A stretch of DNA of 46,961 nt from a virus. The notes beneath the pieces are model-generated. The model did not search any database. It saw only the letters and a program-made list of their open reading frames with translations, and was not told the origin of the DNA. Shown here in pieces: positions 1 through 46,961 of this stretch (the first letter of the stretch is position 1; the number at the start of each line of letters is the position of its first letter). Location of the stretch: positions 1 through 46,961 of the IMG/VR virus record IMGVR_UViG_3300036045_000023; one strand, 5' to 3'. The translations under genes were made by a program, and so were the position numbers.

Positions 1-171
1 GCGTCGGTGACCACCCGCGGTCGACCGGTGCGGCCGCGCACGCGCACGCGCACGTCCTCGACGGGGCGGCGCAGGACGGCGGCAGCGGCGCGGCGGGCGG
101 CGGCGACAGCGGCGCGGCGGGCGGCGGCGATCTCGGAGTCGGTTGGGGGGGCCGGTCGGGTGGTCAGCCAT
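1..171 (-). CDS. Partial small Arg/Ala-rich protein with an apparent frameshift at a C7 run
   Basis: An ATG at 171 lies 6 nt after a good -10 box, so the message is probably leaderless. Read straight through, the frame turns into Arg/Pro-rich text of poor quality. If one base is removed from the seven-G run at 145-151 (C7 in the coding strand), it reads MADHPTGPPTDSEIAAARR and continues as an Ala/Arg helix followed by VEDVRVRVRGRTGRPRVVTDA to the window edge. That second frame looks like a normal protein. I see no known domain. The break may be a sequencing error, a slippery site or a real mutation. The gene runs off the window at base 1. Confidence 0.5.
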   Translation of the reverse strand, partial: MADHPTGPPNRLRDRRRPPRRCRRRPPRRCRRPAPPRRGRARARARPHRSTAGGHRR

Positions 172-177
172 GGCCGC

Positions 178-206
178 AGTATATCGCCAGTATCCGCGCG
201 TGGCAA
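178..206 (-). promoter_or_regulatory. Sigma70-like promoter, TTGCCA-N17-TATACT
   Basis: On the minus strand a -35 TTGCCA (201-206) is separated by exactly 17 nt from a -10 TATACT (178-183). The -10 is followed by 6 nt and then the ATG at 171, with no Shine-Dalgarno. Transcription would therefore start at or next to the start codon. It points away from the CRISPR array. The same TTGCC-type -35 with a 17-nt spacer recurs at 8581-8609 and 39451-39479. Confidence 0.65.
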
Positions 207-254
207 GGCGTCCCCTCACCGTCGCCCCCATCGCCCGTCCGCCACGTCTTCGGT

Positions 255-685
255 GCCGTGATCTCTGAGCGAGCGGCGCCGGGGATACCGGCCGTGATCT
301 CCGAGCGATCACGTAGCTCTTTCCACGCAGGGCGAGTTGGCGCTTCGGCGCGCCGATCAGCGGCCGTGATCTCCGAGTGATCACGTAGCTCTTTCCACGA
401 CCTGTCGCCGCTCGCCGAGCAGGATCGGTTCACTGTGGCCGTGATCTCCGAGCGATCACGTAGCTATTTCCACTGGGGCCATACGGCCGACACGGGGTCT
501 TCACGCTCCCGCCGTGATTTCCGAGCGATCACGTAGCTCTTTCCACCTCACGCGGCAACGCCTGGCCGGTTCCTCGATGTAGAGGCCGTGATCTCCGAGC
601 GATCACGTAGCTCTTTCCCGACACACCGAGGAGGGTGGCGACGTGGCTGGCCGTGATCTCCGAGCGATCACGTAGCTCTTCCCAC
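255..685 (-). CRISPR. CRISPR array, six 36-nt repeats plus one degenerate end repeat
   Basis: Repeats lie at 291-326, 363-398, 438-473, 511-546, 585-620 and 650-685. A degraded copy begins at 255. Spacers are 327-362 (36 nt), 399-437 (39), 474-510 (37), 547-584 (38) and 621-649 (29). On the minus strand each repeat starts GTGGAAAGAGCTAC and ends GTGATCGCTCGGAGATCAC plus GGC. This gives a 6-bp hairpin (GTGATC/GATCAC, 7-nt loop) at the repeat's 3' end, as in type V crRNA handles. Variants: 363-398 changes the loop, 438-473 and 650-685 have one 5'-half change, 511-546 changes a stem base, and 585-620 has its first two bases (minus strand) altered. The array begins 11 nt after the Cas12-like stop, so it is probably co-transcribed with it, and I see no separate leader. 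The degraded repeat lies at the distal end, as expected for this orientation. No spacer visibly matches this window. Confidence 0.95.
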
Positions 686-696
686 GGCTCAGAATA

Positions 697-2643
697 TCAC
701 GCGCCATCTCGCATCTCTACATCCTGCCCTGCGAGCGGGTCCCGTCTCTCTGGCTGGTGCAGGCGTCGTCTCGTGCGCTTCCCGCGAGTCCTCTCGTTGC
801 TGACAGGCGCCGCGAGCGGCTCAGCCTGAGCCGTCACCACCTCGCCGCTCGCGTGCGCCAGCAGCCGCTCGCACACCGTCCAGTCGACCGACCACGCCGT
901 GTCTCCAGCCACCGCGACCTCCACCACGCGCGCGCCGTACTTCGCCGCCGCCTGTTTCACCGCTGCGCAAAACTCCCCGGGCGCCGCGTCCCGCGCCTTA
1001 ACGCGTCCCTCGTGCCCCTCCGTCGCCGGCCCATCCTCCGGCATCCTCTCCGCGCGCCCACGTCGATAGTCTCGCTTCGCCAGCACGATCGTGTTGTAGC
1101 GCCTCGCCAGCCTCACCGCCTCCTCGCGGTACTGCTCGCGCCGCCGCCGGTAGTAGCCCTCGCGCTCCGACGACTCCCAATCGGCCAGGTGCCGGTCCTG
1201 GCGCAGCCACGCGCCCAGCGACTCGATCAGCGCGTCGTCGCTGGCCTGGGCCCACTCGGCGCGGCGTCGGTACAGGAGTGCGACGCGGAATGGAGACCGC
1301 CACTGGCGCGCGTGGCGCGTCGCTTCGCGGTACGCCTCTGAGCCGCGCGGTCGATGGGCCACGATCTGCGCGAGCACGTCGTCGAGCGTCTCGGAGCGGA
1401 GCGCCTGTAGCGACTGCGCCCGCGCGAGGTCGTTCGGCGCGGTCTTGCGCCCGGCGTGGCCAGAGCGGCCCGCACTCGTGCGCCGCTCCTCGCGCTGCGT
1501 GATCTCGCCGCGTGCTCCCGCCGCGTCGACCCAGCGCGCTACCCGCGCCGAGTCCCATCGCGCACCGATGTCCAGCGCCACCACACCGCGGTCCGTTCGT
1601 GTCGGCGCACACCGCTCCACGCGCACGGTGTACTGCACCTCGTAGCGCATGCGCACGCCGACGCGCCAGCGCAGCACGCGGACCGCGCGCACGGAGGCGT
1701 CGTCTGGGAGTGGGCGGTGGAGCAGTACCGGCAACGACACCGGGCCGAGTCCCTTGCCGAGCGAGATCGTCAGTAGACGGTATTCCTCGTCGGGACGCGT
1801 CCTTCGGTGTCTCGCGAGTCGCGTCATGTCACCAGCGCGGCAGAACGAGACGATCGAGTAGGCAATGGCGCGTGCCACCTGCCGCGGAGACTGAGGGTCC
1901 GACGGCGCCCGCAGCACGTCACCGGCCAATGCCACCGACGGCAGCGCGTCCACCGCCCGGCCACCCTGGTACCGCACGCCCACACGCCCGCCGCCGTCGT
2001 ACCGCTCCATCTTAGGCGGCGCCACCTCGCTAAGCCACTGCTGTGCTACATCGTCGACCATCATGTACGTCCCGCTGCCGAGCCCGCACGCATCGCGCGC
2101 TGCCTTCGTCTCGACCGTGGCCGTGTCGTCGACGATCGCGTACTCGCACGCGAGACGCATGCCGGGATGACCGGTCAGGTGCGCGTACACCGCCTGCCCT
2201 AGCCGCTGCCACGGACGCGCATAGGCCACCGTGTGCGGCGCCAGCCTGGGCGTGATCGCGTAGACCGCCTTCTCGTCTGGCTCGACCAGGAGCCGCGCCC
2301 GAGCCATCCCGGCGAGCCAGCGCAGCACGGCGAGGTCGCCGAGCACCGACGCGAGGAGTTCGCGCGCGCCCGTCACGTCGGTGCGTTTGCCGGCTCCCGA
2401 GCGACACGCGCGCAGCGACCAGCGCAGTTCGCCCACAAGCGCCTCGGCCTGGTCGACGGCATCCAACACGGGACCGAGCGTGTCGTGCTCGCGCTGCACC
2501 CGCGCGATGCCATCGCGCCGCCGCTGCTCGATGGCGCAGAGATCGTTGCGGTACCGATGCGCGAGGCGCATCTGCTCGTCGAGCACGTCCAGTCCGGCGA
2601 CTGGCGCGAGCGCGCCATAGCGGTAGACGATCGTGTCAGACAC
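697..2643 (-). CDS. cas12m-like: Cas12m/V-U-like effector with degenerate RuvC and no zinc ribbon
   Basis: This 648-aa protein starts at a GTG at 2643, behind the Shine-Dalgarno GGGAGGTG. The upstream in-frame GTG at 2694 lies inside the preceding gene's coding sequence. The N-terminus (VYRYGALAPVAGLD, then DEQMRLAHRYRNDL) and the later RQWRSPFRVA segment resemble Cas12m/V-U proteins, which are 550-650 aa. RuvC-I is VVALDIGARW with Asp358. At RuvC-II the usual IVxE reads IVLAKRDY, so the catalytic Glu is Ala522. RuvC-III is SVDWTVCERLL with Asp587. The CxxC zinc ribbon normally found between RuvC-II and RuvC-III is absent, and the C-terminus is basic. Known Cas12m proteins bind DNA and silence without efficient cutting; this one looks even less able to cut. 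It is the last cas gene before the array. A domesticated TnpB-like protein is the alternative, but the adjacent array argues against that. Confidence 0.82.
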   Translation of the reverse strand: MSDTIVYRYGALAPVAGLDVLDEQMRLAHRYRNDLCAIEQRRRDGIARVQREHDTLGPVLDAVDQAEALVGELRWSLRACRSGAGKRTDVTGARELLASVLGDLAVLRWLAGMARARLLVEPDEKAVYAITPRLAPHTVAYARPWQRLGQAVYAHLTGHPGMRLACEYAIVDDTATVETKAARDACGLGSGTYMMVDDVAQQWLSEVAPPKMERYDGGGRVGVRYQGGRAVDALPSVALAGDVLRAPSDPQSPRQVARAIAYSIVSFCRAGDMTRLARHRRTRPDEEYRLLTISLGKGLGPVSLPVLLHRPLPDDASVRAVRVLRWRVGVRMRYEVQYTVRVERCAPTRTDRGVVALDIGARWDSARVARWVDAAGARGEITQREERRTSAGRSGHAGRKTAPNDLARAQSLQALRSETLDDVLAQIVAHRPRGSEAYREATRHARQWRSPFRVALLYRRRAEWAQASDDALIESLGAWLRQDRHLADWESSEREGYYRRRREQYREEAVRLARRYNTIVLAKRDYRRGRAERMPEDGPATEGHEGRVKARDAAPGEFCAAVKQAAAKYGARVVEVAVAGDTAWSVDWTVCERLLAHASGEVVTAQAEPLAAPVSNERTRGKRTRRRLHQPERRDPLAGQDVEMRDGA

Positions 2644-2681
2644 CTGGCACCTCCCTGTGCGGTTCTCCATTCGATCGTGGG

Positions 2682-2924
2682 CTAGTAGCGCCACACCGTC
2701 AGTAACTGCGGTGCTCCAGCGCGGCTACGTCCTACAACGAGCCGTCGGCGCTGCGGCTTGGGTCCACGCCAGAGTTCCCGTTCGTCGTCGAGATCGCGCA
2801 CCTTGCTCGCATCCTGTGACCAGTCGATGAGACGTGCGAGCGCCACATGATATGGCACGCGCTCCACGCGCTGCTGGTAGCGTCTGACGGCGTGCGGCGT
2901 GATGAACCAGCGCCCGGCTATCAT
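2682..2924 (-). CDS. Small unknown protein between cysH-like and cas12-like genes
   Basis: This 80-aa protein starts MIAGRWFITPHAVRRYQQRV and ends PQLLTVWRY. The ATG at 2924 overlaps the cysH-like stop (ATGA). The segment WFITPHAVRRYQQRV is followed by a basic stretch around GPKPQRRRLVVGRSRAG. I recognise this only as a small-protein style seen in phages and plasmids, with no firm family. Its place inside the overlapping operon suggests co-translation with both CRISPR modules, and it could be a nucleic-acid-binding accessory. A longer in-frame reading upstream is only a shadow of the cysH-like gene. Confidence 0.7.
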   Translation of the reverse strand: MIAGRWFITPHAVRRYQQRVERVPYHVALARLIDWSQDASKVRDLDDERELWRGPKPQRRRLVVGRSRAGAPQLLTVWRY

Positions 2925-3655
2925 CGCAGTTGCGCCACCACGTCGGGGTAGTAGTGCGCCTCCCACTCTGCGCGCCCGCGCCCGCGCCCTTGTGTCTCGT
3001 CGATGGATGCGACGCGCAGCCGGTCGCGTTCCCATAGGCCGCCCTGTGTCATCGCGTACGCCGGATGGACCGGCAGACCGTTGACGTACAAATAAGCGAA
3101 CACGTCTTTGCTCGTCCACCAACCGATCGGCGCGCACGTGTGCTCCGTCGACTCTCCCCACCGGTACATGCGCAGCGCGCGGGCGGTGCCTTCCTCGGAG
3201 CGCACGCCGGACACGTGGCGGAGCCCGTACCTTCTTGTTGCCTCCTCGAACCCGGCCTCCATGGTCCCCGTCGAGTGCCACCCATCCGCGTCCTTCCTCC
3301 TCGGCGTCGCGATCTCGTCGTACGGCATCTCGGGGAACATGCGTCGGAACTCGTCGCGCACCGCGAGGCAGTCGGGGTTGTACCCAGGTTCGGATCGGAG
3401 CCACACCAGAGGCAGCGTCCGTCGCTTCTCTCTCTTCAGCCACACCGCGAGGTGCGCGACGACAACCGAGTCCTTGCCCCAGTTCACGCCGATGTAAGCC
3501 CGAGCGGCAGATGCAGTGAACGCAACCAGCGCATCTCGCGCTTGCTTCACTCTGCGCTTGAACGCTGCGCGTTGGCAGTGAACGCGGTCGCGGTCCTCGG
3601 CGAGACGCCACGTCTCCAGGTCGCGCTTCGTCAGCCGCTTGGACAGAATCAGCAC
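2921..3655 (-). CDS. cysH: CysH-like (PAPS reductase fold) protein of a type IV-B CRISPR locus
   Basis: A 244-aa protein of the adenine-nucleotide alpha-hydrolase (PP-loop) fold. The PP-loop is VNWGKDSVVV (N58-S63, equivalent to SGGKDS). It is followed by VSGVRSEE near residues 148-155, matching the CysH GvRxeES motif, and by WWTSKDVFAYLYVNGLPVHP at 179-198, typical of CysH C-termini. I chose the GTG at 3655 because AGGAGG sits 7 nt upstream inside csf3. It overlaps the csf3 stop. A CysH-like gene is the known companion of type IV-B csf operons and its role there is unknown. A cysteine-biosynthesis role is unlikely without other sulfur genes. Phage PAPS-reductase-like proteins also occur in queuosine or phosphorothioate contexts, but the flanking csf genes fix the context here. 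Confidence 0.88.
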   Translation of the reverse strand: MLILSKRLTKRDLETWRLAEDRDRVHCQRAAFKRRVKQARDALVAFTASAARAYIGVNWGKDSVVVAHLAVWLKREKRRTLPLVWLRSEPGYNPDCLAVRDEFRRMFPEMPYDEIATPRRKDADGWHSTGTMEAGFEEATRRYGLRHVSGVRSEEGTARALRMYRWGESTEHTCAPIGWWTSKDVFAYLYVNGLPVHPAYAMTQGGLWERDRLRVASIDETQGRGRGRAEWEAHYYPDVVAQLR

Positions 3656-4278
3656 AGACACTCCTCCTCTCTCCACCGCTGCCAGTACGGCGGCGTCAGC
3701 ACGCGCATTCCCCGATCCGCGTCGTTTACTCCAGGCCAGTCGAGCGGCAGCGGTCGCAGCGGTCTCCCGTCGCGCACGACGGGGAACCCGGGCCATGTCG
3801 CGCACGCCTCGACCGTCCAGTCCGTGACCTCGCCCTTGCCGACCGCGCGTCGCTTGCCCAAGTGCGTGACGTGCACGAGCAAAGTCCGGAGCGGATCAGT
3901 GTCTCCGACGCACCACCAGCGTACGATGCCGTCTCGGACGTATCCGACTTCGAGCGGCAGGCGGTAACTCTTCGTCGGTCCGCCGCTCAGGTTGATCCGC
4001 TTCACGCGCGCCGCTCCAATGGCCTGTGCCTCCTCGATCGGAAAGCGCCGGTTGATCCAGTGCCGGTCATATGTCTCCCACTCGACTTGCGCCACGGTCG
4101 CCAGGTAGATGCCGCGCTCCTGTGCGATCGGGATGTCGATTGGCGGCGTGTCTGGCTCCGGCGGCAGCAGGTTGTCCCGCAGAGCCACCGCCGCCATCAC
4201 GAGCGCGTCGAGCGCGATGGGCTGCGATGGCATCGCCAGTGGTCCCTGGACCGTTGCCGTTACGACGAGAGGGATCAT
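3649..4278 (-). CDS. csf3: Csf3 (Cas5-type RAMP subunit, type IV)
   Basis: This 209-aa protein starts MIPLVVTATVQGPLAMPS, a RAMP-like first strand. The glycine-rich loop HLGKRRAVGKGEV at residues 139-151 is the hallmark of Cas5/Csf3 proteins (LGKxRxxGxGxV). In type IV complexes Csf3 caps the 5' end of the guide RNA and joins the Csf2 backbone. The ATG at 4278 overlaps the csf2 stop (ATGA), and its own stop overlaps the cysH-like start, so these subunits are probably made together. It ends PPYWQRWREEECLC. The length fits Csf3. Confidence 0.85.
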   Translation of the reverse strand: MIPLVVTATVQGPLAMPSQPIALDALVMAAVALRDNLLPPEPDTPPIDIPIAQERGIYLATVAQVEWETYDRHWINRRFPIEEAQAIGAARVKRINLSGGPTKSYRLPLEVGYVRDGIVRWWCVGDTDPLRTLLVHVTHLGKRRAVGKGEVTDWTVEACATWPGFPVVRDGRPLRPLPLDWPGVNDADRGMRVLTPPYWQRWREEECLC

Positions 4279-5270
4279 GCGTCGACCTGCTCCAGGAACG
4301 AGCGAACGTCCGCCGCCCGCGCTTTCACGTGATCACGGAACAACTCGCCGGCCTCCGGCGCGAGCGCACCTGGGTCGATCGCCGTGCAGTTCTCCAACGG
4401 GCGCCTGATCTCGATCTTCTGTGCGGTCAGTGCGCGCAAGAGTCCGTGCCCGGTCCCCTTCTTCCCGCCGACGCGCGCGTTACCGAGAAACGCGCCCAGC
4501 GCCAGGTGGAACGTGTCGAGCTCTAGTGCCGAGTGACATACGGCCGAGACGCGCCAAAAGAACAGCGAGCCCTGCACCACGGTTTCGAACCGTCGCGGCA
4601 TCATCGTCGACTTCGCCGCCTCGGCCTCCACCGCGTCGCCCTTCGCTGACGCCGCCTCGCTCGCGATGAGTCGCGCTTCCGCCTTCCCCCTCTCACCTTC
4701 GGTGAGTAGCAGGCGCTTCGACGGCTGTAGCGCTGGATCCATCCGCACGCGCTGCACCTCCTCGACAAAGGCGCGCTGCGTATCCGCTTGCGCTTCTTGT
4801 GCCGCGAGATAGTCGCCGACCCAGCCTGGCAGAAGATGCATCTGCTCCAAGCAGAGCAGCATCGCATCGCCCACCTGGAGTCTTCCCGGGATGCAGCGAT
4901 TCCCGGCGCACCCGCCGAACAGCGACACCGATGGGATCAGATCGATCATGCGGCGGTAGTCGTCCAGCTTCACCGTCGACGCGTCGCCCTTGCCCGTGAT
5001 CATGCCGCCGGCAAACAACAGCCGCAGCGCCGCCTCGGTGAGACCGGGCGCGTCGAGCAGTCCAGCAGCGTCGAGCAGCGCGTACGCCGCCGCCTCGCGC
5101 ATCCCGTGCCTCATCGTGTCCGCCGTGAGCGTCGGGACGCTGACGAAGGTGCCGTCAGGCTGGCGCACCTTGCGCCGCATGAAGATGGCGCTGTTGCCAA
5201 AGCTCTCGGAATGGTGCGCGATCGGCTCCTCGGCGCAAAGAATGACCTCGTAGCGTCTGTGGTCCATCAT
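4275..5270 (-). CDS. csf2: Csf2 (Cas7-type backbone subunit, type IV-B-like)
   Basis: A 331-aa Cas7-family protein. It opens with a RAMP strand (YEVILCAEEPIAHHSESFGN) and then MRRKVRQPDGTFVSVPTLTADTMR. TLTADTMRHGMRE takes the place of the canonical SGNSLRG-like loop. LLFAGGMITGKGDAS, LFGGCAGNRCIPGRL and FLGNARVGGKKGTGHG (residues 85-99, 117-131, 261-276) are blocks I associate with type IV-B Csf2. It would form the helical backbone that binds RNA. The ATG at 5270 follows GCGAGGA and overlaps the stop of the winged-helix gene. The longer GTG start at 5297 lacks a Shine-Dalgarno. Confidence 0.88.
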   Translation of the reverse strand: MMDHRRYEVILCAEEPIAHHSESFGNSAIFMRRKVRQPDGTFVSVPTLTADTMRHGMREAAAYALLDAAGLLDAPGLTEAALRLLFAGGMITGKGDASTVKLDDYRRMIDLIPSVSLFGGCAGNRCIPGRLQVGDAMLLCLEQMHLLPGWVGDYLAAQEAQADTQRAFVEEVQRVRMDPALQPSKRLLLTEGERGKAEARLIASEAASAKGDAVEAEAAKSTMMPRRFETVVQGSLFFWRVSAVCHSALELDTFHLALGAFLGNARVGGKKGTGHGLLRALTAQKIEIRRPLENCTAIDPGALAPEAGELFRDHVKARAADVRSFLEQVDA

Positions 5271-5470
5271 GGTGTCCTCGCAATCCGGTCTATCCACCCG
5301 GGCAGAATTCGATACCTGTTACCGTCTACGACCAGAGGAACTCCGCCCATCTCAAGCGCGGCGATGTAGCGGTACACCAGCCGCAGAGGGAGGCGGTACC
5401 TCATGGCCAACTCTCTCATTGTCAGGCCACGGCGCGCATCGGTCATCACGACGGCGAGACGAATAGCCAG
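5267..5470 (-). CDS. Winged-helix DNA-binding protein embedded in the csf operon
   Basis: The conserved part reads RLAVVMTDARRGLTMRELAM, then RYRLPLRLVYRYIAALEMGG, VPLVVDGNRYRI and LPGWIDRIARTP. This is a compact helix-turn-helix plus wing of the DeoR/YafY N-terminal kind (about 67 aa). The start is uncertain. The frame is open to 5602, but that region codes for the cas11-like protein in another frame. CTG at 5470, GTG at 5449 or ATG at 5446 are possible; I chose 5470 to keep the first helix. The stop overlaps the csf2 start. It may autoregulate the operon or be a recruited DNA-binding subunit. I know of no standard type IV-B gene like it. Confidence 0.6.
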   Translation of the reverse strand: MAIRLAVVMTDARRGLTMRELAMRYRLPLRLVYRYIAALEMGGVPLVVDGNRYRILPGWIDRIARTP

Positions 5471-5480
5471 CCCGAGACGC

Positions 5481-5852
5481 TCACCCCTGCCGCGCGGGCC
5501 CCCGTCTTCTCTCGGCCTCCAACCGCGCCCGCGCGACGATGTACCCGTACTCCCGATCGAGGAGGTCCAGCCAGGCCGCCGCCGATGTTTCGCGTGTCGC
5601 AATGGTCAACTCCTCAGTCGCCGAAGAGAGATCGCTGGACGGGGCGTCGAGTTGGAGCGACCGCAGCAGCGCCGTCGTCCACTCCGGCACGCTCGCCGTC
5701 GTCCGTGCCGCCGCCCGCATCCTGTCCGTGATCTGGTCCCAATGCCGGAGATGGCTTCCTCCGGCGGCGAGGTACTCGCGCCGGACCTCCATCAGCAGCG
5801 CCACCGTCAACCTGACGTAGTGCTCGCGCTGCTCGTCGCTGAGCCTTGCCAT
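5481..5852 (-). CDS. cas11: Cas11-like small subunit (alpha-helical)
   Basis: A 123-aa, almost wholly helical protein ([20 protein letters not shown] at the start, LDLLDREYGYIVARARLEAE near the end). Its ATG at 5852 has an excellent Shine-Dalgarno, AGGAGG with 6 nt spacing. Type IV-B operons encode a helical Cas11 between csf1 and csf2, and this gene has that position, size and character. The call rests on synteny and predicted helicity, since Cas11 sequences are poorly conserved. It overlaps the open end of csf1 by about 240 nt in a different frame. Confidence 0.7.
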   Translation of the reverse strand: MARLSDEQREHYVRLTVALLMEVRREYLAAGGSHLRHWDQITDRMRAAARTTASVPEWTTALLRSLQLDAPSSDLSSATEELTIATRETSAAAWLDLLDREYGYIVARARLEAERRRGPARQG

Positions 5853-6594
5853 TGCGTTCCTCCTGTAGCCGTGCCTGGACCTGCTCCTCGTCGCGCTGTG
5901 CGAGCCACAGTGCCAACTCGAACCAGGTCGAGCCGCGCTTTGGTCGCCCGCGCTCATCCTCGAATGACACGAGCGCCTCGCCGCAGAGTTGCCACGCACG
6001 CGCACCGTAGTGGCCAGTCGCGATCTCTTCCTTCGTCGCGCCCTCCGTCAGCAGGGCCGCGCTCCGATCGACCAGCGTCCATCCCGCGTCACCGACCGGC
6101 AGCGTAACGATCGCCTCCTCGAATAGCACGATACCGCGGCGCGTGTCGGTCGGATTGATGGGCGTCCACGGGAGGACGTGCTTCTGCCCGCTGTCCGCGA
6201 TGGCGGCGAACCATGGCCCACGCTTCGGCCCGCGTAGCCACGCGAGCAGGGCTGGTTTCTCGCCCTTCGAGAAGTTCTGATAGCCGCGCTCGTCGAAGAC
6301 GTGGCTGTAGTTGCGGTAGTTACCACCGAACTGCTTCCCTTCCTTCGGCGGTCGGCCCGGCACGGGCGAGAGCCGCGACGTGAACCACACGCACGGGGCG
6401 CACACCAGCGACGAGTGCGGCGCACGTACCCGGTTCTGCCCGGTGAAACTGGCTCCGTTCCACGCGTCTCGCGGCATCGCGTGCGTGAACTCGGTACCGC
6501 CGCAGACCCAGCACGTACCGCCGGTAGCGGGCGTGCACTCAGACGGGCCTGGCGTAGACATGTGACGATGCAGTATCTGCGTCGCAGATAGCAT
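5614..6594 (-). CDS. csf1: Csf1 (Cas8-like large subunit, type IV) with a C-terminal extension
   Basis: A 326-aa protein. The N-terminal zinc finger is TCWVCGG (C28, C31), then [12 protein letters not shown], then [10 protein letters not shown] (C65, C68). CxxC-FT-CxxC is the pattern I know from Csf1. The next 170 residues contain [20 protein letters not shown] and a helical end [20 protein letters not shown]. From residue 248 the frame runs over the cas11-like gene for 79 residues of Gly/Arg-rich sequence and ends QRSLFGD. Csf1 proteins are usually nearer 200-250 aa, so this tail is an oddity forced by the lack of a stop. The start is ATG 6594 (weak GGAG upstream) or ATG 6561. An 8-bp palindrome spans 6574-6590. 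Confidence 0.82.
6574..6590. promoter_or_regulatory. Palindrome at the csf1 start (possible operator or RBS hairpin)
   Basis: TATCTGCG at 6574-6581 and CGCAGATA at 6583-6590 form a perfect 8-bp inverted repeat around one base. It lies just inside the ATG at 6594 or just upstream of the ATG at 6561. It could be a repressor operator, perhaps for the winged-helix protein in the same operon, or an RNA hairpin covering the start. Which of these applies is inference. Confidence 0.4.
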
Positions 6595-6655
6595 CAGCCC
6601 GTCTCCGCCGCCGCGTCCAAAGAAGGCGGCGCCGACGCAGCAGTGGGGGAGGGAC

Positions 6656-6676
6656 CACCGCGCCGGCGCCGCGGTG
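6656..6676 (-). terminator. GC-rich hairpin after the upstream gene (possible terminator)
   Basis: CACCGCG and CGCGGTG form a 7-bp stem with a 7-nt loop, directly after the TAG at 6677-6679 and before csf1. There is no U-tract. It may only attenuate transcription into the csf operon or protect the upstream mRNA. The rest of the gap to 6594 shows no clear promoter. Confidence 0.35.
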
Positions 6677-6853
6677 CTACTTGTTGACCGCGTCCGCCGT
6701 GTCCCAGTGCGACTGCGGCGGGGCGTCGTGGTCCACAGGTAGCGGCTCGCCCTTCGCCCACGCCTTCAGCCGCTCGAGGTCCGATGCCGTCCAGTCGGGC
6801 ACCTGGCGCCCCAGGAACGCGCTCGAGATGCGGCAAAGCGGCTGGGCCCACAT
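6677..6853 (-). CDS. Small unknown protein, possibly frameshifted at its start
   Basis: From the ATG at 6853 the frame reads [20 protein letters not shown], then [20 protein letters not shown], and ends [16 protein letters not shown]: a natural-looking 58-aa protein of unknown function. The preceding gene's stop overlaps an ATG at 6890 (ATGA) in a different frame, which starts [12 protein letters not shown]. One missing base just before 6853 would join the two into a single protein. Either the gene starts at 6853 without a Shine-Dalgarno, or there is an indel in the GCGCGCGCC run. Confidence 0.6.
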
Positions 6854-6886
6854 GGCGCGCGCGGAGGACCGCGATGGCGTCTTGGG

Positions 6887-7216
6887 TCATCGCAGCCTCA
6901 CGCCGCGGGCGCCGGCGAGGTTGGCTCCGTCGAGGATGGCTCCGTCGAGGCGGGCGCCGGCGAGGTTGGCTCCGTCGAGGATGGCTCCGTCGAGGCGGGC
7001 GCCGGCGAGGTTGGCTCCGTCGAGGATGGCTCCGTCGAGGCGGGCGCCGGCGAGGTTGGCGCCGTCGAGGCGGGCGCCGTAGAGGCTGGCGCCGCGTAGA
7101 TCAGCTCGCCACAGGTCCGCTCGCGCTGCGACAGCAGCCTCCAGCACGGTCCTCAGGTCGCCCTCGCCCTCGTAAATGGTGTCACCGGTGTCCCAGCGCT
7201 TGATTGCGGTACGCAT
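6887..7216 (-). CDS. Pentapeptide-repeat protein
   Basis: A 109-aa protein. The ATG at 7216 follows AGGAGGA with 7 nt spacing, so longer upstream readings were rejected. The first 45 residues ([19 protein letters not shown] and a short helix) lead into about eleven A(D/N/R/I)L(D/R/A)G pentapeptides such as [15 protein letters not shown] and AILDG. These should fold as a right-handed quadrilateral beta-helix. Some members mimic DNA and inhibit gyrase; whether this one does cannot be read from sequence. The repeats are identical at DNA level (three exact 45-bp units). The next start overlaps its stop. Confidence 0.88.
6907..7041 (-). repeat. Three exact 45-bp tandem repeats coding for pentapeptides
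   Basis: Units at 6907-6951, 6952-6996 and 6997-7041 are identical. A fourth unit from 7042 diverges after about 18 nt. Each unit codes for 15 residues, or three pentapeptides. Perfect identity at silent positions points to recent expansion by slippage or unequal recombination. Copy number may vary between related phages or between assemblies. Confidence 0.9.
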
Positions 7217-7287
7217 CGTCGATCCTCCTGTGGTCATCGCGCTACCCTCACGTCCGCCGCGCATCCGACCCACGGTGCACGGGCGAC

Positions 7288-7461
7288 TCACCCTGGGTCC
7301 CCGTGCAGCCGCGCCTCAAGCTCCTCGGCATGCACGGCCGCACTCGGCGATGTGATCGCGCGCAGCCACGCATCGGCCACGGTCCGCCAGCGGCGCGCAG
7401 TCTCGCCGTCGGTGTGGAACGCGGCCCACAACGCGAGGTTGGCGCGGTGCAGGGCGGTCAT
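7288..7461 (-). CDS. Small hypothetical protein
   Basis: The ATG at 7461 overlaps the previous stop (ATGA). The 57-aa product reads [20 protein letters not shown], then [16 protein letters not shown], and ends [13 protein letters not shown]. It is mostly helical with an amphipathic character. No family is recognised. The gene belongs to the short co-oriented early run. A 71-nt gap follows before the pentapeptide gene and holds only that gene's Shine-Dalgarno. Confidence 0.65.
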
Positions 7462-7730
7462 GGCTGGTCACATGCGCACGGCGCGTAGCCGCACGTCCTG
7501 CATTCGCGCGGCTCTCCAGCGCGCTCGCGGCGACTGTCCAGCACGCACTGACCGCAGTAGTCACGCGGACCTCCGGTGTGCGGTTGCTCGATGGAGCGGC
7601 AAGCGATCTGCCAACCCTGTGCCTTCGCCTCTCTACGCAGAATGTGCCCATGGAGCCGCGCCGCTCCTGTCTGCGGGCCGAGGAATGAGCGCCCGCAGTC
7701 GTTGCATTGGATTGTGACGATCAGGCTCAT
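7458..7730 (-). CDS. Small Cys-rich protein, probable zinc-binding
   Basis: A 90-aa protein starting MSLIVTIQCNDCGRSFLGPQ. It has three Cys pairs: CNDC, CGQC and CRTCGYAPCAC. This suggests a zinc-ribbon or treble-clef fold. The ATG at 7730 has GGGAG 5 nt upstream; a GTG 6 nt earlier is also in frame. It may bind nucleic acid. No family is recognised. Confidence 0.7.
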   Translation of the reverse strand: MSLIVTIQCNDCGRSFLGPQTGAARLHGHILRREAKAQGWQIACRSIEQPHTGGPRDYCGQCVLDSRRERAGEPRECRTCGYAPCACDQP

Positions 7731-7740
7731 GGCCACTCCC

Positions 7741-8091
7741 TCACTCGCGCACCATCGGCACTCGCGCCGCGCACGGGTCGCACACGTTCACCCCGCGCTC
7801 GATCTCGGCGTCGGTCAGATACTCGTCGCACTCCCAGCACGACGGCGCGGGCACCGGGCGCCGCGCGTACTCCACCAGCCGCGCCACCAGCGGTGCGTTC
7901 GCCCGCTCGCGCTCCTCGCGCTCCTCCTCCTCGCGGTCCTGGCGCTGCTCCACGACCACGCGCGCCAGCTCAGCCGAGAGGATCTCCTCGCAGCCGTCGC
8001 ACGTCCACGGGTAACGGGCGGCGTGGTCGGCTGAGTGGATGTGCACGGGCGGCGCGGCGGCGTCCTCCACTGCCTGCTCCGGCGGGCGCAT
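7741..8091 (-). CDS. Small protein with paired CxxC motifs around a charged helix
   Basis: A 116-aa protein. CDGCEEIL sits near residue 31, then a strongly charged helix (QRQDREEEEREERERANAP), then CWECDEYL and CDPCAARV. The two halves could form one zinc site or two. The ATG overlaps the upstream stop (TGATG). It could be a regulator or an RNA-polymerase-binding phage protein, which is speculation. Confidence 0.7.
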   Translation of the reverse strand: MRPPEQAVEDAAAPPVHIHSADHAARYPWTCDGCEEILSAELARVVVEQRQDREEEEREERERANAPLVARLVEYARRPVPAPSCWECDEYLTDAEIERGVNVCDPCAARVPMVRE

Positions 8092-8360
8092 CAGGCGGCG
8101 CTCGCGGCGGCGATCTCGTCGGCGGTCAGCGGGCGGCTGACAGCGATCTGGGCCATGATGACTGGGTACGTGTGAACCATCAGGTACCCGTCGACCTGAA
8201 CGGCGAGCTGCGCCAGCGCCAGGACGTCGGGGAGGTCACCGCGGTCGCGCTCGACGGTCAGCGTCCCGTACATGCACCTGGCCTCGCCGCCGAGCGGCCT
8301 GACCTCGACGCGGCCGAGGCCGGACAGGGTGAGCATCTCCACCTTCTGCTCGAAGGTCAC
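8091..8360 (-). CDS. Hypothetical early phage protein
   Basis: A GTG at 8360 overlaps the previous stop (GTGA). The 89-aa product starts MTFEQKVEMLTLSGLGRVEV, continues RCMYGTLTVERDRGDLPDVL and ends RPLTADEIAAASAA. It mixes strands and helices and has no recognised family. A longer in-frame reading to 8633 overlaps the upstream gene and lacks a Shine-Dalgarno. Confidence 0.7.
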   Translation of the reverse strand: MTFEQKVEMLTLSGLGRVEVRPLGGEARCMYGTLTVERDRGDLPDVLALAQLAVQVDGYLMVHTYPVIMAQIAVSRPLTADEIAAASAA

Positions 8361-8557
8361 CGCCGCACCGCCGCCGCCTCGGCCGCCCGCGCGGCGATCC
8401 GCTCGTAGCACTCCGCGTGCGCCGTCGCCTTGGCGTGGACGCTGGCCCAGAGCTCGGCCATCAGCGCGTCGCAGCGCGCCTCGGCCGTCGCCTGCCTCTC
8501 GGCCGCCTCCGCGGCCAATTCCCACCAGACCTGCGCTCGTGATCTCGGGTCGTGCAT
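8357..8557 (-). CDS. Small helical hypothetical protein
   Basis: A 66-aa protein (MHDPRSRAQVWWELAAEAAE at the start, ECYERIAARAAEAAAVRR at the end), rich in Ala and Glu and probably all helix. The ATG at 8557 is preceded by AGGGAGGA at good spacing. It is the first gene after the promoter at 8581-8609. No family is recognised. Confidence 0.7.
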   Translation of the reverse strand: MHDPRSRAQVWWELAAEAAERQATAEARCDALMAELWASVHAKATAHAECYERIAARAAEAAAVRR

Positions 8558-8580
8558 CGAGTCCTCCCTCAGTTAGCCCG

Positions 8581-8609
8581 AAGCTACATCGCACGCGCGG
8601 GCTTGGCAA
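8581..8609 (-). promoter_or_regulatory. Early promoter, TTGCCA-N17-TAGCTT
   Basis: On the minus strand TTGCCA (8604-8609), 17 nt and TAGCTT (8581-8586) lie just upstream of the 8557 start. The -35 is identical to that at 178-206. This is the most likely promoter for the long minus-strand run, perhaps reaching the CRISPR locus, since I see no clear promoter nearer csf1. A T7 run just upstream (coding strand) may end transcription of the 8814 gene. Confidence 0.55.
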
Positions 8610-8619
8610 TACAAAAAAA

Positions 8620-8814
8620 TCACGCCACGCCAAGGATGGCCTTAGCTCGCTTGTTCAACGTCGCGCGGATCCAGATCGCCAACGACCCCTGGCCTGCCAC
8701 AATCGCCGCTTCCTGCCATCTCGCCTTGTCCGCCAGCGGCAGACGCACGATCACGGACGCGTTGTGGCGCACTCCCTTAGGACGACCCCGACCCCGCTTG
8801 TTTGGCTTGCTCAT
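8620..8814 (-). CDS. Small basic DNA-binding-like protein (ribbon-helix-helix type)
   Basis: A 64-aa protein: MSKPNKRGRGRPKGVRHNAS, then VIVRLPLADKARWQEAAIVA, then LAIWIRATLNKRAKAILGVA. A basic AT-hook-like arm (RGRGRPKG) precedes a strand VIVRLPL and two helices, as in ribbon-helix-helix repressors. It sits at the divergent junction with the plus-strand genes and could regulate both promoters. There is no Shine-Dalgarno. A TAGTAG lies 6 nt before the ATG, so it may be leaderless. Confidence 0.65.
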   Translation of the reverse strand: MSKPNKRGRGRPKGVRHNASVIVRLPLADKARWQEAAIVAGQGSLAIWIRATLNKRAKAILGVA

Positions 8815-8830
8815 GCCTGACTACTAGCAC
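8802..8830 (+). promoter_or_regulatory. Possible plus-strand early promoter, TTGGCT-N17-TAGCAC
   Basis: TTGGCT at 8802-8807 and TAGCAC at 8825-8830 are 17 nt apart, upstream of the first plus-strand gene. The match to the local TTGCC-type promoters is moderate, and the element overlaps the 5' end of the minus-strand 8814 gene. The divergent layout supports a promoter here more than the exact bases do. Confidence 0.35.
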
Positions 8831-8845
8831 GATTTGCGGCCGCAT

Positions 8846-9043
8846 ATGAAAAATCTTGACGCGCCTCCCGCAACGGTGGCATTGCTACTGTCCATGCAGG
8901 GGGCTAAACTCGATCCCGTGGTGTTGGACCCGCATGTCGAGCGCTGGGGCGTAAATCGGGAGACGCTACTGCGCGAGTGGGTGCCGACGCGACGGGAGTG
9001 GAGGGACGCGGCGATCGATGCGGCGCTAAGGGGGGCGCGGTGA
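8846..9043 (+). CDS. Small hypothetical protein, first gene of the plus-strand run
   Basis: A 65-aa protein from the ATG at 8846 (MKNLDAPPATVALLLSMQGA), continuing LDPVVLDPHVERWGVNRETL and ending DAAIDAALRGAR. A TTG at 8834 would add four residues. It looks helical and contains a possible short helix-turn-helix (VERWGVNRETLLREW). Its stop overlaps the next start (GTGA). Confidence 0.65.
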   Translation: MKNLDAPPATVALLLSMQGAKLDPVVLDPHVERWGVNRETLLREWVPTRREWRDAAIDAALRGAR

Positions 9044-9366
9044 GCCGAAAGAAGGTCAGCACCACGGTCTATCTCCGCGCCGATCAGGTGGTCGCGCTCA
9101 ACGCTCTCCACCTGCGCACCAAGATTCCTGTCGCCGAGATGATCCGCGACTCCATCGACGCAATGCTGGAGCAGCAGTACGCAGCCGGCGCCATCGAGCG
9201 ACCCGACCCGTTGCTCTCCGACGCGCCGATGGGCCTGATCCCGGTGGAGCAGGTACAGCGCATGATCGACGCTGCCGTGCGCCGGGTGATCGATGGTCAC
9301 ACAGCCCCGTCTACGCCATCGCTCGCGGCTGTGTCGGGTCACGCGACGCACAAGGGCGAGCGCTGA
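9040..9366 (+). CDS. Ribbon-helix-helix (CopG-like) DNA-binding protein
   Basis: A 108-aa protein from the GTG at 9040. It starts MSRKKVSTTVYLRADQVVAL, followed by NALHLRTKIPVAEMIRDSID. The strand VSTTVYL plus two helices is a classic CopG/MetJ ribbon-helix-helix. The C-terminal half (residues 50-108) is helical and ends in a Ser/Thr/His-rich tail. It is probably a transcriptional repressor of the replication run. No toxin partner is evident. Confidence 0.75.
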   Translation: MSRKKVSTTVYLRADQVVALNALHLRTKIPVAEMIRDSIDAMLEQQYAAGAIERPDPLLSDAPMGLIPVEQVQRMIDAAVRRVIDGHTAPSTPSLAAVSGHATHKGER

Positions 9367-9560
9367 TGCTCCTCCGCGTCTACACCCGCCTGCGCGGCGG
9401 CGAGCACTGGACGCGCTCGAAGCCGCTGCCGTGGCAGCGAGCCGAACGCCTCGCCGCGCGTCTCGCGGCCGGTGGCGAGTTCGATGTCGAGATCCGGCAG
9501 TCGCCGCGCTCGCGCGCCATCGCCGGCATCCGCGACGCCATCAGGAGGAGGTCCGCGTGA
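9366..9560 (+). CDS. Small hypothetical protein
   Basis: A 64-aa basic protein (MLLRVYTRLRGGEHWTRSKP, then LPWQRAERLAARLAAGGEFD, then VEIRQSPRSR). A strand-helix-strand pattern is likely. The start overlaps the previous stop (TGATG) and its own stop overlaps the next start (GTGA). No family is recognised. Confidence 0.65.
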   Translation: MLLRVYTRLRGGEHWTRSKPLPWQRAERLAARLAAGGEFDVEIRQSPRSRAIAGIRDAIRRRSA

Positions 9561-9746
9561 CCACCCCCGATCGCATCCTCCGCCGCGTACCGCGCCGACA
9601 CGTCGCCGCGCATGGTGCTCGCGCTGCTCAAGGCCGGCGTGCTGGTCGAGGTCGGTCGCGCTCCATGGGGCGTACCGGCCACGGTGCCGATGTGGCTCAC
9701 GCGGCGACAGAAGAAGGGTCAGCAGGTCGTGGCGGTAGCGGGGTGA
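9557..9746 (+). CDS. Small hypothetical protein with an apparent one-base frameshift
   Basis: The GTG at 9557 overlaps the previous stop. Reading straight through gives Arg/Gly-rich text that runs into the methyltransferase frame. Removing one C from the C5 run near 9554-9570 gives MTTPIASSAAYRADTSPRMV, then LALLKAGVLVEVGRAPWGVP, then MWLTRRQKKGQQVVAVAG. That frame ends in a TGA at 9746 overlapping the methyltransferase start (GTGA). The second reading resembles a short winged-helix or beta-rich domain and fits the local overlap style, so I take it as the real gene. Confidence 0.5.
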
Positions 9747-10489
9747 TCCATCACTGCGACTGGCGCGACCTTCTCGCGCACGTGCCCGAGTGCGACGCGC
9801 TGATCGTGGACGCGCCGTACAGCGATGTCACCCACAACGGACATGGAACGCTGGATCGGCATGGCACTGGACTTCCGCCAACGTATGACGGCGGTCGGCG
9901 ACGGGAACTCAATTATAGTCACTGGTCCCCCGACGACGTGTCCGCCTTCGTCTCGGCGTGGTCTCCCCGTACGCGAGGCTGGTTTGTCACCATCACCGAT
10001 CACGTGCTCGCGCCAGCTTGGAATGACGCGCTTGAAGCTATCGGCCGCTACGTCTTCTCGCCGCTCGCCTACGTCGCGCCCGGCTCTCGCGTTCGCCTGA
10101 GCGGAGACGGTCCCGCGCAATGGTCGTGCTGGATCGTCGTCGCGCGACCGAAGTCGCGCACGTTCCAGCGCTGGGGCACTCTCCCCGGTGCCTACGTCCT
10201 GCCGCCGGGCGAGGGCGGCAAGCTCCCCGTTGTCGGCGGAAAGGCGCTGTGGCTCATGGCCCGGCTCGTCGAGGACTACTCGCGCGCTGGTGACCTCGTG
10301 GTCGATCCATGCTGCGGCGCGGGCACGACCCTGGTTGCGGCTGCGCTCACAAACCGGCGCGCGGTCGGGGGCGACATCTCGGCCGAGCACATCGACATCG
10401 CGCGCAGGTGGATGGCGAATCCGACGCGGCCTGCGCCTAGGACTGACCGCGCGGATCCAGCGCAGCCGTCGTTGTTCGGTGCCGCATGA
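9743..10489 (+). CDS. DNA methyltransferase, beta-class (N6-A or N4-C)
   Basis: A 248-aa protein from the GTG at 9743. The catalytic motif IV appears as DAPY at 23-26 and precedes the SAM-binding motif I DPCCGAGTT at 188-196, the order of beta-class amino-methyltransferases. GGDISAEHIDIARR follows as motif II. The spacing and lack of a separate target domain fit a solitary phage methyltransferase. It probably protects phage DNA from restriction. The C-terminus QPSLFGAA matches the QxSLF sliding-clamp-binding pattern. Longer upstream readings cover other genes. No cognate endonuclease is adjacent. Confidence 0.88.
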   Translation: MIHHCDWRDLLAHVPECDALIVDAPYSDVTHNGHGTLDRHGTGLPPTYDGGRRRELNYSHWSPDDVSAFVSAWSPRTRGWFVTITDHVLAPAWNDALEAIGRYVFSPLAYVAPGSRVRLSGDGPAQWSCWIVVARPKSRTFQRWGTLPGAYVLPPGEGGKLPVVGGKALWLMARLVEDYSRAGDLVVDPCCGAGTTLVAAALTNRRAVGGDISAEHIDIARRWMANPTRPAPRTDRADPAQPSLFGAA

Positions 10490-10662
10490 CCCTCCGCCGC
10501 GTCCGCCTCCGCGTCCTATTCTGGTGCCACCTCTACGACCTCGGCGCGCTCATGGACCACTATGGCCGCCGGCTGTGCCTGTACGCCATCGAGCGCGCTG
10601 GGAACGCTGCGTACGAGGGAACAGAGTTGCCCGACGTGCCGGATGAGGAGGCGCCGTTTTGA
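10486..10662 (+). CDS. Small hypothetical protein
   Basis: A 58-aa protein: MTLRRVRLRVLFWCHLYDLG, then ALMDHYGRRLCLYAIERAGN, ending LPDVPDEEAPF. The ATG overlaps the methyltransferase stop (ATGA) and its TGA overlaps the TTG of the next gene. It is basic at the N-terminus and acidic at the C-terminus. No family is recognised. Confidence 0.65.
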   Translation: MTLRRVRLRVLFWCHLYDLGALMDHYGRRLCLYAIERAGNAAYEGTELPDVPDEEAPF

Positions 10663-11234
10663 CCGACCACAGCGCCTGGTTTATCTCGAATCGCTTCGAC
10701 CGTCGCGCGTTACCGCTAGCTGACCGGCACTACAACCGGCGGAAGCCAGGCTCGCCGCAGTTCGTTCCGCCGGGGCGTTGTCTCGTACTGCTCACTGAGT
10801 CGGCCGACGGACTATGGGTGACATCGTGGCCATTCGCTGAGTACGTACGCCACGATTGGCCCGGCGCCTGGATCAACTCACTCTTTCGCAACGAATCGCC
10901 CATTCTCGCGTCGGACCTGATCCGTCAGGCAGTCGCGGCAACGGTTGCGTTCTACGGGCCGGCACCCGAGCCGCACGGGCTCATCACCTTCGTTGACGCA
11001 GCCAAGGTCCATCGCAAGCGAGAACCGGGACGCTGCTACAAGAAAGCTGGCTTCCTGCGCCCGCCATGCCCACGCTGCGGCGGGTATGCGGCGAAGACGA
11101 CATGCCGCGTCTGCGGTGACGGGAAGGCGCGCACTGCTGGCGGGCTAATCGTGTGGCAGTTGCCGCCCGATCGCATGCCGGACCCTGCACCAGCGCGGAC
11201 CTGGCAGACATTTCTCTTCGGTGCCGCGTTTTGA
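10659..11234 (+). CDS. GNAT-like protein, possibly Mom-like DNA modification, with zinc ribbon
   Basis: A 191-aa protein from a TTG overlapping the previous stop. ALPLADRHYNRRKPGSPQFV at the start and LITFVDAAKVHRKREPGRCY followed by KKAGF (residues 108-131) resemble the acyltransferase-like fold of Mom-type phage proteins. Mom modifies adenines to block restriction. A CPRC...CRVC zinc ribbon (C137, C140, C149, C152) is inserted after KKAGFLRP. The C-terminus is QTFLFGAAF, similar to the methyltransferase tail. Its neighbour being a DNA methyltransferase supports a modification role. The family call is from recall only. Confidence 0.55.
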   Translation: MTDHSAWFISNRFDRRALPLADRHYNRRKPGSPQFVPPGRCLVLLTESADGLWVTSWPFAEYVRHDWPGAWINSLFRNESPILASDLIRQAVAATVAFYGPAPEPHGLITFVDAAKVHRKREPGRCYKKAGFLRPPCPRCGGYAAKTTCRVCGDGKARTAGGLIVWQLPPDRMPDPAPARTWQTFLFGAAF

Positions 11235-11410
11235 CCGACCCCCGCGCCTGGCCGCCGCCGGTCGGATGCACCGTCGTATGGCGCAACGGCATGCCCGTCG
11301 GAAAAGTCGTCGGCTATCACGGCGCACTTGCCTTCGTCATGGTCGACGACGAAACGTTCGCCGTGCCGACCATCTCGCTGCGGATTGTGCCGAGGCCGGA
11401 GCCACGCTGA
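11231..11410 (+). CDS. Small beta-rich hypothetical protein
   Basis: A 59-aa protein from a TTG overlapping the previous stop (TTGA): MTDPRAWPPPVGCTVVWRNG, then MPVGKVVGYHGALAFVMVDD, then ETFAVPTISLRIVPRPEPR. It looks like a small SH3-like or beta-barrel domain. It has no recognised family and is coupled to the helicase downstream (TGATG). Confidence 0.65.
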   Translation: MTDPRAWPPPVGCTVVWRNGMPVGKVVGYHGALAFVMVDDETFAVPTISLRIVPRPEPR

Positions 11411-13062
11411 TGCAACCCACCCTACGCCCGTACCAGGTCGATGCCGTCGACCGACTGCGGGCGCTCATTGCTGCCGGCCAGACCCGCCTGTGTCTCGTTG
11501 CTCCGACCGGATCGGGAAAGACAGTCATGGCGTCGGCGATGATTCACGGTGCCGCCCGCAAGGGAAAGCGCTGCTTATTCTTGGCCCACCGGAAGGAACT
11601 GATCGATCAAACCGTCGACAAGCTCCACCGATGGAGCGTTCGACCCGGCGTTATCATGGCTGACGATCCGCGGCGCGACGACTACCTACCGGTCCAGGTC
11701 GCCAGCGTCCCAACGCTCGCGCGTCGCCTGAATCGGCTCCCGCCTGCCGAGCTTGTCGTCGTCGACGAGTGCCACCACGCCACGTCAGACTCATACCGCA
11801 AAGTCATCGATGCCTACGCGCACGCCGTCGTCATCGGCATGACAGCTACCCCATGGCGCACTGACCGCAATGGACTCGCCGACATCTACACGGCCTCGGT
11901 CCTCGCGGCCACGCCGGCCGAACTCATCGCGTCCGGCGCGCTGGTGCCATACGACGCGTTCGCCTACGACGCGCCCGACCTGCACGAGGTCCGCGTCACG
12001 ATGGGCGAGTACCACCAGAAGGATCTTGCACTCGCCTGCAACACAAAGATCCTCGTCGGCTCCGTCGTGCGCGAGTACACGACACACGCCGCCGGCCGGC
12101 GCGCGATCGTATTCCCGGTCAACATCGAGCACAGCCATTCCCTCGTCGACGAGTTCCGCGCCGCTGGATTTTCAGCCGCACACGTCGACTGCAACACCCC
12201 GCGGGACGAACGCGGCGCGGCCATGGAGCGATTCCGCCGTGGTGACCTGCTCGTGCTGTCCTCGGTCGGCGTCCTCACCGAGGGATTCGACGTTCCCGCG
12301 GCGGAGGTCTGCATCCTAGCGCGGCCTACGAAGTCGCTGTCCCTTCACCTCCAGATGATCGGGCGCGTCCTGCGTCCCGCGTCTGGCAAGGACCGCGCGC
12401 TGATCCACGACCACGCGGGAAACGTCATGCGGCACGGATTCCCCGACGACGATCGCGACTACAGCCTGACCGCAACCCCGAAGTCGGTCGTCGAACGGAA
12501 CACGTGCCCGGCGTGTCATGCCGTGTTTGCGGGGCTGCGGCGGTGCAACGGTACCGGCCGGTGCGAGCGCCCGCCCGAGGAGCCGCAGGCGTGTATCGCC
12601 GGACCGATCGGTCTCACGTCGCCGTCCCACTGCCCGGCCTGCAACGAGTTCATCCAACTGCCCGAAGAGCGCGAGTCGAGCGGTGGCGGCCCCGAACTGG
12701 AGCACACCGAAGGGCGCCGGCTGTCAAAGGAGCAGATCCAGGAACTGCGCTCGCGCCGCAAAGGCGCCGGCCTGCGCGACCTGACCGACCTCCAGTTGCA
12801 GCGCGCCGCGAGTGCCACCCGCATTCAGAAAGCCGCCGAGTTCCTTCGCCTGTGTCGCGTCGCTGAAGCGAAGGGTTTCAAGAAGGGCTTCGTGAGCCAC
12901 CAGTACCGCAACGTGTTCGGCGTGTGGCCTCGGTTCGCCGACGGCGAACTTGACGGCGTCGAGCCGGCGCAGAGGCCATTCTTCCCGCTGGAGCCGCGCG
13001 CCGACCGGTCGGTGCGCCGTGCCGGTGCGGATCAACCGAGCGGACCATCACGCCACAGGTGA
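11410..13062 (+). CDS. SF2 DNA/RNA helicase (DEAD/H-like, DECH box)
   Basis: A 550-aa protein from the ATG at 11410. Motif I is APTGSGKT (31-38), motif II DECH (119-122), motif III TAT (145-147) and motif VI QMIGRVLRP (315-323). LRPYQVDAVDRLR near the N-terminus is the Q-like region. After the RecA2 domain a four-Cys cluster (CPACHAVF...CPACNEF, residues 366-420) suggests a zinc module, followed by a helical C-terminus. The layout matches phage SF2 helicases of the replication or recombination block. The last 20 residues overlap non-conserved sequence ahead of the nuclease gene. Confidence 0.92.
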   Translation: MQPTLRPYQVDAVDRLRALIAAGQTRLCLVAPTGSGKTVMASAMIHGAARKGKRCLFLAHRKELIDQTVDKLHRWSVRPGVIMADDPRRDDYLPVQVASVPTLARRLNRLPPAELVVVDECHHATSDSYRKVIDAYAHAVVIGMTATPWRTDRNGLADIYTASVLAATPAELIASGALVPYDAFAYDAPDLHEVRVTMGEYHQKDLALACNTKILVGSVVREYTTHAAGRRAIVFPVNIEHSHSLVDEFRAAGFSAAHVDCNTPRDERGAAMERFRRGDLLVLSSVGVLTEGFDVPAAEVCILARPTKSLSLHLQMIGRVLRPASGKDRALIHDHAGNVMRHGFPDDDRDYSLTATPKSVVERNTCPACHAVFAGLRRCNGTGRCERPPEEPQACIAGPIGLTSPSHCPACNEFIQLPEERESSGGGPELEHTEGRRLSKEQIQELRSRRKGAGLRDLTDLQLQRAASATRIQKAAEFLRLCRVAEAKGFKKGFVSHQYRNVFGVWPRFADGELDGVEPAQRPFFPLEPRADRSVRRAGADQPSGPSRHR

Positions 13063-13111
13063 TCGGCGACGGGAGGGCTCAGTTGCGCGAAACCTGCTCA
13101 GCGTGCGGAGC

Positions 13112-13423
13112 ATGAGCACCGAACCCCGCCTCACCTCCTACATCATCGCGCAGCTCAACCTCCTGCCGCGCTGCTACTTCTGGCGCGCCAACTCCGGCGT
13201 GGCGCACGCCGGTAACCGCACCGTGCGATTCGGCGTGCCGGGTCAGGCCGACATTACCGGCGTCGCAAACGGCCGGCGAGTCGAGATCGAGGTCAAGTCC
13301 GACACCGGCCGCGTGCGTCCCGGCCAGCGCGCCTTTGCCGAGCGTATCACTGCGGCCGGCGCCGTCTACGTCATCGCACGCTGCCTCGATGATGCGCTCG
13401 ACGCGGTGAGGCCGCTACTGTGA
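13112..13423 (+). CDS. VRR-NUC domain nuclease
   Basis: A 103-aa protein from the ATG at 13112. It carries GVAHAGNRTVRFGVPGQADI, then GRRVEIEVKSDTGRVRPGQ, then VYVIARCLDDAL. The D...ExK core (QAD, EIEVK) followed by a PGQ helix is the VRR-NUC version of the PD-(D/E)xK fold. Such proteins act as structure-specific or Holliday-junction nucleases. Single-domain phage versions are about 90-110 aa, as here. The frame is open upstream to 12950, but that part overlaps the helicase. Confidence 0.85.
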   Translation: MSTEPRLTSYIIAQLNLLPRCYFWRANSGVAHAGNRTVRFGVPGQADITGVANGRRVEIEVKSDTGRVRPGQRAFAERITAAGAVYVIARCLDDALDAVRPLL

Positions 13424-15555
13424 CGCTCGCGTTCTCGATCGGTGAGGGTCGAACCAACGCGCAGGGCGCCATGCTGCGCTACGACCCACCGCCCGTCGAC
13501 GGGTACATCGCAGCACTACGAAGCCAGCCGCCTCGCACCGAGCGCTGGCACTCGCCGCACCTTTGGGCGCGCAACTACCGCCGCGCCCAGGACTGGCTAG
13601 CCAGCATCGCCGTCGTGATCGACGTGGACTACGAGATCAAGGACGAAGCTCCTCCGCTCGAGGTGATCGCCCGACTCGCCGACACAGCCCGCTCCGGTCG
13701 CCTTCCCGGATCGTGGTTCCACCTCACGCCTCACGGCTGTCGCGTCGCCTTTGTCTACGCCGAGGCCAACCCCGACCGCGCGCTCCAGATCGCTGCCGAG
13801 CGCGGCGCCGGGGCTCTCTTCGCCGCGGCTCTCGCCGAACATGACCTATTCGCCTACCGCGTAGACACGCCGCTGCTCGGCGACCTGGCGCGCTTCTTCT
13901 ACACGCCGAACGCCATCGCGAAGGGTGTCGCTCGCAACGCCGAAGTGATCCGCCTGCGCGTCGAGCCATACACGCCATCGCAGCTCTCCGCGCACGAACC
14001 ACCCACGGAGCCATCTCCCGCTCCCGCGCCACAGCGCCGCGAACCCTCGCGCTCACTCACCGATGCGATCGCCGCTTTCAACGCCGACCATCGCCCCGAC
14101 CTCCCGCGTGCGTCCGGGACATGCCCCATCTGCGGCCACAACGGGTGCTTCGGCCGCTTCCCAGACGATGCTGAACGCTGGGCGTGTTGGTCAACAAACC
14201 ACCCCGACGTGGGCGTGCGCGGCGACAAGTGCTACCACGGCGACGCGCTCGACCTCGCCGCTCATGCCGCCGGCCGTGAGCGTATCGAGCACCTGCGAGC
14301 AGAGAACTACCTGCCGAGACTCTACGCGGTTCGCACCAACGCATCCACAGCCGCCGAACCGGCGCCAGAGCCGGAGTCGATCCCGGAACCGCGTCGCATC
14401 TGGAAGTCGCGCTCTCTACTGACCACGGTAGAGATCCTGCGCCAGAACGCACGCGACGTGCTCGACGGCCGCACGCTCGAGTTGAACGCGATGACTGGCC
14501 GGCCCGAACTAGGACGGCAACCGCTCACCGATCGCGACCTCACCCGCATCCGCGAACTCATCGAACAGCGGTTCACCGGCGGCATCGACAAGCACGGCAA
14601 CGAGCTTGGCATGGTCCAGTCGGAGACCGACATCCATCGCGCCTGCGAACACGTCGCCGCGGAGAACGCCTACCACCCGGTCAGGGACTACCTTACGCGC
14701 CTCGCCTGGGACGGCGTCGAACGCATCGCGCACGTGCCGGACGACATCCTGTCCGCGCCGCGCACTGAGCTGAACCAGACGCTCATTCGTCGCTTCCTGA
14801 TCAGCGCCGTCGCTCGCGCCATGCGACCCGGCTGCAAGCTCGACACCGTGCTCGTTCTCGTCGGCAACCAGGGGTGCGGCAAGTCGAGCTTCTTCCGCGC
14901 CATCTCGGAGCCCTGGTTCGTTGACTCTACCGTCGACATCAAGGACAAGGACTCGTTCCAGGTGCTACGCGGTGCCTGGATCTACGAGTGGGCTGAGCTT
15001 GAGGTGCTGCGCCGCGCCCGCGAAGCATCCGCCGTCAAGGCGTTCATCACGTCCCAGGTCGACACGTACCGCCCGAGCTACGGGCGCATGGTGATCGACG
15101 TGCCACGCACGTGCGTCATCGGAGGCAGCACGAACGACGACGAGTTCCTGGTCGATCCCACCGGACACCGCCGATGGTGGCCGATCCGGGTCGGCACTGT
15201 ACAACTCGACATTCTGTCGGCGCAGCGTGACCAACTCTGGGCCGAGGCCACCCACGCGTTCCAGGCAGGGGAGCCGTGGTGGCTCGACCCGGACACGTCC
15301 GCGCGCCTGGCCGCCATCCACGAGGAGCACGCCGCAACCGACTCCTGGGAAGACGTGGTGATTGCCTGGGCCGATGCACAGACGGTTGAGTTCAGCACCA
15401 GCACTGTGCTCGAAAAGGCCATCGGCAAGCCACGTGGGCAGTGGGCCAGGGGAGATGAGATGCGGGTGGCGGCCGTGCTCAAGAAGGCACGATACGAGAA
15501 GCGGCGCCACAACCCAAAGCAGCCATGGTTCTGGACTCGGAGGTCTGCAAGGTGA
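13420..15555 (+). CDS. Primase-helicase with VirE-type helicase domain
   Basis: A 711-aa protein from a GTG overlapping the nuclease stop. The N-terminal half has a primase-like region (VVIDVDYEIKDEAP near 65-80, FHLTPHGCRVAFVYAE) and a zinc cluster CPICGHNGCFGRF...WACWSTN (from C235). The C-terminal half is a virulence-associated-E-type helicase with Walker A VGNQGCGKSS at 481-490. IYEWAELEVL, CVIGGSTNDDEFL and GHRRWWPI follow, typical of that family. It should prime and unwind phage DNA. The AT-rich repeat region directly downstream is a candidate origin on which it could act. Confidence 0.9.
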   Translation: MTLAFSIGEGRTNAQGAMLRYDPPPVDGYIAALRSQPPRTERWHSPHLWARNYRRAQDWLASIAVVIDVDYEIKDEAPPLEVIARLADTARSGRLPGSWFHLTPHGCRVAFVYAEANPDRALQIAAERGAGALFAAALAEHDLFAYRVDTPLLGDLARFFYTPNAIAKGVARNAEVIRLRVEPYTPSQLSAHEPPTEPSPAPAPQRREPSRSLTDAIAAFNADHRPDLPRASGTCPICGHNGCFGRFPDDAERWACWSTNHPDVGVRGDKCYHGDALDLAAHAAGRERIEHLRAENYLPRLYAVRTNASTAAEPAPEPESIPEPRRIWKSRSLLTTVEILRQNARDVLDGRTLELNAMTGRPELGRQPLTDRDLTRIRELIEQRFTGGIDKHGNELGMVQSETDIHRACEHVAAENAYHPVRDYLTRLAWDGVERIAHVPDDILSAPRTELNQTLIRRFLISAVARAMRPGCKLDTVLVLVGNQGCGKSSFFRAISEPWFVDSTVDIKDKDSFQVLRGAWIYEWAELEVLRRAREASAVKAFITSQVDTYRPSYGRMVIDVPRTCVIGGSTNDDEFLVDPTGHRRWWPIRVGTVQLDILSAQRDQLWAEATHAFQAGEPWWLDPDTSARLAAIHEEHAATDSWEDVVIAWADAQTVEFSTSTVLEKAIGKPRGQWARGDEMRVAAVLKKARYEKRRHNPKQPWFWTRRSAR

Positions 15556-15790
15556 GGTCTGCAAAGGTTCGAGGTTTGCTAGGAAGAGGTTTGCTGGTGT
15601 GCTATCAGGACTGCACAAAAAAACCGAATAATTCCCGATATGTTGCAAACCTGCAATCTATAGCAAACCTATTCTCTATAGGTTTATATTATTATAAATA
15701 TAGTGTAAGTACGCGATCCCGTCACGCGATCCGCGCAATAGGAAAATGGTGTGCTAGGTGTGCTGGTTTGCACACCCAATACGTGGGTGG
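15541..15790 (+). other. Candidate replication origin: AT-rich with AGGTTTGC iterons
   Basis: No convincing gene lies in this stretch. It is strikingly AT-rich for this genome, especially 15605-15710. Copies of AGGTTTGC or AGGTCTGC occur at 15541, 15555, 15572 and 15587 (plus orientation). Inverted copies (GCAAACCT) lie at 15645-15652 and 15663-15670, and another GGTTTGC at 15765-15771. AAACCTAT and ATAGGTTT at 15665-15672 and 15678-15685 form a perfect 8-bp hairpin. Position after the primase-helicase, iterons and an AT-rich unwinding segment together suggest an origin. Confidence 0.55.
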
Positions 15791-15799
15791 CGCGTCCTA

Positions 15800-16009
15800 A
15801 TGCGCGGCCGTCACACAGCCCGCGAAACTCTCGAGCAGCTTCGTACCGAGCATGCCGAGCACTCGCCCGAGTCCTGGGATGTGTGCGGCAACGTGGTGCG
15901 CATCTCGTGCAGTTGCGGCGTCCAGGTCGTCTCACGGCCGCTCGATCGACCGCACATCGAGTGGTGCCGCATCGGGCTGCGTAACGTCATGCGAGGCAAG
16001 GCGGCTTGA
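15800..16009 (+). CDS. Small Cys-containing hypothetical protein
   Basis: A 69-aa protein from the ATG at 15800: MRGRHTARETLEQLRTEHAE, then SWDVCGNVVRISCSCGVQVV, then WCRIGLRNVMRGKAA. The CSC pair with other Cys and His residues hints at a small metal-binding fold. It is the first gene after the candidate origin. Its TGA overlaps the TTG of the next gene. Confidence 0.6.
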   Translation: MRGRHTARETLEQLRTEHAEHSPESWDVCGNVVRISCSCGVQVVSRPLDRPHIEWCRIGLRNVMRGKAA

Positions 16010-16362
16010 CGAGCTCGGAGCGCAACCGAGCGGTTCGGGCAGCGCGCCGGGCGGCAGGGAAGTGCCCCGAATGCGGCGGTGAGCCGGAGACAGGACACAT
16101 CACGTGCGTGCCGTGCAGGCGGCGACCGTATAGCAGGCTCTCAGAGCGCATTAGCGCCCCGCTGGCGCGTTTTGCGGTGGGGGCGGCTCCGGTAGCGCAC
16201 CCGCACCCGGACGAGAGCCTGAGAGACCTGTGGTGCGCTCAGGCGAGCGGGTGCCTTGAGTACGCGATGCGGGCAGGGTGGGAGGGGATGTCGTGTCACG
16301 AATGCGGTAGGCGGGGGAAGCGCAGCACACCGCACGAGCCTGCACTTGACAGGCGGCGGTGA
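16006..16362 (+). CDS. Zinc-ribbon-like hypothetical protein
   Basis: A 118-aa protein from a TTG overlapping the previous stop. It has CPECGG and CVPCRRRPYSR near the N-terminus, and CAQASGCLEYA and CHECGRRGK near the C-terminus. It could have two zinc sites and is probably nucleic-acid-binding. The basic N-terminus (SSERNRAVRAARRAAGK) resembles the C-terminal zinc regions of phage HNH proteins, but no HNH motif is present. Confidence 0.6.
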   Translation: MTSSERNRAVRAARRAAGKCPECGGEPETGHITCVPCRRRPYSRLSERISAPLARFAVGAAPVAHPHPDESLRDLWCAQASGCLEYAMRAGWEGMSCHECGRRGKRSTPHEPALDRRR

Positions 16363-16374
16363 TATCGTGAGATC
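16346..16374 (+). promoter_or_regulatory. Possible promoter with consensus -35 TTGACA
   Basis: TTGACA at 16346-16351 is a perfect -35. At 16-17 nt downstream the best -10 is TGAGAT or GAGATC (16368-16374), which is weak. CGTGA/TCACG (16366-16377) forms a small palindrome in the same place and could be an operator. The next gene starts at 16396 without a Shine-Dalgarno. Confidence 0.3.
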
Positions 16375-16395
16375 ACGGGAATAGCACGTGATACC

Positions 16396-16671
16396 ATGGA
16401 CACAAAGTGGAAAAAGGGCGAAAGCGGAAACCCGGGCGGGCGTCCTAAGAAGCTGAACCTATTCAAGAAACGATTGGACGATTTCAGCGAAGAGATGTGG
16501 AATCGCGCCAAGCAAATCGTGCTGAACGGCGATGACAGGGACGCTGCCCAGATGCTAAAGATCATGTGGGCGTATCAGTACGGAAACCCAACGCAGCCGA
16601 TCACCGGCGAAGACGGCGCGGCGATTCGGCTGGGCGTGGTGATCTTGCCGGCTGAGGAGACAGAGAAGTGA
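16396..16671 (+). CDS. DUF5681-type protein, possible small-terminase role
   Basis: A 91-aa protein starting MDTKWKKGESGNPGGRPKKL. The KKGxSGNPGGRPK block is the DUF5681 signature and looks like an AT-hook. Helices follow (FKKRLDDFSEEMWNRAKQIV and AAQMLKIMWAYQYGNPTQPI). Such proteins often lie just before the large terminase and may recognise DNA for packaging. This is inferred from position, since no classical small terminase is seen. The stop overlaps a GTG at 16668 that starts a broken gene. Confidence 0.7.
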   Translation: MDTKWKKGESGNPGGRPKKLNLFKKRLDDFSEEMWNRAKQIVLNGDDRDAAQMLKIMWAYQYGNPTQPITGEDGAAIRLGVVILPAEETEK

Positions 16672-16757
16672 CCGGCTGGGCTGTCCACGCCCTCACGCAC
16701 GACAACTTCGCCGGTGGGGGTTCCTCGGCATCGCAAGTGATGCCGCCCGAATTGTAA
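16668..16757 (+). pseudogene. 5' remnant of a gene cut off by an IS21-like fragment
   Basis: The GTG at 16668 overlaps the DUF5681 stop in the style of real genes here. The frame reads MTGWAVHALTHDNFAGGGSS, then ASQ, and then runs into what looks like an insertion-sequence end and stops at 16757. DNFAGGGSS resembles the SAM-binding N-terminus of cytosine-5 methyltransferases (DxFAGxGG), but the piece is too short to be sure. The rest of the gene is absent. Confidence 0.45.
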
Positions 16758-17133
16758 CGGGCCGGGCTATGAGATCCGAGTGGGGTCGGCGAATCGGATC
16801 GCAGCCGGGTCGGCGAATCGGATCGCGCTGAGCGTGGTCCTGTTGCTGGTCAGCGTGGCCGGCGGGGGTAGCGCTGCACGAGCGGCGGGACCCGATGGAC
16901 TCTCCTCGTCCTCACCTGAGGCGCGAGGAGACCAGGATGGCCAGGAGGAGGACCGCGATGCACCGGCTGCAGGACCTGGTGCGGTTGCACCGACTGAAGA
17001 CGGGGGCGCGCGAGACGGCGCGGCTCCTGGGGATGGGACCGAATACGGAGCGGCAGTACCGGGAGGCGATCGCAGCGGCGGGGCTGCTCGACGGAGCGCC
17101 CGAGACGTTGCCGGCGGTGGGACGCGGCCGGTG
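16739..17133 (+). mobile_element. IS21-family-like left-end fragment
   Basis: The segment starts near TGATGCCGCCCGAATTG, which looks like an insertion-sequence terminus. It has two 20-bp direct repeats (16783-16802 and 16807-16826, GGTCGGCGAATCGGATCGC), like the transposase-binding repeats at IS21 ends. It then encodes the N-terminus of an IstA-like transposase. It ends abruptly at 17133, where a copy of internal terminase sequence begins. No istB and no right end are present. The exact left border is inferred. Confidence 0.55.
16783..16826 (+). repeat. Two 20-bp direct repeats at the IS21-like end
   Basis: Exact copies at 16783-16802 and 16807-16826 are separated by 4 nt. Repeated blocks inside the ends are typical of IS21-family elements, where IstA binds them. 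Confidence 0.8.
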
Positions 17134-17218
17134 GCAGGATCCAGGTAGCGCTGGTAAGTTCGAGGCTGACTACTACATTCGCAAGCCAGGACAAGGACCG
17201 TTCAGAGAGCGCGGTTGA
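16958..17218 (+). pseudogene. IstA-like transposase N-terminus fused to a terminase fragment
   Basis: MHRLQDLVRLHRLKTGARET, followed by ARLLGMGPNTERQYREAIAA and AGLLDGAPETLP, is the helix-turn-helix start of IS21-type IstA proteins. After residue 59 the frame switches to QDPGSAGKFEADYYIRK, which is identical to residues 342-358 of the large terminase. It ends PGQGPFRERG. The DDE catalytic domain is missing. The frame is open upstream to 16895. Its TGA overlaps the terminase TTG, so it may still serve for translational coupling. Confidence 0.6.
17134..17186 (+). repeat. 53-bp exact direct repeat, copy 1
   Basis: Identical to 18237-18289 inside the large terminase gene, 1.1 kb downstream. This copy is fused to the IS21-like fragment. 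Likely sources are a recombination event at an insertion site or a mis-join in assembly. Confidence 0.95.
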
Positions 17219-18546
17219 GCGAACTCCGCTGGGAGCCATCCCCGCGTCAGCGACGATTCCTGGCATCGTCTGCGTTCGAGGCGTTGTATGGCGGCGCGGC
17301 AGGTGGCGGGAAGAGTGATGCGCTGGTCATGGGCGCGCTCCGCCACGTCGACAAGCCAGGGTACAACGCGATCATCTTCCGGCGCACGTTCCCTGAGCTC
17401 CAAGGACAAATAGTGCCGAAGTCGCGAGAGTGGTACCCGGTTGCGCGTGGGAGGTACAACAGCGTCGAGCACTGCTGGACATTCCCAAGTGGCGCGCGCA
17501 TCCACTTCGGGCACCTGCAGCACGAGGACGACGTCTACCGCTACCAAGGGTGGGAGTTTCAGTACGTCGGGTTCGACGAACTGACGCACTTCCTTGAGTC
17601 GCAGTATCGGTATCTTCTGTCCCGAGTCCGCTCGTCGCACGGTATCCCAGTACGCGTGCGCAGCGGGACCAACCCAGGCGGCGTTGGACATGAATGGGTG
17701 CAGCGTCGATGGGGACCGTGGCTTGACCCGCAATCGACGGTGCAGGCCGAACCTGGACAGGTCATGCATTACCGGAACACGCAGGCCGGCGAGGAGTGGT
17801 GTGATCGCGGCGATGGCACACTGACCAGGGTGTTCATTCCTGCGAAACTGGAGGACAACCCATACTTGTTCGGCGCCGACCCTGGTTACCGGGACCGGCT
17901 GATGGGGCTCGACCGGGTCACACGCGCGCAGCTCATCGACGGCAACTGGCTCATTCGACCCGCCGCTGGTCTTCTATTCCAGCGCGGGTGGTTCAAGATG
18001 CTCGACGCTGCACCGTCGGACGCATTGCGCCGTGTGCGTTACTGGGACCGCGCTGCGACGGAGGAGAGCGGCAACAACGACCCTGACTGGACCGTGGGTG
18101 TTCGCATGGCGATGGTCGAGGAGGGGTCGTACATCGTCGAGGACGTGGTTCGACTGCGCGGCACGCCGAAGCGGGTAGAGGGCGCGATCGTCAACACGGC
18201 CGAGGTGGATGGCAGGGGAGTCGAAGTGCACCTGTCGCAGGATCCAGGTAGCGCTGGTAAGTTCGAGGCTGACTACTACATTCGCAAGCTCAGCGGTTAC
18301 GTGGTCAAGGCCGCGCCTGAGACCGGCGACAAAGTGAGCCGAGCCCAACCGTTCTCGGCGCAGGTTGAGGCTGGGAACGTTTCTATGGTTCGCGGGCCAT
18401 GGAACGAACCGTACCTCCAGATCCTGGAGGCGTTCCCGACCAATGGTGTCCATGACGACGACGTCGACGCCAGCTCGGGCGCTTTCGCGGTCATGCAGCG
18501 TAAGAAGCGTGGACTCGAGCAGTGGGGAGCGGTGACGATTGGCTAG
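17215..18546 (+). CDS. terL: Terminase large subunit
   Basis: A 443-aa protein from a TTG at 17215 overlapping the preceding stop. Walker A is GGAAGGGKS (26-34). Walker B is FQYVGFDE with D121/E122. The RNase H-like nuclease domain shows RYWDRAATEE (near D278), LSQDPGSAGK (D343) and DDDVDASSGAFAVM (about 414-427). Length and motifs are complete, so it should be active despite the disturbed upstream DNA. It packages DNA into proheads through the portal. Confidence 0.95.
   Translation: MSELRWEPSPRQRRFLASSAFEALYGGAAGGGKSDALVMGALRHVDKPGYNAIIFRRTFPELQGQIVPKSREWYPVARGRYNSVEHCWTFPSGARIHFGHLQHEDDVYRYQGWEFQYVGFDELTHFLESQYRYLLSRVRSSHGIPVRVRSGTNPGGVGHEWVQRRWGPWLDPQSTVQAEPGQVMHYRNTQAGEEWCDRGDGTLTRVFIPAKLEDNPYLFGADPGYRDRLMGLDRVTRAQLIDGNWLIRPAAGLLFQRGWFKMLDAAPSDALRRVRYWDRAATEESGNNDPDWTVGVRMAMVEEGSYIVEDVVRLRGTPKRVEGAIVNTAEVDGRGVEVHLSQDPGSAGKFEADYYIRKLSGYVVKAAPETGDKVSRAQPFSAQVEAGNVSMVRGPWNEPYLQILEAFPTNGVHDDDVDASSGAFAVMQRKKRGLEQWGAVTIG
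18237..18289 (+). repeat. 53-bp exact direct repeat, copy 2 (inside terminase)
   Basis: This native copy codes for QDPGSAGKFEADYYIRK in the terminase nuclease domain. Copy 1 is at 17134-17186. Confidence 0.95.
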
Positions 18547-18804
18547 ATGGAACGGCAAGAACATGCTAGGGAGGCTCGTCGAGGCATGACTGGGCACAAG
18601 CAGAGAGTTGGAACTCGTGATGCAGTGTGAGGCGAGCGGGCTCTGTGAGGCAAAGCCCCGAGGACGACGACGAATCGCTTCAGACTGCGTCTTACCGGCA
18701 CCAGCGAGACGGCACGGCGATGGCGCTGGGGCGAACGAAAGGTCATGAAACAGCCACGGCGACACCAGTCCGCGATTTCCAGTCGTATCACGTAGCGTTG
18801 CCGT
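18547..18804 (+). other. Terminase-portal gap with short overlapping frames
   Basis: The 258 nt hold three short frames linked in the local overlap style: 18547-18630 (27 aa, MERQEHAREARRGMTGHKQR), 18620-18748 (42 aa, MQCEASGLCEAKPRGRRRIA) and 18745-18795 (16 aa, MKQPRRHQSAISSRIT). None is recognised and none has a Shine-Dalgarno. GGGCT/AGCCC around 18639-18659 makes a weak hairpin. I see no tRNA. This may be a decayed gene or a structured intergenic region. Confidence 0.35.
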
Positions 18805-20583
18805 GTGGGATTCTGGGATCGCATCCTCGGACGTAGCACGCGCCGTGAAGACGGCGCCAACGCACCGAAGCAGTTACCGGCACACGACCCGTGGACCACT
18901 CCGGCGTCGCAAGAGCAGATCCGGCAGAGGATCGACATGCTCCGCGAGTCGCGCATGGACGCGTACCGCAACGAACTCACCTCGATCGGTTATTGGCTAA
19001 AGGACAAGACGTACGGCGGACGACAGGGCGGTCCGTTGTTCGAAGTCGATTTCATCACGAATATTGCCGCCGAGAATCGCTGGCGCGGCAGCGATCTTGG
19101 CGGTCGCATCGTCGAGACCATCCCCGAGGAGATGACCCGTGAGGGCTGGGAGATCACGATCCAGCCGAGCGACGAGGACGACGAAGACGATGAGCGCGCC
19201 GACGCGTTTCCGGTGCCGGGCATGTGGCCGCCCGAGCCGCCAAAGAATCCCGGTGTGCTGCCCGAGGCCGCCGACGAGACACAGGGGTTGATCGAGGCGC
19301 TGGCGGGGGAGCAAGACGAGCTTGGAGCGGTGGCCGCGATCTATCGCGCGCTGAGCTACGAGCGCGCGTACGGCGGTGGCGCGGTCATGATCGGAGCCGA
19401 CGACGGGCAGGAGGACCTGTCGCAGCCGCTAGACGAAGAGCGCATTTCCGAGATCCGTTACCTGAACACATTCTCGGGCGGGTGGCAGGGCGAGATGGTG
19501 GCGTGGTCGTACTACTCTGACCCGCGTTCGCCCAAGTACGGGATGCCCGAGATCTACATGGTCATGAACGACGGCGTGCCGATCACAAGGCTGGCCGCGC
19601 CGGGTGCGCCGCTACCGGCCGCGGTTGTGCCGACGACGGAACCGACCGCGTACGCTCCACTGATCTGGTGGGTGCACGAGTCGCGTTTCCTCCTGTTCCC
19701 CGGCACGGCAGTATCGAATCGCGCGCGCGTGCAGATGCGCGGCTGGGGAGATTCGATCTTTACGCGAGTGGACCGCGTTCTATCGACGTATGACCAGACA
19801 TGGGGCGGCATCGCCAACCTGATGACCGACTTCTCTCAGGGCGTCCTCAGCGTGCCGAACCTGCTAGAGATGCTGTCGGCGAACAACAAGCCGGCGACGC
19901 TGAAGCTGACCGACCGAGCGCGAGCGATCATGCTGAGCCGGTCGATCGCGAACATGATGCTGATCGACAGTGACGAGGAGTTCAAACGCGACACCGCCCC
20001 ACTCGCTGGCATCCCCGACATCCTGGCGCAGTTCGGTCTTCGCCTCGCCGCCGCCGCCGAGATGCCGCTCTCTCTGCTCATGGGCCAGGTCAAGGGAGGA
20101 CTCGGAGACGCTGGCAACACCGACCTGAGATTCTTCTACGACAAGGTTGCGAGCCGGCAGAAGCAGCGACTGATGCCGCAAATCAAGCGTCTCGTGCACC
20201 TGCAAATGCTCGCGAAGCAGGGACCGGCAAGCGGTAGTGAGCCGGCTCGGTGGAACGTCAGGTTCAACCCGCTCTACCGCATGACCGAGAAGGAACAGGC
20301 GGAGCTGCGGAAGATCGTCGCCGACTCTGACCATATATACATTGCCGACAGCGTGGTCACACCCGAGGAGGTAGCCGCGTCCAGGTTCGGTGGTAGCGAG
20401 TGGACGATGGAGACGACGATCGATTTCGATGGTCGAGCGAAGATGGCCGCCGAGGACCAGAAGCAGCGTGCGGAGCGGGAGAAGAAGGCGGCTGAGATGG
20501 CGACCCAGATGCAGGTTGCCGCGGCAGAGGAGAATCCTCTCGGCAGCGATGATGAACAGGAGATCGAGCAGGGAGAGGAGTAG
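18805..20583 (+). CDS. Portal protein (DUF1073-type)
   Basis: A 592-aa protein from a GTG: MGFWDRILGRSTRREDG. Blocks such as DLGGRIVETIPEEMTREGWE (about 92-111), ALSYERAYGGGAVMIGADDG (about 184-203) and ASRQKQRLMPQIKRLVHLQM (about 449-468) match DUF1073-type phage portals. The C-terminus is a charged helix (KMAAEDQKQRAEREKKAAEM) and an acidic tail. It forms the dodecameric DNA channel. The distance from terminase and the following minor head gene fit. DUF1073 is related in name to some anti-CBASS annotations, but the position here says portal. Confidence 0.9.
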   Translation: MGFWDRILGRSTRREDGANAPKQLPAHDPWTTPASQEQIRQRIDMLRESRMDAYRNELTSIGYWLKDKTYGGRQGGPLFEVDFITNIAAENRWRGSDLGGRIVETIPEEMTREGWEITIQPSDEDDEDDERADAFPVPGMWPPEPPKNPGVLPEAADETQGLIEALAGEQDELGAVAAIYRALSYERAYGGGAVMIGADDGQEDLSQPLDEERISEIRYLNTFSGGWQGEMVAWSYYSDPRSPKYGMPEIYMVMNDGVPITRLAAPGAPLPAAVVPTTEPTAYAPLIWWVHESRFLLFPGTAVSNRARVQMRGWGDSIFTRVDRVLSTYDQTWGGIANLMTDFSQGVLSVPNLLEMLSANNKPATLKLTDRARAIMLSRSIANMMLIDSDEEFKRDTAPLAGIPDILAQFGLRLAAAAEMPLSLLMGQVKGGLGDAGNTDLRFFYDKVASRQKQRLMPQIKRLVHLQMLAKQGPASGSEPARWNVRFNPLYRMTEKEQAELRKIVADSDHIYIADSVVTPEEVAASRFGGSEWTMETTIDFDGRAKMAAEDQKQRAEREKKAAEMATQMQVAAAEENPLGSDDEQEIEQGEE

Positions 20584-21914
20584 TGCCCGCCTCCCGCACC
20601 ATCGCAATCGCCAGATTCCTACGCACCGTCCAGCCGAGCGTGTTCCGTCGCCGCGGTGGCCGCATGCCTCGCCAGCAGCAGCCGGACGCGATCCGTCTCG
20701 AGTACTTCAACTCGATCATGCCGCTCATCCGAGAGCAGACACGTCACCTACGCGCGGCTGGAAACGAGGCGCTTAGGTTGCTGTACGAGGAGCGCAGGGC
20801 GCAGGGGAAAATGGACATCGCCGAGCGAGGACGGCGCGCGATGGCTGCGGTGGACTTGGCCGGGGAGCGATCCAAGGACGCGTTCCGTCCCAGCGCCGTA
20901 GCCGAGACCGCAGAGAAGTACGGCAAGCGCACAAGTGCTTTCCAGCGCGAGCAGTTAGGGCGCCAAGTGCAGCAGGCACTCGGCATACCACTGCTGTCAA
21001 TCGAGCGTCCGATCGTGGACGCGCTGCCCGCGTTCGCCGCGGAGAACGTGTCACTGGTGAAGACGGTGAGCGAGCGATACCACGACCGGCTACGCGCTGC
21101 GGTGGAAGACGCCTTTGAGTCAGGTGAGCACCCCGAGACGCTGGCGAAGCGCTTGGTCGACATGGAGGACATCTCGGAGTCGGACGCGAGGCGTATCGCG
21201 CGTGACCAGATCGGAAAGCTGAACGCGAACCTGAACCAGGCGCGGCAGGAGTCGATAGGCGTCACGTCGTACGTGTGGCGGACGGCGAACGACAACCGCG
21301 TCAGGGACGAGCACCAGGAACGGGAGGGTCAAACGTTTCGATGGGACGCGCCTCCAGAAGACGGACATCCCGGGGAGCCAATCCAGTGCAGATGCTACTC
21401 GGAGCCGGTGCTTGATGATCTCATTTCCGGCGTAAGTAGTAGCGAAGAGCCAGCGCTAGAAGAGGCCATGGCAGAGAAGCCGGCATCCTCCGTCGTGACT
21501 GCACTTGAGACCGCCGCGGAGTTCGCCCCGACACGTGGCGCTCCACCGCCGGGATTCTGGCAACTGCTACCTGAGGGTGTCTCGGTGCACGATATCGCGG
21601 TGGCACCACGTCCTGGAATGGAGCCACCGACGCTAAAGGAATCAAACGCGAAGAGGGTCAAGGACCCGTGGTCAGGACGATGGGCACAGGTGGTTGACGT
21701 ATCGTCGCTAGACGACGTGCCCGCTGCGGTGTGGCAGCCAGAGAGGGCGAACAGGATTGCGAGGGCGTACCAGGAAGGAAACGGAGAAAGGCTGCCCCCG
21801 ATACGAATTGCGGTGACGGCTAGTGGCAAAAGAACAGTTGTCGACGGCATGCACCGCCTCAGCGTGGCAAGACAGATGGGCGTGAGACGGATAGCGGTTA
21901 TTTTTGAGCGCTAG
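20583..21914 (+). CDS. Minor head protein (SPP1 gp7/Mu F type) with C-terminal ParB-like domain
   Basis: A 443-aa protein from a GTG overlapping the portal stop (TAGTG). Residues about 60-285 form the helical head-morphogenesis domain, ending VWRTANDNRVRDEHQEREGQ and HPGEPIQCRCYSEPVL, the gp7 signature (R..H....G..hPG..CRC). After a linker, residues 395-442 read GERLPPIRIAVTASGKRTVV, then DGMHRLSVARQMGVRRIAV. This is a ParB/sulfiredoxin-like fold with DGMHR as the core motif. Fusions at the end of gp7-like proteins often carry effector domains ejected or used in the head; that role here is inference. Confidence 0.85.
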   Translation: MPASRTIAIARFLRTVQPSVFRRRGGRMPRQQQPDAIRLEYFNSIMPLIREQTRHLRAAGNEALRLLYEERRAQGKMDIAERGRRAMAAVDLAGERSKDAFRPSAVAETAEKYGKRTSAFQREQLGRQVQQALGIPLLSIERPIVDALPAFAAENVSLVKTVSERYHDRLRAAVEDAFESGEHPETLAKRLVDMEDISESDARRIARDQIGKLNANLNQARQESIGVTSYVWRTANDNRVRDEHQEREGQTFRWDAPPEDGHPGEPIQCRCYSEPVLDDLISGVSSSEEPALEEAMAEKPASSVVTALETAAEFAPTRGAPPPGFWQLLPEGVSVHDIAVAPRPGMEPPTLKESNAKRVKDPWSGRWAQVVDVSSLDDVPAAVWQPERANRIARAYQEGNGERLPPIRIAVTASGKRTVVDGMHRLSVARQMGVRRIAVIFER

Positions 21915-22285
21915 TCCTCTGTCCGTCTACGCCGCCTGAGTTTAACCAGCGCCACGACCTCAGCCGAGCGAACGCTTTCCCGGTCTAGGAACATCAACCC
22001 GCCGATTGCCTCAAGCGATCTTTCTCCATCTTCGGCCACATCCAGCGCGCAACTCACCGCCATGTCCTCGGGCTCGATGTGCTTCGGCACCTTCAGCGTA
22101 CCGTCGACCGTGAGGTCGAGGTACAGGTGATAGCGGCAGCCGACCCAGGGGCATGGACGTGGTCCGTCCACGCAGTCACCGCGGGTCTGTGGTCGGTCGT
22201 ACTGGGCCGTGAAGTCGTTCAGCGCGTACCAGTCGTATCCAGTAGCGCCGCTTTGCTCCGAGATCCATTGGTCTCGTAGCATCAT
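21911..22285 (-). CDS. Sigma-70 region-4-like DNA-binding regulator
   Basis: A 124-aa protein on the opposite strand to its neighbours. After an N-terminal 40 residues it has DGPRPCPWVGCRYHLYLDLT, then EDMAVSCALDVAEDGERSLE, then AIGGLMFLDRESVRSAEVVA. This resembles the small sigma-factor-related proteins common in Myxococcota (CPxVxCxxHLYLD...CALDVA...TLEEVG..L..TRERVRQVE). The second part is a region-4 helix-turn-helix. The ATG at 22285 overlaps the stop of a 30-aa upstream frame. Its stop overlaps the minor head stop by 4 nt in the convergent arrangement (CTAG). It may regulate late transcription. Confidence 0.75.
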   Translation of the reverse strand: MMLRDQWISEQSGATGYDWYALNDFTAQYDRPQTRGDCVDGPRPCPWVGCRYHLYLDLTVDGTLKVPKHIEPEDMAVSCALDVAEDGERSLEAIGGLMFLDRESVRSAEVVALVKLRRRRRTED

Positions 22286-22374
22286 CTTCCGGGTGATTTT
22301 GCGGCGGTGGTGACCCAATCGATCCAAGCGTGATACGTGACACACGCACCGGTCAACCAATTCGCGAGTGACAT
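22282..22374 (-). CDS. Possible 30-aa peptide coupled to the sigma-like gene
   Basis: The ATG at 22374 sits directly behind GGGGAGGA. The product is MSLANWLTGACVTYHAWIDW, then VTTAAKSPGR. Its TGA overlaps the ATG of the sigma-like gene (ATGA), matching the coupling style of this genome. It overlaps the plus-strand late promoter at 22357-22390. It is short, so the call is tentative. Confidence 0.4.
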   Translation of the reverse strand: MSLANWLTGACVTYHAWIDWVTTAAKSPGR

Positions 22375-22390
22375 TCCTCCCCGCTAGGCT
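22357..22390 (+). promoter_or_regulatory. Phage late-type promoter, copy A
   Basis: CCAATTCGCG (22357-22366) is followed 18 nt later by TAGGCT (22385-22390), then 6 nt and the GTG at 22397. There is no Shine-Dalgarno, so a leaderless message is likely. The same upstream block and TAG-box recur at 28422-28456, 35694-35728 and 39462-39497, each before a virion gene block. Confidence 0.65.
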
Positions 22391-22396
22391 GGGGAC

Positions 22397-22726
22397 GTGT
22401 ATTACCTAGGGACGATTCAGGGTGGATCGGGGGCGTACAACAACGCTGGCACCGGCGCGAGCGGCACTAACACGTTCGAGATCCCGAAGACGACCAAGTC
22501 GATCTACCTGGTTCCCAGCGTCTCCGGGATGCAGTTCGCGTGCTTCGGTCACACCGGGGGAACGCTACTCGTTGCCAGCGGAAGAGGTGCCCCTCTGAGC
22601 GGTCCAGATCTGCTGAACGGTCCGTTTCGCCTGGACGGTAACTCGTTCGGAATTGCGCCTATCGTGTCGATCTACTCCGCCAGCGGCATCGTCACGTGCC
22701 GCGTCTTTGCGAGCCCGACGTCATGA
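22397..22726 (+). CDS. Small virion-associated protein, unknown
   Basis: A 109-aa protein from the GTG at 22397: MYYLGTIQGGSGAYNNAGTG, then NTFEIPKTTKSIYLVPSVSG, then SIYSASGIVTCRVFASPTS. It is beta-rich with Gly/Ser/Thr, like head decoration or fibre proteins. It is first in the transcript that leads to protease/scaffold and capsid. No family is recognised. Confidence 0.7.
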   Translation: MYYLGTIQGGSGAYNNAGTGASGTNTFEIPKTTKSIYLVPSVSGMQFACFGHTGGTLLVASGRGAPLSGPDLLNGPFRLDGNSFGIAPIVSIYSASGIVTCRVFASPTS

Positions 22727-22884
22727 GCGAACGAGTGCGCAGGGACGGAGAGTCGGTACCGATCGTGGTGATTGCCGACTGCCCGTGGTGCGGCGACGAG
22801 GAGCGTGCCGGTCGTTGCATCAGAGCCTGCCCGGCGAGTAGGCGCGCCGATTCGCAGCGCCATCGCCAGGAGCGAACGGGATGA
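22723..22884 (+). CDS. Small Cys-rich protein
   Basis: A 53-aa protein from an ATG overlapping the previous stop (ATGA): MSERVRRDGESVPIVVIADC, then PWCGDEERAGRCIRACPASR. The Cys spacing (CPWC...C...C) suggests one zinc ion. Its stop overlaps the protease/scaffold start. It may be an assembly factor. Confidence 0.65.
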   Translation: MSERVRRDGESVPIVVIADCPWCGDEERAGRCIRACPASRRADSQRHRQERTG

Positions 22885-24200
22885 GCCGCGTTCGCCGGTT
22901 CGATCGCGTGGCAATCCCTGCGTCCAAGCGGACGCAGGAGGGCTTCCTCAAGATCGACGGAAACAAGATCGCCCGCACTGGGATCCAGGAATACCGCCGC
23001 GCCGATGGCAGCATGGTGCGCGAGTTGCGCCCAGCGGCCGAAGTGTTCGACACCGAGTCGATGGCTTCGTTCGCCCTCCTGCCACTGACCGACAATCACC
23101 CGGCGAAGATGCTGGACGCGACCGATGCTAAGAAACATGCGGTCGGCAGTGTTGGACAGCCGAAGAAGGACGGCGATTGGCTGTCGGCACCCATCAGCGT
23201 GTGGGATGCGGCGGCGATTACGAGTATCGAGAGCGGTCGCGTGGAACTGAGCGCCGGATATTCGTGTGAAATCGTCGAAGAGCCGGGCGAGTGGAACGGT
23301 GAACGGTACGACTGTAAGCAGGTCGCGATCCGAGCGAACCACCTCGCGCTCGTGGATAGCGCCAGGGCGGGACCGGAGGCGCGGTTGAGACTGGACGCAG
23401 GTGATGCTGAGGCAACCGAATTCGCGGGTGATACGACTCGCATGGTACCCCTGAAACAGGAGCAAACGAAAATGGCTCATGTCCTCAAGGTCGACGGGAT
23501 GACGTTCGAGACAAATGATCAGAACGCGCAAGCCGCTGTCGATCGGGTCATTGCCGCCACCAAGCGTGAGGCGGATGAAAAGTCCGCCACCGAAAAGCAG
23601 CGCGCCGACAACGCCGACAAACTGCGCGCCGACGCCGAGAAGTCGCGCGACGAGTGGCAGGCGAAATACGACGCGCTCTGTGCCAAGAATAAGGCCGACG
23701 ACGAGAAGCTGGTCAAGTGCGATGAGTGCGACGGCACCGGCAAGGTGGACGGCGAGCGGTGCGACGGCTGCGATGGCAAGGGTGAGTACGCGGCCAAGAT
23801 GGACACCGCCGAACGCCGTGTCGTTTCGCTGAAGCGCCGGATCGATCGCGGTGTGCACGAGCGCGCTAAGCTGTACTCGGATGCGCAGCGCGTTCTGGGA
23901 CTCAACGAAAAGCTGGACGGCAAGAGCACCGGCGAGATCAAGCGGCTTGTGATCCTGAAGCTGGACAAGGACGCGAAGCTGGACGGCAAGAGCGAGGACT
24001 ACGTTTCTGCGCGCTACGACGTGGCGATGGAGCAGTTCAATGCGCGCCGGCCGATCGATGGGCCGCGCCTCGCCGTGGTTCAGGCACCGTCCCCGGATGC
24101 GCCCCGTGCCGACCATGCGCCGTCTCAGGACCCCGAGGAAGCGCGTCGCAACATGATCAACCGGACGCTGGCGGCGAATTCCGCCAACGCGAAGCGGTAG
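22881..24200 (+). CDS. DUF2213-type prohead protease fused to scaffold
   Basis: A 439-aa protein. Residues 1-190 match DUF2213-type head maturation proteins (RTGIQEYRRADGSMVRELRP, LPLTDNHPAKMLDATDAKKH, VELSAGYSCEIVEEPGEW, RANHLALVDSARAGPEARLR). A His (H74) and Ser-rich strand fit a serine protease. Residues 198-439 are a charged coiled-coil scaffold (AATKREADEKSATEKQRADN). An internal ATG at 23472 (residue 198) has AGGAG 9 nt upstream, so a separate scaffold could be made in frame. Uniquely, the scaffold holds a DnaJ-like finger CDECDGTGK...CDGCDGKGE (C280, C283, C294, C297). Confidence 0.85.
   Translation: MSRVRRFDRVAIPASKRTQEGFLKIDGNKIARTGIQEYRRADGSMVRELRPAAEVFDTESMASFALLPLTDNHPAKMLDATDAKKHAVGSVGQPKKDGDWLSAPISVWDAAAITSIESGRVELSAGYSCEIVEEPGEWNGERYDCKQVAIRANHLALVDSARAGPEARLRLDAGDAEATEFAGDTTRMVPLKQEQTKMAHVLKVDGMTFETNDQNAQAAVDRVIAATKREADEKSATEKQRADNADKLRADAEKSRDEWQAKYDALCAKNKADDEKLVKCDECDGTGKVDGERCDGCDGKGEYAAKMDTAERRVVSLKRRIDRGVHERAKLYSDAQRVLGLNEKLDGKSTGEIKRLVILKLDKDAKLDGKSEDYVSARYDVAMEQFNARRPIDGPRLAVVQAPSPDAPRADHAPSQDPEEARRNMINRTLAANSANAKR
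23472..24200 (+). CDS. Nested scaffold protein from an internal start
   Basis: The in-frame ATG at 23472 has the Shine-Dalgarno AGGAG (9-nt spacing) and opens the coiled-coil half (MAHVLKVDGMTFETNDQNAQ). Nested scaffold genes in the same frame as the protease are known from lambda C/Nu3. The 242-aa product would be all scaffold plus the DnaJ-like finger. The call rests on the Shine-Dalgarno, the domain border and precedent. Confidence 0.6.
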   Translation: MAHVLKVDGMTFETNDQNAQAAVDRVIAATKREADEKSATEKQRADNADKLRADAEKSRDEWQAKYDALCAKNKADDEKLVKCDECDGTGKVDGERCDGCDGKGEYAAKMDTAERRVVSLKRRIDRGVHERAKLYSDAQRVLGLNEKLDGKSTGEIKRLVILKLDKDAKLDGKSEDYVSARYDVAMEQFNARRPIDGPRLAVVQAPSPDAPRADHAPSQDPEEARRNMINRTLAANSANAKR

Positions 24201-24213
24201 AGGAGACCGGACA

Positions 24214-24795
24214 ATGAGCCAGACTAGCGTTCTTGCGGGCGGGCAGCCGATCGGCGTGGCCGGCCAGCTCGCTGACAACGGCCCGTTCGACATCGTGTCC
24301 GGGTTCAACGAGGCTACCACCCAGCTACCGTTCGGGTTCGGCGTACGCCAGGGGACCTCGCGGGACATGTACATCCTGCCGACCGGTACCTCCGGCGGTG
24401 CGGTTCCGGTGGTCGGTCTCGTCTCGCACGACTTCGACCACTCGCCTGCCGGTGTGGTGGACAGTGCCGGGAACTACTCCGGCGACCTTGGCGCGAGCGG
24501 GCTGCTTCAGTACGCTAAGTTCGGCGTGGCGCGCAAGGGTCGGTTCCTTGTGCCGGTTGAGGCGTCGCCGAGCGTGAACGACCGCGCCTGGTGCCGTTCG
24601 GTAGCCACTGGCGGAGGCGTGTCGAGCATGCGTGGCATCTGGCGTGGTTCTCCGCAGGGAACCCCGCCGTTGAGTGGTAGTTACCACGTCGACTGCTCCA
24701 ACAACGGCGTGTTCCGGTCGACTGCCTTCACCGCGGCGGACGGCACCACGCTGGTGGCTGTGATGGAAGTCGACTTTACGAGCAAGAACACCTAG
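24214..24795 (+). CDS. Capsid decoration/cement-like protein
   Basis: A 193-aa protein with Shine-Dalgarno AGGAG before the ATG. It starts MSQTSVLAGGQPIGVAGQLA and includes VRQGTSRDMYILPTGTSGGA and LQYAKFGVARKGRFLVPVEA. It is beta-rich and sits just before the major capsid protein, as structural cement (DUF2190-like) proteins do. The function comes mainly from position. Confidence 0.75.
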   Translation: MSQTSVLAGGQPIGVAGQLADNGPFDIVSGFNEATTQLPFGFGVRQGTSRDMYILPTGTSGGAVPVVGLVSHDFDHSPAGVVDSAGNYSGDLGASGLLQYAKFGVARKGRFLVPVEASPSVNDRAWCRSVATGGGVSSMRGIWRGSPQGTPPLSGSYHVDCSNNGVFRSTAFTAADGTTLVAVMEVDFTSKNT

Positions 24796-24819
24796 GCCCG
24801 GACGAATAGGAGAACTGAG

Positions 24820-25809
24820 ATGGCTCTTCCTCCCAACTATGCATACCGGGCCGACGCCGCTGAGAGTGCATTCGTCGAACGCGCGCTGCTATACGTCGAG
24901 ACCGAGGTGTACAACACCCTGTACCCGCCGATGGAGGGCATGAAGTACGTGCCCGTCGACACCAGCTCGCCCGAGGGTGCGCTAACGACCTCGTACCGGC
25001 AGTATACCCGCACCGGCATCGCCAAGCTCGTGACTGGTCGCGGACAGGATCTCCCGACCTCGCGCGTGTTCGTCAAGGAGTTCTTTCACCGATTCTACCC
25101 GCTAGGGATGTCGTACGAGTACACGCTCGACGACCTGCTTGCGGCTCAGATGAGCTCGCAGAACGGTGGCCCGTCGCTGAATATCGACATGGAACTCGCG
25201 AAGGCCGCCCGCGAGGGTATCGATCGCGGTCTCGACGCGATTGCCGGTATCGGCTCGGCGACCTCGGCGACGATTCCTGGTCTCTCGGTCGGTGTTGGCG
25301 CGGACGTGGGCATGCTCGGACTCCTGAACCAGACCAACGCGTCGACGTACACCCCTGCGACCGGCGCGGCTGGCTCGACACTGTGGAGCGCGAAGACTCC
25401 CGACGAGGTGATCGCGGATCTGACCGGGCAGTATGCGGCGATGGTGTCGAGCACGTACAAGGTCTTCAAGCCGACCACGTACCTTCTCCCGATCAACGAG
25501 TTCGAGGAGCAGAACGGGCGGCGCATGGGCGATGGCAGCGACGAGACCGTTATCAGCTTCTTCAAAAAGATCAAACCCGGCGTCGAGGTGGACTCGTGGC
25601 AGTACTGCGAGGGCGCTGGCAGCGGCGGCACGAACCGCGTCGTCGCCTACCAGAAGGACAAGCGGGTGATCCGGCATATGGTCTCGCAGATGTTCCGCCA
25701 GATGCCGCCGCAGTTCCAGGACTTCACCTTCAAGGTGCCGTGCCGGGCGAAGACGGCTGGATGTGTCAGCTCGTACCCGATCGGTATCAGCTACATGGAC
25801 AATATCTAA
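24820..25809 (+). CDS. Major capsid protein (DUF2184-type)
   Basis: A 329-aa protein with Shine-Dalgarno TAGGAG. It starts MALPPNYAYRADAAESAFVE. Features include ETEVYNTLYPPMEGMKYVPV, VFVKEFFHRFYPLGMSYEYT, LAKAAREGIDRGLDAIAGIG and a C-terminus YPIGISYMDNI. The pattern fits DUF2184-type HK97-fold capsids found with DUF1073 portals. It is expected in hundreds of copies per particle. Confidence 0.88.
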   Translation: MALPPNYAYRADAAESAFVERALLYVETEVYNTLYPPMEGMKYVPVDTSSPEGALTTSYRQYTRTGIAKLVTGRGQDLPTSRVFVKEFFHRFYPLGMSYEYTLDDLLAAQMSSQNGGPSLNIDMELAKAAREGIDRGLDAIAGIGSATSATIPGLSVGVGADVGMLGLLNQTNASTYTPATGAAGSTLWSAKTPDEVIADLTGQYAAMVSSTYKVFKPTTYLLPINEFEEQNGRRMGDGSDETVISFFKKIKPGVEVDSWQYCEGAGSGGTNRVVAYQKDKRVIRHMVSQMFRQMPPQFQDFTFKVPCRAKTAGCVSSYPIGISYMDNI

Positions 25810-26292
25810 ATGTACACCGTCCTCATCAACAACCGCGAGGGCATGGTCCACGCCCAACTTCCGCACCAGTTCCCTACGCAGAAGGGCGCTGCTCCGCGCG
25901 TGGGCCGCGCCGTGATCCTCATGCCCGGCGTGAACCTCGTCGACTCCAAGACGCTTGCCACGCTGATGGAGAACCATGCGTTCAAGGCGTTGTTCGAGAC
26001 GGTAATCCCGCCGTCGCTGGCGCCCGAGCAGACGCCCGAGAAGGTGGGCAAGCCGATCCTCCAGATCGACCGGTCGATCGGCAAGAACGGCGAGGTGGAG
26101 GAGAAAGCGCCGCTCCAGAAGCTCAGCACGGCGCAGTGTGAGGCGATGATCCGGGAGACGTTCTCCGTCGACCTCCTCAAGCGCTGGACCAAGGAAGAGA
26201 CGCGCGGCGACATTCGCCGTCTTCTCGTCGAGCAGGTCGAGCGGCTCGAGACTGGCGGCGAGTCGAAGGGGCCGGCGTCCCCGGCCGAGTAG
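25810..26292 (+). CDS. Capsid-adjacent hypothetical protein
   Basis: A 160-aa protein starting right after the capsid stop: MYTVLINNREGMVHAQLPHQ. Middle residues ALFETVIPPSLAPEQTPEKV and a C-terminal helical region EETRGDIRRLLVEQVERLET are visible. It has no recognised family and may be a head-completion or capsid-binding protein. Confidence 0.7.
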   Translation: MYTVLINNREGMVHAQLPHQFPTQKGAAPRVGRAVILMPGVNLVDSKTLATLMENHAFKALFETVIPPSLAPEQTPEKVGKPILQIDRSIGKNGEVEEKAPLQKLSTAQCEAMIRETFSVDLLKRWTKEETRGDIRRLLVEQVERLETGGESKGPASPAE

Positions 26293-26298
26293 CCCGCT

Positions 26299-26646
26299 AT
26301 GGCGATCGTTTGGGCCGATGTTCTGGCGATCGCTCCTGAGTTGTCCACCGTCGCCACCGGCACGTTCCAGGCAATTCTCACGATCGCGGACCGCCAAATC
26401 GACGACGAGCGATGGGGGGAGTTCGCGGACGACGGCCGACGATATCTCGCCGCGCACATGGCCACGATCTCGAACGGCGATGCTGGCGGTGCAGCGGGAC
26501 CGATCGCGTCCGAGACGCTGGGACCGATGTCGGTCAGCTACGGCGCGATCGCGGATGTTGACGGTGAACTGTCCGGTACCAAGTACGGCGTGTTCTACCG
26601 CCACCTGATGCGCCTCGCGTGCGGGCCAGGAGTGCATATAGCATGA
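26299..26646 (+). CDS. Head-tail connector (DUF4054-type)
   Basis: A 115-aa protein: MAIVWADVLAIAPELSTVAT, then ILTIADRQIDDERWGEFADD, then LAAHMATISNGDAGGAAGPI. The helical start followed by LAAHMATIS...GP..S...G is the DUF4054 adaptor pattern. These proteins attach to the portal. It ends RHLMRLACGPGVHIA and overlaps the next gene. Confidence 0.8.
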   Translation: MAIVWADVLAIAPELSTVATGTFQAILTIADRQIDDERWGEFADDGRRYLAAHMATISNGDAGGAAGPIASETLGPMSVSYGAIADVDGELSGTKYGVFYRHLMRLACGPGVHIA

Positions 26647-26948
26647 CGACGATCGATCTTGCCGAGTGCCACCGAGCCGCGATGCTGGCCGGCAGTGCGC
26701 GCGCGCTGGGGCTGTACCTGCGCGTGCCGCAGCTCCTGCGGAAGCGTGGCTGGCCTCAGGACGGCGATCTGATCGCGGTCATCACCGCGGCTGTGGCGCT
26801 TAAACGAATCGGTGGGGGCCGCACCGTGATCAAGCGACCGCCGGGTGCCGATGGATGCCAAGAGATGTGGTCACCGAAGTTCCCGCGCCTCACCGCCTCG
26901 CAGATCGTCGACGAACTAGACCTGCACGAACTTCTCGAGTTTGGCTGA
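26643..26948 (+). CDS. Neck-region hypothetical protein
   Basis: A 101-aa protein from an ATG overlapping the connector stop (ATGA): MTTIDLAECHRAAMLAGSAR, then LLRKRGWPQDGDLIAVITAA, ending ASQIVDELDLHELLEFG. It is mostly helical with no recognised family. Its position between DUF4054-type and gp10-type genes suggests a neck component. Confidence 0.65.
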   Translation: MTTIDLAECHRAAMLAGSARALGLYLRVPQLLRKRGWPQDGDLIAVITAAVALKRIGGGRTVIKRPPGADGCQEMWSPKFPRLTASQIVDELDLHELLEFG

Positions 26949-27460
26949 TGCCGAAGCCGCGCGTTGTCGATCGAGATCTTGGCTACGCCGAGATCATGAA
27001 GCGCGCGAAGTCGATCAAGGAATCGTACGTGCGCGTTGGCGTCGTCGGCAAAAAGGCGGACGAGTCAGACGGCACGGCGACGGTCGCCGAGTACGCGATC
27101 GCGAACGAGCTCGGCACCGACACGATTCCAGCTAGGTCGTTTCTGCGGTCGACGTTCGATGCGAAGCAGGCCGAGTTGAAGCGCATCGGCGCGCAGTTGA
27201 TCGACAAGGTCATGACGGGGAAGATGCCGATCAAGCAGGCGCTGAATGTGATCGGATCATTCTTGTCCGCCGAGGTGAAGAAAACGATCACGGTCGGGCC
27301 CGGTGTGCCGCCACCGAATGCACCGTCAACGGCTGCGAGAAAGCAGGCGAAGGGGAAGGGTGCGATCCGAACGCTGGTAGACACCGGACGTATGCTTGGC
27401 GCGATCGCATGGGAAGCGGTGGTGAACGGCAAGGTCAGCGTCGAGGGCGGGAACCTGTGA
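26948..27460 (+). CDS. Head-tail joining protein (HK97 gp10/virion morphogenesis type)
   Basis: A 170-aa protein from the ATG at 26948 (TGATG overlap). The signature region is YVRVGVVGKKADESDGTATV, then AEYAIANELGTDTIPARSFL, then RSTFDAKQAE. The strand-VGVxG-AxxNExGT-IPxRsFLR pattern is typical of gp10/tail-completion proteins. The C-terminal part has GVPPPNAPSTAARKQAKGKG. Confidence 0.82.
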   Translation: MPKPRVVDRDLGYAEIMKRAKSIKESYVRVGVVGKKADESDGTATVAEYAIANELGTDTIPARSFLRSTFDAKQAELKRIGAQLIDKVMTGKMPIKQALNVIGSFLSAEVKKTITVGPGVPPPNAPSTAARKQAKGKGAIRTLVDTGRMLGAIAWEAVVNGKVSVEGGNL

Positions 27461-27819
27461 ACGTAGCCGGTCTCATCTCTAGATTCGCGACCGGAACGTA
27501 CACCGTGACGCGTACAGCGCGCGGCAACACGGTCCGCGGACGCGTGCAGACCGGGACGCAGACTACGTTTACGATCACGGCGAGTATCAGCCCAGCAACT
27601 GGTAATGAACTCCTGAAGCTGCCAGAGGGGCGTAGAGCGGTCGAAACGCGAGCCCTGTTCACGAATACGCTCCTGCGGCTCGGCGGGCAGGGAGAGGCGT
27701 TTGAGGCCGACTCCGTGACGATCGGTTCCGAGTCGTGGATGGTGTGTCACGTCGAGCGCTGGGAGGATCCGCACACGCTCGCGATTGGTTACCGCTGCCT
27801 CGTTCAGGAAGTACGATGA
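27457..27819 (+). CDS. Neck/tail completion protein
   Basis: A 120-aa protein from a GTG overlapping the previous stop: MNVAGLISRFATGTYTVTRT, then TTFTITASISPATGNELLKL, then SVTIGSESWMVCHVERWEDP. It is beta-barrel-like, as in minor capsid or head-closure proteins. Assignment by position is moderate. Confidence 0.65.
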   Translation: MNVAGLISRFATGTYTVTRTARGNTVRGRVQTGTQTTFTITASISPATGNELLKLPEGRRAVETRALFTNTLLRLGGQGEAFEADSVTIGSESWMVCHVERWEDPHTLAIGYRCLVQEVR

Positions 27820-28421
27820 GTTGGGAGGACGTAGAGAACGTCATGCAGGCGGCGATCGTGACCGCGAGTCGCCTCAGCGCAGACCGTGTCACGTGGTCCT
27901 ACCAGAACGTGAACGAGCCCGAGCAGAGCCACGTCGTTATCACGTTCGGCGGTTCGGTCAATGCGTCCCAAGACTGGATCCGAAACACGCAAGACCTGTC
28001 ACGACCGAAGGGACAGGAGATGCGGCAGCAGATCCGCGGCGTGCGTGACGTGCCATTCGATATCGATGTGTTCACCGACGCAACAAGCGGCAGTGGAGCG
28101 GCTAGGCATCTCGCCGACCTAATCCGTACGCGGCTACGGCTCGATTCGATTCGACTGGAACTGCGCCGCTACGGCATCTCGCCGTTCGATACATTCGGCG
28201 CCGTGAATTGGATCCCCGACATCCCAACGGTGAACTTCCGCGGCCGGGCGACGCTGACAATTCGGTGTTACGTGCCGGTCGACGACTGCGACGAGTACGT
28301 GGGTTACATCGCACGGGTGCAGGGACTGATCGCGCCGAGCGGGCTCGGCGGCACTGGGCTCATCCCCTCTGGTCAGACCGGTATCCCGTTCGATTGGTCG
28401 GGCGCGTCCGGCTATTCCTAG
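27816..28421 (+). CDS. Neck/tail terminator-like protein
   Basis: A 201-aa protein from the ATG at 27816: MSWEDVENVMQAAIVTASRL. RGVRDVPFDIDVFTDATSGS and PDIPTVNFRGRATLTIRCYV are typical of the small neck protein family that precedes DUF3383-type sheath genes (LIC12616-like). It probably caps the tail tube. Its stop is followed at once by late promoter copy B. Confidence 0.7.
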   Translation: MSWEDVENVMQAAIVTASRLSADRVTWSYQNVNEPEQSHVVITFGGSVNASQDWIRNTQDLSRPKGQEMRQQIRGVRDVPFDIDVFTDATSGSGAARHLADLIRTRLRLDSIRLELRRYGISPFDTFGAVNWIPDIPTVNFRGRATLTIRCYVPVDDCDEYVGYIARVQGLIAPSGLGGTGLIPSGQTGIPFDWSGASGYS

Positions 28422-28456
28422 CCAATTCGCGGGTGACACAAACCGGGTGTTAGCGT
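28422..28456 (+). promoter_or_regulatory. Phage late-type promoter, copy B
   Basis: CCAATTCGC (28422-28430), GTGACA, and TAGCGT at 28451-28456. Here 18 nt separate the -10 from the GTG at 28475 and include the Shine-Dalgarno AGAGGTG, so this message has a leader. It drives the sheath gene. Confidence 0.6.
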
Positions 28457-28474
28457 CGCTGTAGAGGTGCCCGA

Positions 28475-30049
28475 GTGCCCCTGAGCGATATTGTCAACGT
28501 CGTCGTCAGCACGACCGGAGCCGGCGTAACGCGCCCCGGGTACGGCGTGCCGGGAATTCTCGGTTACCCGACTGGCTGGTCGGAGTTGTCTCGCACCTAC
28601 GCCAGTATCAGCGCTGTCGGTGAGGACTTCGCCGTCAACACGCCGGAGTACATGGCCGCGTCAGCGGTCTTCTCGCAGCAACCGCGGGTTCGTCGCCTCA
28701 AGATCCTGCGCGGCGCAAACAAGCCCACGCAGGCGTTTTCCGTCGGCGTGCAGCTCGTCGCTACCCAAATCGCGTATCAGGTGCGCGTTGCGATTGCGAC
28801 GGGCGTTGCGTGGAAGAGCCAGACTGCCAGCTACAACCCCGGAAACGGCGCCACTGGCTGGGTGCCGTCCAACACGTGGTCACAGGGCGATCTGGTTGTT
28901 GCCGACGGTGACAAGATCTACTCGAACCTCGGCCCGTCGGGATTTGGCTTCACCGGCATCGGCGCGGCCTCGGGACCGTCAGGAACGCTCGCCGCGATCC
29001 GAGAAGGTGGCGTGTACTGGATGTTCGTCGGCACCGGCGGCACCGGTGCCGTTAGCAACGACTCGATCATCAACGGCGTCAAGACGAAGATCGACGTGCT
29101 CGATGCGCCGCCCGTCGTAGGTACCGGGATTGGGCAACTCACCTCGGCTATCGCTGGTTCGGCTGGGTCTCGCACGCTGACGCTGACGGCGAATCAGACG
29201 GCGCGATTCTTCGGCCTCCAGGTCCTAAACCGTAGCCTGCTCAATGGGGCGCAGAATCACGCTGACCCCGGTGTTGCGACCGACTTGAACAACGTCGTCG
29301 ACGAGGACAACGACTGGTACGGACTCGTCACGCTGTACAACTCGGAAGCGCTCGGGCTCGCCGCTGCCGCCTGGGTTGAGACGCACACCAAACTGTACCC
29401 GGTCGCAACGATGGACACGGCAGTCGCGCGCGTCGCCTCCGCGTCCGCTACCGATATTGCGGAGGACATCAAGGACAACGCCTACGCGCGTTCCTGGGCG
29501 TTCTTCCACTCGTCCAACGATGAGTTTGCCGACGCCGCCGAACTGGGTCGCTTCTTTCCGATCAATCCGGGCGGCGAGACGTGGCGGCTCAAGACCATGC
29601 GCGGCGTCGAGGCGGACGAGCTTACCGGTACCGAGATCGTCAACCTCACGGCGAAGCGCGCGCACTGGTACTACACGTTGGGCGGCGTAAACGTCGTCGG
29701 TGGCGAGGCAAAGACCGGGTCGGGTGAGTATGTCGACGTTACGCGCGGCATCGACTGGTACACGTCGGAGCTTCAGGCGAAGCTGGCCAACCTCCTCATC
29801 GGCGAGAACAAGGTGCCGTTCACCAACGCGGGTATCGCGCAGGTGGAGGCCAAGGTCGTGCAACAGAACCTGGCCGGCATCGCCGCGGGACTCATCGCGC
29901 CCGACCCGGCGCCCGTGGTGACGGTGCCTGACGTGGCCGACATCTCGACCGAGGATAAGCTCGACCGAACGCTGACCGGCGTCACCTCGGAATGGACGCT
30001 GGCAGGCGCAATCCACGAAATCACGGTCACGGTGACCGCCAACCCGTAG
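28475..30049 (+). CDS. Tail sheath protein (DUF3383-type)
   Basis: A 524-aa protein: MPLSDIVNVVVSTTGAGVTR, then PGYGVPGILGYPTGWSELSR. DNDWYGLVTLYNSEALGLAA and later ENKVPFTNAGIAQVEAKVVQ match DUF3383-type myovirus sheath. It defines the particle as contractile-tailed. The C-terminal TGVTSEWTLAGAIHEITVTV is the usual final beta region. Confidence 0.9.
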   Translation: MPLSDIVNVVVSTTGAGVTRPGYGVPGILGYPTGWSELSRTYASISAVGEDFAVNTPEYMAASAVFSQQPRVRRLKILRGANKPTQAFSVGVQLVATQIAYQVRVAIATGVAWKSQTASYNPGNGATGWVPSNTWSQGDLVVADGDKIYSNLGPSGFGFTGIGAASGPSGTLAAIREGGVYWMFVGTGGTGAVSNDSIINGVKTKIDVLDAPPVVGTGIGQLTSAIAGSAGSRTLTLTANQTARFFGLQVLNRSLLNGAQNHADPGVATDLNNVVDEDNDWYGLVTLYNSEALGLAAAAWVETHTKLYPVATMDTAVARVASASATDIAEDIKDNAYARSWAFFHSSNDEFADAAELGRFFPINPGGETWRLKTMRGVEADELTGTEIVNLTAKRAHWYYTLGGVNVVGGEAKTGSGEYVDVTRGIDWYTSELQAKLANLLIGENKVPFTNAGIAQVEAKVVQQNLAGIAAGLIAPDPAPVVTVPDVADISTEDKLDRTLTGVTSEWTLAGAIHEITVTVTANP

Positions 30050-30056
30050 GTGCTGA

Positions 30057-30485
30057 ATGAGGACGTACGATCCATCGGCGGTTGATGTGACATTCAACGG
30101 GATCCTTATCCAGGGATTCGTCGTCGATGAATTCATCGCCGCGACCCGAGACGAGGACGGCTGGGGCTTTCAGCCGAACGTGAGCGGTGGTGGCGCCCGT
30201 AACCGCAACCCGGTCAGGAGTGGCACCGTCACGCTCACGCTCACGCAAGCAGCGCCGCACAACGCGCTACTTCAGGCAATCGCCCTGGCGGACGAGCTGA
30301 ACGGCAGCGGCGTCGGCGAGATCTTTATCAAGGACCGTTCGACCGCGGCGGGACAGTTGTCAGCGCAGAACGCCTGGATTCAGAAGCAGCCGGATTTCAC
30401 TCGCGCCGTTGAGTTGGGTCAGGTGGTCTGGGTGATCAAGTGCGAGGTGCTGAACTTCTTCCACGACGGAGTGATTGACGCGTGA
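30057..30485 (+). CDS. Tail tube protein (DUF3277-type)
   Basis: A 142-aa protein: MRTYDPSAVDVTFNGILIQG, then SGTVTLTLTQAAPHNALLQA, then WIQKQPDFTRAVELGQVVWV. This matches the DUF3277 tube partner that follows DUF3383 sheaths. Its stop overlaps the chaperone GTG. Confidence 0.88.
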   Translation: MRTYDPSAVDVTFNGILIQGFVVDEFIAATRDEDGWGFQPNVSGGGARNRNPVRSGTVTLTLTQAAPHNALLQAIALADELNGSGVGEIFIKDRSTAAGQLSAQNAWIQKQPDFTRAVELGQVVWVIKCEVLNFFHDGVIDA

Positions 30486-30997
30486 TCGATATTAGCGGCA
30501 GACGCTACGTGGTCAATCCGCCGATGGGCATGCGCTCGTTCGCGCTTCAGCAGCGGATATTGCCGATCGCCGGGCGTATGGTGGGGGCCCTGTTCACGTT
30601 TGTTGGCGACGGCGACGTGACGAAGCTTCTCGACCAGGACTTGACGAAGGCACTGCCCGCGGCACTGCCCATTCTCGGTGACGTGTTTGCGTCCATGCCA
30701 GCGGGTGAACTTGAATGGCTGACCCGGGAACTGCTCAGCGATACAACCGTTGAGGCGCGCGAGTTCAAGGGAAAGCTGTTCGGCGGTGCGGCTGGCGACT
30801 TGTTCGACGCTGTGATGCAGGGGCGCCACGTAGAGGTGTGGCAGCTGCTCTGGCATGCGCTTCAGGTCTGGTACCCGGATTTTTTCGGCCTCGTCCAAAG
30901 GTCCGGCGCCGTCCTGCGCGCGGCGAACGGCTCGTCGGCATCGACCACCTCGCCGACCTCTGGCCCTGTCACCGCCTCTGTGAGCGCGGCTGGGTGA
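30482..30997 (+). CDS. Tail assembly chaperone, frame 1
   Basis: A 171-aa protein from a GTG: MIDISGRRYVVNPPMGMRSF. A helical body ends with WHALQVWYPDFFGLVQRSGA. After the slippery T TTT TTC at 30880-30886 the frame-1 tail becomes Ser/Thr-rich and unlike protein (NGSSASTTSPTSGP), as seen in unshifted chaperone products. A fraction of ribosomes should shift -1 into the next frame. Confidence 0.82.
   Translation: MIDISGRRYVVNPPMGMRSFALQQRILPIAGRMVGALFTFVGDGDVTKLLDQDLTKALPAALPILGDVFASMPAGELEWLTRELLSDTTVEAREFKGKLFGGAAGDLFDAVMQGRHVEVWQLLWHALQVWYPDFFGLVQRSGAVLRAANGSSASTTSPTSGPVTASVSAAG
30880..30886 (+). promoter_or_regulatory. Slippery heptamer T TTT TTC (-1 frameshift site)
   Basis: In the chaperone frame the codons read GAT TTT TTC, so X XXY YYZ is T TTT TTC. 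A -1 shift enters a frame open to 31128. Programmed -1 shifts in tail-assembly chaperone genes are widespread in tailed phages. Confidence 0.7.
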
Positions 30998-31128
30998 CCA
31001 TGGACGGGCTAAGGCACATGACCAGGACCGAGATCCTTGATGCGAACGACGTGGTGACAGCGCTTGAGGAGGCCGAGGCGGCGGCACGCGAGAAGGCTGA
31101 GCGAAAGGCGAAGCAACCCAGAACGTAG
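30881..31128 (+). CDS. Tail assembly chaperone, -1 frame extension
   Basis: This frame follows the slip and reads FFRPRPKVRRRPARGERLVG, then LADLWPCHRLCERGWVTMDG, ending EEAEAAAREKAERKAKQPRT. It adds about 80 residues to the frame-1 chaperone. An in-frame GTG at 30994 overlaps the frame-1 stop (GTGA), so a short separate product is also possible. Which route dominates cannot be seen here. Confidence 0.7.
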
Positions 31129-31179
31129 GCAGGACTTCCTACGGGCGCCGACAAAGCGCTGACCACAGGAGAAGAAGCC

Positions 31180-31533
31180 ATGGCGATTCCATTCAAGAGT
31201 AGACCCGGTCACCAGTGGCTGGCTCCCCTGCTGAACACCCTCGGCAAGACCATCGACATCGCCGCGCCGTCTGGGTACATCGGTGCGCAGGGTGGTGCTT
31301 TCGGCGCGGATGTGCCGATTACCCGCGTCGGCAACGCGTCTGGTACCGTGGGTGTCTACGGCATCACTGGCATTGCCCAACTCGCGACCGGGACCGCCGG
31401 CATTACGGGCGTCACCGGAGCTGGTGGCATGACCGCTTTCTCCGTTGTCTGGTTCAACGGCGGCACGGGCGCGTACTACACCATCTCCGATATCGTCACG
31501 GCTCTAAAGAATATCGGCATCCTCAAGCGGTAA
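31180..31533 (+). CDS. Small Gly-rich virion protein
   Basis: A 117-aa protein with Shine-Dalgarno AGGAG: MAIPFKSRPGHQWLAPLLNT, then a Gly/Thr-rich middle (GVYGITGIAQLATGTAGITG) and a C-terminal AYYTISDIVTALKNIGILKR. No family is recognised. It sits between chaperone and tape measure and may be a minor tail protein. The 51-nt gap before it holds GTAGG/CCTAC, a small hairpin. Confidence 0.65.
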   Translation: MAIPFKSRPGHQWLAPLLNTLGKTIDIAAPSGYIGAQGGAFGADVPITRVGNASGTVGVYGITGIAQLATGTAGITGVTGAGGMTAFSVVWFNGGTGAYYTISDIVTALKNIGILKR

Positions 31534-31536
31534 TCC

Positions 31537-33078
31537 ATGGCGACGGTTCGTGACCTCGCCGTAAAGTTCGGCCTCGACGTCGACGGGAAATCATTCGAGA
31601 ACGGCGCGAAGCAGGTCGAAAAGGCGAAAGAGAGCCTGATGGGCGTCGTGAAAGCGGCGCTCAAGATGTCGGCCGTCGTGGCCGGAGCGCTCACCGGAGC
31701 GATCAAGCTGACCGCGAGCTATGGCGCCCATCTTGACGATACGGCGCAGGCGATGGGTGTCGCCACTGACGAGCTACAGGAGTTGCAGCACGCCGCGTTG
31801 CTGGGTGGTTTAGAGTCCGAGGAGTTGAGCCAGGGACTAACCATTCTCACTCGCACGATGCGTGCGGCTGGGGCCGGGAGTGAGGAGGCTGGAAAGGCGT
31901 TCGCCAAGGTCGGTGTGAAGGTCAGTGGCGCTGACGGAAAACTGCGTTCTGCCGCTGACGTGGTTGGAGACGTCGCTGAGCGGTTAAGCCAACTACCCGA
32001 CGGCGCCGAAAAGACGGCGCTTGCGCTTCAGTTGTTCGGTCGCGGTGGCGCTCGCATGGTTCCATTTCTTAATCTGGGCTCAGACGGTATCGCGAGGATG
32101 CGACAGGAGGCACGTGAACTCGGCCTCGTCATGGATAAGGAGGCGATCCGTGCAAGCGCCGAACTAGATGACAATATGGATCGGCTGTGGGCTACGCTGA
32201 AGGGGTTCGTGCGCGGCATCGTCGGCGACGTGATCCCGTACTTGGCTGACGTGGCGAAGGCGGTTGTAGCCTGGGTCAAGGCGAATCGGGTTCTGATCGG
32301 GCAACTGGTCAAAGGACTCGCCCATGCCGTTAAGGGTCTAGCCGAGGGGTTCGTGCAGCTAATCAAGATCGGCTACGGCGTGGTCAAGACGGTAGGACAG
32401 ATCATCGGAGCGCTAACCGATCTAGGCGGCGTGGCGAAGGTGGCCGCGGCTGCGATCGGTCTAGCACTCCTCGCCGTTGCCGCCCCGGCGGTGGCGCTCG
32501 CCGGTCTGTTCGCCGGTATATTGCTCCTTCTCGAGGACTACGCCGTCTACAAGCGTGGCGGTAAGTCTCTCATCGGAGAGTTCAAGCAGGCGTTCGACGA
32601 GTGGTTGAAACCTAATCAGGACGATCCATGGTGGCTGGCCGCGATCAAGTTGTTCGTCGGCTACATCAAGGAGGCGATCGCACTAATCGGCAAGCTCAAG
32701 GCCGAACTCGGAATCACCGAACAGAAGCGTGGCGTATCGAACAAGGTGGTCGTACGCGAGGCAGAGGCGCGGGTGCGTGCCGGCGTACCGCTTGGTCCCG
32801 AGCACGTGCAGGCGCTGCGTGACTCCGGTATAGACCCGCAGACGATTCGCTACACCGGACCGCTTGCAGGTGTCGAGGCAATTCGCGCTGCGGCTGACCC
32901 TCGCACGGCGGGACCGCTCAGCTCGACGGTTATTAATAGGACCGACGTTAGGCCGACCATAAATATCACGATGCCGCCTGGCTCCGACGCACAGAGCGTT
33001 GCGGACGCAGTCGAAGAGAAATTCCAGACTCTATGGAACGACAACATGCAGGCGGCTGATGCTGGGGTGAGTCAGTAA
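31537..33078 (+). CDS. Tape measure protein
   Basis: A 513-aa protein: MATVRDLAVKFGLDVDGKSF with a long helical body. LQELQHAALLGGLESEELSQ and LQLFGRGGARMVPFLNLGSD are the tape-measure core pattern. A hydrophobic stretch at about 301-335 (VAAAAIGLALLAVAAPAVAL) could cross the host membrane during injection. At 513 aa it suggests a fairly short tail if length scales as usual. Confidence 0.88.
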   Translation: MATVRDLAVKFGLDVDGKSFENGAKQVEKAKESLMGVVKAALKMSAVVAGALTGAIKLTASYGAHLDDTAQAMGVATDELQELQHAALLGGLESEELSQGLTILTRTMRAAGAGSEEAGKAFAKVGVKVSGADGKLRSAADVVGDVAERLSQLPDGAEKTALALQLFGRGGARMVPFLNLGSDGIARMRQEARELGLVMDKEAIRASAELDDNMDRLWATLKGFVRGIVGDVIPYLADVAKAVVAWVKANRVLIGQLVKGLAHAVKGLAEGFVQLIKIGYGVVKTVGQIIGALTDLGGVAKVAAAAIGLALLAVAAPAVALAGLFAGILLLLEDYAVYKRGGKSLIGEFKQAFDEWLKPNQDDPWWLAAIKLFVGYIKEAIALIGKLKAELGITEQKRGVSNKVVVREAEARVRAGVPLGPEHVQALRDSGIDPQTIRYTGPLAGVEAIRAAADPRTAGPLSSTVINRTDVRPTINITMPPGSDAQSVADAVEEKFQTLWNDNMQAADAGVSQ

Positions 33079-33752
33079 TGGCCAACCGCGCCGTTGTTCG
33101 CCAGAAGCAGAAGCTGGTCACGATCGGACCCGCGATCACGATCGACGCCTGCGCCGAGGAGAGTCACCAACTCACGAACACCATCACCGACCACCCAGTG
33201 GAGCGCGGCACGAATATCTCCGACCACGTGCGGCCAGATCCAGATCTGGTCACGCTGCAGTGCTTTGTCTCGAACACGCCACTGTCGCAAGAGCAGCAGA
33301 CGCGCACGATCCGCGAGGGAAACCTGGAATTCGAGTCGACCAGCGTCGAGGACGTGCCAATTGGACAGGACAACGGGCGTGGAGCGCGCGTTTTTGCCGC
33401 GCTCGAGAAACTGCGTCTCGACGGGACCATGGTGCAGGTGGTCACCACGCTAAAGACGTACGCGCTGAAAGAGACCGAGGGAATGGTGATCCAGTCGATC
33501 ACGATCCCGCGGCGTCCGGCGAACTATGACGGTCTTGAGTTCTCGATCACGCTGAAACAGATCCGCATCGTGAAGACGAGACGGACGCAGGATGTACGAT
33601 CGATCGCCGACAAGCGTACCGTACCGAAGCAGAAGACTGGTGCGCAGACGCCGCAGCCGAAGGAAGACATCTCGGCACTGAAGCGGGGTGCGGACTTTGT
33701 CAGATCTGACAACGCCTCGATCGCCGGCTTCGGTCGCGCGCTGGGGTTCTAG
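33078..33752 (+). CDS. Dit-like baseplate/tail protein
   Basis: A 224-aa protein starting in the tape measure stop (TAATG). It has ESHQLTNTITDHPVERGTNI, then SDHVRPDPDLVTLQCFVSNT, then VTTLKTYALKETEGMVIQSI. TDHPVExGxxISDHV is the signature of small Dit-like baseplate proteins in contractile phages. It ends RGADFVRSDNASIAGFGRAL. Confidence 0.82.
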   Translation: MANRAVVRQKQKLVTIGPAITIDACAEESHQLTNTITDHPVERGTNISDHVRPDPDLVTLQCFVSNTPLSQEQQTRTIREGNLEFESTSVEDVPIGQDNGRGARVFAALEKLRLDGTMVQVVTTLKTYALKETEGMVIQSITIPRRPANYDGLEFSITLKQIRIVKTRRTQDVRSIADKRTVPKQKTGAQTPQPKEDISALKRGADFVRSDNASIAGFGRALGF

Positions 33753-34087
33753 TGCCCGAGCAGATCCCTACCCGCGGTGATCTGCCATTCTTCGATCTCC
33801 TGATGGTGCTCGAAGGGGTCACGTACACGCTGGAGTGTCGGTACAACGTGCGCGACGGATCATGGTACATGAACGTGCTCGACGAACAAGGCGTGGGCGT
33901 GTTGCAGGCGGGGCTGAAACTCATCGTCAACTACCCACTCGGCGCGTACACGACTGGTCGAACGCCACCGGGGGTATTCGTCGCTGTGGATACGTCCGGT
34001 CAGGAGCGCGAGATCGAGAGCCAGGAGGACTTGGGCTCTCGCGTGCAGCTCTGGTACTTCACCGCTGAGGAACTTGGCCTTGGCTGA
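33752..34087 (+). CDS. Baseplate plug-like protein (DUF6983-type)
   Basis: A 111-aa protein from a GTG (TAGTG overlap): MPEQIPTRGDLPFFDLLMVL, then YTLECRYNVRDGSWYMNVLD, then DLGSRVQLWYFTAEELG. The pattern Y.l...YN...g.Wyl.v.D is that of the small baseplate protein next to Dit-like genes. The fold is beta-barrel. Confidence 0.78.
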   Translation: MPEQIPTRGDLPFFDLLMVLEGVTYTLECRYNVRDGSWYMNVLDEQGVGVLQAGLKLIVNYPLGAYTTGRTPPGVFVAVDTSGQEREIESQEDLGSRVQLWYFTAEELGLG

Positions 34088-34976
34088 GTTGCTGTTCGAT
34101 CGTCGGTGTCGGCTGACCATCGCGATCCCGGCGACCAATCCGAAAGACTTCAGCGGCTACCAGACGACGAATCTGATGCGCATCGATGGTGGGAGACAGG
34201 AGACGGGAGAGGTGGGGTTCCGTGTCGCGTTCAGCCTCGAGAAGTCGCTAGAGCGCACGCCGAATACCGGGACAATCACGGTCACCAACCTCAGCGCCGA
34301 CACGCGCAACTCACTCCAGCAGAAAGGGCTGAAGGTCCTATTCGAGGCGGGGTATAAAAACAGCCTCACCACGTACTTCATCGGCGACGTGCGCACGGTC
34401 GACCACGTTCACGTTGGTCCCGACTGGAACACGACGATGCGTCTCGGCGATGGCGAACGGGCGTGGCAGTTTGCGCGTGTGCACGAGAGCTTCAATCCAG
34501 GTGCGGCTGTTTCCGATGTGCTGCGAAAGCTCGCCGCCGCGACCGGGCTCAAACTCGGAAACGTCGACAAGAAGGCTGCGGCGTTCGTCGGCGCACTAGA
34601 CCAGGGTTGGAGTGCGTCCGGGAATGCGCTAAAGAACCTGGACATGTTCGTGACGCGGACCCTGCGAAAGACTCTCAGTGTCCAGAACGGCGCGCTACAG
34701 TTGCTCGACACCGACGAGACATTGGATCATCCGGTACCCGACATCACGCCGGACAGCGGACTCGTCGGCACGCCGGAGTTCGGCTCACCGCCGACACGTG
34801 GTAAGCCTCAGCTCATCACGTTTACGTCGCTGCTAATACCGGTTGAGGCCGGAGCGCGCGTGAGATTGCGCAGCGAGAAGTACGACGGCTTCGTGCGCGT
34901 GGTTAAGGCGACCCACGACGGGGATACCAGCGGTGGAAACTGGTACACCAAGATGGACGCCACGGTGATTAGATGA
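34074..34976 (+). CDS. Baseplate hub-like protein
   Basis: A 300-aa protein. The start is TTG at 34074, or TTG 34080 or 34089. It includes GFRVAFSLEKSLERTPNTGT, then ITVTNLSADTRNSLQQKGLK, then VLRKLAAATGLKLGNVDKKA and LRSEKYDGFVRVVKATHDGD. This is the gpD/hub-like family of contractile tails. It sits between plug and spike genes. The exact start is unclear. Confidence 0.75.
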   Translation: MALAELLFDRRCRLTIAIPATNPKDFSGYQTTNLMRIDGGRQETGEVGFRVAFSLEKSLERTPNTGTITVTNLSADTRNSLQQKGLKVLFEAGYKNSLTTYFIGDVRTVDHVHVGPDWNTTMRLGDGERAWQFARVHESFNPGAAVSDVLRKLAAATGLKLGNVDKKAAAFVGALDQGWSASGNALKNLDMFVTRTLRKTLSVQNGALQLLDTDETLDHPVPDITPDSGLVGTPEFGSPPTRGKPQLITFTSLLIPVEAGARVRLRSEKYDGFVRVVKATHDGDTSGGNWYTKMDATVIR

Positions 34977-35689
34977 GCGAGCGACGGCCATCATTGCAGG
35001 ACGTGATCCTGAAGGCGGTTGGCATCGGCCTACGCGACCTCTACACCCTGATCCCGGCGCGCGTGGTGAAGTGGGACGCGGAGAAGCAGAGGGCAAACTG
35101 TCAAATCCTCGTCAAGCAGGTGACGACTAACGAGCAGGGCGAACGCGTGGTCGAAGAATGGTCGGTCGTTACTGGCGTGCCGGTGCAGTTCCCCGGCGCC
35201 GGTGGTTTCCGTGTCACATTCCCGATCAGCGACGGAACGCAGTCGGCGGCAACGACGGGCAGTCTCGTATTTGCGCATAGGAGTCTCGATAAGTGGCTCA
35301 CAGGAAGTGGGGCGGTAGTGGACCCCGAGTACGACCACGACCACGCGCTGAAGGACGCCGTATTCTTCCCCGGGTTGATGCCGTTCGGGGCGGCGCTGGA
35401 GAGTGTGCCGAGCGACGTAGCCAGCTTCGGAAGCGACTCAGACGGCAACGGTCGCGTCGAATGCGCCGCTGGAGAAGTAAGACTAGGCTCAGGGGCCACG
35501 AAAGAGGTAGCACGCAAGGGTGATGCGGTAAACGCAGGTTCGCTTACTGGTATCGCTAATCTCGTCAACGGAGTTGTAACGTTCATCTATACCGACGCCG
35601 ACGGCGTGCCGGCCGCGGGAGGCACGACGGCTGTCATGACCGGTGGCAAGATCACGGGCGGCTCTGGACACATCAAAGCCGTCGACTGA
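34973..35689 (+). CDS. Baseplate spike (Gp138 N-terminal-type OB protein)
   Basis: A 238-aa protein from an ATG overlapping the hub stop: SLQDVILKAVGIGLRDLYTL, then IPARVVKWDAEKQRANCQIL. The OB-fold region is followed by RVTFPISDGTQSAATTGSLV and FAHRSLDKWLTGSGAVVDPE, matching Gp138-type spikes. The C-terminal Gly/Thr-rich repeats form the needle. Confidence 0.82.
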   Translation: MSERRPSLQDVILKAVGIGLRDLYTLIPARVVKWDAEKQRANCQILVKQVTTNEQGERVVEEWSVVTGVPVQFPGAGGFRVTFPISDGTQSAATTGSLVFAHRSLDKWLTGSGAVVDPEYDHDHALKDAVFFPGLMPFGAALESVPSDVASFGSDSDGNGRVECAAGEVRLGSGATKEVARKGDAVNAGSLTGIANLVNGVVTFIYTDADGVPAAGGTTAVMTGGKITGGSGHIKAVD

Positions 35690-35693
35690 TGAC

Positions 35694-35728
35694 CCAACTC
35701 GCCGTGTGACACAACCGAGGAGTAGGCT
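35694..35728 (+). promoter_or_regulatory. Phage late-type promoter, copy C
   Basis: CCAACTCGCC (35694-35703), GTGACA, then TAGGCT at 35723-35728, 5 nt before the ATG at 35734. GAGGAG lies upstream of the -10, so it would not be in the message if transcription starts at the ATG. It heads the wedge/baseplate block. Confidence 0.6.
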
Positions 35729-35733
35729 AAGCC

Positions 35734-36126
35734 ATGGCAACCGACCCGATCCGAGACTTCGCTGCCGACGAGGACGGCGAATGGATCGTGACCAACGGCG
35801 ATTTCGCCGCGGTTGGTGCACAGGACGCCGTGGTACAGGGAATCCGCGTGCGACTGCGCATGTTCATCGGCGAGTGCTACCTGGACGAGTCCGTTGGCGT
35901 CCCGTACATCGACGAGATCTTGATCAAGAACGCCGACCCGCTGGTGGTGCGCGCCGACCTGCAGGCGGCGATCGCCGCGACGCCGGACGTGAACAACGTG
36001 GTCGGTGCGCAACTGGTTGAGGCTGACGACGGTAGCCGCAGCGCAAGCATCGCGTTCGTAGCCGAGTCGATCTACACCGAAGATCTATTCGAGGCCGCGG
36101 TTGACGTTCCAGGGGTGAGCCGGTGA
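35734..36126 (+). CDS. Baseplate wedge protein (gp25/gpW-type)
   Basis: A 130-aa protein: MATDPIRDFAADEDGEWIVT, then GAQDAVVQGIRVRLRMFIGE, then CYLDESVGVPYIDEILIKNA. QxIxxRLxxxxGExxLdxxxGvPY is the gp25-like pattern. It joins the J-like protein in the wedge. Confidence 0.88.
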   Translation: MATDPIRDFAADEDGEWIVTNGDFAAVGAQDAVVQGIRVRLRMFIGECYLDESVGVPYIDEILIKNADPLVVRADLQAAIAATPDVNNVVGAQLVEADDGSRSASIAFVAESIYTEDLFEAAVDVPGVSR

Positions 36127-37601
36127 CGACCTGGGGTGTCACGCCAACGGGTTTCCGTGGAAAGCCACTGACGACGATCTCGGAAGAGGTTGACACTGGT
36201 CTCAAGCTTATCCTAGGCGATTCGGCGGGCACTGAGCCTGACGGAACCATTCCCCTGTCATCGATGGCGGGGCAGCTTAAGAGCCTGATCGTTGACGGGC
36301 TCGCTGAGAGTTGGGACCTGGCTCAGTCGATCTATGCCAACTTCGACCCGACGCAGGCGACCGACCAGCCACAGGACGCGCTGTACGCTATCACGGGACT
36401 AACACGCTCCCCTTCCCGTAGCTCGGTCGCGACCGGAATTTTCGTCGGCAACCCGAACACGCAGCTCGAGGCCGGTCGCATCGTCGGCGTGACCGGATTC
36501 ACGGGCGGCGCGAAATTCACCAACACGACTGCCCTGACTCTATCCGCTGCGTCGGCGTGGGCAGGTACCACGGTCTACGCGGTCGGAAACATCGTCACCA
36601 ACGCGAGCCGCGTCTACCGATGTATCACGGCGGGAACCTCGGCTGGGTCGGGCGGACCCACCACGACGTCGCTGGACATCACGGACAACACCGTTCACTG
36701 GCGCTACCTCGGCGAGGGGACCGCGTACGTCACAGCGCCGATGCTGGCGCAGGACACGGGACCGATCGGAGGACTCGCGAACCTGATCAGCAACATCATC
36801 ACTCCCGTGGCTGGCTGGAACGCGGTCAATAACGCGGCCAACGCTGAGATCGGCGCGAACCAGGAAACGAACGCGGCTTATCGAGCGCGACGCGAATCGG
36901 CGCTCGCCGCGCCCGGCAATACGACCGTGGACGCGATCCGGGCCAACGTGCTCGCCGTTAACGCTGGTAGTACGGACCCAGCGCACCAGCCGGCCACGTC
37001 CTGCACCGTATTCTTCAACGACACCGATTTCACCGACGCGAACGGGCTGCCGCCGCATTCGGTCGAGGTGCTAGTGCTCGGCGGAACTACGGCCGATATC
37101 GCCCAGGCCATCTTGGATTCGGTCGGCGCCGGAACGGCTACGTTTGGCACGCGCAGCGACACGGTCGAGGATTCTGAGGGAAACGACCAGGTGGTGTATT
37201 GGAGCCGCCCCGTGGAGATCCCGATCTGGGTGATCGCGACCGGCTACTATGATCCTGCGCAGTGGACGGCTGCCGCTAACGGTGCCAGCGCTGTTAGCCA
37301 GTACATGCTGAGCGCACTCCTGACGTATGGCAGCGACTACCCGGTGGCGCAGGACGTTCGGTCGTCGCCGATCATGGCGGCGTTCCTGCGAGGTCCGGCA
37401 CAGGTGGACGACCTCGGCGCGGCCGTGTACCCAGCCGAGGAAGGATCCCCCGCGATTCCTGGCATGGTCGAGACGGACGTGCCCTTGATTGGCGTGGCGA
37501 CCGGGCCGACCGCTTCGGCGCAGATCACGATTGGCACGCGTGAGATCGCCACGTTTGCCCCGGCGAGAATAACGATCACCGCGATTGGCGAGACGCCATG
37601 A
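36123..37601 (+). CDS. Baseplate J-like protein
   Basis: A 492-aa protein from a GTG (GTGA): MTTWGVTPTGFRGKPLTTIS. AESWDLAQSIYANFDPTQAT, ALYAITGLTR, ETNAAYRARRESALAAPGNT, VDAIRANVLAVNAGSTDPAH and SYDxx-like later blocks match J-like baseplate proteins. A middle insert of about 60 residues (SAASAWAGTTVYAVGNIVTN, SRVYRCITAGTSAGSGGPTT) is a carbohydrate-binding-like module as in tail fibres. Confidence 0.88.
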   Translation: MTTWGVTPTGFRGKPLTTISEEVDTGLKLILGDSAGTEPDGTIPLSSMAGQLKSLIVDGLAESWDLAQSIYANFDPTQATDQPQDALYAITGLTRSPSRSSVATGIFVGNPNTQLEAGRIVGVTGFTGGAKFTNTTALTLSAASAWAGTTVYAVGNIVTNASRVYRCITAGTSAGSGGPTTTSLDITDNTVHWRYLGEGTAYVTAPMLAQDTGPIGGLANLISNIITPVAGWNAVNNAANAEIGANQETNAAYRARRESALAAPGNTTVDAIRANVLAVNAGSTDPAHQPATSCTVFFNDTDFTDANGLPPHSVEVLVLGGTTADIAQAILDSVGAGTATFGTRSDTVEDSEGNDQVVYWSRPVEIPIWVIATGYYDPAQWTAAANGASAVSQYMLSALLTYGSDYPVAQDVRSSPIMAAFLRGPAQVDDLGAAVYPAEEGSPAIPGMVETDVPLIGVATGPTASAQITIGTREIATFAPARITITAIGETP

Positions 37602-38206
37602 AAACGCCTCAGCAAATAGCCGACTCCTACGGTGTAGAATACGTCTCGGACTGGGCCGCGCGCCTGCGCACGCGCATCTATGAGCAGTTCAAGGGCCTCG
37701 TGACGTGGGGCCACTGGGTCGATGACGTACTCGGGCCACAGTTCCAAGATCTCGAGGACGCGCTGATGTCCTTGGTCACGCTGCCTTCCATTGACGACTC
37801 GGAAGGCGTGCAGCTCGATACGATCGGGCGTCACGTTGGGCAGCCGCGACTTGTACTCGGTGACGTGACCTATCGCCTGTACCTGAAGGCCAGGATCGCG
37901 GCGAACAACTCAGCGGGCGACCCCGAGTCACTGTACCGAGTGTTCCGGGCGCTGTTCGGCGTTGCCGCCGGATTCGTTGTGCGCACGAGTCAGCCGGGGA
38001 CGAAGACATTCACGGTGCGTGTCCTCAGCGCCATAACTCAAGCGCAGGCACTGATCGGCGCGCAGTTCCTCGGAGACGCCAAGGAAGCCGGTGCGCGTGG
38101 CATTGTAGAATGGCAACCGGTCGCCGATGCGTTGCTGTTTACGTACGATGGCACTACGGCGCAGGGCTATGATAACGGCGTGTACGCCGGAGCGGAGCAG
38201 GCATGA
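37598..38206 (+). CDS. Baseplate/tail protein after J (DUF2612-like)
   Basis: A 202-aa protein from an ATG overlapping the J stop: MKTPQQIADSYGVEYVSDWA, then ALMSLVTLPSIDDSEGVQLD, then TIGRHVGQPRLVLGDVTYRL. LDxIGxxVGxxR.....Y+.yLkarI is the DUF2612/tail I-like pattern. It links wedge to fibre. Confidence 0.8.
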   Translation: MKTPQQIADSYGVEYVSDWAARLRTRIYEQFKGLVTWGHWVDDVLGPQFQDLEDALMSLVTLPSIDDSEGVQLDTIGRHVGQPRLVLGDVTYRLYLKARIAANNSAGDPESLYRVFRALFGVAAGFVVRTSQPGTKTFTVRVLSAITQAQALIGAQFLGDAKEAGARGIVEWQPVADALLFTYDGTTAQGYDNGVYAGAEQA

Positions 38207-38994
38207 GCATCCCCCCTCGTCCAACAGGCTACGCTGCGTGGGCCAGCGGCGTTAGCGGTCACATCGTCGAGCCGTCGCAGTCGCAGAAGAATACCGGCTG
38301 GCAGGCTGGACAGGCACCACCGGCGAGCTACCAGAACTGGCTCGATGGACTGGGTTACCGCTGGCAGGCGTGGACAGATGCGGCGCTATTCGGTGGCGGG
38401 TTCGTCGCCAAGGATGACTTTACCGGGAACCTTGTCGGCGGAGGACCATTCCAGTGGAATGGCTCGGGTATGAGCTGTGTAAGCGACGCGAGTGGTGGAG
38501 GGTGGGGGGCGCTACTCATGCTCACGAACGCCAGCATAACGAGCGCGGGCGTCCAGACAGCCGAGATCCCGGTCATGACCGGCTTCTGGCAATACGAGGC
38601 TCGTTTCCGCAGCCAGGGACCGACGCACCTGGGTAACTTCTCCGTCGGAGTATCGGACGCGCTGGGTCCCAGCGGCGCGGTAGCGAATATGGTGAGCGTT
38701 TCCAGCGGCATGAACTTTGCCCTGATTACCAACCCCACTCTGAGCGGCATCAGTGGCCTTGTCAGGGTTGACCTCGGTGTACGCCCAGGACCGGGATACC
38801 ACCGAGTACTGCTCGACCGAAGAAACAACACCCTCACGTGCGCGATCTACGCGCCCACCGGCCTGGCGGTAACGGCGTCGGCCGCTGCCCCTCACTCGCA
38901 ATTGCGAGGGCGCGCGCTGGCGACGCTGACCAACGTGAACGGACCGAACGAGGTATTGCTAGACTACCTGGGGATCGCCGGGGACCGGCGTTAG
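38203..38994 (+). CDS. Tail fibre or receptor-binding protein candidate
   Basis: A 263-aa protein: MSIPPRPTGYAAWASGVSGH, then PSQSQKNTGWQAGQAPPASY, then QNWLDGLGYRWQAW. The phrase AWxxG....I..P...Q+..GWxxGxxPPAxyxNWL is typical of fibre N-terminal regions. The rest is a beta-sandwich-like domain. Its TAG overlaps the TAA of the lipoprotein gene on the other strand by 4 nt. Confidence 0.75.
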   Translation: MSIPPRPTGYAAWASGVSGHIVEPSQSQKNTGWQAGQAPPASYQNWLDGLGYRWQAWTDAALFGGGFVAKDDFTGNLVGGGPFQWNGSGMSCVSDASGGGWGALLMLTNASITSAGVQTAEIPVMTGFWQYEARFRSQGPTHLGNFSVGVSDALGPSGAVANMVSVSSGMNFALITNPTLSGISGLVRVDLGVRPGPGYHRVLLDRRNNTLTCAIYAPTGLAVTASAAAPHSQLRGRALATLTNVNGPNEVLLDYLGIAGDRR

Positions 38995-39443
38995 CGTGTG
39001 CAGTCGGTGCCCGTCGCCTGCCACCACAGCCCACGGTCCGGCGCGGTCAGCTTCTCGGCGCCGACGTGCTCGGCCATGACGCCGGGGCCTTCGTGGTGCC
39101 CGAGCCCGAACGCGTGGCCGATCTCGTGTGCGAGCGTCACGCGTAAGGACGCGGGACGTGCTGCCACGTGGGGCGTCACCAGGATCGTGGCACCGCTCGA
39201 GCTCCACGAGTAGCGCCCGGCGCCCTGAACCTCTGCAACGTTTACCTCGCGAATGGGCAAGCCACCGTCACCAAGGCGGACGCGGGCGCCGCAGTCGTCC
39301 CACGTGCGCGCCGCTAGTTCAGTCGCCTGACGCTGCTCTGCCGTCCACATCGCCGGGACGGTGACCAGGGACTCGCCGGTGGGCGACAGGTACGGCGCGC
39401 AGCCTGCGACGACGAGTATTATTAGGCAGGCGCTAGAACGCAT
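38991..39443 (-). CDS. Matrixin-like zinc metalloprotease lipoprotein
   Basis: A 150-aa protein from the ATG at 39443. It has a short signal peptide with lipobox VAGC (Cys15), so it should be exported and lipid-anchored. The catalytic motif is HEIGHAFGLGH (106-116), the HExxHxxGxxH of matrixins/metzincins, with GVMAEHV as a Met-turn candidate (M123). All zinc ligands are present. It lies opposite to the virion genes with its own promoter. It may cleave host or competitor surface proteins or act in lysis or superinfection exclusion; this is inference. Confidence 0.85.
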   Translation of the reverse strand: MRSSACLIILVVAGCAPYLSPTGESLVTVPAMWTAEQRQATELAARTWDDCGARVRLGDGGLPIREVNVAEVQGAGRYSWSSSGATILVTPHVAARPASLRVTLAHEIGHAFGLGHHEGPGVMAEHVGAEKLTAPDRGLWWQATGTDCTR

Positions 39444-39450
39444 AGTTGCA

Positions 39451-39479
39451 TTTGTAGCACACCCGAACTCGCACGGCAA
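39451..39479 (-). promoter_or_regulatory. Promoter of the lipoprotein gene, TTGCCG-N17-TACAAA
   Basis: TTGCCG (39474-39479), 17 nt, TACAAA (39451-39456), then 7 nt and the ATG at 39443, with no Shine-Dalgarno. It is interleaved with the plus-strand late promoter at 39462-39497, so the two should exclude each other. Confidence 0.6.
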
Positions 39480-39497
39480 CGCCCAGTCCAGTAGCCT
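39462..39497 (+). promoter_or_regulatory. Phage late-type promoter, copy D
   Basis: CCCGAACTCGC (39462-39472), then TAGCCT at 39492-39497, 6 nt before a GTG at 39504. That GTG opens a 7-residue frame coupled to the 39524 gene. Confidence 0.55.
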
Positions 39498-39503
39498 GAT
39501 CTG

Positions 39504-39527
39504 GTGAGCCTACTCGGACAGGTGTGA
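39504..39527 (+). CDS. Possible 7-residue leader peptide MSLLGQV
   Basis: GTG AGC CTA CTC GGA CAG GTG TGA starts 6 nt after the -10 box, and its TGA overlaps the GTG of the next gene (GTGA). A ribosome binding a leaderless 5' end could translate it and re-initiate at 39524, which has no good Shine-Dalgarno. This is inferred from spacing only. Confidence 0.4.
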   Translation: MSLLGQV

Positions 39528-40432
39528 CCGTGGCGATTCGTGTATCCGCCTACACCGTCGCGGTCGGCACTGCTCAACAGCTCGAGATGGCGGTTGGGGA
39601 AGATCGTGCATTTCGCTTGACTTTCACGGACGGCGGATCTGCGGTCGACATGACCTCGGCGCAGGCGATCGTGCTGACGATCAGGAATCCCACCAACAAC
39701 CAGTTGGTCGTGGCCAGGTCCTACAGCGGGTTCGTCAGCGGCACTGGCAGTGGGGGTAACCCGTACTTTCAGATCCTCCAAGCCGACACAAACTCGTTTG
39801 CCGACGGTGCATACGTAGTTGACGTCGACTTCACCGACTCGAGCGGGTACAAGTGGCAGGCTCTCGTCGAGAGCCCGTTCCTGCTCCTGCCACGCGTCGG
39901 CCAGCCGTCCGATCCGCTCACCACGCCGCCGGCCGTGCCCGTGGTCTATGGCCTGCGCTGGTTGGGGTCGTGGACCACGCCGAGCGGTGGCTACCTCGTC
40001 AACGACTCGGTCACGGCGCAGGATGGGAGCTTGGGCGCGACCTCGGTCAGTTCGTTTCGCAACACCGTCCTTGGCAACACGCTGTACCCCGTTAACGCGT
40101 CCCTGGTACCGGCCAGTGGCTGGCAATACGTCGGGCAGCACGGCGGGCAGGGAATCCGCCCCGGTGTCTACGTGACGTTCTCAGGCGCGACCGGCGCGGC
40201 GCGGGCGGTGTGGCCGACAACGCTCGGCATCACAGGCGTCAATACTAATAGGCAACTCGTTGCGACCGATGGCCGCGTCTATTCCATCCTTCCCGGCAAC
40301 CCGATCGCGCCCGCGGACGAGGCGGTGCAGGTGTGGATGGGGTCCAGCGCAATCACGGCTTCTGGCGGCGTCCTGTACTCCAATGCCGCGTTCACTGGCT
40401 GGTGCCGCGTCTCGCTCGATCCTAGCGCGTGA
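39524..40432 (+). CDS. Baseplate upper/fibre-associated protein
   Basis: A 302-aa protein: MTVAIRVSAYTVAVGTAQQL. EMAVGEDRAFRLTFTDGGSA and ADGAYVVDVDFTDSSGYKWQ in the first 120 residues look like the BppU-type beta-sandwich at the base of fibres. A later region (SSFRNTVLGNTLYPVNASLV, WQYVGQHGGQGIRPGVYVTF) may bind a receptor. The function is a medium-confidence guess. Confidence 0.6.
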   Translation: MTVAIRVSAYTVAVGTAQQLEMAVGEDRAFRLTFTDGGSAVDMTSAQAIVLTIRNPTNNQLVVARSYSGFVSGTGSGGNPYFQILQADTNSFADGAYVVDVDFTDSSGYKWQALVESPFLLLPRVGQPSDPLTTPPAVPVVYGLRWLGSWTTPSGGYLVNDSVTAQDGSLGATSVSSFRNTVLGNTLYPVNASLVPASGWQYVGQHGGQGIRPGVYVTFSGATGAARAVWPTTLGITGVNTNRQLVATDGRVYSILPGNPIAPADEAVQVWMGSSAITASGGVLYSNAAFTGWCRVSLDPSA

Positions 40433-40481
40433 TACACTATTTCGTTTGACCGGTGTGTTTACCTGTGTCTCTTTGTGAGGC

Positions 40482-40622
40482 ATGGGCAAGAGCGACGTGT
40501 TACAGATTCGCCTCGACCCCGAGTTGAAACGGCTGATCGAATCAGCGGCGACCACGGACGGGCGCCGGATCAGTGACTGGGCTCGGCGCGTCCTCGAAGC
40601 GGCGGCGAAGGCATTGAAGTAA
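40482..40622 (+). CDS. Small ribbon-helix-helix protein
   Basis: A 46-aa protein: MGKSDVLQIRLDPELKRLIE, then SAATTDGRRISDWARRVLEA. Strand (VLQIRLDP) plus two helices makes an Arc-like ribbon-helix-helix. It directly precedes the glycosyltransferase (TAA then ATG, no gap) and may autoregulate that block. The 49 nt before it (from 40433) hold no clear promoter. Confidence 0.75.
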   Translation: MGKSDVLQIRLDPELKRLIESAATTDGRRISDWARRVLEAAAKALK

Positions 40623-43271
40623 ATGCCACGTCTTTCGCTGTGCATGATCGTCAAGAACGAGGAAGAGAACCTTCAGCGTTGTCTGCCCACGATCGTCCCC
40701 CATGTCTCCGAGTTCATCGCGGTCGACACGGGATCCACCGACAACACGCGCGCTGTCCTCACGCAATGGGGCGCCAGCGTCTACGAATACACGCCGCGCA
40801 CTAACCCAGAAGGCTTCTTCGTCGACAACGACAAGAACAACGCGCAGTGGGGAGCGCCACCGCCGTACTCGGGTGAGATCGCGTTCGCCGACTTCGCCGC
40901 GGCCCGCAACGAATCGTTCAAGCACGCAACCGGCGATTTTATCCTGTGGTTGGACGCCGACGACACCGTAGAGGGTGCCAAGCACCTCCCCGCGATCGTA
41001 GCCGACCTCGAAGCGCGCGGGCTCGACTTCGGGTTTCTCGCCTACGACTACGCGCGCGACCATCTCGGTCGCGTCTTCTACCGGCAGTGGCGCGAGCGAA
41101 TCGTCCGCCGCGATTCGGCCGACTGGCGCAACGCGGTCCACGAGGTGCTACTTCCTCGGCGCGGCGTCACGCCGGTCCGGTACACGCAGACGAAGATCGT
41201 CCACCACCGGAAGCCGGACCGCCCCGGTATCCCGAACCGCAACTACAAGCTGCTGCTACGCAACCTGTGGCAGGTGAAGACGGCGAACCCAGACGCGCCG
41301 ATCGACCCGCGCACGTTGTTCTACCTCGGACAGGAAGCGCGCTTCATTGAGCCGTTGAAGGCGGTGGGGTTTTACGAGGAGTATCTCAAATCGTCCGGCT
41401 GGCCCGAGGAGCGTTCAGCCGCGCACTCCGCGCTGGGGCAGTTGTCCGAGATGGGCGCACTCGGGTTGCCTCCAGACGAAGCATTGGCGCGCGCAGAGCG
41501 GCACTATGCGGTGGCGCAACTCGAGCAGCACGACAACCCGGACGGCTACTTCGGCATGGCCAGGATCGCGGTCCTGCGCAAGCGATGGCTGGATGCGGTC
41601 CGCTACTCGGAGCAGGGATTCAAGATCGGCAACACCGACTCGATGCTGGGCGCGAATCCGCTCGATCGGCTGTACAGGCCGCACGTCTACTACAACGAGG
41701 CGCTGTTCAATCTTGGACGCCTAGACGAGGCGATCGAGAGTTGCAAGGCCGGACTGGCCGTGTGCCCCGATGACCCCGGCGTGCCCGGCGGCGCACCAGG
41801 GATGCTGCGGCACAACCTCACCGCGTTCGAGAAGGAAAAGCAGAGACAGATGAAGCCACCCGAGAAGCCGGCACTGGTCGAGTTCTCCAAGAACGAGGAC
41901 GTGCACGCGCCGCCGGCGTCGAATATCCCGCGAGATGCGCTTGTGATCTGGGCCATGCAGCTATGGAAACAGAACATGGCGGCGAACGACACGTCGCGCG
42001 CACAGGCGTTGCTGGACGCGCTGCCGATGGTGGTCGAAGCAGATCCGGTCATCGAGAAGATGCGGCAGGCGACACGGGATAGATGGTGGCGGCGCCATGA
42101 TCCACTCGACGCCGGTTCCGTTGGCGCGATCGTCCCGGAACGAGGATCAGTCGTCATCTACACCGGTCCCGCGTTCGAACCGTGGGATCCGACCACGCCA
42201 AACGCGAAGGGCATTGGCGGCAGCGAGACGGCGGCGATCGAGATGGCGCGCGAGTTCCAAAGACTCGGCTACGCCGTGACCGTGATCGGCGACTGCCCTG
42301 GACGAGAGGGCATCTACGACAGCGTCCGGTACCAGCACCACGCGGCGTTCACCGGCGCCGACTGCGACGTGTTCATCTCGTCTCGGCGACCGGACATGTG
42401 CGGTCCAGCGATTCGCGCGCGGCTGAAGCTTCTCTGGGTCCACGACATCAACGTCGGTCCGCCGTCGCCGCAGATGGAACGGTGGCTACTGGAGTGGGAT
42501 CGCATCCTGTGCCTGAGCCAGTGGCACAAACGGTTCTTCTGCGAGTCGTATCCTACGCTCGATCCGGCTCGCGTCATCGTCACGCGCAATGGGATCGACC
42601 CGGAGCGGTTCCGGGTTGAGCATCCAAAGACGAACCGGCTCATCTTCTCCTCGTCGCCGAATCGGGGACTGGACACGCTGCTTCACTTGTTCCCGGTCAT
42701 CCGCCAGCACATTCCCGATGCGGAGTTGCACATCTACTACGGCTTTGACTGCTGGGAGACGTTCGCGCGACAGCGCGGTAATCAGTCCGAACTTGCCGAG
42801 ATCCAGAGGTACAAGACAATGATCGCCGACGCCGAGCAGCGCGGCGGTGTGAAGTGGCACGGGCGAGTCAGTCAGCGCGAACTGGCCGATGCATTCATGC
42901 GGTCGAAGGTATGGGCGTACCCGACGCTGTTTCACGAGACATCATGTATCACGGCAATGGAAGCTCAGGCGGCCGGCTGCGTCCCGGTCGCTACCCGCGT
43001 GGCCGCGCTCGCAGAGACGGTGAAGCACGGAACGTTGATTGATCTCGGTCGTACGCATGAGCAGCAACAGCAAGCGGTGGGCACATTCGTTGCCGAGGTG
43101 ATCCGCATGCTGACCGACGAGCCGTACCGTAAGCGGTACGCCGACGCTGGTCGCGAGTGGGCGCGGTCGTCGCTATCGTGGCGGGCGCTGGCCGAGGACT
43201 GGTCGCAGATGTTTGAGCGACTGACAGCGGACGTGGAGAGGAACCCGATCGCGATGTGGAGATCCGCATGA
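40623..43271 (+). CDS. Two-domain glycosyltransferase (GT2 plus GT4-like)
   Basis: An 882-aa protein. Residues 1-250 are a GT2 domain: LSLCMIVKNEEENLQRCLPT, AVDTGSTDNTRAVL and LWLDADDT (DxD near 110-113). Residues about 270-420 are helical, TPR-like. Residues about 490-860 look like a GT4 domain: IGGSETAAIEMAREFQRLGY, FSSSPNRGLDTLLHLFPVIR, then SKVWAYPTLFHETSCITAME (the E of the donor-binding loop). It may build glycans on virion proteins, on host surface or on modified DNA. Two catalytic domains in one chain suggest successive sugar additions. Confidence 0.88.
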   Translation: MPRLSLCMIVKNEEENLQRCLPTIVPHVSEFIAVDTGSTDNTRAVLTQWGASVYEYTPRTNPEGFFVDNDKNNAQWGAPPPYSGEIAFADFAAARNESFKHATGDFILWLDADDTVEGAKHLPAIVADLEARGLDFGFLAYDYARDHLGRVFYRQWRERIVRRDSADWRNAVHEVLLPRRGVTPVRYTQTKIVHHRKPDRPGIPNRNYKLLLRNLWQVKTANPDAPIDPRTLFYLGQEARFIEPLKAVGFYEEYLKSSGWPEERSAAHSALGQLSEMGALGLPPDEALARAERHYAVAQLEQHDNPDGYFGMARIAVLRKRWLDAVRYSEQGFKIGNTDSMLGANPLDRLYRPHVYYNEALFNLGRLDEAIESCKAGLAVCPDDPGVPGGAPGMLRHNLTAFEKEKQRQMKPPEKPALVEFSKNEDVHAPPASNIPRDALVIWAMQLWKQNMAANDTSRAQALLDALPMVVEADPVIEKMRQATRDRWWRRHDPLDAGSVGAIVPERGSVVIYTGPAFEPWDPTTPNAKGIGGSETAAIEMAREFQRLGYAVTVIGDCPGREGIYDSVRYQHHAAFTGADCDVFISSRRPDMCGPAIRARLKLLWVHDINVGPPSPQMERWLLEWDRILCLSQWHKRFFCESYPTLDPARVIVTRNGIDPERFRVEHPKTNRLIFSSSPNRGLDTLLHLFPVIRQHIPDAELHIYYGFDCWETFARQRGNQSELAEIQRYKTMIADAEQRGGVKWHGRVSQRELADAFMRSKVWAYPTLFHETSCITAMEAQAAGCVPVATRVAALAETVKHGTLIDLGRTHEQQQQAVGTFVAEVIRMLTDEPYRKRYADAGREWARSSLSWRALAEDWSQMFERLTADVERNPIAMWRSA

Positions 43272-44263
43272 GGTGGTTAGTCACCGGCGGATGCGGCGTC
43301 ATCGGCTCCCTCTTCTCCCGCCGTATGGTCGAGCGCGGCGACGAGGTCCAGATCATCGACCACTGTCCCGAGCCGCGTAACGAGTGGCTAGCCGAGCAAC
43401 TGACCACGCTGGGTGTGACCGTGCGGCGGTACCGGCTGGAGTCGTACGAGCGTGAGGAACTGGCGTCGCTGCTAGACGACGTGGATGCGGTACTGCACGC
43501 GGCGGCGCACACCGGCATCCCGCACAGCGTGGTCGATCCTGACGACGACTGGCGCAGCAACGTGGACGCGACCAAGACACTTCTCGACGCGCTGAGGATG
43601 GAGCCGAAGCCGACGGTAGTTCTGTCCAGCGTGAAGCCGTTCAGCGTGCAGCGCTTGCCGTTAACTGAAGACTCGTTGCTACTCCCGGACGAGCCGTACG
43701 CGGCCTCGAAAATGAGCCAGGTAGCACTCTGTCAGGCGTACGGGCGCAGCTACGGCGTGCCCGTCATTGCGTACCGGTGCAGCAACCTATACGGTCCGGC
43801 GCCGCCGCACGGTCCGAGGCACGGCTGGCTTACGTGGTTCTGCGTCTCGGCGGCGATGGGTCGTGCGTTAGAGGTACAGGGCAGTGGTGATCAAACCCGG
43901 GACATGCTCCATGCCGATGACGTGACCAGTGCCGTTGTCGCCGCGATCGAGGTCATGCAGCGAAAGCGCACCGTTGCGGCAGAGCCTTGGCATCCGGGAG
44001 AGACGTTCAATCTCGGTGGCGGACTGTGGAATAGCATCAGCGTGAACGAAGCGGCAAAGATACTGCGCGAGATGACCGGCGTGGATGTGGTGCAGGGACC
44101 GCCGCGCTCGATGGACGACGACCGCGTATTCGTGTCGACCGCAAAGATGGAGGCGGCGACTGGTTGGCGGCCTAGCGTTGCCGTGGTCGACGGGATTAGG
44201 GACGTGCTGCAGTGGGCGCAGGAGAATCAAGCTGAACTGCGTCGACTGTACGAGGGCGTATGA
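43268..44263 (+). CDS. NAD-dependent sugar epimerase/dehydratase
   Basis: A 331-aa extended SDR protein from the ATG at 43268 (ATGA overlap). Rossmann motif GGCGVIG (7-13), catalytic LSSVK near 119-123 and YAASK at 144-148, and NLYGP downstream are all present. The substrate is probably a nucleotide sugar (UDP-glucose epimerase-like). Pairing with glycosyltransferases suggests donor-sugar supply. Confidence 0.9.
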   Translation: MRWLVTGGCGVIGSLFSRRMVERGDEVQIIDHCPEPRNEWLAEQLTTLGVTVRRYRLESYEREELASLLDDVDAVLHAAAHTGIPHSVVDPDDDWRSNVDATKTLLDALRMEPKPTVVLSSVKPFSVQRLPLTEDSLLLPDEPYAASKMSQVALCQAYGRSYGVPVIAYRCSNLYGPAPPHGPRHGWLTWFCVSAAMGRALEVQGSGDQTRDMLHADDVTSAVVAAIEVMQRKRTVAAEPWHPGETFNLGGGLWNSISVNEAAKILREMTGVDVVQGPPRSMDDDRVFVSTAKMEAATGWRPSVAVVDGIRDVLQWAQENQAELRRLYEGV

Positions 44264-44814
44264 AGTTCAACCTCGCCTGCGGCACCGACGTACGCGACGG
44301 CTGGATCAACTGCGATGTGGTCCACAAGTGGCCACTTGCCGACCGACCATGTGACGTAATCTGGGACGCGCGTACTGACTGCATCCCGTTCCCCGACGGC
44401 AGCGCGGACGAGGTCTACGCCGGATACCTCCTGCTCCACCTGTCGCCGCACCACCACGACCGCGTGCTGCGGGACATCCATCGCGTGCTCAAGCCGGGCG
44501 GCGTGTTCACCTGCGGCGAGGTGGACATGCGCGAGGTCATATCACGCTGGCTCATGAACCCGCGCGATGCTCGGCTATCGGAGTTGATTTGGGGCGAGCA
44601 AGGCACCCTCTCGCCTGAGCAGGAAGCTCAGCTCGGACCGGGCGGAGTTGCGGAACAGCGGCGGCTGATGGACTACGACAAGCACTGCCACGGCTACGTC
44701 GAAGAGACGTTGCGCGAGGCACTGCGGCAGGCTGGGGTCACGCAGGCGGCGCAGCGCGTGCGCATTCACGCCGAGGAGGTCTGGTACGAGATGACGCTGA
44801 AGGTGGTGCGCTAG
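44260..44814 (+). CDS. SAM-dependent methyltransferase (class I)
   Basis: A 184-aa protein: MKFNLACGTDVRDGWINCDV (motif I NLACG), then IPFPDGSADEVYAGYLLLHL, then HRVLKPGGVFTCGEVDMREV. This is the small class I fold seen in sugar-cluster methyltransferases (FNLACGxxxxxGWINxD). It probably methylates a sugar or glycan end. Confidence 0.85.
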   Translation: MKFNLACGTDVRDGWINCDVVHKWPLADRPCDVIWDARTDCIPFPDGSADEVYAGYLLLHLSPHHHDRVLRDIHRVLKPGGVFTCGEVDMREVISRWLMNPRDARLSELIWGEQGTLSPEQEAQLGPGGVAEQRRLMDYDKHCHGYVEETLREALRQAGVTQAAQRVRIHAEEVWYEMTLKVVR

Positions 44815-46850
44815 TGCCATTTCTTAGCCTGATCGTACCCACGATGCGCTGCGGTGGACTCAACGTTCTTTTTGATAGTCTCGCCCGATCGACCTTCACT
44901 GACTTCGAGATGGTGCTCGTAGACGGTCTGTACCAGCACCGCGCCGACATCGTACGCCGCGAGGCTTGGTCCCGCTTCCTGCGTGTAGCCCACGTAGAGC
45001 CGAGTCCGAATCCGTTCCCGAGCGTTGCGTTCTGTCAGTACAGCAACACGGGGCTCATTCACGCGTCCGGCGAGGTGGTGCTATTCCTCGTCGACTACAC
45101 GCGCGTGCCGCCGGACCTGCTCGGCAAGCACGCCGAGTTTCACCGCGCGGACACGACCGGGCGCAAGGGCATGATGGGGCCGCATCGGTACGTGCGTCTC
45201 GACGTGCACCGGGACTGGCCGAGGTACGCGCCCGGCGACGTGGACAAGTACGAGGCAGACGTGCAAGCGGGCGACCTCGACGAATTCATATTCTCGATCG
45301 GAGACGCGACCGATCAGCCGTCCGCTCCGTGGCGTGTCGACGGCGGCGCGCTGGCTCAGCCCGACGCGGATCCCAAGCTGCGGATGAACGCCGGACCTAT
45401 TACGGCAGACTTCTTCCACGCCAAGAACGAATCTGTGCGGCTGGAGCGCTGTCTCGAAATCAACGGGTGGGACGAAGCACTCGACGGCGCTCATGTCCAC
45501 CAAGACAGCGACTTTGCCGACCGCCTGAGCCTGCGCGCTGGCGTGACATGGACACTGGACCCATCGGCGGTGGTCGACATCGCCAACCCCCGCGGCGTAT
45601 TCCCGTTCGCGCGGCGCACGAGGTCCTGGGAATCGAACCGCGAGCGGTGGCAGAAGGCGAAGGCGGCTGGGTATCCGACGCCGAACAGCTACAGCCTGCG
45701 GGAGAGGAGGACTACGCCGATGGCGACGGCGCTCCCCACTGTTGCCGTATCCCCGCTGCGCATAGCAATGGTGTACGGCGAGTTCTCGACGGCGATCCAT
45801 GGACCGTTCGATCCGCCGAACCTACACAACGCGGCGCTGACCGGCAGCGAGTCTAGCTTCTTTAATTTGGCCCGCACTATGGCCGAGCGCGGTCACCAGG
45901 TGGTCGCGTTCTGCGTCTGCCCCGAGCCGTACGAGCATCCAAGCGGGCTCGTGATAATGCCGATCCAGGCACTGCGCGGTTTGCCGCAGATGCAGTTGGA
46001 AGCAGTCATTGCCTGGAACGAGCCCGACTATCTCCAGTTCGCGCCAACGGATGTGCTGCGGGTAGTGGATCAGCAACTAAACGATTTTGGCTATTGCCGG
46101 CACCCAGACTGGCGTGCGTTGGTGGACCTGTGGGTGAGCCCTTCGCGTCACCATCTCGACCACTTGATCGCGACCGAGGGCGTTCCTGGTGAGCATTCGT
46201 TCGTTGTGCCGAACAGCGTCGATCTCGACCTGTTTTGTGGACCAGAACCGGAACGCCATCCACACCGCGCCGTTTGGTGCTCGTCGCCCGATCGCGGACT
46301 ACATCACCTCCTGAGCATGTGGCCAGACGTTCGCGCGGTTGTTCCCGACGCCGAGTTGCGCGTGTTCTACCGCCTCGGTCCGTGGCTGGAACGCGTGCGC
46401 GACATGGACGACGAGGTTGGACGACGCGCGCGGTACATCGAGTACGCGCTGCCGCGGTTGCGAGTGCACGGCGTGACCGTTGTAGGCCCGGTGGCGAATG
46501 CGCAGATGGCCACGGAGTTGCGCTCGGCGAAGCTACTGGCATACCCGTGCGACCCCGTGCGCTACACCGAGGGATTCGGCTGCTCAGTGCTCGACGCGGC
46601 GGCGGCTGGGTGCGTGCCGCTGATCTCGGATGCCGACGCGCTGCCGAGCGTTCACCGCTCGGGGTGCATCGCGATTCAAGGCAAGCCTGCGGACCGGCGA
46701 GAGGCATGGATCAAGTTCATCGTCGGCATCCTGCAACACGATGCGATTCCGCCGGACGATCAGGAGCGGATGCGGCGGCATGCCCTGCGGCACTCGCGGG
46801 AGGCGGTAGCGGAGCAGTGGGAGAGGCTGATTCGCGGGAGGATCGCGTGA
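44814..46850 (+). CDS. Two-domain glycosyltransferase (GT2-like plus GT4-like)
   Basis: A 678-aa protein from a GTG (TAGTG overlap). The N-terminal 300 residues have MPFLSLIVPTMRCGGLNVLF and then FTDFEMVLVDGLYQHRADIV, with an HQDSDFADRLSLRAG block typical of GT2. From about residue 303 (an internal Met) it reads LRIAMVYGEFSTAIHGPFDP, NAALTGSESSFFNLARTMAE and, later, TEGFGCSVLDAAAAGCVPLI, the GT4 acceptor and donor motifs. It is distinct from, but parallel in plan to, the 882-aa enzyme. Confidence 0.86.
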   Translation: MPFLSLIVPTMRCGGLNVLFDSLARSTFTDFEMVLVDGLYQHRADIVRREAWSRFLRVAHVEPSPNPFPSVAFCQYSNTGLIHASGEVVLFLVDYTRVPPDLLGKHAEFHRADTTGRKGMMGPHRYVRLDVHRDWPRYAPGDVDKYEADVQAGDLDEFIFSIGDATDQPSAPWRVDGGALAQPDADPKLRMNAGPITADFFHAKNESVRLERCLEINGWDEALDGAHVHQDSDFADRLSLRAGVTWTLDPSAVVDIANPRGVFPFARRTRSWESNRERWQKAKAAGYPTPNSYSLRERRTTPMATALPTVAVSPLRIAMVYGEFSTAIHGPFDPPNLHNAALTGSESSFFNLARTMAERGHQVVAFCVCPEPYEHPSGLVIMPIQALRGLPQMQLEAVIAWNEPDYLQFAPTDVLRVVDQQLNDFGYCRHPDWRALVDLWVSPSRHHLDHLIATEGVPGEHSFVVPNSVDLDLFCGPEPERHPHRAVWCSSPDRGLHHLLSMWPDVRAVVPDAELRVFYRLGPWLERVRDMDDEVGRRARYIEYALPRLRVHGVTVVGPVANAQMATELRSAKLLAYPCDPVRYTEGFGCSVLDAAAAGCVPLISDADALPSVHRSGCIAIQGKPADRREAWIKFIVGILQHDAIPPDDQERMRRHALRHSREAVAEQWERLIRGRIA

Positions 46851-46961
46851 AAGTAATTTATCTGGCGATACTTGGGGTTCTGGTGTGCGGCTGCGAAGCA
46901 CAGACTGTGGTCTCGCCGGAGCATATGCCGACGCAGAAGGCTCCTGTCACAATACGCAGGG
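46847..46961 (+). CDS. Start of a lipoprotein gene (partial)
   Basis: A GTG at 46847 overlaps the previous stop: MKVIYLAILGVLVCGCEAQT. The signal peptide and lipobox LVCGC predict an exported lipoprotein. It is cut off by the window end. The start of a lysis spanin or a surface-exclusion protein are options, but too little is visible to choose. Confidence 0.6.
   Translation, partial: MKVIYLAILGVLVCGCEAQTVVSPEHMPTQKAPVTIRR

Follow-up and report, generated by a model that had tools for sequence, protein, structure and literature searches.

Glycosyltransferases (GTs) found in metagenomic phages are usually read as modifiers of DNA or of the host envelope. DNA glycosylation by phages is known, as in T4, and Gtr-type modification of the O-antigen relies on a membrane flippase or a membrane-anchored glycosyltransferase. 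SunS, which comes from prophage SPbeta, and ThuS are peptide S-glycosyltransferases, and the BclA-type proteins exemplify glycosylated bacterial collagen. The soluble enzyme GmaR transfers GlcNAc to flagellin (PMC9638930), and FlmG is described as binding its flagellin acceptor through a TPR domain in a cytoplasmic pathway (PMC7591256). Virions themselves can be glycosylated by phage GTs, as is reported for the capsid and tail-tube proteins of mycobacteriophages Che8, Corndog and Myrna (Freeman et al. 2023 via PMC12363180, PMC11256854 and PMC12619734).

The locus described here belongs to an uncultured phage represented by the IMG/VR virus record IMGVR_UViG_3300036045_000023. The whole record of 46,961 bases (linear class, possibly incomplete) was analysed and is referred to as the window. 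It encodes a contractile-tailed phage, with terminase, portal, major capsid protein (MCP), sheath, tape measure, and baseplate hub and wedge. At its left end, the record contains a type IV CRISPR-like locus, which includes a Cas12f-like gene. Five genes of the same direction occupy positions 40482-46850 behind two fibre-like genes:

38203..38994, + strand, tail-fibre-like protein, 263 aa (PHROG tail fibre phrog_2126, E=1.5e-4; N-terminal part kept in relatives)
39524..40432, + strand, tail/baseplate fibre protein, 302 aa (phrog_1084, E=7e-6, residues 20-125)
40482..40622, + strand, RHH protein, 46 aa (Pfam TacA1, 23.7 bits, cut-off 21; PHROG Arc-like)
40623..43271, + strand, GT1, fusion of a GT2 (GT-A) domain, TPRs and a GT4 (GT-B) domain, 882 aa (Pfam, profiles, AlphaFold2 model)
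43268..44263, + strand, extended SDR (Pfam Epimerase, 5.6e-42; ATGA overlap with GT1)
44260..44814, + strand, class I SAM methyltransferase, 184 aa (Pfam Methyltransf_11, 3.1e-9)
44814..46850, + strand, second GT, probable GT-A domain followed by GT4, 678 aa (Pfam Glyco_trans_1_4, 3.7e-7)
46847..46961, + strand, lipoprotein-like small ORF, start only (GTGA-coupled to the second GT; truncated at the contig end)

The stretch 40482-46850 is a single translationally coupled run. The initial annotation had described overlapping starts behind a small RHH gene, and all five ORFs are indeed present as described, with the stop and the next start abutting or overlapping in the sequence at every junction. 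TAA is followed directly by ATG between the RHH gene and GT1 (40620-40625), ATGA joins GT1 to the SDR at 43268 and the SDR to the methyltransferase at 44260, and TAGTG (44812-44816) joins the methyltransferase to the second GT, the stop of which overlaps the start of the next small ORF in GTGA at 46847. The SDR ORF was listed from 43256 (335 aa), with the ATG at 43268 being the probable start. The GC contents of the three codon positions of the four enzyme genes (0.65-0.70, 0.42-0.47 and 0.78-0.84) are similar to those of the structural genes. None of the five cassette proteins has a stretch hydrophobic enough for a typical transmembrane segment (the top 19-residue hydropathy mean is 1.45); the maximal hydropathy of the lipoprotein-like ORF is 1.89, close to its N-terminus.

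The cassette is a conserved set behind homologous baseplate/fibre genes. GT1 relatives at 52-59% identity are found in two further records, L001 and L002. A search from the baseplate wedge returned eight loci, which comprise these two records again (L249 and L250, respectively), a 100% identical twin of the window (L246), a new record in which GT1 and the SDR are in place (L248), and four loci (L247, L251, L252 and L253) that show no cassette match, all four reaching a contig end no more than about 1.5 kb from the wedge. The twin contig (L006/L246) stops before the cassette region, at window position 39011, and is uninformative on the cassette. The order in L001 is fibre, RHH, GT1 (as two ORFs), SDR, UDP-sugar dehydrogenase, methyltransferase, second GT, collagen fibre and FkbM methyltransferase. 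The record of L248 carries the same gene set in the same order, with a methyltransferase at 59% identity, and L002 carries fibre genes, an RHH-like gene, GT1, a dehydrogenase, a GT4 gene, a collagen fibre, more methyltransferases and an epimerase. The initial annotation had allowed for host DNA joined to the contig; this is excluded, as GT1 stands behind homologous baseplate/fibre genes in three independent IMG/VR records (L001, L002 and L248).

The RHH gene is part of this arrangement. RHH-like segments lie immediately upstream of GT1 in all four records (the window, L001, L002 and L248), and in L002 the start of GT1 (10001) falls inside the RHH-like ORF (9501-10004). The RHH protein of the window scores 16.1 bits against a profile of the L001, L002 and L248 segments, the best of 1000 shuffles reaching 9.6 bits. 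This small conserved gene heads the cassette, and its product is probably a regulator of the gene run.

GT1, one of two enzymes that had been annotated as two-domain glycosyltransferases, consists of three parts. Pfam matches both of its catalytic domains (Glycos_transf_2, 1.8e-15; Glycos_transf_1, 5.7e-15), and helices 206-410 of the AlphaFold2 model form a TPR block between the GT2 and GT4 domains; with the single GT1 sequence, Pfam TPR stays below cut-off. In searches with the GT1 family profile (A7, 44 viral sequences), the N-terminal half matches GmaR at 1.2e-38 and SunS at 6e-27, and TPR proteins are also matched. The score against the SunS equivalog TIGR04195 is 30.6 bits, which is far under the curated cut-off of 350. 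Within single domains the AlphaFold2 model has high confidence (mean pLDDT 89.9), and its pTM of 0.59 makes the placement of the domains relative to each other uncertain. In Foldseek, the TPR-bearing enzymes OGT and SPINDLY (SPY) rank first, followed by SunS/ThuS and the GT4 enzymes GlgM/PimA. VIA, the rows of which cover residues 502-878 and hence the C-terminal part alone, aligns GT1 residues 507-873 with 6kih (Z 32.7, rmsd 2.9 Å, 334 residues), in agreement with a GT-B fold. The DxD signature of a GT-A enzyme is present in the GT2 domain as DxDD (D111, D113, D114), which is invariant in 44/44 family members, and in the EX7E-type motif of the GT4 domain E772 is found in 44/44 and E780 in 31/44. 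Judged by these sequence matches, the N-terminal half of GT1 belongs with the soluble protein glycosyltransferases of the GmaR/SunS type, and we propose that the enzyme acts as an initiating and extending protein glycosyltransferase.

The two-domain description is less secure for the second GT, where the N-terminal GT-A domain is weakly supported by an NCBIfam EpsD match (6e-9, residues 4-114) and by a Pfam GT2 match in the L001 homologue (1.8e-5); the predicted structure (pLDDT 44.5) is too poor for fold comparison. Its GT4 domain carries EX7D instead of EX7E, and the protein is 58% identical to the L001 homologue and 59% identical, in two segments, to that in the record of L248.

The SDR carries S124/S125, Y148 and K152 (numbering of the 335-aa ORF), all of which are conserved in L001. 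Its best match among solved structures is CDP-tyvelose 2-epimerase (3.4e-29), followed by UDP-glucose 4-epimerase and dTDP-glucose dehydratases, and it scores 122 bits in the test for RmlB (dTDP-glucose 4,6-dehydratase), the curated cut-off of which is 365.1. Dehydratases of the RmlB type contain an Asp-Glu pair after the catalytic Thr. As this position is occupied by Val126-Lys127 in the SDR, and likewise in L001, an epimerase is likelier, and the protein, annotated at first as an epimerase/dehydratase, is probably a nucleotide-sugar epimerase. The methyltransferase has counterparts at the same place with 56% (L001) and 59% (L257) identity. It matches the D-glucose O-methyltransferase 6uv6 weakly (E=0.005), its other family matches are nonspecific, and we propose that it is a sugar O-methyltransferase.

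The fusion of GT1 is a property of a larger viral family. Both GT1 halves lie in one ORF in 57 of 74 viral loci, a set composed of 72 used of the 79 kept by an alignment search, the window, and Manatee Spring phage L004. Within the genomes searched, the full fusion is restricted to viruses. In a survey of 149 bacterial genomes, 46 gave matches at E≤1e-40, each row limited to one GT1 half, and a fused ORF was found in 0 of 69 match rows; a genome_contigs scan (best 80 of at least 451 loci) yielded a full-length GT1 match in L085 only, split over two ORFs. Since the 149 genomes represent a single bacterial phylum (that of L096, a Paenibacillus record), the restriction of the fusion to viruses is not proven.

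Virion genes are frequent neighbours of this family. The end of an MCP gene lies within 2.5 kb upstream of GT1 in 32 of the 74 loci, with the MCPs belonging to two families (phrog_1328 and phrog_1005), and an MCP gene is found farther upstream in four more loci (L049, L051, L062 and L074). This count is biased by MCP HMMs having been built from GT neighbours. A PHROG tally free of that bias assigns 21 of 115 upstream neighbours to the major head protein phrog_1328 and 10 to collagen-like tail families. Among 115 downstream neighbours, phrog_1328 is absent from the 25 commonest families; the most frequent are glycosyltransferase (7), epimerase (6) and methyltransferase (5), followed by a second glycosyltransferase family (4), neck protein (4) and tail-fibre families (3). 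The 17 MCP sequences adjoining GT1 vary widely, with a median identity of 32%. Collagen-like or related fibre genes occur within 5 kb upstream in 14 loci (13 collagen-like and the fibre of the window), and another 28 have no assigned structural neighbour, 7 of these having less than 3 kb of upstream sequence. Sugar-tailoring genes accompany GT1 in 12/14 fibre loci, in 12/28 loci without an assigned neighbour and in 0/32 capsid loci. In a FastTree phylogeny of 64 sequences, the window groups with collagen-linked loci, away from capsid-linked ones.

The initial annotation had postulated a phage-specific oligosaccharide on virions, host envelope or DNA. Such a glycan is supported by the presence of two GT proteins, an SDR and a methyltransferase in a coupled, conserved cassette. 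Considering (i) the GmaR/SunS type of the initiating enzyme and (ii) the linkage of the family to capsid and fibre genes, we favour a virion protein as the target; of the other two proposed targets, DNA is disfavoured and the envelope is weighed below. It is likely, in our assessment, that a soluble cytoplasmic pathway puts a short oligosaccharide with a methylated sugar on a virion protein, which would most likely be the fibre/baseplate protein of the adjacent upstream gene. In the following scheme, we infer which protein and which residue receive the glycan, which sugars are used and in what order the steps occur. The SDR would epimerise a host nucleotide sugar, after which the GT2 domain of GT1 would set the first sugar on a Ser/Thr, or possibly a Cys, of an acceptor gripped by the TPR block. 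The chain would then be extended by the GT4 domain of GT1 and by the second GT after it, the methyltransferase would methylate a sugar, and virions would be assembled from the modified subunits.

The most likely candidate for the acceptor is the 302-aa fibre protein. It matches a PHROG family of unknown function, and is 48-51% identical over about 205 residues to the fibre proteins encoded upstream of GT1 in L248, L249 and L250. Its N-terminal part is common to the fibres of the relatives: those upstream of GT1 in L001, L002 and L248 combine this N-terminal domain with a collagen-like shaft. A collagen acceptor inside the window is ruled out, as the 302-aa fibre has no collagen repeats and a stretch of at least six GXY triplets is absent from every frame; the analogy with the relatives is therefore weak support for the acceptor. 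Nor does composition single out the fibre, because its Ser+Thr content (18.9%) is exceeded, alone among the 11 window proteins counted, by that of the wedge (19.3%). The 263-aa tail-fibre-like protein is a second candidate. The Y position of collagen triplets is more often Thr in 16 GT loci (median 0.445) than in 79 collagen loci where no GT1 relative was detected (median 0.295, p=0.0076), with ranges that overlap widely and near-duplicate control loci included. We set this enrichment aside as proof of glycosylation: it is suggestive, would fit O-glycosylated shafts, and has no bearing on the fibre of the window. As 79 of 80 collagen-fibre loci have no GT1 nearby, such fibres do not need GT1.

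The main rival, which we hold to be unlikely, is that the cassette alters an O-antigen, capsule or other surface glycan of the host and thereby blocks superinfection or re-adsorption to debris. A published study (PMC7029224) interprets GTs of the pelagimyophage tail-fibre hypervariable region as enzymes that modify the O-chain of the host. Envelope modification would also agree with the resemblance of the GT4 domain of GT1 to the lipid- and polysaccharide-building enzymes PimA and HepE, with the EpsD match of the second GT, and with the UDP-sugar dehydrogenase of the relatives. However, the initiating enzyme is of the GmaR/SunS type with TPRs, and an envelope modifier would not be expected to lie near capsid genes, as GT1 does in 32 of the 74 loci. 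Furthermore, the five proteins lack membrane segments, and neither hydropathy nor the family hits of the cassette revealed a Gtr-type component, be it a membrane flippase, a membrane-anchored glycosyltransferase or another membrane glycan enzyme family.

Auxiliary metabolism or small-molecule glycosylation, with the cassette feeding host polysaccharide or metabolite pools and not virions, is very improbable: the SDR and methyltransferase families are generic enough for such a role, but the placement beside fibre genes is conserved in four records and the full fusion is found in viruses and in none of the bacterial genomes searched. Least probable of all is DNA hypermodification, in which the GTs would glycosylate modified phage-DNA bases: phages are known to glycosylate DNA, which is reported also for further enzymes encoded by viruses (Pyle et al. 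2024, as cited in PMC12619734), and the window contains an N6/N4-type DNA methyltransferase gene (9293-10489), but the 46,961-base and possibly incomplete record has no thymidylate-synthase family gene (PF00303; 9/14 control genomes positive), no DNA-glucosyltransferase family is among the hits, and the TPR block and the fibre/capsid linkage would have no role. A Tet/JBP hydroxylase search gave no match in the record and none in the control genomes.

Returning to virion glycosylation, the family as a whole invites a broader and more tentative reading, which we regard as possible but somewhat short of probable. GT1 and its relatives may form a virus-restricted family of protein GTs that unites initiation (GT2), grip (TPR) and extension (GT4) in one chain and coats virions. 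It would comprise two lineages. One, tied to capsids, would act nearly alone; the other, tied to fibres, would have recruited epimerases, dehydrogenases and methyltransferases and would build methyl-capped glycans on tail fibres of a Thr-rich collagen-like, or a related, type. On this reading, glycosylated virions would be widespread among uncultured phages, and the trait would be no speciality of mycobacteriophages. If the family does glycosylate virions, glycosylated phages could be predicted by sequence alone from a GT2-TPR-GT4 gene next to an MCP gene or a collagen-like fibre gene. This would matter for adsorption, for the stability of the particles and for their recognition by antibodies, and soluble initiating-plus-extending enzymes would become available for protein glycan engineering.

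The architecture of GT1 can be set against several known enzymes. OGT and SPINDLY also contain TPRs followed by a GT-B domain, but they are GT41 enzymes, whereas the GT-B domain of GT1 is of family GT4; they have no GT2 domain, and their identity to GT1 is 11-13% with a global rmsd above 20 Å. FlmG parallels the proposed pathway in combining TPR acceptor binding with a GT in the cytoplasm to modify a surface-filament protein, but, as described in PMC7591256, it is a bacterial enzyme that uses pseudaminic acid and has one GT-B domain after the TPRs without a GT2 domain. The Thr-rich collagen shafts of the relatives' fibres, encoded beside glycosyl- and methyltransferase genes, resemble BclA-type collagen, whereas the fibre of the window has no repeats. 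Significant matches in sequence and fold link GT1 to GmaR of Listeria and SunS/ThuS, soluble enzymes in which, as in GT1, TPR helices come after a GT2 domain of the GT-A type. The C-terminal GT4 domain of the phage enzyme is missing from them and, unlike them, the phage enzymes adjoin capsid or fibre genes, often together with tailoring genes.

In the literature covered (titles and the beginnings of abstracts, with few subscription journals), neither a GT2-TPR-GT4 family nor its capsid/fibre linkage was found. With the mycobacteriophages, the proposed role shares the kind of modification, virion glycosylation, while the machinery differs: in Che8, gp108-110 are encoded separately, close to the right end of the genome, GT1 is fused, and no convincing orthology connects them (hhalign E of 0.42 for gp110, 0.08 for gp109 and 0.0022 for gp108, probability at most 12.8%). 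As phage virion glycosylation is known, as the Che8 enzymes are unlike GT1, and as the architecture and its linkage were not found described in those sources, the cassette would represent a known kind of virion modification carried out by different machinery.

At window positions 274-6594 the phage carries a CRISPR-Cas-like locus of type IV, made up of minus-strand genes and a repeat array, the cas-like genes of which were called using PADLOC:

5614-6594, minus strand, Csf1-like gene (PADLOC, 5e-21)
4275-5297, minus strand, Csf2-like gene (PADLOC, 2e-44)
3649-4278, minus strand, Csf3-like gene (PADLOC, 2e-37)
2682-3611, minus strand, uncharacterized gene within the locus, 309 aa
697-2694, minus strand, Cas12f/Cas12u1-like gene, 665 aa (PADLOC, 7e-45)
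274-686, array of six ~36-nt repeats, spacing 65-75

A phage-borne type IV module that combines an array with a Cas12f-like gene merits separate study. Positions 6887-7291 (minus strand) contain a gene composed of 15-nt repeats, the product of which is a pentapeptide-repeat protein (PF00805, 6.6e-23). Two copies of a 59-nt direct repeat (17128-17186 and 18231-18289), 97% identical and 1103 bases apart, are positioned before and within the terminase ORF, respectively, and may reflect a duplication or be what an insertion left behind.

Both fibre genes flank a putative matrixin/reprolysin-like metalloprotease ORF (38991-39479, minus strand; Peptidase_M10 E = 1.6e-4, just under the cut-off), which has a lipoprotein-like start and is oriented opposite to the tail genes. 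In the related record L002, one of the genes lying amid the fibre genes encodes a protein with a GDSL lipase/acylhydrolase domain (L002:8378-9481), possibly a glycan esterase on the tail, and a homologue is carried by L257, a record that shares the cassette methyltransferase. GT1, the GT2-TPR-GT4 fusion glycosyltransferase, is divided in L001 (L001:9890-12722) between an ORF of 524 aa and a second, overlapping one of 553 aa, a split that may stem from sequencing error, decay or a genuine frameshift.

Foldseek matches of the GT1 model in BFVD include GT2-containing proteins of the giant viruses CeV-01B, Indivirus and Pithovirus, and similar multi-domain glycosyltransferases may thus be common to various large DNA viruses.
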